From: Paramacrobiotus metropolitanus | Lineage: Eukaryota; Tardigrada; Eutardigrada; Parachela; Macrobiotidae | Reading direction: 5' to 3' | DNA length: 64,000 nucleotides | NCBI RefSeq assembly: GCF_019649055.1 | Contig: NW_026570226.1 | Coordinates: forward strand, 2,294,001-2,358,000 | Shown: piece by piece, positions 1 through 64,000 of the stretch | Position numbering within the stretch: position 1 is the first letter of the stretch | How the letters are laid out: the number at the start of each line of letters is the position of its first letter | Program-made: the position numbers and the translations under genes | The notes under the pieces: generated by a model | Seen by the model: the letters and a program-made list of their open reading frames with translations, nothing else | What the model was told of the DNA's origin: nothing | Database searches by the model: none

Positions 1-1065
1 TGACTAATTCAACTACCGTATACAGTACGGATTACAGAATACGTTGCACGGTAGCGTTTAATGTTACTGTATGTAAGCGGTGTATCAGGATCGATACTTA
101 TTTCTACTCGGGATGCGGATCATAGCGATTAAGCAAACTGTAGCTCTAAATTATTACTGTACGTTTAATGGAAGATACGAAATCAGAATTTTTATGTTAT
201 TGATAACTTACAATTAGATTACAATTTTATATTTGTTATTTTAATTTGAAATTGATAACCGTTTAAATTCAAAGAAGCAAAGAATTTACTCACACTTGTA
301 GGCGATAATACCGGTTGGAGCATCGGCTTGTGGATGTGGAAACAAATTAATTTTATAAATGGACATTAGTAACTGATAACAAGTGAAATTTTATCAACTT
401 GTTTGATGCGCCTTAGCGGCAACCGAGAAAGGTTGTTGCTCGCAATTTTGTAGCGCTACGACCCGGATCACATGTGTTTAAAGAAAACGAAAATTTCGTT
501 ACAATAATTATCTCAAAAGAGAAAGTGTAAGACTGCCTAGATAAAACACTGTGTACGGTAATTAGCTAGGTAATATTGTACAAGGCATCGCTTATGCGAT
601 AAAGTAGTGCTGTGCGGTAAAGTATATAATAAAGTTCGCATCATTAGATCAATTTTATAAAGGTAAGTACTCGTTTTTGATACAGATCTGATTATTTGAA
701 TACATGTACAACTCACAAGTCAGTACAAAAGTGGTATTGCACAATTGCAAGTGTGACGTATATGTAATGTGTACATGTCCTTCTCTTGATATCGATGCTA
801 TTATACACCGACTGTATGCGAATATGCAAGAAATCCTCCAGCGCTTTGCTTCAGACACTACAAAATTATTAAAATTTATAGTATCTGTTAAAATTTATAT
901 AGTATCTGTCTGCACAATCTGGACTGATGCAATATTATGTCGTTGTAACAGCAATTAATATCGAGCAATACAGCAATATCGAGATGCGTTGCAGTGGTTA
1001 AACTATAGCTTTCTTTTAACAGAGCCGGAGACTTCCGGTATTACCATACATACCAGCAACTGAAT
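1..1065. other. intergenic, no gene recognised
   Basis: AT-rich DNA upstream of the first gene. Short open frames exist on both strands, but they have no family motif, no splice pattern and no biased codon use. I see no RNA gene here. Confidence 0.5.
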
Positions 1066-1841
1066 ATGCCAAGAATTACAGTTTTCGGTCCTTCTGGATC
1101 TGGCAAATCCACGCTATGCAACAAATTGTCAGAACTGCTAAGCGTACCATTCATTGAACTGGACAGTCTGTTGTGGGAGCCCGGTTGGAATCCCGCTCCG
1201 GATTTTTTACTGCGCGCCCGCAATGCTATGGAAGGCCCATCATGGATAGTTGACGGCGTATGTTATCTTAAATATCTTCTTGAATATGCTTACGATGGTA
1301 TCTCATAGTACAATCTCCAGATCAATACGGAATACAGTCACATTTTGCACGCAAATGCATTATGCGCATTTTTATTATTTTGTGACCTTTTCAAGGCTTC
1401 GAAAAGGAGGAGCGGTGCTCGAATCTCACAGTATTCAAATATATTATTTAAATTTTGTAGTTTACCGTGGATGGAAACTTTAATTACAAAGGAAAGCGCA
1501 TTACACGCCCGTGCACACCCATAATCACACATGCCATTTGGCTAAATTTTCCCTTGTATGTGGTGCTTTATCGACTTCTCATAAGAACCTTTTGGCGATG
1601 GTGGAACAACGAACTCTTGTGGGGAAAATGCCGGGAAACTTTATCCAGTGTGTTTGCTTTGAATGACGACGGTCTTATTTATGCGATGATTAAAAATTTT
1701 TGGTGGAGGAGGAAAGAAAAGGAAGAATGGGTTCGATATCTTGGAAGTGAAGGAATTCATGTCTGGGTGTTTACTTCTCCACAAGAAGTAGAGGAATTTG
1801 TACGTCGCGTGAAGCAAGGCCATATTGACCTCATGCACTGA
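1066..1841 (+). CDS. P-loop NTPase, FlaR/DNA-topology-modulation-like (adenylate-kinase-like fold), bacterial type
   Basis: Exon 1 (1066 to about 1248-1257) begins at an ATG and carries a Walker A motif GPSGSGKST at residues 8-16, then the family pattern FIELDSLLWEPGWNP (about residues 36-50) and a WIVDG turn. The second coding block (about 1460-1841) carries the other half: NYKGKR, AIWLNFPLYVVLYRLL, then RWWNNELLWG and RRKEKEEW, which match the W-L-D-x-P and ELLWG-N-RE signatures of bacterial 'topology modulation protein' ATPases. The junction is ambiguous. GTATGT at 1258 and GTTGAC at 1249 are both possible donors, and the likely acceptor is the TAG at 1457-1459, so one or two residues at the join are uncertain. 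Length would be about 185-190 aa, normal for the family. The substrate is unknown; a small-molecule or nucleotide kinase role is inferred from the fold. This family is mainly bacterial, so an intron-bearing animal copy suggests old transfer. Confidence 0.72.
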
Positions 1842-2446
1842 CTCCGGCAAATAAAAATGCACAAAATGACGTTATATCTATATTACATGTTCTGCCTAGT
1901 ATTAAGTACTTAAGGGGTTGTAGCCAAGCTCATGATTAAGTGCCTGCAGCTGTTTACCTTGCCGTAACCTTTAAATAAGTTCGTGGCAGGTTACGATGCA
2001 TACTAGATTATTCTGATTACGTTTCCGTGTTTTGCTGCATTTTGGTATGAAACTGTACACTGGAATAAATTTTTCCCAAATCGTCCGCTTACTATGACAC
2101 CAATTTCCTTTTTAAAAGGATTTTACCCAAAGTCAAACAGTAACCTAAACTGTCATGGCCAAAGGTCACGGTTGACATACCCATCGTTGACAGCATTCCG
2201 TCCGATTTTTGCACAAAAAAGGTAATTCGGGAAGGCTCTCTTTATACAGCTGTAACGGTCGCATCGTTTGTATCTGGTGCATATACAAATCGTTGTGATT
2301 GAGGTATGTACACATATATGTATCGGATTTATAAATGCGCTCACACACCTGGCAAAACAGCACATATGATGATTTTTAATGTACTCGCACATACGGACTC
2401 TGATAATGTGTTCATTCTTTGCAGTATTCGAATTCGTTTAGTTATC
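1842..2446. other. intergenic between NTPase and chemoreceptor genes
   Basis: AATAAA lies just after the NTPase stop (about 1849-1855) and may be its polyadenylation signal. The rest is AT-rich with no coding pattern. The open frame before 2447 is probably 5' UTR of the chemoreceptor gene. Confidence 0.45.
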
Positions 2447-4579
2447 ATGACATTAAAGGAGTATTGGTTCAGTAGCTCCTTGCGCATTCAAATCATTCTT
2501 TTTAAATTTTGCGGTCTGTACCACAGGAGTTCATACAAGCCGGAAGTGGGGTGCAAGCGATTAAAAACCTTACTAATTATTTTTCTCCATTCTTTCACAT
2601 TTTTCTGGTTGTTGGCCAGTTGGTGCATGGCATTCTTAAATCTCGCCATAGCGGCCAAAGCGTTACTAGATAAATCCGGCCAAGAAAAGTCAGAAAACTC
2701 CCTGACCGGTGTCATTACGCTGCTGCCATATGCCACAGTGAATTTCCGGGCTGCGGTTGTTCCGACGGTTTTATATCTTCGGAAAGCTGAATGGAAAAAA
2801 TTACTGGATGAAACCAATGGTCTCGCCAGCCAATGTTTTCAAAATAATTACCATAAACTGCGGGAAGTTTGGTCACACTGGCAGTTATTCAATATTATAA
2901 TGGTCGCTGCTACCATTGTGTTGCAAGTGGGATGGGAAACAGCCGAATCCATACAGTACACGGAATCCACAGGAATCTCCTGGATGGACGATGGTGCTTT
3001 GGATCCGATACCGGCCAGCATGCTGCTATGGCAGTTCATGGCCTGGTGGTACTCGTGTGTGTCATTTCTATTTTTTATTGGACAATCACTGCTTATATCG
3101 ATTGCCATAATGGCCAAAATGTCTGGTGATTGTTGTGCGGTTTTAAAACGTGCCATTCTGCTGGAAATTAATAATTTGCACTCAGTGGCGACGTGTGCCA
3201 GTGTTGCAACCAAAGGTCAGCAGGATATGTGCGGAGCTTTTGACTTGGCAGCGGAGAATCTGACGGCAATTAAATGCCGATACTTGGATCTTTGTCGTTT
3301 ATGCGACAATATCAGCCATAATTTCGGCATTATAATTTTTTTTATTTACGGGTTGGATTTGATAACGGTGCTGGGATTTGTGGCAGCAATTGTACAAAAT
3401 ACTGACAAGTTTATTTCAACAAGAATCTTCAATTTTGTCGGGGCAGTCGTATATACAACTTTTATCACAGCTTACATGTGGCCTTTTGCTGCCGCATACG
3501 AACAGGTGCCATGTACAGATTAGAGTCGACGGATTAGACATAAATTTCATGTAGCATCACTATGTATCTGTACAGTACTAACAGTATGGTAGAATTATGA
3601 AATATCCCTAACGGTAACCATAAGTTTACACTAACAACACTAGTAAATTTCTTAACTTGTATAATTGTATTTTGCACACACCCGTAGTACTGTACTGTAT
3701 GATGAGTGTATATATTGCTGCTAAATATTTTGCCTTACAAGTTGCAACCGAAGAGATAACAGAGATTTTCTGGAGTCCGTTATCGCGTTTGAATTTTAAT
3801 CAACAAATGTGTAACCTTTTCTCGAAGCCGCATCAGTTAACAAAAATAACATTTGGATGTATATATCTATAATCTACATATAATATTATGTATATCACGT
3901 ACATAAACCGGATATTATAGGATAATCTTGCAGCAATCAAACATTTTTACGGGTATTAACGTATTGCAGGGAACAATTCGTTATGCAAAAACGTTACATT
4001 TTGTTTTTTGCAGAGTTTGCACGTTAATATTGTGCTTCACGATTCCTTGGCAGTTGTGGAATCCATGAACATTCCTAAATCTGCGGTACGTGCGATAGTT
4101 CTCTGAATTATATCAGTGACAGTGATAGTTAGCTCTAGCAATCATTTAACAATGCCGGTAAACACAGAAAATTAAAATATTTCGCGTCAAATTGCCCTAA
4201 CCGCACAACTTTTTCTTCTTCCCACAGGTGCACAAAAATTTGCGTTCAATCTTGAAAAGCTGCATAAAAGCAAGCACGGATCGGCATTTGTTGTATAGTG
4301 GCGCGGAATTCTTACACATTACACGAGCATTCATTTTTAGTGTAAGTCACCGCTTTTGTGTAAAATTAGCGTAGCGCTAATTTGATAACTACAAATATAA
4401 CTGCACAATACAGTCACCGCTACTAATTTTTGGCTTACAACTTGTTATAGACGTTTGCGGTGCTGATGTCGTTCATTGTAATTACGAAGGAAATTTTAGC
4501 GAAGGAGTCAACGTCAAACTGGATGAAAGAAATTATGTCGGCTGTTAATAATACTGCGCCTGTGCACCCAGAAGACTGA
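2447..4579 (+). CDS. gustatory-receptor-like seven-transmembrane chemoreceptor
   Basis: Four exons, all joined in phase 0: 2447-3505, 4014-4085, 4228-4341 and 4451-4579 (TGA), giving about 457 aa. Exon 1 holds six hydrophobic segments (approximate residues 42-65, 90-112, 145-163, 190-222, 293-316, 326-347). Exons 3-4 add the conserved C-terminal part of the insect Gr/Or superfamily: a short segment ending GAEFLHITRAFIFS, then TFAVLMSFIVIT, which corresponds to the last TM with its T-Y/F start. The Q-F of the usual TYhhhhhQF signature is not clearly kept. Three short terminal exons with phase-0 introns after one long exon is a typical Gr gene layout. By family the protein is a ligand-gated cation channel in the plasma membrane of chemosensory cells; the ligand cannot be inferred. 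I chose ATG 2447 because the upstream in-frame ATG (2306) would add a hydrophilic, low-complexity leader. An AATAAA sits at 4774. Confidence 0.8.
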
Positions 4580-5498
4580 AAAAACATGACAGAGCTACTG
4601 AACTAATGAATCTTATCCTGATGATGTTTTTAATTTTCTTGTCATTTACTCGTTGCTTACTTGCTAGGTTGTTTGTTTCCAGGATTCGTTCTCGGCATGA
4701 ATCGTTAGCTAATCATGTTACAAAGAGTACTATAATAGATTATTTAGTTTTTCGATATCACCCGTAAAAAAGAAATAAAATTGGTGTATATGCGACGTGC
4801 GAAGTACGGATCTGTAGCGCATTTTACTCACTTTGCAGCGAATGTAATAAGTAATTTGAACTGCCGGTTTTTTGCTACTGATTCGCTGACTCTTTCCTTC
4901 CACCATAGCCAACCGTACTTAAACCATTAAAAGCCGCCCGTTCTCAAACTACGAGTACATCTGTTCTGTAATTTCGGACACTTTCCGGTAGGCAAACATG
5001 TACAATCCGTTACATTTCCGCCATACTGGTTACTTGGTTCAGTAAAGAAATTACATAAAGACGGGCATATTCCAGATTTTTACCAGACATTTACACTACT
5101 GCAGTACATTTATACGGGTGTGGCCCGTGTGGGTCAAAGTTTGCCTTATCGATCGCATTTCTGGCTGTTAGCGTGTAGGGTAGCGGAAATACCCCGCAAG
5201 TGAATCAGGCATACCATACTTTGAAAGCTAGCACATTCTTCCGAGCTGTATTGTGCATATGATCACACAACTCGCTTGCATTCGTCAAGATCATAAGAAT
5301 GATTCTCCATAGTCCATGCTACGGTTTACACTTTACACTGCTTATCAACTAACGAATTACCCCGTTTTATAAATTTAGAATTTACACCTACACCCGGTAC
5401 TTATATAACCATAGTGCAGGAGGCTTAGTTCACCACTACATAGTTAAAGTTTCGAAAGTTCTACTGCAATTTACGAACGGATTGTATAAGCCTGCAAA
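4580..5498. other. intergenic; 3' UTR of chemoreceptor and lectin promoter
   Basis: AT-rich, with no coding pattern. AATAAA at 4774-4779 may end the chemoreceptor transcript. The lectin TATA box lies at 5402. Confidence 0.5.
5402..5408 (+). promoter_or_regulatory. TATA box of bulb-type lectin gene
   Basis: TATATAA lies 97 bp upstream of the lectin ATG at 5499, leaving room for a start site near 5432-5438 and a 5' UTR of about 60 nt. This is position and consensus only. Confidence 0.5.
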
Positions 5499-6764
5499 AT
5501 GCCACACCATCATCAAACCCCAGCTGGCGGAGTACCCCCGGGTTATCCATCAGGATCGACGGTGCCACCAGGTTATCCATCGGGATCGACAGTGGCACCT
5601 GGGTATCCAGCGGGAGCCGTTCCCAGTTATCCCGCCGGCGCAGTTCCCTCGTATCCCGGATATCCCGCCGGGGCGGTTCCCACCTATCCGGCCGGCGCTG
5701 TGCCCAGTTACCCCGCGGGAGCCGTTCCAGGGGGAGCTGCTGGACCGTACAGTCCATACGGAGGTTCGTTTATTATGTTCATTAATATAGTAATCGAATG
5801 GTAGTATGTAGCTGCGATAATGCGCATACCAAGTGCGAGCATAATAAGCCGTTCCCATAATTATAAATAATTATGCTTGGTAAGGGCCTAAGGGATAATT
5901 ATAAGGATGGTAAGCAAGACGTATGGTTTTGTTATGTACTTATCTTAAGTTTCCAGTTGACCTTGATATGAGTACGAGTACAATCGGCGATGTTTGTAGA
6001 ATATGCCCTGCGAGCTGGACAACGGCTAGTTCCTGGACAGTCGCTTTTTGCCGAAGACCGCTCCGTGTATCTGACGATGCAGACCGACGGGAATCTGGTG
6101 CTTTATCGCAGCCGTGACAAGTTCGTGAACAGTTACTGTGTAATCCGAATATTACGTGAAAAAAAAGCTTAAGCAAAACTGTAATTAGTGCTTTAACGAT
6201 AGATGAAATATACGCTACACCACGTGGATTAAGTTTAGGGTATCAATGTATGTACAATATTAATAATAATAATAATTAGTTTTCTCCTTTTCATGCAGTC
6301 ATGCAATCTGGGCTTCTGATACACAACACAAGCCTATAACGGAATGCGTCATGCAAGAAGACGGAAATCTCGTGCTATACGACCAGGTAATTTTCGGAAC
6401 TCTTTGTTTACGTGCATACTGTGCGATTACAAAACTTTTCAAAAGCATGGAGTAAGCCCTAACAATCTTCGGTTTGAATATAATTTATTTGTTTTACAGT
6501 AACGTAATAATTATTTTTAAGGCATAAATTTTCACAATAAAAAACTGACTGAGCAGTTTTACTGCCTTACTTTACATATAAGGCAAACATCGCATGAGCT
6601 TGCTTATGTTTACTTTTCTGCAGCATAAGCATCCCTATTGGTCAACAAATACACACGGAAATCCTGGTGCAGAGCTCAAAGTGCAGACAGATGGAAATCT
6701 GTGCCTTTATGTTCATGGCGGAAGATGTATATGGGCCAGTCAAACATACGGGAAAAATCGCTGA
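5499..6764 (+). CDS. bulb-type (monocot mannose-binding, B_lectin) lectin with N-terminal PGYPAG-repeat tail
   Basis: Four exons: 5499-5763, 6000-6120, 6299-6386 and 6624-6764 (TGA), with phases 1, 2 and 0 closing the frame; about 204 aa. Exon 1 encodes a collagen-like but non-triplet tail: MPHHHQ, then tandem PPGYPSGSTV, PGYPAGAVPS and TYPAGAVP units rich in Gly, Pro, Tyr, Ala and Val. Exons 2-4 encode one B_lectin domain, with three copies of the mannose-site motif QxDxNxVxY: QTDGNLVLY, QEDGNLVLY and QTDGNLCLY (the third has V replaced by C). IWAS appears at the strand end in two repeats. No signal peptide is visible, so export would be non-classical, or the protein works in the cytosol. 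The family binds mannose. In animals it is scattered (fish mucus lectins, sponges and a few others). The donor at 6121 is GTTCGT, not the strong GTAAGT, but it is the only one that keeps frame. Confidence 0.82.
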
Positions 6765-7405
6765 GTATTTTATGATAAATTATTCCTGTTTTTTTCCACT
6801 CTGTGATCGTTTTACACCTTTTTTTTATTAACAATAACATAATTAAGACAAAGCACACTTCCTCTGCCCGTTTAAAGAAATTTCTGTCATCCTGAGATAC
6901 CCGGATACGTTCGAGTAATTCACTGCAAAAAAATGGCGATTGAATTAAATTTAGCGAGCACTCCTGGACATTTACAGTACTTATGGTGGTATTATACAAT
7001 AGTCTGTGGCGCTCTGGTGGATGCACCGGCGTAGCTGTTGTCTTGGTTTTTTAACCGCACTATGTTTCTGGAATTACTACTGTATAACAAAATAAAAACA
7101 TCGAATCAATAAACAGCGCTTTTTGATGTGCTGAGGCGTTTGCGTGATAGTGCTGGTTTCCCGCATAGAATAGTGTACGTTGTATAGCACGTACGCGGTG
7201 CTGCATAAGCAATGCCAAATATAAGATTATGTTGGTGCAGTTTTATAATAAGCACTTGTGCACGATACATCTATTAACAGAAAAACCATTATGTAATTTA
7301 ATATTCCTGCATTCTTCATTCACACAAATGTTCAGAACATAACACAACTATTTGTAACGAACCAATTCTCTCAAAAGCTCGATGCACAAAAGAACGTAAC
7401 AAATA
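6765..7405. other. intergenic between convergent lectin and TEP genes
   Basis: Convergent 3' ends. AATAAA copies near 7092-7115 on the plus strand could serve the lectin transcript. No coding signal is seen. Confidence 0.45.
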
Positions 7406-10400
7406 CTACAAATTGTACGATACAGTCTTCCGCTCCTTAGGATTGTAGTAGTCATAAACAACTATGCTCTGGTCTTTGAGATCCTTCACTTTGTAGATTC
7501 GATACATGGTCAGCTTGAAACATGTCGCTGACTCATTCAACTGCAAACGAAAAACCTAATGTAATTATGTAAACATTAACAATAAGATATGATTCGCTAT
7601 TTTGTGCGCTTAATTAAGGAAAGTTTGCCGAAATACAATTATACTGCGTATGATACTTATTGATAGTGGTAACAAGCCATCATAAAGACAGCTACTCGTA
7701 CAAGTACAACACGTAAAATACACGTCTACGGTATTGAATACTGACCTCATCGAAATACAAATTCAATTTGGTATCCTTATTCTCCATTTCCGTTTTTCGC
7801 AGACCAGGGACCATCTTTGGCAGTTTACGAAGTTCATCTTCATCGAACTGGGAACCCGACAGCGTGTTGACTTCAATAACAGCCATGCTGCTCTTACCGT
7901 CACGAGTATACCTGCAAAGGTCACGGATTGCTAGCATTTTATAAATCCAAATTATCACTCGTTAAAATTATAGTTTCGCACTAATAAAATGAACAACTTA
8001 TTTCACCTGCTGCATATTCCCATACGAAGATCCGCTGTGGAAACCGTTTTGGTAATGTTAAGGTCAAACGCCACATCTTCTTTGGGTTTTCCCACGTGAT
8101 ACGTCCAACTCAAATAGGCTAAGGCTACACCATTGCCTTGAGCGTTCAAGGAAATACTTTTCGGTTTCTTTGGTAGTTCAATTGTTTGAAGGATGACGGC
8201 TGTTTGCGGAGTGACGGACACCGACTGTTTTGATTGGTCATTGTACTTCACATCAATTTGCATTGATGGCGGATTGACAAAAACTTTCGCAAACTCTGCC
8301 AAGCCCGTCAAGCCGACTACAGTATCCTAAAGCGTCATAGTCATGTTTTGAGTTTCTCTAACTATTTAAATATGACGCCATGGAGAAAACTGTACAATTC
8401 TTTTACCTGCGTAGAAATAAATCCACCCTCTGCATTCTGCTTCGAGATCAGCCACGAAACAATGGGCAGAGCGGACGATACTTTCCCGTTAGCCATGAAT
8501 GCTAAAAGCGCGTAAGCTGTCGCTTCAACATCCTTAGCATTCGTTGGATAGGAGTGCTCCTCATCGGCGCCTTGATCAGAAAGGGAGGCCGTAGTTGTCC
8601 AGTACGCCAACGAAGAATTTCGAATCATTTTCTGTTCCAGTAAATCCAAGGCAGCAGCGTTCTTTTCACTCTTTGCCTTTGCCAGCGCATAAGCCGTGAT
8701 GGCTAGAGCGTAAGAATCGTTGCTCAGTGTATTCAATTTGGATTCCAGATAATTTGTGGCTTTCTGCATGGATTCGTCAAATTTAACGACAACAGGTTTA
8801 CCGGACTCTTTGTACTGCAAGAAGGCTATCAACGTAAACGCTGTCAATCCAATGCCTTTGGAAGCACCGCCTTGATGCTGTTTGTCAATAACTCTGCCGT
8901 TCTCTTCAAACGATCCATCGGTATTTTGCTGATCTACCAAAAAGCGCAATGCCGTTTTGATCACGTCATCCTCAATGCTCGGGACAAACTCTACCGCTTC
9001 GGCGAAAACGCGGGCGACGTAAGCGGTTAACCATGTTGAGCCTTTTGGATCAGATTTGCCCCATGCGCTGTAAGAGTTATCACCACGACGATAGGTCAGT
9101 TCCCGTTGATATCCCAGTTGAATATTCGCTAACAGCTTGGACTTTTGGGGTTCAGCCAACTGGTTGAGCTGTTTAAGATATTTCGCAACCACTAAATTAG
9201 GGACGGTCGTTGCCATATTCTGCTCGCCACATCCAGTAGGCAGGCGAATTAGCTTATCCAAATTATTCATAGCCGCGCCCAGAATGTCACCGACCACTCT
9301 CACTTCCACTCGATCGGATCCGTCAACTTTACCAGCTGGATCGGACGGCAAGGTGATTGGTGCGCTCATACTGGCTGATTGGCGGAGATCAATAAAAACC
9401 GGTTTTGTGAAGTACTGTTTGACGCCTTCGGGTTTGACTGGAAGGGTCTTCTCCAGCTGGTCGGCAGCAAATGACGATTGAGCGGTCACTTTCAGTATTA
9501 GATCACCAATCTGCTGGGGAATGATCGTGAAAGTTGCGGTGGTGCCTTCGTTCGGTTTGGCGAGAACATTCTTTTTCAACGTAGCCGTTGTATTATCGGG
9601 ATTGCGAATTTGCAGCTGGACCGTCACATCTTGTTTTTGCGACATGTAATTGAAGACCAGCACTTCGGCAGTCAGGTTTTCAAACCGCACTATGCTGAAC
9701 GGCAAATTCAGTACAGCAAAAAAGGGCTGAAAAACTTTCAACTGCAAAACCAACGCCGTAATTTAAATATTTTGTGCAGTGCTTTGTAAATATCAAAGTT
9801 TTGACGACATGACGCACCTTGGCCGGAGTGGAGGTTAATCCAAGACCGCTAGTGTTACTCAAGCTAAACGCCGAGATTCTCCATGTTGTTATTGCATCCG
9901 GCACTTTTGAATGCAGTTCCACCAGTCCGTTGGAGCTAACAACAGCGAATGCAAAGTATCAAAACAGAGCAGCCGAAAGGTCATCCGGGAAAAAGGTAAC
10001 TTATTGTTTTCAGTGGAAAATTTCATATTCTCGTCTAGGCTTACTTAGAAAATGCTGTTTCAAACAAGAAACTCTGACGGAAATCCTTTCGCGTTTGATG
10101 TGGAGTTTCCAAGTTTTCTACGGAGCTTTCCTCACTGAATGGTGCTTTTGACGTCGGCGGAAGTTCCGTGTATGCAAAAGACTCTAACTCCACATCAGGC
10201 TGTCTTCCAGGAATACCGACGCTGCCAGACGAGGCACTACTAGCGCTCATAGACCACGATTTACGACTGCTACTTGCACTTGCAAAGCGTGAGGAACCGC
10301 CGGAACGGGCACCACCCCAGCCACGCCCACGCGACGGGCTGTACCGCCTGTGATAAGACCATGGTCGCTCTTCTCGGGATGTGGGGAGTTGGTTATTGGT

Positions 10401-13400
10401 CAGTATGAACTGGCCAGAGGTGTAAGTTTTCTGTATAAAACAGTTGACGTATAATTAAAATGACCTGTTCACATGCAGTTATAAACATTCTTTCAACTTA
10501 CGTCAAAGTAATCTTCCACGGAATAGATATCTGACGGTATAACGAATCTGTCCTTGCTTATTACCCAGTTCACCTAGAAAAAATATGATTTCATCGAGCA
10601 AAATAAAATATTAATAGCTCGTGTTCTATTAATATCTTGTAAAAGTACAAAACTCTTGAAACTGAACCGGTTTTTGCAGGTCAGAAAAGGAAATTACCGG
10701 TAAAGTCCAAGAATATTGTAAGCTTAATTAAGGTGCAATAGTTATGTGCCAGTGATAGCTGATGACCAAAAGTGTCCGATTTACGCGTATCGTTATACCT
10801 CATCGGCTGAAAGATCATTCCCGGTTTTCATCAGTAGCAAGCTCTCATCCACAGCCAGAAAAGCCACAAAGGCTGACGGACTAGTGTTGGCTTTAAAGAG
10901 CGCCTCCTCGCCGGGCTGGGCATAACCGAATCCGCTGGTTGCTTCAGCCGACACATCAACCTGATAAAAAAAGCCTAATTTACTGCCAGTGCACATAACG
11001 GTATATACGACCATGCCGACGCAGTTTATTGAGATTTATCAGCAAATGCCCAATAAATAAGGTTACTGACAGTGTTTTTCATTGTTGGTGTCGGTGACAG
11101 GACGAAAATGTTTCCAACAATTTCCTTATCGGCTCGCACATAGTAGACCATCAACCGACCAATGAGACCCATCGCCTCCAGAATGGGAACGGAAATTACG
11201 ACGTATGGACCGGTTTCAGATGTTGAGTTACTCCATAAAAAGCTGCTGTTGGAGTTTGATTGGACCTAATAACATAACGACATTCTTCACATCTACGATT
11301 CTAAAATTAATCTACGAAACATTAATCTACGATTCTAAAACATTAATCTACATTAATCTACGATTCTAAAATTATTAAATATTTACAAAAACATTGTTTT
11401 ACAGTTTAACTACTTGGCGCGTGTATAAAAAAATTACGATGCTCGGTATGTTTGTAAGGGATTTTCAAGGGATTTTCAAGGGATTTTCGCGCAACAGTTT
11501 ACAACTGTTGGAAAAGGGCTTTTGTCTATGTGGATTTACCAGAATTTGAATTGCTTCGTTTGTCCTCGTTGTCATATTGATGCCAAAAGTTGCAGAATTT
11601 CCACTCTGCAGATCATCTGACAGTTGTTTTATCTCCAGAAAACTGCTGCTCGGCGATTCCTTTCCTTTGACGGTGAAACGTTTCTCTTCCTCCAAATACG
11701 TGACCTTTATCTCAATCCGACGAGCCTCTTTAGGTGTTTTGAAAATGACGTCGACGATGCCATCAGCAGGAATGGAGGAGTTTATCACATCGACCTGTGA
11801 CTGTGGCCATGACACTGCCCACGACGGAAGACGCTAAAAGTGTACTTGTACATTATACAGTACAAGCGGCGCACTGTTGAAATATCATTGCAAACTGTGG
11901 ATACTGAATCACTTACAGGACCGACGGATCCACGGTAAAACGAATCTGGCGAGATGTCTGCGTCTGAACCGTTTCCGGTTTTATTGATGTTTGTATATTT
12001 GGTCAGCTGGGTTCCCCAGTAACCACGTTTATCGAAGAACGAAATTTCGATGTTGACCTTTTTGGTGCTGGGAGGCAGTGGACGCCCAACGAGATCGCTG
12101 ACGAGGGCGCGAAAAGTGTATGGGTGTCCCGGCGAAAATGTGCTGGCGTTGTTCGTTACTTCTAATTTGTACGGCAAATCACTGACGCGTACAAATGCTG
12201 TAGCGTTTTTAGTTTGTCCGGTCAGCGCTTCGGTAAAATTAGCACGGATTTCCAGGTTGCTTAACTTGTACTTTTTCTCTGGATTCAGTACGGAACGGCT
12301 TAAAGGGACAGTAAACTTGTAGCGTCCGTTAAAATCCTAGAATGTTGCGTATCGATGTATGTTAAAATTTCAGAATTGCACCAAAAACAACAGGCATTTG
12401 TGTGCGGTTATTTAGCACTGATGCTATACTTGTCCAAGCATATAGTTATTTTTACTGGAAGTGCACAATTTGTTACCGATAATTATGAGTTTGCGATTTT
12501 GAATTGCCAAAGTGTATGCGAGATAAATATCTGTGACCTTAGTCTAATGATCAACTAAACTGATAATGGTAAGACGAAATTATTAGATCTAACTTGTTGA
12601 ACGTTATTGCACTTACCGTAACAGAAACAGTAGTATTTAACCGGTCCGTTTCATGCACATTGCTGCGTCGACCGATGATTCGTCTGGAACTACTTATAGG
12701 TTCAATTAATTTGACTTCCAGGTTTCCTTTCACGGGTTCACCAAATGTGTAGCTAAAAACGTGAAAACATTGATCAAAAACTGCCAGAAAAAATTCTCCA
12801 CAGAATCCTTACTTTGCATCCACGACGAACTGCAGCACGGAATCAATTGTAACAACAGGCGGATCAATTGCAGATATTTTGACGTCAAAGCGTGGCAAAA
12901 CTAATGAAAAAATGGACAGATTTTTCTAGCGAATTGTTGCAGAATATCGCCACTTACCATATTCGTCAACGGAAAACTGCTTGCTTCCCATGACCTTCTG
13001 TAAATCGCCGCTGCGCACTTCGATTTTCCATGCGCCTATCAGTGGGTCAGTGGACAGAAGGAAATCACCGGCAAAAAATCCAACAGCTAAAACATTACAA
13101 ATACAAATTTCCATGCGAGGTTGTTGTAATATATTAATTTTTACATCTAGAAGTATAACTGAATTTTATTACAACACAGGCCAAAAAAATGAGTAATACA
13201 AAGCAGTATCACACTTTACCATTAGGATCCGAGGCGTTGCTATATTGCTTCACAATGTTATTTTGAGGATCCTGTGAAAGAGAAAGGTGCTTATTTATTG
13301 CTCCGATTTGATTATCTCGTGCAGTACTTTTACACATTCATAAAGTTTCTGGGGTTTGATTTTTATATGTTTCAGAGCATTTAGAAAACTTACCAAAACG

Positions 13401-14150
13401 CGAATAGTGAAAGGTGCATATACAGGAAGTAGTTGTTGGTCAACAGTAACAATTCGAAATCGAACGGTATCTTTGGCTTTATACAATGGCTGGTCAGTTT
13501 GAATGAAAACCAACTGTTGTTTCACACTTTTCGACTCCTCACTCTCCACAGTCAAACTGTACACAGCCCGATTAAAAAAGTCTTCGGCATTGGAACCATT
13601 GATAACTAAATCCATAGAGAAAGCGGTTTTGGTCGGGTAAACTGATAAATCACCAACCTGTGCATGAAACAAATCGATTAGCGATTAAAGAATTACGAAG
13701 ACGCATTTTGAACAGCGTTATAAATACGATTAGTTTAAACTAGTTATTGCAGCAAATTAGTTATAAAGGGATGGCAATAACAAATTACAGCGCAAATGTA
13801 CAGAAGGCATTACAAAATACAAATACAGTACAGTATGTATGATAGATGATAAATGAAGTCCGATTCACCTTGAAATCCAGCTGACTTAGTTGATTCGGTT
13901 TAACAAGGAAAGACTGCGTAAAAGTCAACTTGTTCTTGATATCCGTATCTTGGAAATCTGCGTATGCCTGCGGTCGAGGCTGAATAGTTACATCCACCTT
14001 AACGTCCGACGAGGTATTCCGGCACAAAATAGATATCGGCAACACTTGACTGGACCGCAGTGATTTTGGCCCGAAAATCACATAATCAAAAGCGCTTGCT
14101 CCATAGACAAACGCTGTTATTACTACCAGACTTTTCAAATGAATATCCAT
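7406..14150 (-). CDS. thioester-containing protein / alpha-2-macroglobulin family
   Basis: Seventeen exons on the minus strand, about 1,500 aa: 14150-13869, 13657-13394, 13271-13221, 13086-12958, 12900-12813, 12752-12617, 12336-11917, 11833-11540, 11265-11071, 10960-10799, 10573-10502, 10430-10045, 9935-9818, 9741-8407, 8326-8007, 7911-7746 and 7540-7406 (TAG). I chose ATG 14150 because MDIHLKSLVVITAFVYGASA is a clean signal peptide; the ATG 21 nt upstream is less likely. Landmarks in order: MG domains (TDQPLYKAKDTVRFR in exon 2), FVAFLAVDESLLLMK (exon 10), a Ser/Arg/Gly-rich bait-like segment in exon 12, VPDAITTWRISAFSLS (exon 13), the thioester motif GCGEQNM in exon 14, STQDTVVGLTGLAEF at the exon 14/15 join, and a receptor-binding-like C terminus. 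The thioester Cys-Gln bond traps proteases or opsonises microbes, so the protein is a secreted innate immune or protease-inhibitor factor. The region around the exon 12 to 13 junction is the least certain part of the model. Confidence 0.88.
11280..11372. repeat. short AT-rich tandem-like repeat in TEP intron
   Basis: Copies of attaatctacgattctaaaa are repeated three to four times with small gaps in the intron between exons 9 and 8. A second local repeat, aagggattttc about three times, occupies 11456-11487. I see no function. Confidence 0.6.
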
Positions 14151-15267
14151 CGTTTTCCTTTGCAATAGCAAGTACGATTAAAAAAATCGGTTGAGGAAGA
14201 GTAAAGCTGTGTTCTCTTCCGGTGATCACTGGTAAAGTGCGGCTAAATGGACAAATGGCCGCTTCGTTAACGCAACAAGCATTTATATAGTACAAAATAA
14301 TGCAACAATCTGTATGTATTCTGTTTCTTGATTACAACCAACACACTGTGCGCACGAAACCGGTTTGAACTTAACACTCCAAAGAAATGTGTTGTTGTTT
14401 TTTACGAAAATAGGCTCGAGAAACTAGAAATATTCAAGCAAATGTGTGGAATCTCTGCCAGATTTACTTACTAATATCCACGTGTCACCTTCAGCTATGA
14501 ATTCTGCGGTTTACTTCTAGGCATATAAAAAAGTGATAATGATCTATTAGACTAACTTCTCTAACGTTGTGACGTATTGTTGTCGGGTGTTAAATAACCA
14601 TTTCGTAACCAGACAGGACAGGATGTACTGTACCTACCACAATTAGAAGAATTCGCACAGCGAATGTTTATAAGTCATAAGTGCAGCAAGTACGGGAAAG
14701 GGAAATATAGCGCTAACAAGAGTTAAAACTTTTTTGTTTAATGACTTTAGGTTGTGTCATTATATAGCATGGCAATTGATGTGTTGTCTGTAATAAATAA
14801 TTAATAATGCAGTATATAATTATTAAACGTCTTGCCATGCTTTCCTCTCAGGAATAATTCTGGATTGTTAATTTATCCTCTTCCCACATAATTGTCATTA
14901 AATGATTGTAGTTAAGTGATGCCAAAATCGAAAACCTGCATGAAAAATCTGGCAACCCAAAGAAAGTTCACGACTAAATAAAAATGTAATCGTATAACGA
15001 AACAGTAACAAAGTTGAAAAAGCGCTGCTCTGTAAGAATACACTTATGATTATCAGAAACATGTAAACAGCAGTAGCGAACACAATATGAGAGTGACTTT
15101 ATTGCGTAAAAGCCGGAATAGGGTACTCGTACGGAATTAACAGTAGAAGTACACAAAAAGAGCTGATCATATGTGCCGTCAAATGCTAAAAAAACGCAAC
15201 GATGCAATTCATAATTAAATATAATTTTCCTCCAGTAAAAACATTCAGTTAACGATTAACGATTAAT
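14151..15267. other. intergenic upstream of TEP gene
   Basis: AT-rich, with no coding pattern on either strand. It holds the TEP promoter region near 14283 and the 3' flank of the FAM210-like gene. Confidence 0.45.
14283..14289 (-). promoter_or_regulatory. TATA box of the thioester protein gene
   Basis: TATATAA on the minus strand, about 135 bp upstream of the signal-peptide ATG at 14150. This is consensus and position only. Confidence 0.45.
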
Positions 15268-16301
15268 CTAACTTTTGATTTTCATAAATCCTTTCCTACG
15301 CAAATAGTTGACGATTAAAGGCGATACGGTCAAAGTCAAAGCAATCCGTAATGGAGCGGTGGCCTTATGAATAGCATAAGCCACAACAAATGTTCCGGCG
15401 CCGCTAGCATATTTCCCCAAGGTTCCCTCAAGTCCAAAAGTTTTGATCACGCTTGTCACGTCAACACCGCTACAAACAACAGGTATTTTCACCGCAATAG
15501 CATATTCCAGAACAGAAGTGTCTAATTTCGGTTTGCTTAGTTAAAACTCACTTAAAAGATCTTAATTGCGCGACAGCAATCCGTACTGATAATGCGCAAG
15601 AAACTAACAAAAATTTTAAGAGCATCTTTGAAAGAATCATCCCTTTTTCAAATGTTCTCACTGTTTTGCAATCCATACAATCCCACATGTGCGTTTCAAC
15701 AAAATATGCAACAAGTCGCACCAATCTACTATAAATAAATATATTTATCCCATTTTTTAGAATAACGACTAACGTCCCTATCATAATTACAATCTGATGT
15801 TTCGACACGAACCTTGAAATCAATAAATACCACATGCCCAGAAAACTGACTCCACTGGCAATGTGGAAAACAAGAACAGTGGAACCATAATCCCGAATCG
15901 CTGCTTTTAATTTCTCTCGGCTGGTCTTCGGTGCAGGGGAAGGCGTCCCTTCTGCTAGCGGAGGATCAGTGGTGGAAGGCGTTTTAGCTGGTGTTTCTGC
16001 TGAGGAAGACGCAAATCTTGACAAACAAAACAAAATCGCATTTGTTTTTTGACAAAAAATATGTATGTATGTTATTATGTATATCATAACGAGTACCATT
16101 AGTCTTCACTCTACATCTGCAGATACTTGCTACGCACATCTGCGTAACCACTAACCATTAATCATTCAATGAGAAAAAGGGTTATAAATTTCTTTCTGAA
16201 AATTCTGAACTTTTATATTAGAAGCGACAACAACAGACCTCGCAGTCATACCTGGAAACTTTTAAAAAGGAGGGCGCCCGACTCCGGCGACTCGTTAGCA
16301 T
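15268..16301 (-). CDS. FAM210 (DUF1279)-like mitochondrial membrane protein, copy 1
   Basis: Three exons: 16301-16252, 16016-15813 and 15469-15268, 151 aa, with both introns in phase 2. Exon 1 encodes an Arg/Ser-rich start (MLTSRRSRAPSFLKVS), typical of a mitochondrial presequence. Exon 2 has a Pro/Ser/Thr linker and then the DUF1279 core: KLKAAIRDYGSTVLVFHIASG followed by a hydrophobic helix ending WYLLIS. Exon 3 continues SGVDVTSVIKTFG, a Gly/Ala-rich stretch, AYAIHKATAPLRI, a hydrophobic stretch and a basic tail. Family members sit in mitochondrial membranes and influence translation or protein import; the exact role here is unknown. A paralogue with the same exon plan lies at 18375-19578 on the other strand. 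Confidence 0.8.
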
Positions 16302-17519
16302 CGTTATCGTGTCTGGGTTGCTCCTAATGCCACCAGGAATATTGACGGACCCACGAAGCACAAGATTCAACACGCGAGGTATTCGGTACATATTGCACTG
16401 CAGTCAAAATCCCACTTTTGGCTTTGACTGTTTTGATTCGAAAACGTGCAAAATCGTAATCAGCAAACGCTACACAGTAAACACTATCTCATGCTCATTG
16501 TCAGCTGAACGGTGGACCGCAGATTTCACTCTTTTCCACTTGATTTTCATGGATAAACGTGGCAGCAGATCAGTAGTGTTTATATGAGATATTGAAGATA
16601 ACACAATTCGAGTTCACGGTTCACACAGCGGCAAGGGTCTGGACGACTTTACGACTGGACGAAAACCTGGACGACTTTTCATTATTTAATGTCTACTGAC
16701 GTATGCGATATAAACGCAAATGGTGGAGTTCTGTTTTGATTAGTATTACCACCGTCCACCGGTCCCTCAAATACCTACATAATATTATAATTATTCCACT
16801 TTCCAAATATATTTCCATTTTCCAGGGATATATTCCTCAAATATATTTCCTCAAATAAATAAGCTATTCCACTTTCTATGCTACTAGCCTACTACTACTA
16901 AGTATGGGATGAAAAATTAATATAAGTGTTTCTGTTTCGCAGAACAACTTTAATACGGTTAGCAGGGTAAATTGGTGTAGCGTTCACAACAAAAAAAAAC
17001 AGTTGACGTACAGTAGCGTATGGCCGTACAATGTAGGACTAAATGGTCGCATAGCCCCATACCCAGCATTCTGTACGCAAGCGGTGCAGTGCACTTGTAC
17101 GAAACGGATATTTTGAACTCAGTCGTACAGTGCACTGCGCTGCATTCGTACTGAATGTGGAGATATTGAGTATGCGACCATTTTGTCCTAAGCTGTATGC
17201 GACTGCTTTGTTACAATTCAACACATCCCATGTGAATTAACATCACTGTTTTCACGATGCTGTAAGTTATTGGGATACATATGTGCAACGCAACTTTCCA
17301 TTTTCCATACGAGATATCCATATTTTCTGTTTTTAGTAACTACGCCCAAAACTTATCATTTCGATGGACGTACGCGGAACAATTACAAATCGCAATAAAT
17401 TATAGCATTGGCTGCAAACGAACGCAAAGATTTTTGTCGAACAGTTTAATAACACATTATTACCTGTATCACACACACACAACAGGCACAATAACTTATA
17501 CTATCAACATTTATTAGGC
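16302..17519. other. intergenic with a foldback repeat
   Basis: AT-rich. The plus-strand frame 16309-16587 has no family pattern and overlaps the 5' flank of the minus gene, so I do not call it. A foldback element occupies about 17010-17205. Confidence 0.45.
17010..17205. repeat. imperfect foldback (MITE-like) element
   Basis: The arm taggactaaatggtcgcata near 17034-17053 is mirrored by tatgcgaccattttgtccta near 17171-17190 with one mismatch. Inner parts also pair: gtgcagtgcacttgtacga near 17085 with cgtacagtgcactgc near 17126. The outer flanks pair more loosely. I cannot point to a clear target duplication. Confidence 0.6.
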
Positions 17520-17858
17520 TTAACCCAAGTGAGGCTCACAGACTGCCTGATGGTTTCTGGCTGTGAGTGCGATGCGCTCGTGGACGAATCCCCCGATGTA
17601 ATGTCCAGCCACTGCCCCAGCAATAGTCCCACACATCCAAGCATCAACGATCCTCATTCTCCGGACAGCACCGTGACGGATGTAAAGCTTTCGGACGACG
17701 ATGCCACCCAATCCACCAAACACTACCCCACCGATACCTCCAAGCAGTTGGGCATTAGAGTAATTCATACCACTATCGCCGAAGAAACTCAGGTATCCAG
17801 AACCAAGACCTGCCAAAGCTCCGAGCGACGCACCGACAAGCACTGTAGAGCGTTGCAT
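17520..17858 (-). CDS. small glycine-rich membrane protein, unknown family
   Basis: A single exon of 112 aa from a clear ATG. Three hydrophobic Gly/Ala-rich segments are visible: residues 5-26 (VLVGASLGALAGLGSGYLSF), 37-57 (LLGGIGGVVFGGLGGIVV) and about 74-92 (CGTIAGAVAGHYIGGFV). Small residues every fourth position look like glycine-zipper helices that pack in membranes. A basic loop (RKLYIRHGAVRRMR) separates the second and third helices. It lies between two FAM210-like mitochondrial genes, but I do not infer a shared role from that alone. The opposite-strand frame here is low complexity and I regard it as a shadow. I do not recognise the family. Confidence 0.55.
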   Translation of the reverse strand: MQRSTVLVGASLGALAGLGSGYLSFFGDSGMNYSNAQLLGGIGGVVFGGLGGIVVRKLYIRHGAVRRMRIVDAWMCGTIAGAVAGHYIGGFVHERIALTARNHQAVCEPHLG

Positions 17859-18374
17859 ACCGATAATATCACAATAGGCTAAATTTAAAAACAGGCACGT
17901 CGAAACTAACGTAAATTAGAAACATCTACGAGATTACGGTTGGGACGTGCCACGGATTTCGCAGGTACCACAGAAAACCTAAGAAAATTGAAAGGAGATG
18001 GATGAAAAATCTCGGAAATGTGCAAAAATAAGCAAAATGGGATGAAAAATTGGAAATGACCAAATAAATGACCAACTGTCACCAACTTGTGAATGTCAAA
18101 ACTAAGGCGCCATCTCGTGCGGTCGACATCCGTTTTACTACTCTAGAGGGGCATAGGTTTGCCGCATAGGTTTGTTTCACGAGATGTGCGTTTCCAGGAG
18201 TTCGGACTTCGGAGTTGTCAGAACTCAGAAGTGATCAGCATTCAGATCTTCGAAAGCAAGCATTCAGATCTTCGAAAGCAAGCATTCAGATCTTCGAAAG
18301 ATTCTGCTTTACGAAACGCATGAGCAAGCTCGAAGGATTGGGCATAGTGGTGATAGCGAAGCTTTAAGAACAAC
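17859..18374. other. intergenic / 5' flank of FAM210-like copy 2
   Basis: No gene seen. It ends with the 22-bp tandem repeat just before the FAM210-like start codon. Confidence 0.45.
18239..18301. repeat. 22-bp tandem repeat, nearly three copies
   Basis: The unit gcattcagatcttcgaaagcaa is repeated at 18239, 18261 and 18283 (the last partial), directly upstream of the ATG at 18375 and so in the likely 5' UTR or promoter. Each unit contains the palindrome ttcgaa. Confidence 0.85.
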
Positions 18375-19578
18375 ATGAGTGCGCGTTTGGGTTTGAGGAC
18401 AGTTGCGTCGCTCCCAAGGCGTTTCGGTCCATCGTTATGGTACTTGACGGAGTTAAACAATCGTTCATCCAGGTAATTCAGATGTCTGGTGTGCGATAAT
18501 ATTGAGTTATTGGAAGGTGTATCTCAGTATGTCACTGTATGTGCCACTGGTGTGTACTTGTGTTTAACGTTCGCACATATTATATCAAGCGGATGCATGG
18601 TTATGTTTTTACTTATTGTAGCATCACTTAGGTGTCTTTCCTACACGCAGTCCCGCTTTGCGACTGTTCAGGAGGAAAAGCGCACTCCTGACTACAGTAA
18701 GATGTCTCTTCCTCTGAAATTTATGATACGACTTATTGTGGGATATCGGGACTACGGCCTGACGGCGTTGACGTTCCATGCTGTATGCGCTGGTTTCTCC
18801 CTGGGTTCGATCTGGTATCTGATCTACAAGTAAGTCTTCCGCACTCGCTCGTGAAATTTGTAATAAAATTTGAAAATATAGCCAGCTGTGATGTTTCGAG
18901 TACATTATTTCTAGATGTTTGTGTGAGTTTTTGTCGGGTAAGCGCTTTGTTATGCACAGAATGTTTGGATCATGCATAATTGATTACGCAGCCATACAGT
19001 ACGAGTACAACTACTTCCATGCTTACAAAATACAAGTTACAAATGAAACTGTATAAAGGGTTGCTAATTTAATACAGTACAGTACTGTACAATATTTTGA
19101 TCATAATTATTACGTACGTTGTTGTATATCTGTAGACTGTAGTTTGCAAATACTTTTCCCAGCGCTGTATAAAATCATTGTAACTTTTTGATACCGTAGA
19201 TTACTTAAATCAGTTAAATGTGAAAACGCTCGAGTGTGTGATCACTGTAATGCTATAACTGTGGTGTTGGTTTGTGTTTTATACGTTATTTTTTATTGTG
19301 AAACTCCAGATTGTGGATAAATAAAGTGTTTCGTGGGCCGTTGTAGTGGATACGATGTGGTGGGCTTTTTGGCACGACTGGGATTTGTGTCACCGTTTAA
19401 CCTGCTGCTATCCCATATCCAACAGGCATTTGGAGGCTCCCATTTTGCCTTAGCGTATTCGATACATAAAGCTTTTTCTCCGGTCCGGGTGCTCATCACA
19501 GCGGTTTCCACTCCCTTTATTGTTAAGCGCCTTCGGAAGGAACACATTTTCAAGTTGCCTCCAGGAATGCGGCCTTGA
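18375..19578 (+). CDS. FAM210 (DUF1279)-like mitochondrial membrane protein, copy 2
   Basis: Three exons: 18375-18472, 18632-18829 and 19347-19578, 175 aa, with both introns in phase 2, exactly as in the paralogue at 15268-16301. The N terminus (MSARLGLRTVASLPRRFGPS) is basic and amphipathic, like a mitochondrial presequence. The core reads VGYRDYGLTALTFHAVCAGFSLGSIWYLIY, then GYDVVGFLARLGF, a short linker, FALAYSIHKAFSPVRV and a basic tail. The central SGVDV box of copy 1 is NGYDV here, so the two copies have diverged clearly. The acceptor at 18631 is used rather than the CAG at 18650, because only the former keeps the DUF1279 frame. Confidence 0.78.
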
Positions 19579-20468
19579 GAAATTAGCATCTTGCTCAATG
19601 AGTGCATGTGTTGATTTGCATTTTGAAGTTCGTGATACAGCATGTGGTGTACCGGTACGATGAAAATGCACAGCATCAGAAATTACCTGTGTACATATCT
19701 TCTTATCTCGTTCTCAGTTTTCTGTGGAAAATGCTTCGTTTTCCTTGATATGTTGTAGTGTTGCTGGATATTTATTTATAGTACTAGAGTAGTACCAGAA
19801 ATTGATAGTGTAGTGTACTGATAACTAGAAGTCGGTAATAAATGGAGCTGTTTTGCTGTTGGTGCACAGATTGCAGAATTTTGTTTTGTGAAATCAAAAT
19901 ACAAAAATAGGTGCTGCACATGTACTGAGCGGCTTCTAGCGGAGGCGGACAGCAGTATTGTTTGATACCTCGTTTCTGATGTGAGGAAATTCACTCACAG
20001 TGTGCAATAACTATGCATACAGTACATCATTAATTGTAAGCATCGCTCACAGTATAAATATGATATTTACCTATATATATAGTATACAAAGTGCCATGCA
20101 TTTTGGTACTATTACGCCCTTAACCTTTCACAAGTAATTAATTTTAGTTGCTTTCCTTGAGTTTCGGGAGGATAAAAATGTGAAGGGGAAAGGTTAGCAC
20201 CATTTGTGCTATACTGTACTGTATGCGTACAAAATTACTATCTTGCCAGTTGTCAGTTGTCCCCAAAACTTAACCCAGTTCGCGAGTTTTTCGTTTGGAA
20301 TGATAATGTAAATGGCGCAAGTACGTTAATTAAGCGGACCGACCGCTATAATCAAGTAACATCCTTGTACGTGGTCATTACTCATTACCTGTAACTTATA
20401 ATTGTAAGGAACATTGGCGTAGTGATTGGTAAAATAATGCTAATGCGTTAATTTTCGCGGTTAACAGG

Positions 20469-20569
20469 TGCCCTCTTGATTTCCACTGGACCGGCGACCG
20501 CTACAGCCTCTGAACAGAAAAATTCCGGCTCTGTGGCGCATATGAAATACTGGCACAACGCAAATAGGT
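20469..20569 (+). other. orphan exon-like block
   Basis: Flanked by an acceptor (ttaacag) and a donor (aatag|gtactt), it stays open and reads GALLISTGPATATASEQ followed by a polar tail with MKYWHNANR. Base composition is richer in GC than its surroundings. No partner exon was found on either side, so it could be a lost or alternative exon, or chance. Confidence 0.25.
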
Positions 20570-21054
20570 ACTTCTACTGCAGACTATTAACGATAATTAT
20601 TTGGTCATATGACTGTTTATCTGAGAACGCAACATTTAACTGGTAGTTTCTGCGAGGAGTTTATCATCATCAGAAAAGGTTGACAATAGGATGTGATTAG
20701 GTCCGTTGGAATTGTTTTGGTACCTGGATAACAAACAGGCGCGATATGTAATAATGGGCGCCGGTATGCCAGCGCGATATTTATGTCCGTTTTTGCATGT
20801 CCTTATTGATAAACAGCCAGCCAACGCCATTGTTTATAACTCTCGTCCATTTTGAAAGTTGAATATACTCGGCTCACTAATCGCTTGTTGTTCTATCATA
20901 TATATACCTGGGAATGTTTTGTTGTCCCATTTTGGCGAAGACCGTATTGTTCCCTAATCGCGATCGGAAGCGCTATCTGTCGCAGCTGCCGATAATCCAC
21001 CCACTCCGACCAGCCAGTCGCCTACAGCATTTGTTGGAGCGCCGCCCATCTTGT

Positions 21055-21062
21055 TATATAAA
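21055..21062 (+). promoter_or_regulatory. TATA box upstream of GABA transaminase gene
   Basis: TATATAAA lies at the end of a GC-richer stretch, about 280 bp before the ATG at 21341. Consensus and position only. Confidence 0.45.
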
Positions 21063-21340
21063 ATCCACAGGCACATGCCAGTTGTAAGTACTGGTTTCTC
21101 TATCAGCTGTTGCAGCGTGTTGGCAAGCGTTTACGCTCCGGAAGCAAGTTTAATTTGATTGGAAATCCTTATACTACCCGTTAAGGTTTTCCTGTGCGCC
21201 TTTTGCCTTTTTCTCCGCACATATTCGCTAAGGGTTATGACATCCCGTTTGCCATTTCGAGTTATGAATAAAGCCTACTACGATTTCGTCGTCAATCGCT
21301 ATCCATTTATTTCACTACGGCCATTTAGTCTGATTATAAA

Positions 21341-24300
21341 ATGAACACTGCATGCCGCAGTCTGCTGAGCACCGTCGGTCGACGAGCGTTATTGAACGCC
21401 ACACGTAAGTCACGGCATCGCGGGTATAACGGGAAATTGCCGGAAACTGACAGCTTCTTGATGTATGCTTTTTGTAGGAGTCCAGCATGTCCACAAGGCG
21501 GCCGCGGCATCATCGCCGGCCGAGCCATTGGTTCAAGGAGAACCGAATGGACCCAGCATGAAAACCGTCATTCCGGGACCGAAATCCATCGCGCTGAGGG
21601 AAGAACTGGCGCATATACAGGTAACAAAAATAAACTGCTTCGTAAAAATTATACTCGTACATATTTTACGATTTTGTAACTTATGTTGCGCTTTAAGTAT
21701 TGTCAATAATTCTACTGCGCAAAATTGTCATGTTATATGTGTGTTACGTTACGTTGTCCAAATGAATAACAGTACAGATAGAGTACTACTTAGTAGGACA
21801 GTTGTGACCATTCCGGCTCTTTACTATCTTAAATAATACACCATTTTCAGTTTACTGAACAAGAAAAAATTGTTCTGTTTCAGAACTGTCTTTGCACGTA
21901 GGAAAACAGCGCACTGACACAATAGACATAGAAAATAAGTGACATTAAAACCGTAATGAGGTATTACGGCATCGGCGTTGTAGTGCGCAAAAATACCGGT
22001 ACTGAGTGTACCTTCCGGTGGTTGTAGCTGTGTTTTCGACAGGATTGGACTAATAGTTAGCCCGTAGCCAAAGCAAATATTTATGATGTTGTGTTACGTA
22101 TCGAAATTCCTGCCAGAATGAATGCAAAATACCTAGTCTTATTCTCACCCTAGCACTGCTTGCTGACCAGCAAGAAAGATGGTTTTAGCCAGGTTAATTA
22201 TGCTGAGGAAATCAACAGATTTTTGTAATGCAGTTCCGAATTGGTGTGCACTTTTGCAGTGCAATTCCGAACGGGGTGTGACGAGTGTCACGACTCGAAT
22301 TAAGTTGTATTAGTCAATTTTGTGCAGATGAATTATCTGTCATTAATTTTAGCAAAACTACCTGGTAGATCCTTGTAATATACCCAATGCTTGATTTTTT
22401 ACTAAAGCAGCATAGTGTTTTGTGTTGCGTAGTACAATGTAAATTTTGCCCGCGTGGCAATTTTTCAGATCATCATATTTCTCCCTGAACAATCAATGAA
22501 CAAACAACTTGCTAGCAACGATAGCTTTATTTCTTAAGGATTTACTCGACTTTTACAAACATAGCATTTTCGTAGTGCTACGATATAACGGATATAACGG
22601 ATATTATAAAACATATAATCATATTACGTTTACCAAAACCGTTCTTGAATTACATATTTCTACGAATCCTTAAATCTCGATGAAAATCTTTATTTCTACT
22701 ACTCCAACCTATCGATTGGCAATGCCGATAATCAGAGAAACTACCGCGATCACTATCACAGCTGCACGTGTTGAAAGCACAGAAAAGAAGAGTTATATCC
22801 GTTATATCGTAGCACTACGAAAATGCTACGCAAGTACATTATTAAGTTAGTTTGCAGTTTTACTCAAGCTGGAATGTGGAAGGGCGTAATATAATAGGTA
22901 TAAGAAAACAGTTGTTGTTGGTATTGGATGCTTATTGAAATTATTTTGTAATGACTAATGTTGTCGTTTGCGGACTGGTCTAAGTGCAGTAATTAGTGCC
23001 GGATATAAGAAATACCAATATCTTGCGATACACTTACAATATATAGAATTCCTGTAAGGTATTCGATTATTCCTTTTCCGGCGACGTCTGTTGGTAATAA
23101 TAGCCTGTTATTTACTGAATGGCAAGTGACAGGGCTTTTACCCCGGCAATTCGTATGAGTGGTACAAGTGGTTATTATACCATTTGCGTTTACTTGTAGA
23201 ACTCGGATGCGGTTTTCTTTTTCGCTGACTATGAGAAAAGTATCGGCAATTACCTCGCGGACATCGATGGAAATGTCATGCTGGATACATACATGCAGAT
23301 CTCATCGATTCCTCTCGGTAAGTTAATGGGATAACGTTTACACAGTGCCGGCATTTCTGGATGCCGGGTTTTTACGAGTATTGTATAACAGACGCTAAAG
23401 CAGAGTTAAACGAATGCAGAATGGTGGATGCTTATTCAAACCGCTTTGCTTTCCACTTTCCTCTCCAGGCAAAAACTTTCAAATCCTAAAATAGCAGGAA
23501 AACGGGCTTTTATCCGTTCTTGTCTAAAATACGATGACAACTTCACAATTAATGCAACTCCTGTTTACCACATCATATTTGATCGGAATGGGGCACACCG
23601 TGAATGAAATTTTTGAATACGATCTCGTTTCTATTACTGTGCATTACTGTGTTGTTTTGTTTTACGTAGCACATCTTTAACGACTGTATTGATTTTATTC
23701 GGCACTTTGTATGAGATGCGAAGAAAGCATAAGGCCCATTTTGCACAGTTAGATGATTACTGGTACTGTAGAAAAAAATCAATGCTCATTATAGGATCAA
23801 GTGCCTTGGGTAAATAGTGGCAATCTGTGAACAAGACGCACTTGCTTTTCATCCTGCAGTTGTTTCTCACATCCGGCTTTCCGGTTGTCGTAATTTGTCT
23901 TTCGCCGATACACAATGGGTTCTTTAATTTGCAGGATACAACCATCCCGACCTCATGAAGCTGACGCAGAGTCGTGAATACCAGGTAAAATTAATAGCGA
24001 AAGAAATCTCCGGTTCGAAGTGGTTTCGTGTTACATTGGCGAACAATTCCCTCATTAGGCTCTATCCGTCAATCGGCCGGCACTGGGGAACATGCCGGAT
24101 CGGAATTTCGTGCAGCGTCTACACGGCGCCCTCATGTCGGTAAGGGAGGCAAGCTCAAGCGCGGGAACGCAATCCCGGCGCTGTCAATTACAGGCGCTGA
24201 TTGGTGATGACGCTAATGGTTGGAATGGGTGTGTTATGGTGTGTGTGTATTGCAGATTGCGCCCAAGGGCCATAAGCATGTGCAGACGATGTCGTGCGGA

Positions 24301-26192
24301 TCGTGCTCCAACGAGAACGCCTATAAGGTCATCTTCATCTGGTATAATGTGAGTACCCGGGGTGCTAATGTGATTATCACGTTGGGTCCGCAGGGAATTA
24401 ATTGTGTGGTTTGTGTGTCTGGCAGCAAAAACTCCGGGGTGGTAAACCGTATACGGATGAGGATCTGCAGCAGTGTCTGGTTAACCAGGGACCGGCTTGC
24501 CCGGATCTGTCCTTGTTGTCGTTCAAAGGAGCATTCCATGGACGTACATTAGGTACTGCATAGTAAATTAACTATTCACAAGACTGATTAAATTTGCACT
24601 GATGACGTTCGTGTGAGTTAAAAGTTTTACTGCTGTGACCTTTGCTTCATTCCTTATATTACGTACACCACATAAATCACATTAAAGTGATTTTGCATGG
24701 GTGCCGTGCCTAGCGCCCTACCAAAAATTTCCATTACTATAAAAACTGTACATTAGTATAAATCCAGAGAAAAGAAAAGATATTTCCATATAGTAAAGCG
24801 TTTACGGAATTGACGAAATTTGGATGTGTTTTCACGAAACAACGGTAAATAATTTATAATATGCATTATGTCATGGAAGAATAATTAAAGGTTGTTTGGC
24901 GACCACCCACACCAAACACGTGCACAAGCGCGATGTTCCATCACGAGATTGGCCGGTGGCATCATTCCCGAAATATAAATACCCACTGGAGCAGAATGTA
25001 GACTACAATGCCAAAGAAGATCTCCGCTGTCTGCAGGAAGTCGAAGAGCTGTTCAAAGCCTACAAAAACAAAGGTCGTCCAGTTGCCGGTGTTGTCGTGG
25101 AGCCCATTCAAGCGGAAGGTGGTGACGTGCATGGATCGCCTAACTTCTTCCGGGAGCTACAGAGAATTACCAAGAAGGTTGGTGGATGATAAAATGCAAA
25201 ATAGGGATATAAACAGTTAAGTACGGGTGATTTACGATTTTTTGCTTGAATGGCTGTTTAGAATGGAGCGGCACTGTTAATCGATGAAGTGCAGACTGGC
25301 GGTGGATCAACGGGAACGCTGTGGGCGCATGAGCAGTTCGGTCTTGAATCCCCACCGGATATTGTTACCTTCAGCAAGAAGATGACGACGGGAGGATATT
25401 ATTATACTGATGAAATGCATATGAGTGAGGTATGTCCGATCGGACGTGCATTATAGAGTGTTCATACAGGTTTCTATTTTTCATACCAAAAATTTTACAT
25501 TGAGTTTATTACATATGATTTTACCGAAGTAGGAGTATGAGAGTATCAAAAAATGCTGTGGTGATGTGATTACGACATTATTTATTGATTCCCGATATTT
25601 ATTAAATACTGTGTATATATATGTACTTGTATGATCATAGAAAATTTGTTGCAATACTTTATTTGCAGGCTTATCGAATTTTCAACACATGGCTGGGTGA
25701 TCCAACAAAGATCATGCTTCTGGAAGAATTCGTGAAGGTTATGCAAAGAGATAATTTGCTGGATGTTGTTAGACGTACATCATCGACCTTGGAAGCTGGT
25801 CTGGGTGATATTCAGGTATGTCTGGAACTTGGTTATTTGGAACTTCAGATAACTGCTCTAGACTAGTTTGAAAATTTTGATTGTTTACTCTAGCACCAGT
25901 TTCCGAAATTGGTTGCCAATTCCCGTGGTCGTGGAACATTCCGAGCTTTCGATCTTCCTTCCATGGAGGCCCGTGATAAATTTGTCAATGAAATGAGAAA
26001 TGCCGGTAAGTGTTCGTATTCGTGAGAAAAAAACAGAGCGTAGTTTATGAATTTTTTATTGTTTGAAAAGGCGTACAAATCGGTGGATCCGGACCAAACA
26101 GCGTTCGTCTTCGCCCCGCACTGATCTTCCAGCCTCGCCATGCTGAGTTGTTCCTGGACATTATGTCCCAAGTTCTGCGTTCTAAATTTTGA
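21341..26192 (+). CDS. ABAT: 4-aminobutyrate aminotransferase (GABA transaminase), mitochondrial
   Basis: Twelve exons, roughly 470 aa: 21341-21404, 21478-21620, 23200-23317, 23935-23984, 24060-24139, 24256-24348, 24426-24552, 24891-25177, 25262-25429, 25669-25815, 25894-26005 and 26071-26192 (TGA). The N terminus ([19 protein letters not shown]) is a typical mitochondrial presequence. Family landmarks in order: [105 protein letters not shown], the PLP-binding lysine in [24 protein letters not shown] and a final [18 protein letters not shown] block. The enzyme transfers the amino group of GABA to 2-oxoglutarate using PLP, feeding succinate semialdehyde into the GABA shunt. It appears complete, with a 1.6-kb second intron that hosts a small inverted-repeat element. 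AATAAA at 26348 is a plausible polyadenylation signal. Confidence 0.93.
22562..22828. repeat. perfect 37-bp terminal inverted repeat element in GABA-T intron 2
   Basis: Bases 22562-22598 are the exact reverse complement of 22792-22828, with 193 bp between them. The arms contain ttcgtagtgctacgat. Total length 267 bp and no coding capacity fit a non-autonomous MITE. Perfect arms suggest a recent insertion. Confidence 0.85.
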
Positions 26193-26797
26193 AGTTTATT
26201 TTTCTAACCTTTATTTTATGATTGTTAATTGTCGTTAATTTTAGTTGCGTCAGATTTCATTTTTCTACCATAAACCATTAGTGTTCGATTTCGAGGCGGC
26301 AATGACCATGTGTTTCAAGTAATTAGAATTGTTCTTATGGTTCGATCAATAAAAGCTGTTGATTTGTTTTGTCGCTCTTTTGTTTGCCAAACAACCAAAA
26401 GGCCCAGTCTGGCGTTCAGCACTTTAAAAACAGATAACTGTGTCAGCAAAAAGAATGTTACAAAATCATCAACAACAACTACACACCAAATTCCGGCCAG
26501 TTAATGATGTAGGTAAGGTATCTGTACAGAGGGTGCGGCAGCCAAATTGAAACAGCTCATTCAAAAATTCTCAATAATTTTGTTTTTGAAATTATTTGGC
26601 AGTGTTTATCACCATTTATTCCTACAATGTGTTTGCTCTTGAATGATGCTAATTTCCTGGAAAAAGTTATTCGCCATTGCTCCAATAATCAGGTTCCAGT
26701 AAATGTCATCGATTTTTAGGCTGGACCAGTTGAAAAAAAATTCTCTAGGCAATTTCGGATAGAGGAACGAAATTCTCTAATCGTGATTGTTTTCGTT
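26193..26797. other. 3' flank of GABA-T up to the LTR element
   Basis: AT-rich, with AATAAA at 26348-26353. No gene seen. The last bases (ttttcgt) abut the left LTR. Confidence 0.5.
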
Positions 26798-27179
26798 GTC
26801 AGATATGACACAGAAGCAGGAGGAAAATGGGGGGCAAATATGCCTTTATTGTGTAACAATAAAGCAACCAACAAAAACCAACAGAAAACCCGATGGGGAA
26901 AAGCTGTGGAAAACGTAGCTGCAAGCGCGCTCGTAAGAATCGTGATAATGATTCAGCGTGCTGCAGGTATGCAACAGCTGATGCCGCAAAGCATGGAATC
27001 GCTCATAGGCGCTGGGCTACGCCCCCAAGAGTGCTGCAATGCGCTGATTGGTCAGCGAGACAAAGTGAACGCTGAGTAAGCAGCGTAATAACGCGGCACG
27101 AATGGCGTGGCCATGTGCGGGCGGGCGACAGAGCAAGCCACAAGAGGTGTCTACCGCCTCGAGTGAGCGGTCTCTGACA
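26798..27179 (-). repeat. 3' LTR (left copy)
   Basis: 382 bp, TGTCAGA at one end and TCTGACA at the other on the plus strand. It aligns along its length with 50930-51318, with many substitutions and small indels (by eye about 85-90 percent identity). A mirrored block tttattgtgtaacaataaa near 26845-26863 places AATAAA on both strands; the minus-strand copy (26845-26850) is the expected element polyadenylation signal, about 50 bp from the LTR end. CCAAT-type sequence (gattggtcag) is present near 27048. Confidence 0.9.
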
Positions 27180-28105
27180 TGGCTCTGGGCGGGAGTGGGA
27201 GCTCCTGCGAGCACCTTCCCGACTCTGCCCCCTGGCCAACCCGGTAGGGTGCCAGGATCCGATACCCGGTAGGGCCGGATGCCGCTTTGTCTCTCAACCC
27301 GGTAGGGTTGCTGCCTCCAGACCCGCGGTGCAGTGCACCGAACGGCCGAAATCCGGAGTGCACTCTGGTTGCTGGGGGTTCCAGTGTGGTTGAAGGCTTG
27401 CTTTGGTCGAACAAGTAAAAAAATAAAGTTTTATAAGGCTCAATGGTTAAACATCAAAATAAAAGATCACAATTCCAGTGAGAATTAAATTAAAGATCAT
27501 AGTTAGAGATCCCAAAGCCAATTTCTTTGGTATTTGGCTAAATAAAAACATCAATTTCTTTGGTTAATAAGTCTAGAAAAACCAGGTATGATTAAAAAAC
27601 TAGACAAAATTGGCTTATTCCGACTAGGTTTACCACAGGGCAGGTTCTGTCCACACGGGTCCTAGTCAACGGTCCGCTTTATCCGGTAGGATTGGTCTGG
27701 TCCTGTAGATCCGGGGCGACGGTTCCCAGAAATGTCCACAGGGGTCCAGTGAAGTAAATCCAGCGGTGCGGTATATGGAAGGCACTGTTGCATTACGCAA
27801 GGACACTTTGCCCCCTTCCTGGTTCAGTGTGGTGGACCGAACCCGGTTGGGCGGTCCATGAGGGCCAATGAATGAGGCCTCTGGGCAGGAGTGGTGCTCC
27901 AGTGACCAAAATGATATGCTGGACTAATTCCGTTTGGATGGCCCACATGGGTCTCTAACTTGGACCGGTTTGGTCGTGCATGCCGGTTTGGTCATGCACC
28001 TCGGTCCAAAAATCTTCTAAGTCCAGGAGGGCCATAATGGAAAAATTTCTAAGTCCCAGGACCGGGGTGATGGACCAAACCCGTTGGGGCGGTCCGAACT
28101 CGGTC

Positions 28106-28190
28106 TCTGACATGCCTTGGGCGGGATCCTAGGTTCCATTGCGACGGGACTTGTCTCTGGCAGTTGCGGGAGTGGGAGTCCTGTGTAACA
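28106..28190. repeat. internal copy of the LTR-end junction
   Basis: cggtctctgacatg followed by cttgggcggg at 28106-28127 matches the LTR end plus adjacent internal sequence at 27168-27189, and gcgggagtgggag at about 28164 matches 27187-27199. Relative to the LTR junction this copy carries an extra 35-40 bp between the two matching blocks. Confidence 0.6.
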
Positions 28191-28210
28191 GGCTTTGGCG
28201 CTCCGATGTG

Positions 28211-28350
28211 GACTTAGTCGTTTTTTCGACGGTCCAAGGTGTATGGCGGGCCAAAAGGACTTAGTCGTTTTTTCGACGGTCCAAGGTGTATGGCGGGCCA
28301 AAAGGACTTAGTCGTTTTTTCGACGGTCCAAAGTTGATGGCGGGCCAAAA
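28211..28350. repeat. 47-bp tandem repeat, three copies
   Basis: Units start at 28211, 28258 and 28305. Each begins gacttagtcgttttttcgac, in which GTCG-TTTTTT-CGAC can form a small hairpin, and ends in ggcgggccaaaag. The first two units are identical; the third differs toward its end. Confidence 0.9.
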
Positions 28351-29158
28351 TTGGTCCGTCTCACTGGCCGTGGGCCATGAGTTGGCTACCATGTCCGATG
28401 AGTCAGGTAGGTTTCGCTGAGACCGTGGCCATAACAAAATTAAGTGGCGTCTGACGAAAACATCAGGTTGGCCGGGCCAAACTCCAAAAAAATTAAGTTG
28501 TGGGCGCCGGTAGGCGTTTTCCACAAAGGAGTCGGTCTGCTGACTAGAAGCATCCTCTTTTGGCCTCGGGCGGTGCATCTTTTGGATGGGCCTCTGGGCG
28601 GTCCGTGGTGAGGATGTTGGACATGGCATGCAAAGTGGGTGTACCACAACTTCTATGTGGCTCCCAAACTCACTTGTCCCAGTTGCCTGGTATGGCAACT
28701 AAACTCGTGAGCCATCTATGGTCGATTAGACGCATAGTGGGCCTGGTCCAACTTCTATGGGCCAGGACTTGGCCTTGGCTTGTCGCAACTTGTATGCGGG
28801 CCAGGCTGATCCACGGCTTGTCGCAACTTTTATGCGGGCCGTCGCCGCCTTCTGGGCGCTGGATCCTTTCCATGCCGGTGAACTTAGGCGTTGTGCCAAG
28901 TTCGGTCCGGTGGACTCCGTCGGATGGTCTGGGATGGCCGAGCCAAATTCATGGTCCCAGCCGCTAAGCCAGAGCCTATCCGGGGAATCCGGTTAAGATC
29001 CAGGGATTTAGGTCCGGTGAGGTAGACGGTACATGGCCGTAAGCCACGTTTGTTGGGCGAGGGTAACAACCGTTAGATTGCACCCATCATGGTGTTCAAG
29101 TCCGATCCAGCTAATGTTGGTCCCTGTTTAGGGCCAACATGCAGGAATGGCCGTTGGC

Positions 29159-30079
29159 CTATCCCTGCCCTCCTTGTCCCGCTTGGTCGCCATCGCCCAA
29201 CCCGGGGTTGAGTGGGTCGATGACGCTTTCCTCCATGTCCGCCAACTCCTGTTCGGTCTGGTTTGCTTGTTGTTGGCTGGAGGTGCTGGTCGGCTGAGCT
29301 TCTTGGCCAGGTTGTGTGGCCTGGGTTTGGACGTGTGCGGACGATCCTGTTGAGGATCGTTGGGTACGGAACTTCGTTGGAAGTTTCCTGGTCGCCGTTC
29401 GGTTAACGAACGCTTCCGCACCGTCATCGAAGTCCGATGGCTGTTTATAGCGGTAATCTTTAGAGCGGTTCCTGTAAATGTTCAGGGCGCTTTGAATTTT
29501 GACTCCCGCTTCAATCTCGTGGATCTGGTTTCCCAGGAGAGCCACTTGGGTCAACAGCCGAGGGACGATTTTCCCTTGCCGGTAGGCAACTTCCAGTTCC
29601 CAATGGCAGTGTAGATGACCAAGTCTGGAGGCAAAGATGCGTATCATCGTGCCGTTATAGGAGTATTTTTGCGTTTCTGGGTCATCCTTGTGATCCGCTG
29701 GCTTGCATGGGATTTCTATGGCCGCTCTGCAAGCTGCGATGATGAAACTGGCGTTCGCGTCCGGTAGGACAAACTGGGCCAGATATCTGACAACATCCAG
29801 TTGGTCGTCTTTGATGTGCAGTTGGCACAAGTCGTTCCAGTCCGGTCTGGTAATGGGCTGTCCAAGTAAATTCACGTCCGTGATGCTCGATAGAGCATTG
29901 TCACGGACCATTGGGTAACCCTCGCGGTTTTGTATGTGCTCGGCCATGCTGAAATCACGAGGCCAATCTTTCCGCTGCATCTCCATTTCAAGTCCGGACC
30001 GGGTGACGAAGGTTTGTAAATTCTGGACCATGGCGTCAACTTGGGCCCATCTGTCCCTGGGGTATGGGATGGCCCTCAT
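29159..30079 (-). CDS. element ORF of unknown function (about 306 aa)
   Basis: The open frame begins without a stop upstream of 30094; the first ATG is at 30079. The first 210 residues look like a compact helical domain with conserved-looking W and C residues (RDRWAQVDAMVQNLQTFVTR, DWNDLCQLHIKDDQLDVVRY, ANASFIIAACRAAIE, RLGHLHCHWELEVAYRQGK). After that comes a disordered Gln/Thr/Ser/Pro tail ending in acidic and Gly-rich residues. Last ORF before the 3' LTR. I do not recognise the family; a compact helical core with a disordered tail could suit an RNA- or particle-binding protein, but that is a guess. It lies in the same frame as the ORF at 31123-30422, so the two may once have been one protein. 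Confidence 0.55.
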   Translation of the reverse strand: MRAIPYPRDRWAQVDAMVQNLQTFVTRSGLEMEMQRKDWPRDFSMAEHIQNREGYPMVRDNALSSITDVNLLGQPITRPDWNDLCQLHIKDDQLDVVRYLAQFVLPDANASFIIAACRAAIEIPCKPADHKDDPETQKYSYNGTMIRIFASRLGHLHCHWELEVAYRQGKIVPRLLTQVALLGNQIHEIEAGVKIQSALNIYRNRSKDYRYKQPSDFDDGAEAFVNRTATRKLPTKFRTQRSSTGSSAHVQTQATQPGQEAQPTSTSSQQQANQTEQELADMEESVIDPLNPGLGDGDQAGQGGQG

Positions 30080-30119
30080 AATGTAATCCGTCACCTCCCG
30101 GTGGGGAAGTGGTCGGATG

Positions 30120-30425
30120 TTAATGCCTGGTCCTCAGCATACTTATATGGATCGAAGCCCGTGGCACTGATGCTCGCGTCTTGTCGGGCCGATGGGTCCG
30201 ACGACGGCGGTGCGGGCTCCGTTTCCATCGGTATCTGGATGCTGATGTTGTGGGCCACCGAGCTGACACTTCGTTCTGGTCGCTTGGTGGACTGCGCGAC
30301 AACCAGGCTGGACTCCGTCTCGTTTCGCTTCCCGGGTGATGTGCGCGGTTGGCGCTCGGGCTGGCTACGGCTTTGGCGTCCACTTTGGTCCTGGTTGCGG
30401 CTCTGGATCTGGTGACGTAAGTCAT
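30120..30425 (-). CDS. possible overlapping Arg-rich small ORF (101 aa)
   Basis: Its ATG overlaps the stop of the preceding ORF as ATGA (30425-30422). The product is Arg/Ser/Ala-rich with a run of basic residues (RWKRSPHRRRRTHRP). ATGA overlaps are used for termination-reinitiation in some retroelements. The composition is also what a shadow of a GC-rich coding region would give, so this call is weak. Confidence 0.25.
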   Translation of the reverse strand: MTYVTRSRAATRTKVDAKAVASPSANRAHHPGSETRRSPAWLSRSPPSDQNEVSARWPTTSASRYRWKRSPHRRRRTHRPDKTRASVPRASIHISMLRTRH

Positions 30426-31123
30426 CTGGGGTTCCGCGGTAGCGGTGTCAGTGGTGTGCGCTGTTCAGTGCGCGCTGGCTGGTATTGGCTTTTTAAGGCG
30501 TCCAGCAGTCCACCTTCCATCAGCTGTCGGGCCACCTGGTCAACCATAGCTTTGTTGATGTTTTCCAGGATCGTTTTCTCGAACCCCTGGTTGTATTCCA
30601 TGGGTATGGGCAACTCGTGTCCGTAGGATCGAGAGCCTGATGATGGCCGCTGATGGTCGTAATTTTTCGGGGCGGCCGTTGGGCCACGCCCTGAGGACTG
30701 GTCAGATCCCGAGTTGCGGGATCGACGTTCCCGGTCCCGCTCGTCCTTCCGTTCTCGAGCCGATTGGCTGAGTGGAGGAATCGGAGTTCCGGTACTGCAC
30801 CAGCCAGGTTGTCGGGCGCCACTACGTTGCATGTAGAGATCGTAGATCTCTATCTGCTCGTGGTCCCTCAGTAGGGGAATCAAGTGGCTACCGTCGCGGC
30901 TGGTCATGTGTATATAAGCGTCGAAATTGCCTCTCACCACTTCCAGGTAGAAGCAGTAGGCTCGTTCGCTCTCGTCGCGGAAGCCCGGCCGCAGGTGGTA
31001 TGCGCAGGGGAACAACTCCCGTGAGGAATTGTCCCGGCGGTGAGGATGTGTCATGCTATCGCCGCTGTTGCGTCTGCAGTCCGAGCATCGCGGTTCGTAT
31101 TTCTGCTGCGGTGTAAGTCCCAT
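30422..31123 (-). CDS. element ORF of unknown function with N-terminal Cys cluster (233 aa)
   Basis: Starts with ATG at 31123. The N terminus has CSDC at about residues 13-16 and CAYHL at about 40-44, which could form a small zinc site. A middle segment (ERAYCFYLEVVRGNFDAYIHM, PLLRDHEQIEIYDLYMQ) looks folded, then comes an Arg/Ser/Asp-rich stretch (RERKDERDRERRSRN) like an RS linker, and a final amphipathic helix (FEKTILENINKAMVDQVARQLMEGGLLDALKSQ). It follows the giant ORF by about 190 bp. I do not recognise the family. Confidence 0.55.
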   Translation of the reverse strand: MGLTPQQKYEPRCSDCRRNSGDSMTHPHRRDNSSRELFPCAYHLRPGFRDESERAYCFYLEVVRGNFDAYIHMTSRDGSHLIPLLRDHEQIEIYDLYMQRSGARQPGWCSTGTPIPPLSQSARERKDERDRERRSRNSGSDQSSGRGPTAAPKNYDHQRPSSGSRSYGHELPIPMEYNQGFEKTILENINKAMVDQVARQLMEGGLLDALKSQYQPARTEQRTPLTPLPRNPR

Positions 31124-31313
31124 TCTCTGTGGTAACAGAAATGAAACTTGCAGAATGAGGTTAAGTCCGCTTTCTATGACGGGTCCCTATGATAATTACG
31201 CCCTATGGTTTACGTCCCTATGATTTTACATGTGATTTGTTAACTAGGCTTTTCTTGCCCGGTGAATTATTTCGGGATCACCCCCTAGACCCTATGCGAA
31301 TTCTACGCCTAGG

Positions 31314-34300
31314 TCACTGATGGTGAGTACGCCGCTTCTTCTTGGACTTGGTTGAGGCCAAGGAGTCGGATTCGGTGGGACGAGGGCCGTAACGATCCGG
31401 TGGGACGTTATGTTGTCTGTACCGCTGCTGGGCCTCGGGCTCGTCAACAGTTTGCTCGAGCCATCCTTCGTTTAACATCTTCCTTACGACGTATCTGACG
31501 TCCTCGCAGATAGGGTACAACCCGCTAGGGCGGCCCTGGTTCGGCACATATGCTATCCCATCGATGAGTTGTGGATGGTGCGAGATGACGTTCAGATCGT
31601 ATCGGCCCAGGAGCTGGTTGGCTATTTCGCCTCGTGTGAGGCCTAATGGGTGCTGAGTGGTGGTCAGCACTGTGAGGACGGCGTTACGCCATTCCCAGTA
31701 GCCTTGAGGAGCCTTATCCACTTTTTCCGGTGGGAATGTGTAGAAAATCTGCGTGTTAGGCAGATGGGTCCGTAGTATAGCTCCTTCATTGTAGGCCATC
31801 TGTATGTACTTCATCACTTTGGACTTGGACAGCGGTGGGCCATTCCATTTCTTGATGAGTTGGAAGGCCAAGCCCCCTGTAGCAAGGGTTGTACCCGTTT
31901 GGGACAACGCCTTTAGGGCCGCCTTAATGTATGCCCATCGCTTGTCAGAATTGGAGATCCTTGGCTTTTTTGAAGGGTCTCCGCCAGGCCATTTCCTGGC
32001 CACCTTTGGTGTTGGTGGCGAGACGTAATCAATCCGCGGTATGGCCGGGCACGGGTCAGGTAAAGTCCATGGAATCTCGCCATCATCTGATTCTGGTGAG
32101 GTCGAGTCGCGCATCCTTTCCCGTTCGGGCGATGCAGCGCTTCCACTTGGCTCAGCGTTGTCTACGCTGGCCGGACTTTCTTGGCTAGCGCCTTCCGCGC
32201 TGTCGTGTTCCTGGTTGGCACTTTCTGCGCCACCCTGGTCTTCCATGTCCTGGTCACCGCTAGGTGGCTGGTTCTCGTCACCGGGTGGTATTTCCATGTC
32301 ATGGTCCGGTGGGAGGTCCATGGTAAGTTTACCAGGGCTTTGGTCATCATCGTCGTCAGAGTCGGACTTTTGGGACTCCATGGTTTGGTCCTGGTCCGGC
32401 TCTTCTTGTTCGTCATCCTCTGAGTCCTCTGGTTGTGAGTCCTCAGAGTCCGAGTCGCTTGGCTGCGGTGAGGGATCTTTTTTCCCTCTTTTCTTTGTGG
32501 CCGTGGCCTTTCGGCTCTTTGTGGATGTGACCGATAAGGCTGGCGAAGGAGGTCTGGACCGGCCAGCTGCGTTAGGCAGTGACACAGTGTCCCTGGGCAC
32601 AGGCCGAATTCCGGCTGCGCGCATCTCGTCTTCCGCTTCTTGGCGTGCAGCCAGCTCTCGTCTTGTGACGGATGGTCGAGGAGGCTTCTCTACCGGCAAC
32701 TTCTTTGGACCAGGCAGTTTGGCCACTTGGGAGATCAAGTATGCCTCCTTGGCTCTGCCGGTCAACTTGTCCTTCGGCGGTCCAGCCGCTTTCTTTCTGT
32801 CCGGATCCCATTTTGTGCCCACGTCGTGTGACACATACAGAGACCGTTGGGTCTTCTGTGGGATGAACCCGGGAATTGTGAAGCGGATCGGCTCTGCCCG
32901 GTAGGCGTTGGTCGTTTCTAAAGTTCCGTCCTTAACCAACGCTAACAACTCGTCAAGGATAATCTTTTCCAATTTCTCCTGGTCCGCCTCTCCTTTGTAG
33001 TAGAGAGCGTTAATGGTCCTGACTATGTCGACCAAGTTGGAGCCTCTTGGGTTGTGCAGGTAAGCGATGGTCCTGCATATCTGGTGAAAGGCGTAATCCC
33101 GGCTACGGGAAAGCCCTGCTGGCCGATGAGGCACGTGAAGCTCCATCATGCTGGTCCAGTCACGGTGCGTGCGGACCAGAAGTCCCATGTCCAGGATGAG
33201 AGTTACTACACGCCGCATGAAGGGTGCCGTTAGTACACGGTCCGCTGGCGGTAGCCCTCTGAATTCTTCTCCATGTGCCATTCTGGCTCGGAGAACTCGG
33301 ACGAGACATTGGTACATGTCTCTTCCTGTTGTGCGTCTCATGATCCTGGCCGCTGCCACCCATTGGCGCACATATGGACCCGTTGGGATCTCAATGTGCG
33401 TGGCCTCCGGTCCAGGGTCCGGGAGCTCAGCTTCGTCGTCCGCCGGCGCGGGGAGCATTGTTTCCTCCGAAGGCGGTTCACCTTCGGGAACTGGCTCGAA
33501 TTCCTCTTCTTGCCATGGACGATATTGTGGTGGCTCTTGTGACTTGTCCATACTGTCCGATAGGACTTGGACGTCTTCATCGCCTGACAGCCGTTTTTCG
33601 AGCTGGGCGATCTTGGCCTCTTGACTTTTCTTGTCTTTGGCCGCTTGTTTCTTCTGGCGGTTCCGTTCGGCCTCTGGGTTCGATGTTGGCCGAGATGTGG
33701 CCGCCTGACTCCCACTCGGTTGAGGGGAGTTTGGACGAGTGGCCGGTTTGGCCCTCGATTGTGGGGAAGTTGGACGAGAGGCCGGTTTGGCCCTCTCTGG
33801 ATTTTTGGCTTTTCTCGGCTGCTTACTCCGTTGGGAGTTAGCTGAGTGAATCACACCCAGGCCGAGTGCGAAATTCTCCATTGTCCCTGTTGCAGGGAAA
33901 GTAACTGGACGGCCAAAAGGTATATCGTCGATGCTGGCTGGCATGTTCGTCAAGTTTATCGGAGCAGCGGCCGTTGGCCCTGTTCCGGACTGACTTTGGC
34001 CTGCCGATTCTTGTGCCGACGAAGTGGCCTTCGGTTGCTCCTCCGGTTGGGCTGGTTCTGGCTGTGGTGCTGTGGCCACAGGTCCAGACGGAGAAGTGTC
34101 CATTGGCTCTGAAGCCGCTGGTGGTTGTGCCTGCGTCTTTGACGGTACCACAGTTGGTGGCGCACTTGACGACAGGGTTTCAGCCATTCTAAAGTCTTCC
34201 TCCGGTGGGGGGAAGGCTTTCTGGTTGCGACGGCGCCGGTAATCGTCTATCATCCGTAGGACCAGGGATCGGAGCATTTCGGTTATCATCTCGTATTCTT

Positions 34301-37300
34301 CCATACGATTCTGCTCCTTGGCCTCCTGTCTCTTTGCGAGCAGGAACGGATATTGCCGTCGTTCATTATGGTCAGCATGAATCAATAAGTGTCTCTGCTC
34401 GATAGGAGTGAGAGCACTCATGGGCATCAAGGCCGCGTCGGCTTCCATTTCTTGGGCCGAGACAGCCGGAGTTATCCGCACCGTCATTCTGGCCGATTGT
34501 GCGACCACTGGTGCAGGAGTCCTAACCGTGACCGTTACTGGTTCAAGTGTTGAATCTGCAGACACCGTAGGTGCTGCGATTCGTTCCACAGTAATGGTCA
34601 TCGTTGGCTCTGGAGGAGGTGTTGTATCCATCCTCTCTTTGGTTGGAGACTTGCCTGGCCGGCTCGGTGTGAACCTGGCAGGCGCCGGTTCGATAGCCGG
34701 CATGCTGGGCATTCGCGCCGGAGTTGATGTGGCGCGTCCAGGAGAAGTCCGTTTTGATGGAGATCGGCTTTGGCGCGGCGATTCCTTCGTTGAAGGTGGC
34801 CGGACCTGGCTGGTCTCATATAGCGCCCTTTGGACGTTTTCGTCCAAGTCTTCCTCGATCTCCGACTCCTCGCTGGAGGAGACGCCCCAGAAGGCCGCTG
34901 GCAGTTGAGGACGTTCGTCCTCGCTTTCTGCCTCTTCCGGTGGAAGTTCGTCTTCCACTGGCTGGCCTGGTCGTGGGCGGGGTTCAACTGTCCATGCCCT
35001 TGGGTTAATGTGAGGGCCACGGATGTAGATGGCATGCTCGATGATTTCGCTAGGCAACTTGCGTTGGCGAAGGGCCTGGCTTTTACTTCGCATGGCCATC
35101 AGTTTTCTGATGAGGATTGTACGTCCTTGGACCATCTGTTGACAGCCGCGGTTGATGCGGTCAATCTCTCGGTCCGTTAGTGTAGGATCGCCGGCGCGTA
35201 GTCGCTGGCGCATATCTTCCTCAGTCAGATTTAAGCGTAGATCAAGTTCTATGATCTCGCTTACAAGCCGGTTGTGCGGGTCATCCCATGACTCCGTTTG
35301 AGTTAATCGGATGCGATGCCTCGTTGGAGGTTCGTCCCGCAATGGCTGTGTCGTTCCTGACGGAATCTTTGGTGCTTCCGGTGGGGAGAGCACGTGTCCC
35401 TTGCCAGGAAAGTTCTTCGGCGGCGACTTCTTCTTCTTGGCCGGTAGGCCACGAAGTATCAAAGTCGGTGGTTCCGCTTTCTTCGGTTTAAGTATGGACC
35501 GACCTGGCCTGGTAGGGCCAGAAGTGTCTGAGTCCCTTACTGGGTCACTCAACGCTGGTGGAGTGGACCTGGGTGGTCGGTTCAACTCCAAGTTCTCCCT
35601 TGGTCCTCGCCAAGGTGGGAGTGACCGCTGTGAAGGAGGCTCTTCCGCTTCCGGAGGAGTCCTCTTCTTCTTCTCGAATCTAGGCGACCGTGGGCCACTT
35701 GTTGTGGCAGGAGTGGCCGGTTCTGGCCGTCCTCCTGTCGATTTCCTAGGCGTTGGCCGGACAACGAGGGTGCCACTTGATGTGTCGCCTTCAATTGGCT
35801 TCGGTGTAGGCTGTGATGACGCCGTTGGCGCATCTACAACCATTGGACTTGTAGGTTCACCAGCCGGTTGGACTGGTGTTGGCTCCGTTTCGACCGGCTT
35901 CTCCGGCGAAAGATCGAAGGTTTTATCCAGCAGGCTCACGTCCATTTCGACGTCCTGCGGTGGAACTTCTTTGCTGCTGTCCGCTATGGCAGGTCCAGCA
36001 GTGTCCACGGATTGGCTTGATGTTGGACCAGGCACCGTTAGGGCCTGGGCCAACTCAGCTGGAATTGGCTGTCCAACTGATGTTGAGGCGGCCGGTTCAT
36101 ATGTCAGGGCCAAGGGTGTTGACGCAGACACCGGTGATGGTCGCCATTCGTTTACTGGATCGAAGTTACTGGGGCGTGCCGTCGTTGACGGGCCAGGTCG
36201 TTGGACCTTCCAGTAATCTTCGATGAATTCTCGGATCCATCTTGTGGTGTGGTCCAAAACAGTTAACGATTGACCGGTAGGCATCGTACTGTTCGGAGTA
36301 AGATCCCTGAGCAGAGCCAACCGTTGGGTAAGGCTCTGTTGCTGTCCTGTCAGCCTGACCGCTTCTGGGTCGAACGGGCTGAGTTCTTGGATCCGGTTGG
36401 TTATGCGGCGTTCGACATCTCCAGCATCGCTGATAAGGTGCCGAATGCTCAGTGCTTGGACAACCGTCATTTGCATGGGCCCAGTGTCAGCTTCGCGTAA
36501 CCGTTGGTTCGCTGCTGCCTGTTCATCATCCCATTGCTGACGTAAAGTCCGAGGGGCCGGTCGATTGTCGTCGTCCGGCTGGTTTAGTAGCGGGAAGTCG
36601 TCCGCGTAGGCCGTTCTGCCTCGCGTAACGTTGCCCCTCATAATTAGTTCCAGGCGTTCCGCTATGGCTGGTGGCGGCGCCAGTGAAGTTGGCCTCGGGT
36701 GGACCTGTCGTTCTGGCGCGACCAGGTGATCAGGCGGAGCTGTAAGTCCTGGTACGGGGGTTGGGTCTGGCATGTCGAACCACTCAATGTCGCTGTCGGT
36801 TTCTGTGTCCGACGCGCTGGCTGGTCGACTTAGTGCTGGTCCGGCTGCAAATCGTTCAGCCGAGATCCGCATAATTCTCGAGACTCTCATCCTCAATTCT
36901 TCCGCCGGTTGGCGTGTTGAGGACCGTGTCGGCGTGAGAAGTCCGGTTTGTCCGACGCGTGTTGGCTGCCCCGGTCGGGGTTTGGGTAACACGCGCCTAA
37001 GTGCTTCGTCGATCAGGCCAAGCTGGTATTGCCGGTTACGGAAATCGCGCAATGATGGTGCGTCGTTGGCCGTATCCAACGGCTTATCCATAAACCGCAG
37101 CATGGCCCGTCGAATCCTGGTTATGTATTCCAGGACGCGTTGGAATTCCAGGTCCAACGCGACTTTTCTCCGTAAAGTGGCAATATCCACTCCCTTCAGG
37201 CTACTGATAACCTTACGGATTTCCTCTTCGAGGCGTTCCGCGGCGTGGAGTTCACGCTCCAAGGGAGGTATGTCTGGGTAAGCCCTTAAGTCATACGGAG

Positions 37301-38903
37301 AAGATGCTGGTTCTCGCGGTTCCAATCCAGTGGCCGTCAGCATTGCCTCGTCGGTAGACGTAGGCTGGGCCACTGGTGGCGCGGAAGATTCCCCTGTCGT
37401 AGCGGTAACTACGACTGTTGGGTTCAATGGTGGAGGTGGTGCTGATGGTGCTGGTGGCGGACGTGTTGGTGCTGCGGATCCTTCGGTCCTCAGCTGTCTT
37501 TCCGTCCGATACTGTTCCAGCTGGTCTCTCAGCCTGCGAGATGCCGCCAACAGTGCCTGACCAGTTTGGTCATGCAAAGGAAATATCTCGTTTTGAGCTT
37601 GGCGGGTCGCTATTTCCTCACTAAGTTCATGAGCGAGGCGCCGGAACTCGTCTTGATCGAGAATGATGCGCTGAGCCTTCTCACGGTAGTCAGGGCTGCG
37701 GCTGTCCAATTCTCGAATCATGGCCTCCAATTCTTGGATGGCGTTCTCTACTTCCTTCAGATTGTCCTGAAGTTGGTAGAGTGGAGTCCGGCCGTCGGCC
37801 AGAGGTTCTGTGGGGGATTCAATCCGCAATGGTGGGGTAGTTGGGTCCCATTGGACGTCCCCTTCGTCTTCCGGCTCTGGCGAAGACACAGATTCTGTCG
37901 GTGGGACAGTCTGGTCACGCCTTATCACACACACTGGGTTCAGTGGTGGTTGTGCTGCCGGTGCCGGTTCAGTTAGGCCAAGTTGGGCCGCTAATTCCGG
38001 TGGAACGTCTTCTGGCCGGTTGTAAATGGTGAGCCGTCCATTTACAAATACCCGTAGTGGGTAATCACTTGGCTCGTTGAGCTGTGATGTGCTTGGCTGG
38101 GTTTCCGGCGGCGCTGGGGTTTGGTACGCTTCCGGTCCCGCTCGTGGAGGCTCAATGGATGAGTCAGACGGCGCCTGGCCCGTTGGGTCAGGTTGTGCCG
38201 CTGAAGGTGGGCTATACGGCGGTTGGCCGTATGCTCCATATCCGCCATAAGGCGGTGGATATCCATAAGGTGTAGGCGGATACATCCATGGTGGTGGGTA
38301 TCGCCACTGATTCGGATCCGGCTGCGGCTGGTTTGAAGGTCCAGGCGCAGGGTATGGTGGATATCCATAGTAAGGGTTATGGTATGGAGGCGGAGTGTAC
38401 TGTGGCCGCGGTCCAGTATGGACCGGCGTAGTCGTGACCGTTGGCCCGACTGCCGCAGTGGTGAAAACTGGCTGACTCGCCGAAGTGGTCGGTAGGCCAC
38501 CATACCGAATTGGCTGATGTGAGCCGGTACGGCCGTGAGGATAGCGTCGGACCGTTTGGCCCGACGTAGAGCTTGGCTGGCTGCCAGCTACTGCTGCATT
38601 CACCAGGAGTCCAGTCACGTCAGAGAATGTCCCTGGCGGCCAAAGTTGTGGCGGTATGGCTCGAGGTGGCAGAGGCTGTGACCGCGGTAGCGGTGTGTCG
38701 GCCCGTGAACTGGGGCCGACTGACATAGTTGCCAGCTGCTCGGCGGTTAGGTTGGCCCTAATATTAGGTACCTGTACACTCGGAGGCCGGTTAGACGACC
38801 GAGTGGAAGATCCGCCCGACCGGGATTCCGGTCGTGAGTATGGATGTGTGCGGTTACTGCGGTCGGAGTCATCAGAGCGATCAGTGCGTCGGCGTCCGTC
38901 CAT
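31314..38903 (-). CDS. giant element-encoded protein, 2,529 aa, helix-pair modules plus winged-helix-like units
   Basis: An uninterrupted frame from ATG 38903 to the stop at 31314, the longest in the window, lying between integrase and the 3' ORFs where env would be in an errantivirus. No signal peptide, no membrane helix and no glycoprotein pattern are visible, so it is not an envelope. Residues 1-290 are disordered and Ser/Arg-rich, then Pro/Tyr-rich (YGYPPYGGYG type). Five helix-pair modules follow in Pro-rich linkers, at about 377-435, 548-604, 815-869, 1211-1275 and 1497-1557; each is an amphipathic helix, a short S/K-G/P-D-P type turn and a second helix. About four winged-helix-like units lie at roughly 1846-1926, 1936-2013, 2322-2391 and 2403-2484, separated by a long acidic Ser/Asp/Glu tract. 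The C terminus is a nuclear-localisation-like KSKKKRR. Nuclear, nucleic-acid-binding action is inferred from this layout. No relative is known to me. Confidence 0.75.
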   Translation of the reverse strand: MDGRRRTDRSDDSDRSNRTHPYSRPESRSGGSSTRSSNRPPSVQVPNIRANLTAEQLATMSVGPSSRADTPLPRSQPLPPRAIPPQLWPPGTFSDVTGLLVNAAVAGSQPSSTSGQTVRRYPHGRTGSHQPIRYGGLPTTSASQPVFTTAAVGPTVTTTPVHTGPRPQYTPPPYHNPYYGYPPYPAPGPSNQPQPDPNQWRYPPPWMYPPTPYGYPPPYGGYGAYGQPPYSPPSAAQPDPTGQAPSDSSIEPPRAGPEAYQTPAPPETQPSTSQLNEPSDYPLRVFVNGRLTIYNRPEDVPPELAAQLGLTEPAPAAQPPLNPVCVIRRDQTVPPTESVSSPEPEDEGDVQWDPTTPPLRIESPTEPLADGRTPLYQLQDNLKEVENAIQELEAMIRELDSRSPDYREKAQRIILDQDEFRRLAHELSEEIATRQAQNEIFPLHDQTGQALLAASRRLRDQLEQYRTERQLRTEGSAAPTRPPPAPSAPPPPLNPTVVVTATTGESSAPPVAQPTSTDEAMLTATGLEPREPASSPYDLRAYPDIPPLERELHAAERLEEEIRKVISSLKGVDIATLRRKVALDLEFQRVLEYITRIRRAMLRFMDKPLDTANDAPSLRDFRNRQYQLGLIDEALRRVLPKPRPGQPTRVGQTGLLTPTRSSTRQPAEELRMRVSRIMRISAERFAAGPALSRPASASDTETDSDIEWFDMPDPTPVPGLTAPPDHLVAPERQVHPRPTSLAPPPAIAERLELIMRGNVTRGRTAYADDFPLLNQPDDDNRPAPRTLRQQWDDEQAAANQRLREADTGPMQMTVVQALSIRHLISDAGDVERRITNRIQELSPFDPEAVRLTGQQQSLTQRLALLRDLTPNSTMPTGQSLTVLDHTTRWIREFIEDYWKVQRPGPSTTARPSNFDPVNEWRPSPVSASTPLALTYEPAASTSVGQPIPAELAQALTVPGPTSSQSVDTAGPAIADSSKEVPPQDVEMDVSLLDKTFDLSPEKPVETEPTPVQPAGEPTSPMVVDAPTASSQPTPKPIEGDTSSGTLVVRPTPRKSTGGRPEPATPATTSGPRSPRFEKKKRTPPEAEEPPSQRSLPPWRGPRENLELNRPPRSTPPALSDPVRDSDTSGPTRPGRSILKPKKAEPPTLILRGLPAKKKKSPPKNFPGKGHVLSPPEAPKIPSGTTQPLRDEPPTRHRIRLTQTESWDDPHNRLVSEIIELDLRLNLTEEDMRQRLRAGDPTLTDREIDRINRGCQQMVQGRTILIRKLMAMRSKSQALRQRKLPSEIIEHAIYIRGPHINPRAWTVEPRPRPGQPVEDELPPEEAESEDERPQLPAAFWGVSSSEESEIEEDLDENVQRALYETSQVRPPSTKESPRQSRSPSKRTSPGRATSTPARMPSMPAIEPAPARFTPSRPGKSPTKERMDTTPPPEPTMTITVERIAAPTVSADSTLEPVTVTVRTPAPVVAQSARMTVRITPAVSAQEMEADAALMPMSALTPIEQRHLLIHADHNERRQYPFLLAKRQEAKEQNRMEEYEMITEMLRSLVLRMIDDYRRRRNQKAFPPPEEDFRMAETLSSSAPPTVVPSKTQAQPPAASEPMDTSPSGPVATAPQPEPAQPEEQPKATSSAQESAGQSQSGTGPTAAAPINLTNMPASIDDIPFGRPVTFPATGTMENFALGLGVIHSANSQRSKQPRKAKNPERAKPASRPTSPQSRAKPATRPNSPQPSGSQAATSRPTSNPEAERNRQKKQAAKDKKSQEAKIAQLEKRLSGDEDVQVLSDSMDKSQEPPQYRPWQEEEFEPVPEGEPPSEETMLPAPADDEAELPDPGPEATHIEIPTGPYVRQWVAAARIMRRTTGRDMYQCLVRVLRARMAHGEEFRGLPPADRVLTAPFMRRVVTLILDMGLLVRTHRDWTSMMELHVPHRPAGLSRSRDYAFHQICRTIAYLHNPRGSNLVDIVRTINALYYKGEADQEKLEKIILDELLALVKDGTLETTNAYRAEPIRFTIPGFIPQKTQRSLYVSHDVGTKWDPDRKKAAGPPKDKLTGRAKEAYLISQVAKLPGPKKLPVEKPPRPSVTRRELAARQEAEDEMRAAGIRPVPRDTVSLPNAAGRSRPPSPALSVTSTKSRKATATKKRGKKDPSPQPSDSDSEDSQPEDSEDDEQEEPDQDQTMESQKSDSDDDDDQSPGKLTMDLPPDHDMEIPPGDENQPPSGDQDMEDQGGAESANQEHDSAEGASQESPASVDNAEPSGSAASPERERMRDSTSPESDDGEIPWTLPDPCPAIPRIDYVSPPTPKVARKWPGGDPSKKPRISNSDKRWAYIKAALKALSQTGTTLATGGLAFQLIKKWNGPPLSKSKVMKYIQMAYNEGAILRTHLPNTQIFYTFPPEKVDKAPQGYWEWRNAVLTVLTTTQHPLGLTRGEIANQLLGRYDLNVISHHPQLIDGIAYVPNQGRPSGLYPICEDVRYVVRKMLNEGWLEQTVDEPEAQQRYRQHNVPPDRYGPRPTESDSLASTKSKKKRRTHHQ

Positions 38904-39144
38904 CGTTGAATGGGGCGCTGTCACGAGACGAATCACGCGGTGTTAGACTTCTACCTACTATGTTAGTTCGAAGTACGGCTAGCTAATTCTTAAGCTACCA
39001 TGTCATCAGACCAGCTTAGGCTACTTTTAGGCTACTGGTCTTTTAGATTTAGGTTAGTTAATTTTAGGTTAGTTAATTTCGGTAGCAGATCACGGAGACG
39101 ATTTTAGGTTAGTTAGACTAATTTTAAGTCTACCATGTCAGATA

Positions 39145-41102
39145 TTATTTTAGAACGTCATTCTGTCCAGCCTTATCAACCGCCTTGTCCAGTACATCCG
39201 GTGGGACTGTACTGGACTTGTCCGATACGTCCGGTAGGACCGTATTGGACTTCTGCTTTTTGCCCTTTGAGACTTTCTCTGATTTTTCCCGTCCTGTGGT
39301 TATGCGGGTGAGCAAGTCTTTTTCCGCCTCATCTTCAGCAACTACGTCCTCTTCCAGGACTTGCTGGGCCGTAAGGGTTGCCTTAGGCTTCTTGGGCGTC
39401 TTTGGTTTCTTGGGCTTTTCCTTGGGCGCCGGAGCCACCTTTGGCCCTTCGGTCGCCGCTGGCTTGTCCGTAGCGGATGTTCCTTTTTCTGGTTCCGCCG
39501 GGGCCAAAGTCGGGTCAATAGCGGCCAATGGCTGGTTTTGGAGTTTTTGAAGCGCCGGTGTCTCGAAATCCGGTTTGGCCTTTCGAGGTCGGCCTGGGCC
39601 ACGCTTTACTGGTGGCTCTGGGTCTGATGTCTTTGAGTCAGGTGGGCCATAGCCAGGGATTCGCAAAGTCTTTTGTTGCTCCGCCACAAGTTTCTTGGAC
39701 GGGCCCTTTCCGGGCTTCTGCTTTTTCAGCAGCGTCTCAAGTTTGCTCTGGGCATGTGGGAGCTCTGCATCTTGTCCTGGCTCTGCCTTGTTATTGCACC
39801 TTTCCGACTCTGTGGGTTCAGGTTCTGCGTCGCCGCTCTTCTTCTTGGATGAGCGTGTTATTCTGCGACTCGGGCCGTCCGGGTTAAGGTACGGCTTAAG
39901 GCGATCGACACATACAGTGTGTTCTACACCGGTGTCCCGCTCTCGGATCCAGTAAGTGTTCGGCTTAGGTATGCCGATGATGGTGTAGACGCCTTCGAAC
40001 TTGTTTAGATTGGTCGGGTCGTCCACCATGTTCTTTAGGGTGACCAAGTCCCGTTTCTTGAACTCGGCCTGCGACTTCTTTTTGTTGTAGATGGCCGCAT
40101 CCCTTAGGAACCCTTCTTCGATCCGCGTTTTGGCAATTTCATGCGCCCGGTTCAGGCGCTGCTGCATCCTCTTGACGTAACGTTCGTTAGTCGTAAAAGT
40201 TTCTGGGACGTTGGTCCCAGCGAGGACGTCTTGCGGTATCGTCATTTCTCGTCCAAACAGCATGTGGTATGGCGAGAATCCAGTGGTTGCGTGGACGGCA
40301 CGGTTCATGCCCGAGATCACGTACGGTAGGGCCCGGTGCCAACGATGTTCGTCGCCGGCGCCGCCAAAGTTTCGGATTCCGTCCCAGATGGTTTGCATCT
40401 GGCGTTCGACTTGGCCTTGGCCCTCCGGATGATAAGCGGATCCGAAGGTCTGCTCAATGCCGAAGATTTTCGCCACTTTGGCGAAAGATTTTGCCGTGAA
40501 ATGCGTGCCCCGGTCGGAGTGCATTGTATGTGGCATGCCGTACTTTAGTACGACTTCTTCGACAAAGAACTTCTCAAATTCCTTGGCCGAGTTTGTCTTG
40601 GTCGGCCGAGCTATGGTGAACTTCGTCATTTGATCGACCACCACAGCAATGTACCGGTATTTCTTTGTTTGTGTTACCGGTAGAGGTCCTTTGAAGTCGG
40701 CGAAGACGCGGTACCATGGCGCAACAGCTTCAGTCGGCTGCAGCATACCGTAGGTAGCTCGCCGCGGTACTTTGCCGAAAATGCACGTCTGACATCGGTC
40801 GATGTAGTCGTGTATGTCGCAGCTCATGCGGTCCCAGTAGTACCGGAGTTTGGCTGCTTCAATGGTCTTGCGGTATCCAAAATGGTTCCCTGTTTTCCGT
40901 CATGGAGGGACTGGATAATGTTTTTCCGCATGAACAGAGGGACAACGAACCTCCTTTCGAGTTTCGCATTGATGTCGGTGAGTCGGTAGAGCACACCTTT
41001 GTCCATCTGGTAATGTTCAGGTAGTTTGGACCTCTTGTCCAGTTCGCTTTGATGTTCCAACTCATAGATTTTCTTGGCCAGAGTTGGATCACGGTGTTGC
41101 AT
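39145..41102 (-). CDS. integrase of the Ty3-type element (frame-shifted near its N terminus)
   Basis: Two frames cover the domain. The frame 41102-40824 carries the zinc-binding N-terminal region and then shifts near 40885. The frame 40827-39145 (560 codons from the internal Met) carries the rest: CQTC of the HHCC zinc finger at residues 12-15, and the catalytic triad D44 (FADFKGPLP), D105 (HSDRGTHF) and E141 (GQGQVERQ), i.e. D-D-35-E. A C-terminal chromodomain-like or GPY-type region (KRDLVTLKNM, WIRERDTGVEHTVCVDRLKPY) follows. The last 200 residues are a Lys/Pro/Ala-rich tail that contains RGPGRPRKAK, an AT-hook. The domain would join the cDNA to host DNA in the nucleus. Confidence 0.85.
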
Positions 41103-41830
41103 CCGTCGCAGTTCTTGCGCGGTGCGGTCCGTGACTTTTTCTGGACACGGTGGGACTTCGGGCTCTGGCTCTCCCGGTGCGGGCGCCGGTACATTGATGA
41201 CCCGTATGTCCGCCGTGCTGAATTGATCCCAATCTGTAATTGCGTTGCAATCGGGAAGGAGAGAGCTTATCCCATTCGGTTGCGGGGTCCTCGTCCGTGA
41301 CTTGCAGCCTGCGCACCTTTATGATGCGTGCTGGGATCTCGTCCTTATAATCCTCGAAGTTTAGGGACTTGGTCCAACTCTTCATGTGGGCCTTTGTCGT
41401 CGTCCCGTTCGAGTGGCCATCTGGACAATGCGTCAGCATTGTCACAGAATGTGCCTGGCTTGTACTCAATGGTGATGTCCCTTCCTGTAAGGCGAGGGCC
41501 CATCGAGTAAGACGAGGATTGATGCCGGGCCGGTTAGACTCGCATCTGAGCAGATTGGTTAGGGCTCTGTGGTCCGTCCTTACGGTAAATGGTCCGTGGT
41601 CGATGTAGTGTTTGAATTTTTGGACGGCCCACACTACGGCTAAGCATTCCCATTCGGTTACGCCGTAGTTCTTCTCAGCTCCATGTAGGACGCGGCTTGC
41701 GTAGGCAATTGGCCTCGAGTCCTGGCTGAGTATGGCTCCGATGCCAGCGCCACTTGCATCACATTCGATGGTGGTCTGTTTGGTCGCATCGAATTTGGCC
41801 AATATTGGGGCTTCCGTTAGGGCCTTTTGA
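41089..41830 (-). CDS. RNase H domain of the element (separate frame)
   Basis: Frame 41802-41089 has no ATG start of its own, which fits an internal piece of a polyprotein cut off by a frame change at about 41930. The RNase H signature is clear: IECDASGAGIGAILSQ, PIAYASRVL, EKNYGVTEWECLAVVWAV and RTDHRALTNLL, with the catalytic D-E-D residues in place. The match to family stops near 41490, where the frame changes again; the remaining residues to 41089 are out of frame with the pol family pattern. It would degrade the RNA strand of the cDNA hybrid. Confidence 0.82.
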
Positions 41831-41871
41831 TTTCGTTGAACTCAGCGGTGTGGGCGTCGGTCCAGTCGTTT

Positions 41872-44800
41872 TCACTGAACTTTCCTTCCGCAGGAGTTCA
41901 TACATCTTGGAAGTCTTCTGGGCGTAGCCCAGAATAAACTTCTCCGGTAGTAGTTAGCGAGTCCAAGGAACGAGCGAAGTTGACGCTCGGTCTTGGGCGG
42001 TAGTTTCTCGGCGATGGCCGCTACCTTCTCGGGGTCAGTATGGACACCGTCCTTGCTAAGGATGTGTCCGAGGAATTGGAGTTTTTCCATTCCAAATTCG
42101 CATTTCGACGGTTTTATTGTGAATCCGGCGTCTCTGAGGCAGAGGAGCGTGTTTCTGAACGCCTTCCTGAATTCCTCAAATGTCTTGCCGAAGAATATCA
42201 CGTCGTCGATGTATGCGAAGGCGCCGCCTTGTTTGCGTGCTGGCGCCATAATCTTGTCCATTGTCATTTGGAATGTGGCTGGCCCGTTGCAGACGCCAAA
42301 CGGCATTCGTTTGAACCGGAACATCCCTTCTGGAGTCACGAAGGTAGTGTAGTCCATTGACGCTGGATCCATAGGTATTTGCCAGAATCCGGACTGACAA
42401 TCTACCTTGCCGTAATAGGCGTTGCCTGCACATTGATCCAGAAGTTCGTCTGGATTGGGCAATGGGTAGTTGTTCTTCTTGGTCACCGAGTTCAGCTTTA
42501 TGTAATTTATGCAGAACCGGGTGCCCATGGTCCCGTCGCCGTTTTTCTTCGAGGCGAGGACCACTGGGAAACTCCACGCTGCCATGGACGGTTCAATCAC
42601 GCCTTGGTCCAACATTTCTTGGACATGCTTATTGATGAACTCTCGTCCCTTCCAACTCGTTCGGGTTGGGTTCATTTTAATTGGTGCAGCGTCGCCGACT
42701 TCTATGACGTGGGTCACTCCTTTAACGTCGCCGTAAGGCTTTTTGGACGTCGGGAATATGGCCCGGAGTTCCCATAAGTCCTGACGGAGTAGAGCGGTCT
42801 GCTCTTCGGTCAGGTGATCGCCGAAGTGTGCATTAGCGATGTGAGCGCGGATTTCGCGTTCCACTTCAGGATCTTCCTCTCCGGTTTGGAGGGAATTGAT
42901 CTTGGCATAATCTTCATCCGAGATTTCCTCGTATGGTTCCACTTGGCCCATGTTAACTCCTTTCCGGAGTATATGGGGCTCTTTGGAGTAGTTTGACACC
43001 AATATGGTGAAACTGTTGCCATTATGCTGGACTGGTCCGTCGAGCATGGCCAGACTCCGTTTGGTGTCTTGGCTTCCGAGGTACATAAGTTTCTGTCTCG
43101 GATCGACAGGATAATCAATGCTGACTTGGACCGGGGTAATGGACTCCGGTGGGAGTTCCACTTTTACAGTTGCCCGGACCATAGCATGGTCGTTAATGGT
43201 GCGGTACCGATTTGGATTGTTCCCCGCCGCTTTTGGCCATGGTAAGGCGTCGGCGTTGGGAATTGACCAATCTACGCCGTCCTCCTTGATGTCTGGCTCA
43301 TATATGTCGCTATAGTACATATGGCCAACTTTTGCACCTTTGCGGAGGATTTGGTCGCGTCGGGACTTATTTTGGACCTGAATCCACGCGTGTTCGCTGT
43401 TTCGAGTTTGGACCTCTGCTTCGATCGGTATGACCAAGCGGTGTGGTCGTCTCAGCGATTTAAAGTGGATTGGCCGTCCCGGGTCCATAGTCCGATAGGA
43501 CCGGACCTTAATCCAGCAGGTTGAGTAAGCTGGTAAGGTGTACCGCTGATGAACGAAAACGACTTCTTTCTCCTCCTTTAAAACGTCGGTTGGACGTTCG
43601 GTCCGCAATTTGCGGATTACCGGTGCTTCGGCTCGGAGTTGAAGAATTTCTGTGTCCTCTTCGTCATCACTTGACTCCTCCGATGATTGGTTATCGGAGT
43701 CCGTGTCCGGTGAGTCGCTTGAGCTTTGGACGTCCGAATCGGTAGACTCGGGTTTGTCGTCCTGCCCAGGTTTTGGCTTGCCGTTGTCTTCGTTAGAGGT
43801 TGGCGCGCCGCCGGCCACTGTTGGTGCCGGTTCGGTTGTGAGATCCTTTGGTTGGATCTCTGGCGTTCCGGTTGCGATTTCCTGCTTCTCAGGTTCGTCC
43901 AGTTCCGCCGAAGTGGTTGGACGGCTCCCGTTAGGGAGTGGCGAGGCTGGTCGGCCTTTTGCCCAACGTTGAGTCGAACGGGTTTGTATGGCCCGTATTA
44001 CCGCTTCAACGCCGTCTCCACATAGAGGACAAGTCAATTGGACTTCCTCTGATGAAGGGTCCTGCTCGTTCTGGCTGGTGTCCCTTCGATGGCCTCCCTG
44101 TTCTGGGTGTGGGCCATCATTGAAGCGCACTTTTGTCGCTATATGCGGTGCAGCTTCCGGCAATGGTTCCGGTATGGTCCTAACGTTAGTCAGGCTCAGG
44201 TCGTACTTTGGCCATATGCTGACGGTTAAGCCAGGGTGTTGGGCCACTTGTCTTCGAAGTTTTATGATGTCATCGAAGAGATCCGTGCACATCTTTTGAA
44301 GGGCTTTCGGCATTTCCATGTGGTACTCCTGTATTCCCACACTAGGGCTAGACGTTCGTCCTCCCATAATGCTCCTTCTTGAACCAAATCGTCCAATTCT
44401 TGGGCGAATGGTCCGTATTGTTCGGCAATTTGCGGCCACGTTAGTGGTTCGCCTTTTGTCTTCAAGCCAGCTCTCTTCTAGAGCAAGGAGTTGGTTAACG
44501 CGGTATTCCAGGAAATTTCTTACTCCTGTGAACCAAGTTTTATAGCGCTGGACCAGGTTCTCCTTAATTTCTCTGTCAGGCACCGGCCGTTGGCCCGGTG
44601 CCTCTGGTATCGGGATAGTCTTTACTATCCCGTGATTTGGCTTGAGTATGCCTGCACGGAATTGGGTCATATAACGCTCGATTGCGTTATGGACGCGCAG
44701 CTCCCATATGAGGCTTTCAATGGTGTCCAGGCATTCCCAGCAGGTAGAAGGAGAACCTTTCGGGTGATCAAGCCGATTAACTCTCACTTCATCATCGGGT

Positions 44801-45252
44801 CCCGGTGCCTCTGGTATCGGGATAGACTTTACCGCGTCCCAAACGATTTCTTCGTTTGGCTTAAGAATGAAGGTGAACTTGGAGTGGAGATAGTCACAGC
44901 CAAGTAGTACGTGCACGTCCGTTAACGTCGGTTGGACGAAGAACGTGTGGTGGCTCTTGTATCCCTGCAGTGTCACCGGTACGGTGCAGCAGTGGGAGAC
45001 CACGAAGGCGGTTTGTCCGCCAACACCAAGGATTTTGGTGTTCCGTCCTAATGGCTCTGTTTTGATGCCATTGGCGGTGCAGAATTGCTGGCTGATGAGG
45101 GATGTCTCCGCTCCAGTGTCCAGCATAGCGAGCGTGTGGACTGGTCCAATTTGGACTTTGTGTGTCCATGCTCTGACGGTCTTCGGTTTGCGATTTTCGT
45201 CAAGGCCAACTGTCACTTCCCGCATCACCGGTACAATGGGGATTAGCGACAC
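41872..45252 (-). CDS. pol: aspartic protease and reverse transcriptase of Ty3-type element
   Basis: Open for 1,126 codons; the first codon is not ATG, so expression as a Gag-Pol fusion by recoding is likely. The protease lies at about residues 25-140, with the catalytic LAMLDTGAETSLIS (D45-T-G) and the flap/second motif VHVLLGCDYL. A long middle region (200-620) includes an acidic Ser/Asp stretch (SDSPDTDSDNQSSEESSDDE). A second folded region (620-800) precedes the RT. The RT (about 860-1110) shows INYIKLNSVTKKNNYPLPNP, GKVDCQSGFWQIPM, FKRMPFGVCNGPATFQ and the active site YIDDVIFF with Y at residue 1014 (42213-42202), then LGHILSKDGV and SFLGLANYYRR. The frame is lost right after that motif, at about 41930. 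It makes element cDNA in the particle. Confidence 0.9.
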   Translation of the reverse strand: MSLIPIVPVMREVTVGLDENRKPKTVRAWTHKVQIGPVHTLAMLDTGAETSLISQQFCTANGIKTEPLGRNTKILGVGGQTAFVVSHCCTVPVTLQGYKSHHTFFVQPTLTDVHVLLGCDYLHSKFTFILKPNEEIVWDAVKSIPIPEAPGPDDEVRVNRLDHPKGSPSTCWECLDTIESLIWELRVHNAIERYMTQFRAGILKPNHGIVKTIPIPEAPGQRPVPDREIKENLVQRYKTWFTGVRNFLEYRVNQLLALEESWLEDKRRTTNVAANCRTIRTIRPRIGRFGSRRSIMGGRTSSPSVGIQEYHMEMPKALQKMCTDLFDDIIKLRRQVAQHPGLTVSIWPKYDLSLTNVRTIPEPLPEAAPHIATKVRFNDGPHPEQGGHRRDTSQNEQDPSSEEVQLTCPLCGDGVEAVIRAIQTRSTQRWAKGRPASPLPNGSRPTTSAELDEPEKQEIATGTPEIQPKDLTTEPAPTVAGGAPTSNEDNGKPKPGQDDKPESTDSDVQSSSDSPDTDSDNQSSEESSDDEEDTEILQLRAEAPVIRKLRTERPTDVLKEEKEVVFVHQRYTLPAYSTCWIKVRSYRTMDPGRPIHFKSLRRPHRLVIPIEAEVQTRNSEHAWIQVQNKSRRDQILRKGAKVGHMYYSDIYEPDIKEDGVDWSIPNADALPWPKAAGNNPNRYRTINDHAMVRATVKVELPPESITPVQVSIDYPVDPRQKLMYLGSQDTKRSLAMLDGPVQHNGNSFTILVSNYSKEPHILRKGVNMGQVEPYEEISDEDYAKINSLQTGEEDPEVEREIRAHIANAHFGDHLTEEQTALLRQDLWELRAIFPTSKKPYGDVKGVTHVIEVGDAAPIKMNPTRTSWKGREFINKHVQEMLDQGVIEPSMAAWSFPVVLASKKNGDGTMGTRFCINYIKLNSVTKKNNYPLPNPDELLDQCAGNAYYGKVDCQSGFWQIPMDPASMDYTTFVTPEGMFRFKRMPFGVCNGPATFQMTMDKIMAPARKQGGAFAYIDDVIFFGKTFEEFRKAFRNTLLCLRDAGFTIKPSKCEFGMEKLQFLGHILSKDGVHTDPEKVAAIAEKLPPKTERQLRSFLGLANYYRRSLFWATPRRLPRCMNSCGRKVQ

Positions 45253-45839
45253 TGGTCCTGGATCGTCAGGAGCGTACTGGGGTGATAAAGGCTCCTGCTG
45301 GACAGACTCTTCCTGTGGTGATGTTTCCGCAACCCGTAGGGTCGGAAAACATACTTTTGGTGTTAAGGAAGGTCCGTGAGCTGTTTATGGTTCGCACCGT
45401 TGGTGTGGTGCCGAGGGTTGTCCACCGATCTGGGGCCAGCAGGTACGGGGACTTGACGCCTCAAGAGGTTCGGTTGTCCAATCTTTTAGGGATCCGACCT
45501 CGCTGTCCGTATCTTGTACGGACCATCCTTCCGTGCGCTGTCGGAGGATGTGTCTGACGCCGATTGTGGGTACGTCATGTTCGTGGTGCGACGTCTCGCT
45601 TTGCCACGTGTTCGGTTGGCCTTAGGGTTGAGGCTCCGAGTTTTGGGGATCGGTTGGCCTTAGGGTTAGTTGAGGCTCCGAAAATCGACTTGGTCGCCTG
45701 CAGTGCGACTGTCGGCCTGGCATCAATTTTAGAGCCAGGTGGCTCAAACGCTGGTTTGCCGCTGAGCCTGGATCCACTGGTGGGCTGTTGAGCCATAGGG
45801 GTTAATTTGGGATCCATGTAGGGATTAGTTAAGTACGGA
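45253..45839 (-). other. gag-pol junction region
   Basis: Between the CCHC-bearing gag frame and the pol frame. An 80-codon frame at 45817-45575 is rich in Pro, Ser and Lys and may be a linker or shadow. A local duplication of ggttggccttagggtt with gaggctccga occurs at 45621-45682. No folded domain is recognised. Confidence 0.4.
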
Positions 45840-47020
45840 TTAGTAATGGTTATGTCCGGCGGTTTCGGTTCCGGTCTTAGGTCGGGTGAGTTGCCGATAC
45901 TCCCCGACCTTAGGCGTTTCCCGCGGTTGGGCTGACCCGGCTAAGACCGCCGCCGCCATTGCCATTGGCTTCACCAGCTGGTCCGGTATGGGTGGTAGCG
46001 CTGCCCTTTCGTTGGCTGGCGTCTGGTATCCCTGTTTTGGACCGTTCTGCCGGTTGCCGCCACCTGACCCACTTCCTGAGCCGGTGGATTGCCTTCGGCT
46101 GCCATTCCCCCCACTACCACGTGGTGGTCTGGGTTGTTTGGGTGGCACTAAGCCGAGGCGGTTAGGATTGGCTGACCCGGTAGGGTAGCCTTTCTGATAG
46201 CGATTTCGCCAATCCAAATACCATTTCCGGTTTGGATTTTCGCCATATGGCCTGTTTGCGTAGCCACAGCCCTCGGTTGGGTGGTTTCCCCATAGGCAGT
46301 GGTTGCAGGTGATAATACCGTCTTTGGCCCATCGTTCGAACATGCGCTCGACTCTGTCGATATACATGTCTTCTTGTCTGCGGGCCTCTTCGGGGCTCAG
46401 AGTCTGGCGTTGGCCGCTCTGGCCTCCTGGGCTTCGGTTTTGTCCTCCAGGGCTGTTGCCGCTTTGGTTTCCACTAAAGCTGGCGTTTTGGCCCTTGGAG
46501 AACTTGCCCTTTGGTCCTCCGCCGCTATTGCCCTGGCCGTAGCTATAGTTGCCCTGGTTCCGGGCCTGGCCATAGCCGCCACTACCGCCGTTGGGCGGTG
46601 TAGACCACGTTGTGGGGAGGCTAAGTTCAAGGCCGCGATGGCGGCGTATGTTGCCTCTATTTGGGCTTGTGTAGCCTGCGGGGGATAAAGTGCCGGTTGT
46701 TGCGGTACGACTTGGGCTTGTGGCGTTTGTATGGCCGTTCGGATGGTTGGGTATCCGCGGCCCGCCTTCCTTCGTACTCCGGCTTTCCCATTGTGTATTG
46801 CCGGACGTAGTCCCGAATTCTGCCGGTGACTTCGGTATCCGGATGTCCAGAGCGCGGCGCAGTTCTGGCTCTTTGACGTTCTCCCTCAGGAAGTGGAGGG
46901 TCATTGTGTCGTCCAAGCCAGCGCGCGTCTGGAGAGTCAGCATGGCGTCATAGTACTGCTCAGGGTTTCGGTCAGGTGCTGGTAGTACCGGTGTGTGATT
47001 TCTCCCATGGCAGTGGCCTG
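45840..47020 (-). CDS. gag, C-terminal part with capsid end and CCHC zinc knuckle
   Basis: Frame r2; an ATG at 46943 is available, but similarity to a capsid-like pattern seems to start upstream (PEQYYDAMLTLQTRAG just before it), so this is a piece of a longer gag cut by a stop at about 47025. After about 45 helical residues (DDTMTLHFLRENVKEPELRRALDI) it turns into Gly/Asn/Ser/Gln-rich sequence. The nucleocapsid knuckle is CNHCLWGNHPTEGC, exactly C-x2-C-x4-H-x4-C, near residue 215. The rest is Gly/Arg/Pro-rich, as in RNA-binding nucleocapsid tails. Confidence 0.75.
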
Positions 47021-47024
47021 CTGA

Positions 47025-48203
47025 TTATCGTCGCCATATCGGTGGCCATGTTCTTTCCGGATTGGTTTGTTCTACTGGAGAGCCGTCTCCTTTCACCATT
47101 GTTTTGTTGCCATCGAATTTTGGCAACTCGGTGCGGACTTGAGCTCTCGCGTTGGCTTTTCCCATCTCTTGGGCCATTTCTTTGATTTGCTCTCTGGTTG
47201 AGAGAGCTGGGCTGGCCGGTGGTGATGGGGCAGGTGTTGGCTGCTGTGGTATCAGCGGCACCTGCTGAGGTTGGGACCACATTGGTTGGCCCGGTACGAT
47301 CTGGATGGCTCCGTTGGACGCCATCCATCCGTATGTTCCATTCGGGAGCTGGACCAACATGGGCGCATTTTGGCCCTGGCCTGGTTGGGCAGCTGGTCCT
47401 GGTGGCATGGCCGCTGTTGGCGGTATGCCTGGTGGTTGGGGCACGTTTTGGCCCGTGGGCGTGGTTTGGCCCATCTGTGGCTGAGCTTGGCCCGTTGGGG
47501 CTGCCGCCGAGATAGGAGGGCCAAATAGGCTTAGTTGGCCTACTAGTGGTGGTTGCACCGTTGGTGTACCACTTTGGCCTCCTATCTGTCCTTGCGTGAC
47601 TGATGGCCCGAACATAAGGCTCGGCTGGCTGGTCCTGGTTGGATCCATGCTGCTAATGAGCCTGGCCGGTTGTGGACTGAAGTTAAAGTCCATGTTCGGG
47701 AATATCGACGGGTACAAGGACGGGTACGATGGCTTTGATCCGAAATAGCTGGGTGTTGCCTGGCTCGGGTCAAAGCCTAGCCCGCTTGACGTAGACGGAT
47801 AAGTCTGCGTTGCGGGCGTCACTATTGTCGTTGGACCAATAGTGGCAGTTGTGGTGACCGGGACTGGTGGTGGCGGCAGTGTTACTGTCGCCGTTGATGT
47901 TCCGCGGTCCACCGGGCTGGGAGGCGTAGGTATGGTTGGCCCCTTTGGGGGATCTCCAACCAGTGGTCCTTCCACAGCCATGTTCACATGGTAATGCTGC
48001 TGATACACTGGCTCTCGGTAGAAGCGTTGGCCTTGCCGCAGAGCCTCGTCGACTTTTTCTTGTCGGCGTTGTGTATCCGAGTCCGGAAAGGTATGGTAGG
48101 ACGGTGGTTCAGCGGACAACTCGGAGTTGATGTCTGCGAGGTGTGATTTCTCCGCGTCTAAGCAGGCGTTTTCCGTGCTTAGCCTTTCCAGTTCCTCGTT
48201 CAT
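47025..48203 (-). CDS. gag, middle part (Pro/Gln/Thr-rich, start of capsid)
   Basis: 392 codons from ATG 48203. The first 30 residues continue a coiled coil from the frame upstream (LERLSTENACLDAEKSHLADINSEL). Residues about 60-320 are Pro/Thr/Gln/Ser/Gly-rich and without predicted fold. The end has a helical stretch (TREQIKEMAQEMGKANARAQVRTELPKFDGNK), which resembles the LPKFDG entry into a Ty3-type capsid, then the frame stops. The capsid is therefore split between this frame and the next. Confidence 0.65.
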   Translation of the reverse strand: MNEELERLSTENACLDAEKSHLADINSELSAEPPSYHTFPDSDTQRRQEKVDEALRQGQRFYREPVYQQHYHVNMAVEGPLVGDPPKGPTIPTPPSPVDRGTSTATVTLPPPPVPVTTTATIGPTTIVTPATQTYPSTSSGLGFDPSQATPSYFGSKPSYPSLYPSIFPNMDFNFSPQPARLISSMDPTRTSQPSLMFGPSVTQGQIGGQSGTPTVQPPLVGQLSLFGPPISAAAPTGQAQPQMGQTTPTGQNVPQPPGIPPTAAMPPGPAAQPGQGQNAPMLVQLPNGTYGWMASNGAIQIVPGQPMWSQPQQVPLIPQQPTPAPSPPASPALSTREQIKEMAQEMGKANARAQVRTELPKFDGNKTMVKGDGSPVEQTNPERTWPPIWRR

Positions 48204-49912
48204 TTCGGTTACGTTGTGGCCGCCTGGTAGTCTTTGACCAGGCCGGCGTTATTGGCCTCAAGGTGATGATCCGGTCATGTTGGCCCTGGATCACCTGTCT
48301 GGCTTGGTTGAAGGCCTGCTCCAATTGGACAAAGTTTTGATGTCCAATGGCGCTATTTTGCTCAAGTTGGACCCGAATAGTTGCTTCGGTGTTGAGCTGG
48401 CTCTGGAGGGCAACGATCTGTTGCTGGAGTTGCACGTTCTGTGCCTCCTTCTGCTGAACCGTTTGGCTCATCAGTCCTCCTTGTTGGATAGTCTTCATGA
48501 GATTCTGGTGGCTCTCATAAAGAAGATTGTAGCCGTTCCGCAGGCGGTTGATTTCGTCCTGCAGGTTGGCCATGTCTTCGGTGAGACGCTCGTTTTCTCT
48601 GTAGGCGGTCCGCCTCAGAGTCGGTGTCGTCAATGGTGGTCCGGGCCGCAGCCAAGTCATCCTTGGCTTTGGCCAGCTCAGTCCTCGTAGAGGTGAGCAG
48701 GGCTTCAAGGCCCGCCACAGCCATTTCTAGGCTGTGGATTGTCCTGTTGAGCTGGTCTCGCTCAGCGTTTGGACATGGTGACAACTTGAGCTGGGTTAGC
48801 TCACGTTGGGTCTGGGCCAGTATGGCCGAGACGCGTTTGGCCTCTGCGTCCGATTGGACCGCAAAGTTTTTGTGCCTGCAGATCTCGTCCTGCATCCAAC
48901 GTTCGGATAGCAGGGAAGCTTCTGCAATGTCCGCCAGCTGTTTGGTCAGGTCCCTTACTGTGGTCCGAAGTTGGTCGACTTCGTCGATTTCGTCGGGCCG
49001 GGTTGCCTGGATCAGCTTCGGCGGGGTGACGCTGGCGCGGGTTGTGTCCCAGGAAGGCCGGTTTAGGTCCATCCTGGCTGTGGCACTGCTAAGTTGTGCC
49101 AGGTCCACAATTGGCTCTTCGTCCGGTTTGGACGGGCCAGACGCGCCGATGACGTCATTGGTTGGCGATGGCGTTGCAGGGGTTGAGCCATCAACTTCAA
49201 ACATGATGGGCGACTGACTCACGGGCTGTTGGCCCTGGTCATGTGCCTTTGGACCAGCCTTTTTGGCTTGGCCCTTTGCCTTGCGTCCACCTTTGGTCAC
49301 CGTTGGTGCCTCAGGTTGGATCTGGTCCGAGCCCGGTAGGGTTGGACGTGCTGTCAGATCCTGGACGTCAAGGTTGGACCGGGCCAAGTTGTTTGGCCCT
49401 GGTCCATCATGGCGTGTCTTATCCTCACTTGTGGCCGCCGTTGGCGCCTCAAGTTGGACTTGGCCCGGACCAGGTATGGCCGGTTGTTGTGCCAAGTCCC
49501 GAGGGACACTGTTGGCCTGGGCCGTCCTATCGGCGCCAGGTTGACTATCCAGAGGCTGGTTGGCCTCGGACAGTTCGTCGGATGCCTCCTGGAATGTGTC
49601 GTCCCGGGTGGCGTCCAGACTTTCGTCGCTGGTTTCCAGGTCAGCCGGCAGGATTTGTTTGTCCCGCCTGGCTTTGGCCTCGACCGAACTCGTTGAGCCG
49701 GCCGAGTTTGGCTCGTCTGGTTCAGAACCGCTCTGTTTGGCCCTGCGGAAACCGTATGTTCCCGGTGGGTCGCGTGTAGCGTAGTTCTTCCCCAGTTGCT
49801 TTTTGTATTCGTTGGGTTGGCGCCTGTCCATTGGACTGAGCAATCTCCGTTGGAGTTGCTCATGGCTGGTGTATGGCATCACCTTGGCCAAGGCGCTTTC
49901 GGTTTGGCCCAT
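48109..49912 (-). CDS. gag, N-terminal part: myristoylation signal and long coiled coil (two frames)
   Basis: The frame 49912-48515 begins with ATG and reads MGQTESALAK: Gly2 and Ser6 fit the N-myristoylation consensus used by many retroviral matrix proteins for membrane targeting. About 270 disordered residues follow (Pro, Asp, Thr, Gln rich, with repeated PxxPGxxQxQxEAP units at two places), then a coiled coil from about residue 300 (QLRTTVRDLTKQLADIAEA, REQLNRTIHSLEMAVAGLEALL type). Near 48600 the coiled coil passes into the frame 48708-48109 (ERLTEDMANLQDEINRLR and on for about 110 residues), and near 48235 into the next frame. Two frame changes within one coiled coil show that this is one broken gene rather than three. 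Confidence 0.72.
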
Positions 49913-50910
49913 GGTAGTGGGACTTGAGAGTTTCTTTGGTCTTGGTCCGGACCGGAACGGTGGGTTGGCTGTCGCTGGTTGGTGCTGGTCAGGTGTGCTA
50001 GAGCTTAGGATCAGCGTTAGCTCCCTATGGCCCTAGTTTACGTTACTGACCAGTGTGACGTCACGTACGAAATGGTCTTGCAAAAAGCTCTACGTCACGA
50101 GTAGCGTGCCGTGAGCAAAATTCAAAAAACAATATGACTCACTACGAGTCTTATAGCACGGGGAAGTTTCCCACGTGTTCTGATTGGTCAGAATTTTATG
50201 GAAAATAACCACGCTGACGTCACGCGACTTTTCGCAAAATTTTCCGGCTGGACAAAATGGCGGTTGTTTTTCGCCGATAATTCGGTAAAAATCAAGGAAA
50301 ATTTTCTCGAGAGTTCTGTTTTATTTTTCTTATACAGAATTTCACGAGGAATCCAAAAATGCTAATTTCAAGCAAATCGGATGAACGGTTGAAAAGTTAT
50401 GAAGGTTTTAGTTAGGTTCTACGCAGAAACCTCGAAATTTCAAAAGTTCCACGGAAACCTACGACGCCACAGCAGGTCTTACCGGTCGGTGATCGTTCCA
50501 AACTGCTGCTCCGTCGTTCCCCTTCACCCTTTTCTACCGTAAGGGCCGCAGCGCACCCGATAGGGCGTAATGGTGTAACAGGACCGTACCGAGCGCAGTT
50601 TTTGCGCCGGGAGCCAAAGCTGCGGGAGGCCTACTTTTAGGCGCTGACCCGTATCAACGCAACCCGGTAGGGCGCTTAGTTGGACAACTGGGACGTACCG
50701 AACGCAGTTTTTGCGCCGGGAGCCAAAGCTGCGGGGGACCTACTTTTAGGCGCCGACCCGTATGAATAATCCGTCGCGCTGCAGACTTCCAGTGAAGTCT
50801 GTATGATGCAGGAGATGATGGTCGCGGGTTTGCTGGCCTACTTATAGGCAATCAGCGTAGTTCGACCGTGTTGCCTTCACTGGGGATCAGAGGTCTCGTC
50901 GGAAAGAAAA
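49913..50910 (-). other. 5' leader of the element
   Basis: About 1 kb between gag ATG and the primer binding site. It contains two exact TGACGTCA (CRE/ATF) palindromes at 50056-50063 and 50215-50222, a CACGTG E-box near 50172, CCCGGTAGGG at 50663, and a 74-bp direct repeat with a stem-loop at 50581 and 50691. No coding frame is convincing. Confidence 0.6.
50581..50763. repeat. 74-bp direct repeat with stem-loop in the leader
   Basis: 50581-50654 and 50691-50763 are near-identical, 110 bp apart. Each contains gcgcagtttttgcgc (acgcag... in the second copy), where GCGCA pairs with TGCGC around a GTTTT loop, followed by gggagccaaagctgcggg and ctacttttaggcg. They could be packaging or dimerisation signals, or leftovers of a tandem duplication. 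Confidence 0.85.
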
Positions 50911-50929
50911 CCGAACGATGCTGCTACCA
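50911..50929 (-). other. primer binding site, initiator-Met tRNA type
   Basis: Directly inside the 5' LTR the minus strand reads TGGTAGCAGCATCGTTCGG. Its first nine bases, TGGTAGCAG, are complementary to the 3' end of eukaryotic initiator-Met tRNA (...CTGCTACCA), the primer of Ty3 and several other retroelements. The match breaks off after nine bases. Exact abutment to the LTR supports the reading that 51318-50930 is the 5' LTR. Confidence 0.65.
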
Positions 50930-51318
50930 TGTCAGATCAGACACAGAAGCAGGAAGAAATGGGGCAAATACAGCCTTTATTGTGATAACAATAAAGCAAC
51001 AACACACAAAAACCAACAGAAAACCCAATGCGGGAAAAGCTGGAAAAAGTGCCTGCAGTGCGCTGGTGAGGAATCGTGATTAATGATTCCGCGTGCTGCG
51101 GGTATGCAACAGCTGATGCGGCAAAGCATGGAATTGCCCGTAGGCGCAGGGCTCCACCCCCAAGAGTGCAGAGAAATGCGCTGATTGGTCAGCGTAGACA
51201 AAGTATACGCTGAGTAAGCAGCGTAATAGCGCGGCACGAATGGAGTAGCCATGTGCGGGCGGGCGACAGAGCAAAGCCGCGAGAGGTGTCTACCGCCTCG
51301 AGTGAGCGGTCTCTGACA
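50930..51318 (-). repeat. 5' LTR (right copy)
   Basis: 389 bp with TGTCAGA/TCTGACA ends. Same landmarks as the left copy: CCAAT-type motif (gattggtcagcg near 51184), mirrored AATAAA block near 50976-50995. On the outer side the next five bases are TACCA (51319-51323), and the five bases inside (50925-50929) are also TACCA, the start of the primer binding site. Confidence 0.9.
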
Positions 51319-51586
51319 TACCATTGAAAAAAATCCAAAAATTAAACTGAAAAAAATGCTCAAATAAAATAATGCTGTTTACAAACTGAACTGACTGATA
51401 TTATACAGTAAGTAATTCAATTAAAAGAAACAAATAAATTAGAAAATGGAATGAATAAAAAAGTGAGTGTTTCTTCTCAACCGTGGAGTGATCAGTGTGG
51501 TTTGTAAATTTGTCCATATACATCTGCTTCTTTTAATTTGACTCTATATATTTGGATTTGCCTATGTGTAAGCTGCTTCTGTGGAC

Positions 51587-52270
51587 ATGACACCGAGCAT
51601 CGCCACGAATCCGTCCACCTACGCTTTGGAAGAAGCGGGCAAACCTATCGTCAGCCATCTGCGCGACTGGTACGGGACCGTGGCTGCCGTTATCGAGATA
51701 TTGGAAGAGAAATTCAAGAAAACCGGCGACACTGGCGAAGGCAACGCGGAAACGGATAGCGGTCAAACCTCCGCGGTGTTCGCCCCAGAAATCGCTGTTT
51801 TCACTGGCGATCGAAGAAAACCCGCCGTCTGATACCGCTGCCGGTGACGACTGTCCGCGCGGGGTGAGTGGCTCAAGCGTTGAAGCTGTGGAGCAGCACG
51901 ACACAGTGGTGGTCGTGGCTGGTGAAAAGGCCGCGGAACCGAGCTGAGTCGTCGGGAAATCTTGCCACACTGCTAGCTGATAGAGGAGAGAAACGAGCGC
52001 TCGGGGAAGCGGAGACAGCGGAAGGGGCGCGTCCCAGGAAAATGGCAGCTAGCGGTACGTCGAACAGCGACAATGACGTTAATCCATCGGAAGCGCACAG
52101 CAGAAGTCGGGATATCTGGTGCGAAGAGGGCGTGTAGCGCAACAGGGACGGCAGTGAGCGCTACCGCGGCTCGGTGCGGGAACTGGTTGAGGAGCCGCCG
52201 CCCACAATGGCAGTCTTCACCGACTACGTCCTCGACCTGCGCACTGCGCGCCCCCTGAATAATTGCAGCG
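51587..52270 (+). pseudogene. GC-rich coding-like patch, frame-broken, unknown family
   Basis: Right outside the LTR, a 680-bp GC-rich island in AT-rich DNA. A first frame, 51587-51832, starts at an ATG and reads MTPSIATNPSTYALEEAGKP, HLRDWYGTVAAVIEILEEKFKKTGD and a polar tail. Coding-like pattern then appears in other frames: SVEAVEQHDTVVVVAGEKAAEP near 51870-51940, and RELVEEPPPTMAVFTDYVLDLRTARP near 52170-52250. No splice sites clearly link them. It could be a decayed gene, part of another mobile element, or a gene with indels. I do not recognise the family. Confidence 0.4.
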
Positions 52271-52698
52271 GGTATTGCAGGGGTGTGGTATACAGTGATC
52301 GCGCCACTTGTCTTCCTTTACAGCCTTTTTCTTTCTTGTTTTTTGTCTTGATCTGTTCCATGAATTCATTCCCTTTCAGTTGTGCTGCTCACAATGTAGG
52401 CAATAAATTAACTGCAAATTCATTTGCGGAGTTGTGGTATCTTGTGAATTCTTGCTGTCATACTTTTGTACATTGTTGCTGACGTCCTAGCAATTTCCTG
52501 GTGTACTTACCTCGTGTTGTACTTGTTCCTGATAATTATTATTCAGTCGTTCTGCTGAAAAGCCAGCGTCATGTTGTATTATTAAAGTTACTAATTATTA
52601 TGCGTACTTATACTCGTACATACTTCACAGGAGTGTTTTTAACGAATTAATCGAATGCCGGTACCATAAATGAGAGAAAATTCCATGTACAGGGTAGA

Positions 52699-52773
52699 TT
52701 AGGAGTGCGCGACAGCGAAAGTTCCCGTGTATGTACCCGAATTCGGTACCATGTACCAGGCCAAATCCCTTAA
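52699..52773 (+). repeat. solitary end of the TTAAGGG foldback family
   Basis: A 75-bp block running from ttaggagtgcgcgacagcg to ccaaatcccttaa. It is identical or nearly so to 53626-53700 and similar to 63236-63314, in the same orientation. No opposite arm lies nearby, so it is a fragment. Confidence 0.85.
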
Positions 52774-53094
52774 TTCACTTAATAATTTGGGTTATGCGGT
52801 TACAGAATACTAGTAATCGTCCTCATTTGTTGCCGGTATCATGTTGCTGAACTACCGATTCCCATCCTTGCGCTATTCAATAAATGCCAAGGGTCTTGCT
52901 TTCCTTTCAATTGCTTTTCTAGTTAGATTTGTATTAGTTTTGGCTGTACAGGAAAAAGTGAAAATTTATCACTGCAACACAGTCAACAAGTACTGCAATA
53001 CAGTGTTGCAAAGTCTACTCTACACATACAACTCATCTGGCTGAGAATTTATTCATCTTCATTTCTGAATTTTTGTCGACTCCACACACAGTGA

Positions 53095-53700
53095 CACTTT
53101 TTGCATTGCTTTATGACATTTTATAGCCAATGGATTTGTATACGTAGGCATGAAATCCGTTTGCGCGCGCAAAATCCGGTTCGGGAGTTATTAGTGAAAT
53201 ACAATTCCAAAAGTTTAAACGCACGGAGGTGTACCAAAAGTCTCATTACGAACCGATGCTCTTCAAATTTTTCACGAAAACGCACATTACTATGGAGATC
53301 GTTTTGGAACCGAACCAGCGTTCTACCATTTTTTCAAATTTTAAATTAATTTTTAAACTTTTTTAAATTCATTTTAAAATTTCAAAAACATGCTGGAAAG
53401 CTGGTTCGGTACCAAAACGATCTTCATAGTATTGTGCGCTTTCGTGAAAAATTTGAAGAGCATCGGTTCATAATGAAACTTTTGGTACACCTCTGTGCGT
53501 TTAATTTTTGGAATTTTATTTTATTAATAAATCCCGAACCGAATGTTGCGCGCGCAAACGGATTTCATGCCTACGTATACAAATCCTTTGGCTATAAAAT
53601 GTCATAAAGCAATGCAAAAAAATGTTTAGGAGTGCGCGACAGCGAAAGTTCCCGTGTATGTACCCGAATTCGGTACCATGTACCAGGCCAAATCCCTTAA
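53095..53700 (+). mobile_element. long foldback (hairpin) element, MITE-like, one end truncated
   Basis: Arms of about 250 bp, 53095-about 53345 and about 53375-53624, are inverted copies: for example cattgctttatgacattttatagccaa at the left mirrors ttggctataaaatgtcataaagcaatg at the right. The right arm continues into the 75-bp terminal block ending ccaaatcccttaa at 53700. The matching outer block is missing on the left. No open frame codes for a transposase. Same family as 62747-63314. Confidence 0.85.
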
Positions 53701-55267
53701 GTTACAGTACCTTATATAATGGGCTACGCGACAAGTCGTCGAGGGGCATGTGGTTTCACGGATATTTCGTCTAAGGGCAACTCGTTTTTGTGACAGATAG
53801 TCATATGACTGTTCGTTCGTTCGACTGGTCCTTTCCTTAAATAATTTTCGGACTCTGCAAAACTCGCGCGACCAGATGTCACACAACAAAAAAGCGGCTG
53901 CAAAACGAGAAAACAAATTAGCCGCTGCGACGAGGGATGGATCAAGTTGTTTCGTACAAACTGTACAAACAAGTTCTATGGCAAGCACGAATAACCGTGT
54001 ATTATCGGTTATCACAGTGCTGTGAATCGGTAATCGGTCAGCTGTGAATCGGTAACATTTACGTTGAGCATATTATGTGTTGGTCTTAAGTAATAAAGTC
54101 AGAAAGGCGGGCGCTAAATTAACACCGCTAATTAAACACGCAAAGAACAAACGGTTAGCCGGCGCTGTGTTTGCTTGGCAAACCACGAATAATATCGTTT
54201 GTTTTCAGTTAGTATGTCCTCAAAAGAAACAATCTTCTTTTAGTTTACCTACATGGTACCGAATTCGGGTCACCTATCTGTTCGCGCGCACTTTATGTAC
54301 TTCTATTAGTTTAGTTTCACTTTAGTATTAAGTACCTATATAGATATTACTTCGCCAAATGGCTTAACTCGCTGACATAGATAATTCACTAATGCAAACT
54401 TTTTCTTGAACCTTTGAACATGTACCATACACTGCAAATTGATGCCCACAGGCTCACGTGATCCATATGCATCTTATGCAATGTAGTGATATACCAAACG
54501 CCTCATTAAGTACACTAACAATTGTACGTTACAGTTTACAAGCACTTTCGTGCAGTTACGAGAGCTTGATTCTTAATTTAGCAGGATGACAGCTTGAAAC
54601 AGTACCGGGCGGTTGTAACCTACACCGCGATACTTGCATTCCATAGACTGCAAGCGGCTACTACAAATACATACAGGTGTTGTTAAGTGTCGATTACATA
54701 ATTATTGGCCATGCTGAGAGCATGCATTAAAATGCGATACCACGCAATCAGAGACCAAAATCGAAAAAGGTAAGTACCGGCAGTTTGCGAACACTTTCCA
54801 ACGCAGTTGCGGTGAATTGCCTGGAGCAGTAGCCCAAAAGAACAATGATTAACGGCACAAACAAAACAGACATAAATGGAACTGCAACGCCGTGACTGTT
54901 ATGCCCTGACTGTTTTCCCCATTTTCAACCTGAATGGAAAACTGAGAACAAACATCCGGTTGTTGTTGTTGTGCTAATTATTCGATCAATCCGTGTTAAA
55001 TTGTCTTGCCAGCTTTTGCAACGGCAGTTTTTATTATTTCTCGATTTTCCTCTAAAGTTGGATTCATGTTCTGTTTGTGGGTGTTGGGGTTCACTTCGCT
55101 GCTTGCTGTAATGGTAAGAAAAGCATAAACTTGGCCAGTTTCGCCGTTTCGTAATATAACAGGCATCGAACGTACGCCTCCATTCAACGTGCAAGTAAGG
55201 AAATCAGGTGTGCTTAGCTGCGTTTTACTGTAATACATAGGTGGAAGGGTATGAAACATCTGCCACC

Positions 55268-55724
55268 ATGCCGGTAAAACACTACCTGGTGCCTGGTCAT
55301 TTTAAACGGACACCAGGGTTAGAAAACGAATTTGTGAGCGACTACTACTGGTCCGAGGTCATAATACCTCATGGGACAGATTTTCGAGTGACCTGCCCAC
55401 GAGAGAATTTCAATGCCCCGCCAACGGGATGGGATTTAGAAGCGGGGCCGAATGCGGGCAATATGGTAGGAATTATGGGTGGACGATACAGTTCCAACTT
55501 TGAGACATACGGCACGCCAGGATGCCCAGATACCTTAACAAGAGATTTGAGGCGACAGTGCTGGATGCATCAAGCTTGCACTATCTCCGCTCAAGATCCT
55601 TCCACGGACCCTTTCTGCTCCAAGCGACCACTACGGCTTCGTTACCGGTGTCTTAACGGTATATTATCTCAATGCTCACAAATTTCTTCTCGTGTTTGCA
55701 GAAGAACAGACTGCAGACATAAAA
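55268..55724 (+). CDS. SUEL-type (rhamnose/galactose-binding) lectin domain protein
   Basis: ATG 55268 sits in a perfect Kozak context (gccaccatg). An acceptor-like atag at 55237-55240 leaves an alternative in which this is an internal exon of a longer gene. The frame shows the domain pattern: VTCPREN, IMGGRYSSN, GCPDTLTRDLRRQCWMHQAC, TISAQDPSTDPFC and RLRYRCLN, i.e. the ordered cysteines and the final K/R-x-L-x-x-x-Y-x-C of SUEL domains (sea urchin egg lectin, latrophilin N terminus). After LN a short intron is possible (55659-55701, GT...AG, 43 nt), joining to EEQTADIK and a stop at about 55724. Otherwise the frame runs to 55735. No signal peptide is seen in this exon, although such lectins are normally secreted or extracellular, which favours a missing upstream exon. 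Confidence 0.6.
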
Positions 55725-55735
55725 TAGGACAGTAA

Positions 55736-57009
55736 ACATTTCATATCGTGTACAGTAGCTGTAGGTAGAATCACAGATATATCCCGACTGAAGATTTTAG
55801 CGGTTTTACTGTAATAAAAAGGTTACTGTATTAAAAAGACAACTTTAAGAAATTCAACGATATAATGAACAATTCATATTTGTTGAGTTTTCGCGAAATT
55901 AAAACACAGTTTGAGAACTCGTCCCGCATAGTGGCATCAGAATTGTCAAGCCGGCAATGGGGCCGGCTACCGCCGACGCCTTTACGCTAAACTGGGTCCG
56001 GAAACTGTTACGTAATTTTGAGGAAATACAGCATGTGCAAACTGTTGTGATTTTTGTAGAGGGAAAGGCAGTACTTGTCACAACCATTATCGAATAACCT
56101 AGCCGGAAGGAACATGGCTTCTTATCAGCTATCCAGACCATGTGACTGTGTTTACCTGCTCCCGCTAGAATCTGCTCGCGCTAGTCCCTGTGGTTACACA
56201 TGGCATGGTATCTCAGGTCGTCGTATTCAGCCAAAAGTAAAGATGCAGGATGCTTACCATTATTTGTGCTTATGTATTTTATTATTCGATCTGGCTTGAT
56301 TTTACTGATGCCTAATTGACGGACTAATAACTCATGCAAGACTCTTAAGCTAAGTTTGTTGTGTTCCCTACCCAGCTGCCCTTGACAACTTCTGACGGAA
56401 TGAACGAATATCAACAGACCGCTCCGGAAAGTTCTAGGTGTGAAGTAGTTCGCCGATACGCCGTTAAAGGTTGCGTATAAAGTTTCAGATAAAAGGAAGT
56501 TTCGAAAGTCGTGTTGCAAGCTTCACTCGCGCGGTGACGCTGATCATGACGAAAGGGTGTGTTCTTCGCAAGAATTACATATGAGTGAAGCTGGTGTGTG
56601 AGAATTCGAAAACTTGAGTACCCGTATCTGCCTATCTGAAATCACTTTGCAGTGCTTTATTTACGCTCGGTTAACAAGAAAATGAGATAAGATGCAATGA
56701 TTGATAAGTTTCGTGACGTGAGAGCGTAGTCATCATGCACAGAACAAGCGGCTCCTTCGTCCATTCAACGCGTCTTGTGAACAGTTTTGCGAGTGCCTGT
56801 GTTTCGATTTGGATGATTACCACGCATCGGTATCGCGCACTTCCATTTATGCCTTATTTAGCTATTTCACATGGAAGCGTGGTTATTATTTGTTTATGAA
56901 ACCATTCAACGAAGACTGTTGTATCGGTCTGAGGAGATAATTCAATCTCGTGGCATATTAGTACAGCATACAGTCTATGTAGATACTTGAAGTACTCGTA
57001 TACGACATT
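55736..57009. other. intergenic, no gene recognised
   Basis: AT-rich, with short frames on both strands, none with family motifs or linked splice sites. Confidence 0.45.
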
Positions 57010-58187
57010 ATGATCCAGACTGTTGGACCAACAGAGCATTTGTCTTTCTACAAAATCGTGGTAATTGGAGATTCCAACGTCGGGAAGAATGCTCTCCTTG
57101 CTCGATTTGTTGATGAGGAATATGATTACCGGCAATTCCAAGTTACGATAGGTACTAGTACAGCAACTGCCGAAAGCGGAACAGAAAAATCCCACCACCG
57201 ATCAGACTTTGTGATATCTATATAATAAAAATTATTTCTTTAGGAATAGAACTGAAATGGGCAGTCGTTGACCATGGAGGCGAAAAGATCAAACTGGAAT
57301 TCTGGTCTGTCCCATCAATTATTTCTAATGAATCTTTAATTAATGTTAGAACACACTTGGATGTTTCCACATTCTAAATACTCGCACTATACAATCTTGC
57401 GTTCCGTTCTCTCGTAAATACGAACTCTCCGCGTTGTTCGACGTGACCAGACTTGTCCAAATTGGATAACCGATAATTACTGTAGTTATACAGCTTATAC
57501 ACAAGAATCCAAGACCTCAAAACATTATAATTCTCGTGATTTTTTTATGTAAGGCAGAATGTGCGGATATAATCTGCCAGTGTGCAGAATGAGAAAACAT
57601 CGAAGTATGTCTTTTGCGCTTTACCGGTCAGCGTCAAAGCAAAAGTGCGAAACCGGGCAAACGTCTCAGCAACTTTGGCAGTGAACTTTAATGAATCAGT
57701 AAATACCGTTTTTGCTTCAGGGGTCCTGCAGGAACACATCGTGATCCCAATACCGTGGCACAATGTTGTCCTGGTGCTGACGGAGTAGTACTTGTGTACG
57801 ACATTACAGACCGCCAGTCTTTTGAGAATATCGGTGTCTGGCTAAAGGACATCCAGAAAGTAAGAAGACATCTACTGACAAAATTATTTTACACTCAGCG
57901 ATCGTTGATCAAAACTTTGTAACACATGATAGGACCTTCCCGAAAACGCCGAGCGGATGTTAGTGACCATGTTACTGGGAAATAAGTGTGATATGGAGGA
58001 GAAACGCATTATCAGCCAAAAAGATGGGGAAGGACGGGCCCGTCAGTTGGGGTGCCGGTTTAAGGAAGTCAGCGCGAAACACCACATCAATGTAAAGGCG
58101 GCGCTGGACGAGTTGGTTGCTGCTATATTAGAGCGTCGGAAGGGACGTACCGGCTCTTCCACATGTCAGAGATGCAGTGTCTCATAG
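57010..58187 (+). CDS. atypical Rab-like small GTPase
   Basis: Four exons: 57010-57151, 57244-57304, 57721-57859 and 57933-58187 (TAG), 198 aa. G1 reads GDSNVGKNALLARF; the Ser/Thr after the P-loop lysine, which binds Mg2+, is Asn. The switch region follows as FQVTIGIELKWAVVDHGGEKIKLEFW, matching the Rab beta2-beta3 hairpin. The G3 motif W-D-T-A-G-Q-E of Rabs is W-G-P-A-G-T-H here, so the Mg2+-binding Asp and the catalytic Gln are both gone. Later motifs are normal: VVLVYDITDRQSFENIGVWLKDIQ, GNKCD (G4) and EVSAK (G5). The C terminus CQRCSVS has cysteines but not a canonical CC, CXC or CAAX end. It probably cannot hydrolyse GTP, and may not bind nucleotide in the normal way, so a pseudo-GTPase scaffold is possible. 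A frame-preserving four-exon structure argues against simple decay. Confidence 0.8.
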
Positions 58188-59339
58188 CGATTCATGTGCA
58201 AAGAATCCTAATGGCTTCCCGACCAAAGATTTCAAAAGGTCCGGTTCGAAACCCATTCAGCAATTCCGCAACGAAGATATCTATTAGCAGGAAAAGTGCA
58301 TTTCCTGCTGCAGTGGCAGCAAACGGCGCGCAATAAAATCATTGAACGTTTCCTGACGGTTGTTTTTCAGTCTTATTAGGTTACTTTTTTGTCTTTCATT
58401 TGGTCATAAAATAATTATTTGAAGGTTATTGCAGCAGTGCACAGTAACGACTAACGACCCTGTTCGAATTATAAATAAACGGAAAGACTTTTTGAGGTTT
58501 TCGACGGTGAAAATATTTTCCCGTCACACAACTACAGTATACTTATTTTTCTTGTCCGAAACTTATGTAGCCGTACTGATTTCAATATTGCGGATCACGA
58601 CTATGGTCAGAAATCGAGCAGTAAATATTTCTCTGGACGTTTGCGCTCGTAAACGAGGCACAAATGCTGTCCGCAATTTTTCCCTTTCATCATAACTAAA
58701 CCAGCTTAATCCAATTATCCGCTCTTTCTACTGAGAAAAGCTGCTGATAAACCGCCTCTAATCAAATCCAACACGTAACCATGCCTGGATTGTCACTTTT
58801 CCAGTTCGCACTTCGCAGGCAGCAAAGCAGCGGTGTACCGCACTTCCGTTGCGATATACCGTTGTACCGTTTGCTGTACTTCCTCAGCGATTTCCGTTTT
58901 TACTTTCCAGGCTTGGATTTTGCCGGTAAAGGTTGCAGAACGTGATGGAGGACCTTTGTGCGATTAGCCGAATTAATTCGTTACCTAAACTGCACAAGTC
59001 GATATATAGAAATGCACATATAGAAATTTTATCGGTCACGGATTCATTAGCAAAAATCCCGTCGCGAACGAAGAAATAAAGCTCTTCCACACGTCATGCG
59101 TTAATAAGTTATGGTGGAATCCGTTTCCTTCACGAGCCTGGCTTTTTAACAAATTTCTCAGGAAGCGCGAGCTGGCCTTGGAGAAATTACCGGTGGGATG
59201 GGAGTTTTCTCCGGAAGCACATTTGCGTGCTGCACTGTATCGATTACTTGTCGGTTGTTCTGTATAAAGCTTCCGACTTCAAACCGATACACGGCCATAC
59301 CGTGATTTACGATATTCCGTTGTAACTGGATAGAGGAAA
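58188..59339. other. intergenic between GTPase and GPCR genes
   Basis: AATAAA at 58332-58337 is a candidate polyadenylation signal for the GTPase. No gene recognised in the remainder. Confidence 0.5.
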
Positions 59340-62300
59340 ATGTCGTCCGACGCGGTGAGGTACGGTCACTCGGCCTTTGACGATGAACCGTTAGCCAATG
59401 GAACCATGGAAGCCGGCATCATCTACGGTCATATTTTGGACAATAATCCGCCATTGAAGTACTTCTTCGTTGCGGTATTAATTCTGCAGAGCATTTTCGG
59501 GACATGCGGAAATCTGCTGGTAAGTTGAGATCATTTAAGTTTTCATACGAGTACATCAGATTATACACTATATTTTATTACACAATATTATGCATTACAA
59601 CATTATTATACATAATCTTTCCAAATTTATTTTAATTTATAATTATGATATCTTGTTTCATACGCCTGATTTATTCCTGTGCAATGGAAAGCCCGAAGAA
59701 TAAAAAACAAAGAATTTTTTAACCATAAGGCTGATATCTAGCGTACTATAAGATATCCTGCATTACTATAAGAGGATTGTTCAACAACGTATTTAATATA
59801 CAGTTTATTCAATTTGACAACATCGACAATTTAACTGCTGCCTCGGTTCGTATATTATTCGCATTCACATATTATTTCAGATCGTAATACTGTAATATTC
59901 GGATAGCTACTCGCTTTAGGTGCAAGTAACCATGCGAAAAATCGCAAATTACAGCGTTCGAGTCAATTACGTATTTCCGCTTAGAGCAGGTGCCACAAAT
60001 AGCACAGCCGCCATTTGCAAATCTATGCAACAAAATGAGCACTCGCGGTCCTGCTACAGTATATACTCACTTTCCACAATAATAAACACAGGAAATCCCC
60101 ATTTCTTTGCTCGTTGCTGTAAATAGAATGCGGATCGAATAGCAACAAGAGGGCAGTAATGCAAATACTGGGTTTGTTTTCCTGGCAGAGTCAGTACCGG
60201 TTGTCTGACCGTTGAGAAGGAATATCTGCTCTGTTATGTAGTGCTGCGTTGTAAAAGATGCACATACAGGTATTCACGCGACGCAACTTCCTGGGTTGTT
60301 TGTTCGGAGCAGTGCAAAGGAATAACAAGAACACGAAACCATTAGACGCAACCTAGACGCTCCAGGCACGATGCTACCCTAATTACGCACATGTAATGCA
60401 TGAGTTTCCTGGCACAGCAGTCTTGTAAATTATGTGGTCGTCCTCAAACTGCGGTATGCCTACCATTTTTTTAATATTTACGGAGATCGCAAAATATAAG
60501 CGCTAATATCAATTAACGGCGAACAACAAAGCGGAAATCAGCAAAACGTGCAGCATATTAGCGTGTATCTCGTGGGAATTTTCGGGGAACCCTTGGCCAA
60601 AATTTTATAAAGAAAAAGTATTGTCAACAAGGGAAACTGATTTCTGTCATCGTACATAGCATTATTCAATATTACTCATCAAGTTTTCTTGTATAATATT
60701 ATTACTGTATGTATATTATTTGTATGTGTTGTATTGTACGAGATATTTGTATGCGCTGTATCTGTATATAATTATTCATCAAGTTTTGTGTGTCATGTGT
60801 GTATTATGTGTTTGGCGTTCCTGTAAATTATCCATGGTTCTGGTAGTACATTATGAGCCCATGCTGTACAATCTGCTGTAATAATTACTTTTAACAAAAG
60901 CCGATGACTGCCTAGATCATTGGAGCTGTTTTCGCAATCGACGCCCTACGGCATACCGGCAATTTCTTCATCATCAATTTGGCCATCGCTGACCTGTGCA
61001 TCACCGCAGTCGCACAGCCCTCCAACGTTTTTGGTAATCAACAATAAAAATATTTTATTGGAAGGCTGCGATAAGGTGTATGCTATAAAAGAAAATGATA
61101 GTCTTGATTTACCTACACCATTCGTTGAGAGAGACAAACTTGGATTACGTAGGGAAAACATTTTATTTATACAGCAAAATTTATTCTTTTCAATCAAGCT
61201 ATGTTTGCCTGTATCATCAATACATACTCTGGATATAGAATACAGTATAAAACGACTTTGTTGTTTCAAGCTGACCCGTAACCAGAGTTCCAGCGGAAAT
61301 TTTCCAGAAGTTAAACTATAGCATTGTATGAGAAAGTTTCTCCAAGGTTCAGTAACTAGCGTCGGCAGTGAAAAGACTTTAGTAACTGTATTCCGATAAT
61401 TCTGTGAGCACCAAAAAGTTTGACTCAGGGCAAATTCTAGTTCATCGGTTTATGCACAAGGATTATTTGTTGAATTGCCTGTCAAATAAAGTATAAGCCA
61501 TCCTGAATTTGCTTGCAAAATTTTTAATTCTTAGTTAAACTAGCGGTACGCACGGCGGAGCACGAATTAGAAAACACTAGGTATCCGAAGTAAACGTCGG
61601 AATTTTACACGTTCACATTCACAACGGTCTTTTCCTTGCATTACTTAGTCTACACCTTGTGACCAGATTATTATTTCGACTGTTCACTAGTTTGACGAAT
61701 TTTTGTGTGAAATGTAATTAGTGCTTTGTTCCATAGGAGCGTTATACGGAGAAAGCTTTTTTGCTCCACGACAGGCTTACTGCTCCGGTAAGTCTGTGTT
61801 TCTCCACTGTTAACAGTGCAGCTGTTGCTATAATTAGGCCAATGCTCAAGCCGACCTGTGACCTTTGCTTAGAAAACCTAAGGAAACGTACGTTACATAA
61901 GAAATATTAAACGACACGGCGTATGTGTACGTCGAACAGCACACTTATCTCTATAGGTTAAATTACACTCACTTCTGTATAACCGAGACAAAATCCACAC
62001 CCAGTTATTAAAGAAAATATCTACTATACCATAGAACTACATCGTCATGTAAAATACTCTGATTAACTTGGTTTCTAGCCGTTTCCACACTGTGTGCTAC
62101 CGGTTGCCTATCATCCTGCTGGAACATGATGATGATCAGCATCAACCGGTGGGCGAAATTCATTATCCTTTTAAATAAATCCATTCTAGGAGATATTAAA
62201 ATTGCATTACTTATTGAACATTAATTATGGATGGATGATACAGGTACACCCTCATCTGCAAATGGCCATATTATGAAAAGATCTATACCAAGATCAACAC

Positions 62301-64000
62301 GGGCCTGATGTGCTTATTGTGCTGGATCATCATCTACAGCATCGAATCGCCGAATCATTTGGGTTGGGGGGATCTGCGCTATTCCAACGTGTTCTATCTG
62401 TGCACTTTCGCCAACCATGTCCATTCCTACGCGCTGTTCTATATTCTGGTGGGCGTGGCCACACCGCTGACCATCACTTTCATCATGTATCTGCAGATTT
62501 ACGTGCGGGTGAAGAACTCCAAGATGACCCGCAGCATGATTCTCAGCGGAGCGAACGCGCCAGTCGCTCCGGTGTCGGCTGGCAACACTTCCGGTCAGTT
62601 ATGCAGTTGTACGGTGTAAATAATGAAAACGAATCCGCGCTTATGTCGGGTGTTTCGTACTGATTGAAAATTTACGAATAAAGTTTTTACCAAATTACGA
62701 CACTTTTACTACAGAGTATATTTAAGTACCGTCAAGTACGCACAATTTAAGGGATTTGGCCCGGTACATAGCATCAAATTTGTATACATCCACGGCAACT
62801 TTCGCTGTTGCGCACTCCCAAACACTTTTGCATTACTTTATGATATTCTGTAGCCAAAGGATTCGTGTAGGTGTACATTGCGAAATTCGAAAACGTACAT
62901 TACGATGAAGATCGTTTTGGTACCGAACCAGCTTTCTACAATTTTTTTCAAATTTTTAATAAATTTTAAAAATTTAAAAAATTAACTTAAAATTTGAAAA
63001 AAATCGTAGAAAGCTAGTTCGATACCAAAACGATCTTCATCGTAATGTACGTTTTCGAGCAAAATTTGAAGAGCATCGGTTCATAATGAGACTTTTGGTA
63101 CACTTCTGCGCGTTTAAACTTTTGGAATTCTCTTTCATTAATAACTCCCGAACCGGATGTTGCGCGCACAAACGGTTTTTTCGCCTATGTATACGAATCC
63201 TTTGGCTACAGAATATCATTAAGTAATGCAAAAAAGTGTTTGGGAGTGTGCAACAGCGAAAGTTCCCGTGTATGTACCCGAATTTGGTACTACGTACCGG
63301 GCCAAATCCCTTAAAACGTTATTCTAGTGGTACTTTACGTCGGGCCGATTTGAAAGACAGACCAGCTGAATACATATATATGACCAAACTTGTTATGGCA
63401 AAACCAACACACTTTTTGATCTCAAGATTTTACAGCCTTCACTCAGAATCATAACTTTGCGCCACATGTTTTGCAACTTTCACTCACTTTTGCAATATGC
63501 GTATGATTTGTAAGGTCGCAGAATCACAGTGCTGTCCTATGAAAATAACAGAAAGAACTTATAACCCAAAACTGTAATAAAACAATAATTAATTAAGACT
63601 TTGGCAACCTTTCCCGTTTTCGATTTTCAGGCGCCACTACGGCTTCCGGTACGCAGTCCACATCATCTGCACCAACGACTGCGGCAGAACAATCAATGTT
63701 GGCCAGCGTCACCCAAAAATTCCAAGAAGACTTAAAGATCATCTACGCTCTTTTTCGCGTCTACTTAATCTTTATGCTGATGTGGGCGCCGCTTGTCCTC
63801 CTGATCCTGATTGGTCATCCGGAAGATGAAGAACAACGGCTCCATCACGGCTGGTACATCACCTCCCTCATCATCGCCCACGGCAACAGCTCCATCAACT
63901 GTCTGGTGTACGCGTACACCATCGATCACTTCCGTGCCGGCTACTCGAAACTTTTGGGTTGCCAGTCCAAGACGAAGCTCAGCCGGGTGCGTTCTCGCCG
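59340..64000 (+). CDS. rhodopsin-class GPCR, moody/Tre1-like, 3' end outside window
   Basis: Six exons are visible: 59340-59519, 60916-61033, 61737-61787, 62079-62148, 62244-62593 and 63631 to beyond 64000, with phases 0, 1, 1, 2 and 1 that keep one frame. The N terminus has one N-glycosylation site (NGT), then TM1 with GTCGNLL, TM2 with NFFIINLAIADL, a Cys before TM3 (AYCS), TM3 ending ISINRY, TM4, TM5 with ITFIMYLQIYVRV, a Ser/Thr/Ala-rich third loop, TM6 with WAPLVLLILIG, and TM7 with INCLVYAYTIDHF. DRY is replaced by NRY, and NPxxY by NCLVY. NRY is typical of the moody/trapped-in-endoderm group, which acts in glial barrier or cell migration signalling in flies; assignment to that group is moderate and the ligand is unknown. 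Intron 1 is 1.4 kb; intron 5 contains a foldback element. Confidence 0.8.
62747..63314. mobile_element. complete foldback MITE-like element inside GPCR intron 5
   Basis: Begins ttaagggatttggcccggtac and ends ccgggccaaatcccttaa, with the termini mirrored. Inner arms around 62880-63060 are also inverted copies (cgtacattacgatgaagatcgttttggtacc against its mirror near 63020), separated by an AT-rich centre at about 62970. The left arm lacks an internal block of about 150 bp that the right arm keeps. No transposase frame. Outer TTAA may be the target site and its duplication. Confidence 0.85.

Follow-up and report, generated by a model that had tools for sequence, protein, structure and literature searches.

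The window, the whole 64,000-nucleotide stretch of the Paramacrobiotus metropolitanus genome analysed here, carries a minus-strand Ty3/gypsy-type LTR element of 24,522 bp (51318-26797), delimited by self-comparison and motif positions. The 5' LTR (TGTCAGA...TCTGACA; 50930-51318, minus strand, 389 bp) and the 3' LTR (26797-27179, minus strand, 383 bp) both have TG...CA ends and are 87.6% identical (K2P 0.088). They enclose an internal region of 23,750 bp, and a PBS-like sequence, TGGTAGCAGCATCG (50929-50916, minus strand), lies directly after the 5' LTR. The leader holds a tandem pair of 81-bp repeats (50577-50657 and 50686-50766) that are 90% alike, with similar, matching repeats in the element copies on C21 and C6. 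In 2-kb steps the element is mostly 49-58% GC, compared with ~38-46% in the flanking host DNA. Outside the element, the window includes a host gene piece encoding an alpha-2-macroglobulin thioester domain (8362-9753, minus strand; Pfam TED_complement, E 1.5e-83) and two related inverted-repeat clusters 9.6 kb apart (53098-53620 and 62746-63315), which are perhaps a non-autonomous DNA transposon.

Pfam matches place protease, reverse transcriptase (RT), RNase H and then integrase in the order of Ty3/gypsy-type elements. The protease and RT frame (41875-45384, minus strand; gag-asp_proteas E 3.5e-07, RVT_1 E 4.8e-27) is separated by a break in this copy from the RNase H frame (41092-41841, minus strand; RT_RNaseH E 2.7e-34), and an integrase frame with a basic tail follows (39148-40899, minus strand; rve E 8.9e-15). 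Integrase frames reach 2,262 aa in some other copies. The ~780 residues between protease and RT (42541-44883, minus strand) form an unusually long spacer, and two stretches near its end resemble tandem beta-rich domains by eye. The integrase/Pol tail contains the motif KRGPGRPRK (39580-39603, minus strand), which is AT-hook-like; it is present in 11 element copies and reads KRGRGRPRK in the C168 copy (L025). The putative gag region (45843-50032, minus strand) is broken into three pieces (50032-48518, 48248-47028 and 47024-45843). We infer its identity from its position and from a capsid-like stretch judged by eye, and it matched no gag family in Pfam.

The copy in the window is older or rearranged, given an LTR distance of 0.088 and the lack of a target duplication. 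Its gag, pol and ORF4 are interrupted and its ORF3 is open. Target duplications of 4 bp (GGCA, ACCA) were found in two of the three copies examined. These are the insertions on C21 and on C6 near 1.24 Mb, which have LTR distances of 0.0026 and 0.0053, duplications of GGCA and ACCA, and open ORF3 frames of 2,559 and 2,548 aa, respectively. Their near-identical LTRs and target duplications indicate that the family moved recently.

ORF3, the third gene of the element, lies between the integrase and ORF4 (31314-38903, minus strand) and encodes a giant protein of 2,529 codons from the ATG to the stop. The open frame begins at 38942, the first codon past a stop, and contains a GTG at 38936, the ATG at 38903 and the stop at 31314; residue numbers below refer to protein P0001, counted from the GTG. 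The initial annotation had reported a frame open for 7.6 kb and 2,529 aa. This holds, on the minus strand, and no frame longer than 297 aa arose in 200 mononucleotide shuffles. Long open ORF3 frames occur in eight copies, of which five are full-length (2,540-2,559 aa, L009-L013) and three are shortened by a frame shift (L014, L015 and L025; 2,117-2,215 aa). A frame of at least 1,900 aa was absent at the four further loci tried (L021-L024).

Selection maintains ORF3 as a protein gene, as pairwise dN/dS is 0.18-0.28 in 28/28 pairs of the eight open copies, near the values for the integrase (0.13-0.40 over 10 pairs and 0.13-0.20 over the six that lack L036). Along the frame, those 100-residue windows that allowed scoring give dN/dS of 0.05-0.45, and the structured units are more tightly constrained than the linkers in all five pairs compared (0.15-0.20 versus 0.22-0.29). 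By its frame, selection, position and conservation, ORF3 is a real, conserved and unusual gene. Within ORF3, antisense ORFs measure 288-304 aa, a length similar between copies; they were rejected as a gene, since 54 of 300 synonymous reshuffles contained antisense frames of at least 304 aa.

ORF4 follows ORF3 (29162-31186, minus strand) and contains four stops in the window copy. It is a 675-codon frame in L033 (851-2875; 654 aa from the ATG) and in L034 (943-2967). ORF4 is under selection, with dN/dS of 0.14-0.29 in its N-terminal part and 0.10-0.40 in its C-terminal part (10 pairs each). It has 71 genome matches (66 scored) with identities down to 60%, bar one fragment at 37%. ORF4 matched nothing in Pfam or NCBIfam and nothing significantly in PDB, and it has no transmembrane-type stretch (top 19-residue hydropathy mean 1.4).

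Several sequences could serve the expression of these downstream genes. A likely splice acceptor, TTTCATTTCTGTTACCACAG (31127-31146, minus strand), precedes ORF4 in 11 aligned rows from eight element copies. This 20-nt stretch before the ORF4 ATG is identical in seven of the eight, and the diverged C168 copy is one base off; the spacer around it is otherwise variable. The leader holds a candidate splice donor, CGGTAAGACCTG (50473-50484, minus strand), whose core, GGTAAGACCTG or a GGTAAGACCTGT-type stretch, is kept in all three leaders compared. A weaker candidate acceptor, recognised by sequence only, lies 15 bp before the ORF3 ATG (38918-38929, minus strand). Together, the candidate donor and acceptors suggest spliced subgenomic RNAs for ORF3 and ORF4.

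The ORF3 protein is 13.6% proline and has only six cysteines in 2,529 residues. Five hydrophobic helical islands are embedded in the Pro-rich sequence, at residues ~383-452 (M1; 37581-37790), 549-619 (M2; 37080-37292), 824-912 (M3; 36201-36467), 1218-1310 (M4; 35007-35285) and 1506-1571 (M5; 34224-34421), all on the minus strand; their borders, like those of the C-terminal units below, were placed by eye. M1 is coiled-coil-like, with weak Pfam matches to coiled-coil families, and M2-M5 gave nothing or one weak match in Pfam. The intervening Pro-rich linkers are probably disordered. The initial annotation had described five similar two-helix modules in proline-rich linkers and suggested testing them for common descent. 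The five islands and their Pro-rich setting stand, and the mutual similarity is not supported: hhalign comparison of M1-M5 with one another, using shallow alignments that could miss distant descent, detected none above disordered control pieces. The best module pair, M2-M3, reached a probability of 3.8 versus 9.4 for the control pair D4-D5 (M3-M3b is an overlap). To the extent visible, the resemblance among the modules is therefore one of kind only.

Further along the protein lies an acidic D/E-rich linker (32037-32459, minus strand), whose net charge is -21 in one 60-residue window and -13 in another. ORF3 ends in the basic sequence KKKRR (31329-31343, minus strand), as previously noted; the basic tail is found in all nine aligned rows that reach the C-terminus, and there are further basic clusters in the protein. 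PPPY motifs, which we take to resemble budding motifs, occur near residues 182 and 227, and PPxY is present at or near these positions in seven of the eight open copies, the eighth (L014) being without that part. The gene occupies the position of env, and the protein has no transmembrane stretch (top 19-residue Kyte-Doolittle mean 1.3) and no signal peptide as judged by eye, in agreement with the first reading of the locus.

The C-terminal part carries four winged-helix-like units, at residues ~1849-1937 (W1; 33126-33392), 1943-2026 (W2; 32859-33110), 2328-2405 (W3; 31722-31955) and 2409-2502 (W4; 31431-31712), all on the minus strand. Each ends in the pattern [hydrophobic]..[hydrophobic].{2,3}G.[LI]..T, which occurs nowhere else in ORF3; the four endings are VTLILDMGLLVRT, LLALVKDGTLETT, IQMAYNEGAILRT and VRKMLNEGWLEQT. 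None of 2,000 block shuffles contained four or more matches to the pattern, which was chosen after inspecting the units. Such an ending matches what a third helix followed by a wing would show. The pattern is lost or looser in most of the distant relatives described below.

Linker_histone and RPA_C are both winged-helix families, and each gave a weak profile match here. The sole Pfam match of W2 is to the Linker_histone globular domain (PF00538; E 0.018, profile positions 8-63 of 74), at 15.7 bits below the curated cut-off of 22.4, and its E-value is 0.11 with W1 attached. The sole match of the W3W4 query is to the RPA32 C-terminal domain (RPA_C, PF08784; E 0.00045, or 0.015 for W4 alone), at 21.3 bits below the cut-off of 22.6. 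It falls in two pieces, at the start and end of W4, flanking ~26 residues that have no RPA_C counterpart. W1 and W3 have no Pfam match and are kept in distant relatives. The Linker_histone match (E up to 1) recurs in only two of eight aligned W1W2 rows and the RPA_C match in only two of seven aligned W3W4 rows; distant W1W2 and W3W4 relatives gave no match, or unrelated weak matches, in Pfam. A match of W1W2 to ribosomal eL38 among PDB sequences (E 0.039) was taken as chance. Profile-profile comparison of W1-W4 with one another found nothing above disordered control pieces. The proposal of about four winged-helix-like segments ending in G-x-L or G-W-L accordingly keeps its shared ending and gains the two weak family matches, and loses mutual similarity by profile. 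On this evidence, W1-W4 are probably four winged helices.

ORF3 belongs to a large family within the 169.8-Mb genome. The whole protein as a query scored only 19 genome windows, and pieces of it found many more: at least 152 matches for W1W2 (best 150 of 342 candidates scored), at least 150 for W3W4 (274 candidates) and at least 150 for M4 (213 candidates). Among the matches listed, close copies are ~60-100% identical to the ORF3 pieces, distant relatives are 35-43% (W1W2), 34-46% (W3W4) and 27-37% (M4) identical, and the frames of the distant relatives reach 3,302 aa. M4, W1W2 and W3W4 recur in this order within a single frame, for example on C41 (76827/78525/79947), C478 (8497/10255/11674) and C69 (418136/419891/421325).

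Neighbourhood counts omit some fragment rows (134/152 W1W2, 145/150 W3W4 and 79/96 integrase rows were used). Among the matches listed, W3W4 lies 0.8-2.2 kb downstream (median 1,434 bp) in 106 of 134 W1W2 rows, including 44 of the 64 distant ones. Likewise among the matches listed, an ORF3 match lies 3-11.5 kb downstream on the same strand both for 48 of 61 close integrase rows and for nine of the 18 integrase rows at 52-61% identity. The remaining 22 integrase rows may be broken copies, lie at contig ends, or have an ORF3 outside the matches listed. The distant ORF3 frames are part of LTR elements in the nine integrase-linked cases. An apparent set of ~40 integrase copies without ORF3 was rejected, as it reflected the 19 windows scored by the whole-protein query; the piece searches place ORF3 next to 48 of 61.

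Beyond this genome, a profile built on the last 710 residues matched four proteins among the best 8,000 candidates scored, all four from Paramacrobiotus metropolitanus. P0001 as a whole had no useful match among the 7,999 candidates sharing most words in the protein collection, and residues 1841-2080 found nothing useful there. On these protein searches among the best candidates, ORF3 relatives appear, as far as found, only in Paramacrobiotus metropolitanus. None of 43 IMG/VR stretches was an ORF3 relative. The whole protein had no family match in Pfam (E up to 1) or NCBIfam (E up to 0.1) and no match among PDB sequences (E up to 1), where its pieces had no significant match either. The open-licence literature yielded no paper about the element itself and none about giant LTR elements of tardigrades. 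A repeat study of two other tardigrade species describes 40 LTR families (PMC11071193), and the main text of a P. metropolitanus transcriptome paper contains no words beginning 'transpos' or 'retro' (PMC11191345). The protein was initially called an undescribed retroelement protein; it does lie inside a Ty3/gypsy-type element, and it represents an undescribed family as far as the database and literature searches reach.

We infer the fold, location, binding and role of ORF3 from its sequence, and our tentative reading, held with somewhat less than even confidence, is that of a nuclear protein that binds element DNA and host chromatin. ORF3 would act in the nucleus, where its basic stretches and KKKRR end would carry it and bring it onto nucleic acid, and the four C-terminal units, as winged helices, would bind DNA or partners in chromatin. 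Self-association of ORF3, and its association with Gag or integrase complexes, may fall to the helical modules and the Pro-rich N-terminal part. Its main job could be coating or condensing a cDNA of unusual length, accompanying it and anchoring it to host chromatin so that it can integrate; the AT-hook-like motif of the Pol tail might assist in this. The reading is favoured by dN/dS near that of the integrase, units tighter than linkers and the kept order of M4, W1W2 and W3W4, as well as by the Linker_histone and RPA_C matches, the shared W motif, the basic clusters, the lack of a transmembrane stretch and the Pol-tail motif. Against it, the fold matches fall below curated cut-offs and recur in few aligned rows, there is no significant PDB match, and W1-W4 have no profile homology to one another. 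Winged helices can also bind RNA or proteins, and the PPPY motifs suit a particle protein.

The latter is the main rival: ORF3 could be an internal particle protein (nucleocapsid, scaffold or tegument-like) that helps hold the 24-kb RNA and is perhaps cut by the protease into small proteins. Small units on long linkers, like beads on a string, would suit such a protein, as would the PPxY motifs of seven of the eight open copies, and packaging is a stated limit for elements (PMC6431247), the internal region here being ~23.75 kb. However, a long gag region is already present in the element, and the basic C-terminus and the weak linker-histone-like match suit a nuclear role better, so we consider a particle role possible and somewhat unlikely. 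The position of ORF3 between integrase and 3' LTR could also point to a diverged envelope gene, yet neither ORF3 nor ORF4 has a transmembrane-type stretch, and six cysteines in 2,529 residues and a basic tail make this extremely improbable.

There are two further alternatives. ORF3 might be an RNA-export or RNA-processing factor that brings out unspliced genomic RNA, by analogy with CERV of Cer1. The likely splice sites in the element would create a need for one, and CERV is a precedent for accessory proteins of this kind (PMC10309623), but CERV is a 517-aa protein with exons common with gag, whereas ORF3 is a separate frame after pol in which neither an export signal nor an RNA-binding family was recognised; we regard this as fairly improbable. 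A large accessory protein with a nuclear tail would also fit a factor that counters silencing or disturbs another host system in the germ line, and a review of Burro elements suggests that their extra domains meddle with host systems (PMC6431247). The low dN/dS of ORF3 in the scored windows (0.05-0.45) gives no sign of an arms race, at the resolution of pairwise tests, which miss selection at single sites, and we find this alternative improbable.

The nuclear tether reading can be extended. The traditional size limit of such elements is ~10 kb (PMC6431247). We speculate that a giant gypsy lineage evolved its own tandem winged-helix chromatin protein of 2,500 to 3,300 residues, a self-encoded tether and cDNA-compacting factor that, together with an AT-hook Pol tail, would lift this limit and fill the role that host tethers have for retroviral integrases. 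This full scenario is quite unlikely in our estimation. Within a single 170-Mb genome, a protein of at least 2,500 residues has many divergent relatives, and the elements carry ~3,200 extra residues in two genes, ORF3 and ORF4. One protein family thereby makes it testable how LTR elements outgrow the usual size limit, and also addresses what a third gene other than env may do. If the W units bind DNA, the element makes its own chromatin protein. The element also adds a giant class to the LTR repertoire of the tardigrade phylum.

Planarians and plants also have giant gypsy elements, named Burro (internal region up to 25 kb) and Ogre, respectively (PMC6431247). With 23,750 bp between its LTRs, the tardigrade element exceeds the 20-kb internal region by which these giants are recognised. 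Like it, Burro is a gypsy-type LTR element with an internal region > 20 kb and much extra coding sequence. Its extra domains are, however, described in a single ORF1 of ~4,900-5,100 aa together with gag, whereas here the extra protein is a separate frame after pol, and the domains named for Burro (BIR, ankyrin, BCL2-like and env-like), compared by description, are not seen in ORF3 (PMC6431247). Ogre of dicot plants owes much of its size to LTRs of 1.9-6.5 kb, in contrast to the 383-389 bp found here.

Extra ORFs between pol and the 3' LTR are reported in plants, for example GENE23 of Grande, PvRetro13 and Retand (PMC7264820). They likewise lie at the env position, and some are reported to be nuclear or to have a DNA-binding domain; unlike ORF3, those named in that source are antisense (PMC7264820). 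The ORF3s of bdelloid rotifers also occupy the env position and are described as esterase/lipase, exonuclease and env types (PMC5408684). Among the plant and rotifer ORFs encountered in these sources, none has the size or W-unit layout of the tardigrade ORF3. Set beside ORF3 by description, CERV of Cer1 from C. elegans differs in its 517 aa, its exons common with gag and its G-protein-like domain (PMC10309623), where ORF3 is a separate 2,529-codon frame after pol, neither gag-sharing nor of ~500 aa. CERV nevertheless is, as is proposed here for ORF3, a nuclear accessory protein encoded by a gypsy-type element, and its structured domains are carried on flexible linkers (PMC10309623).
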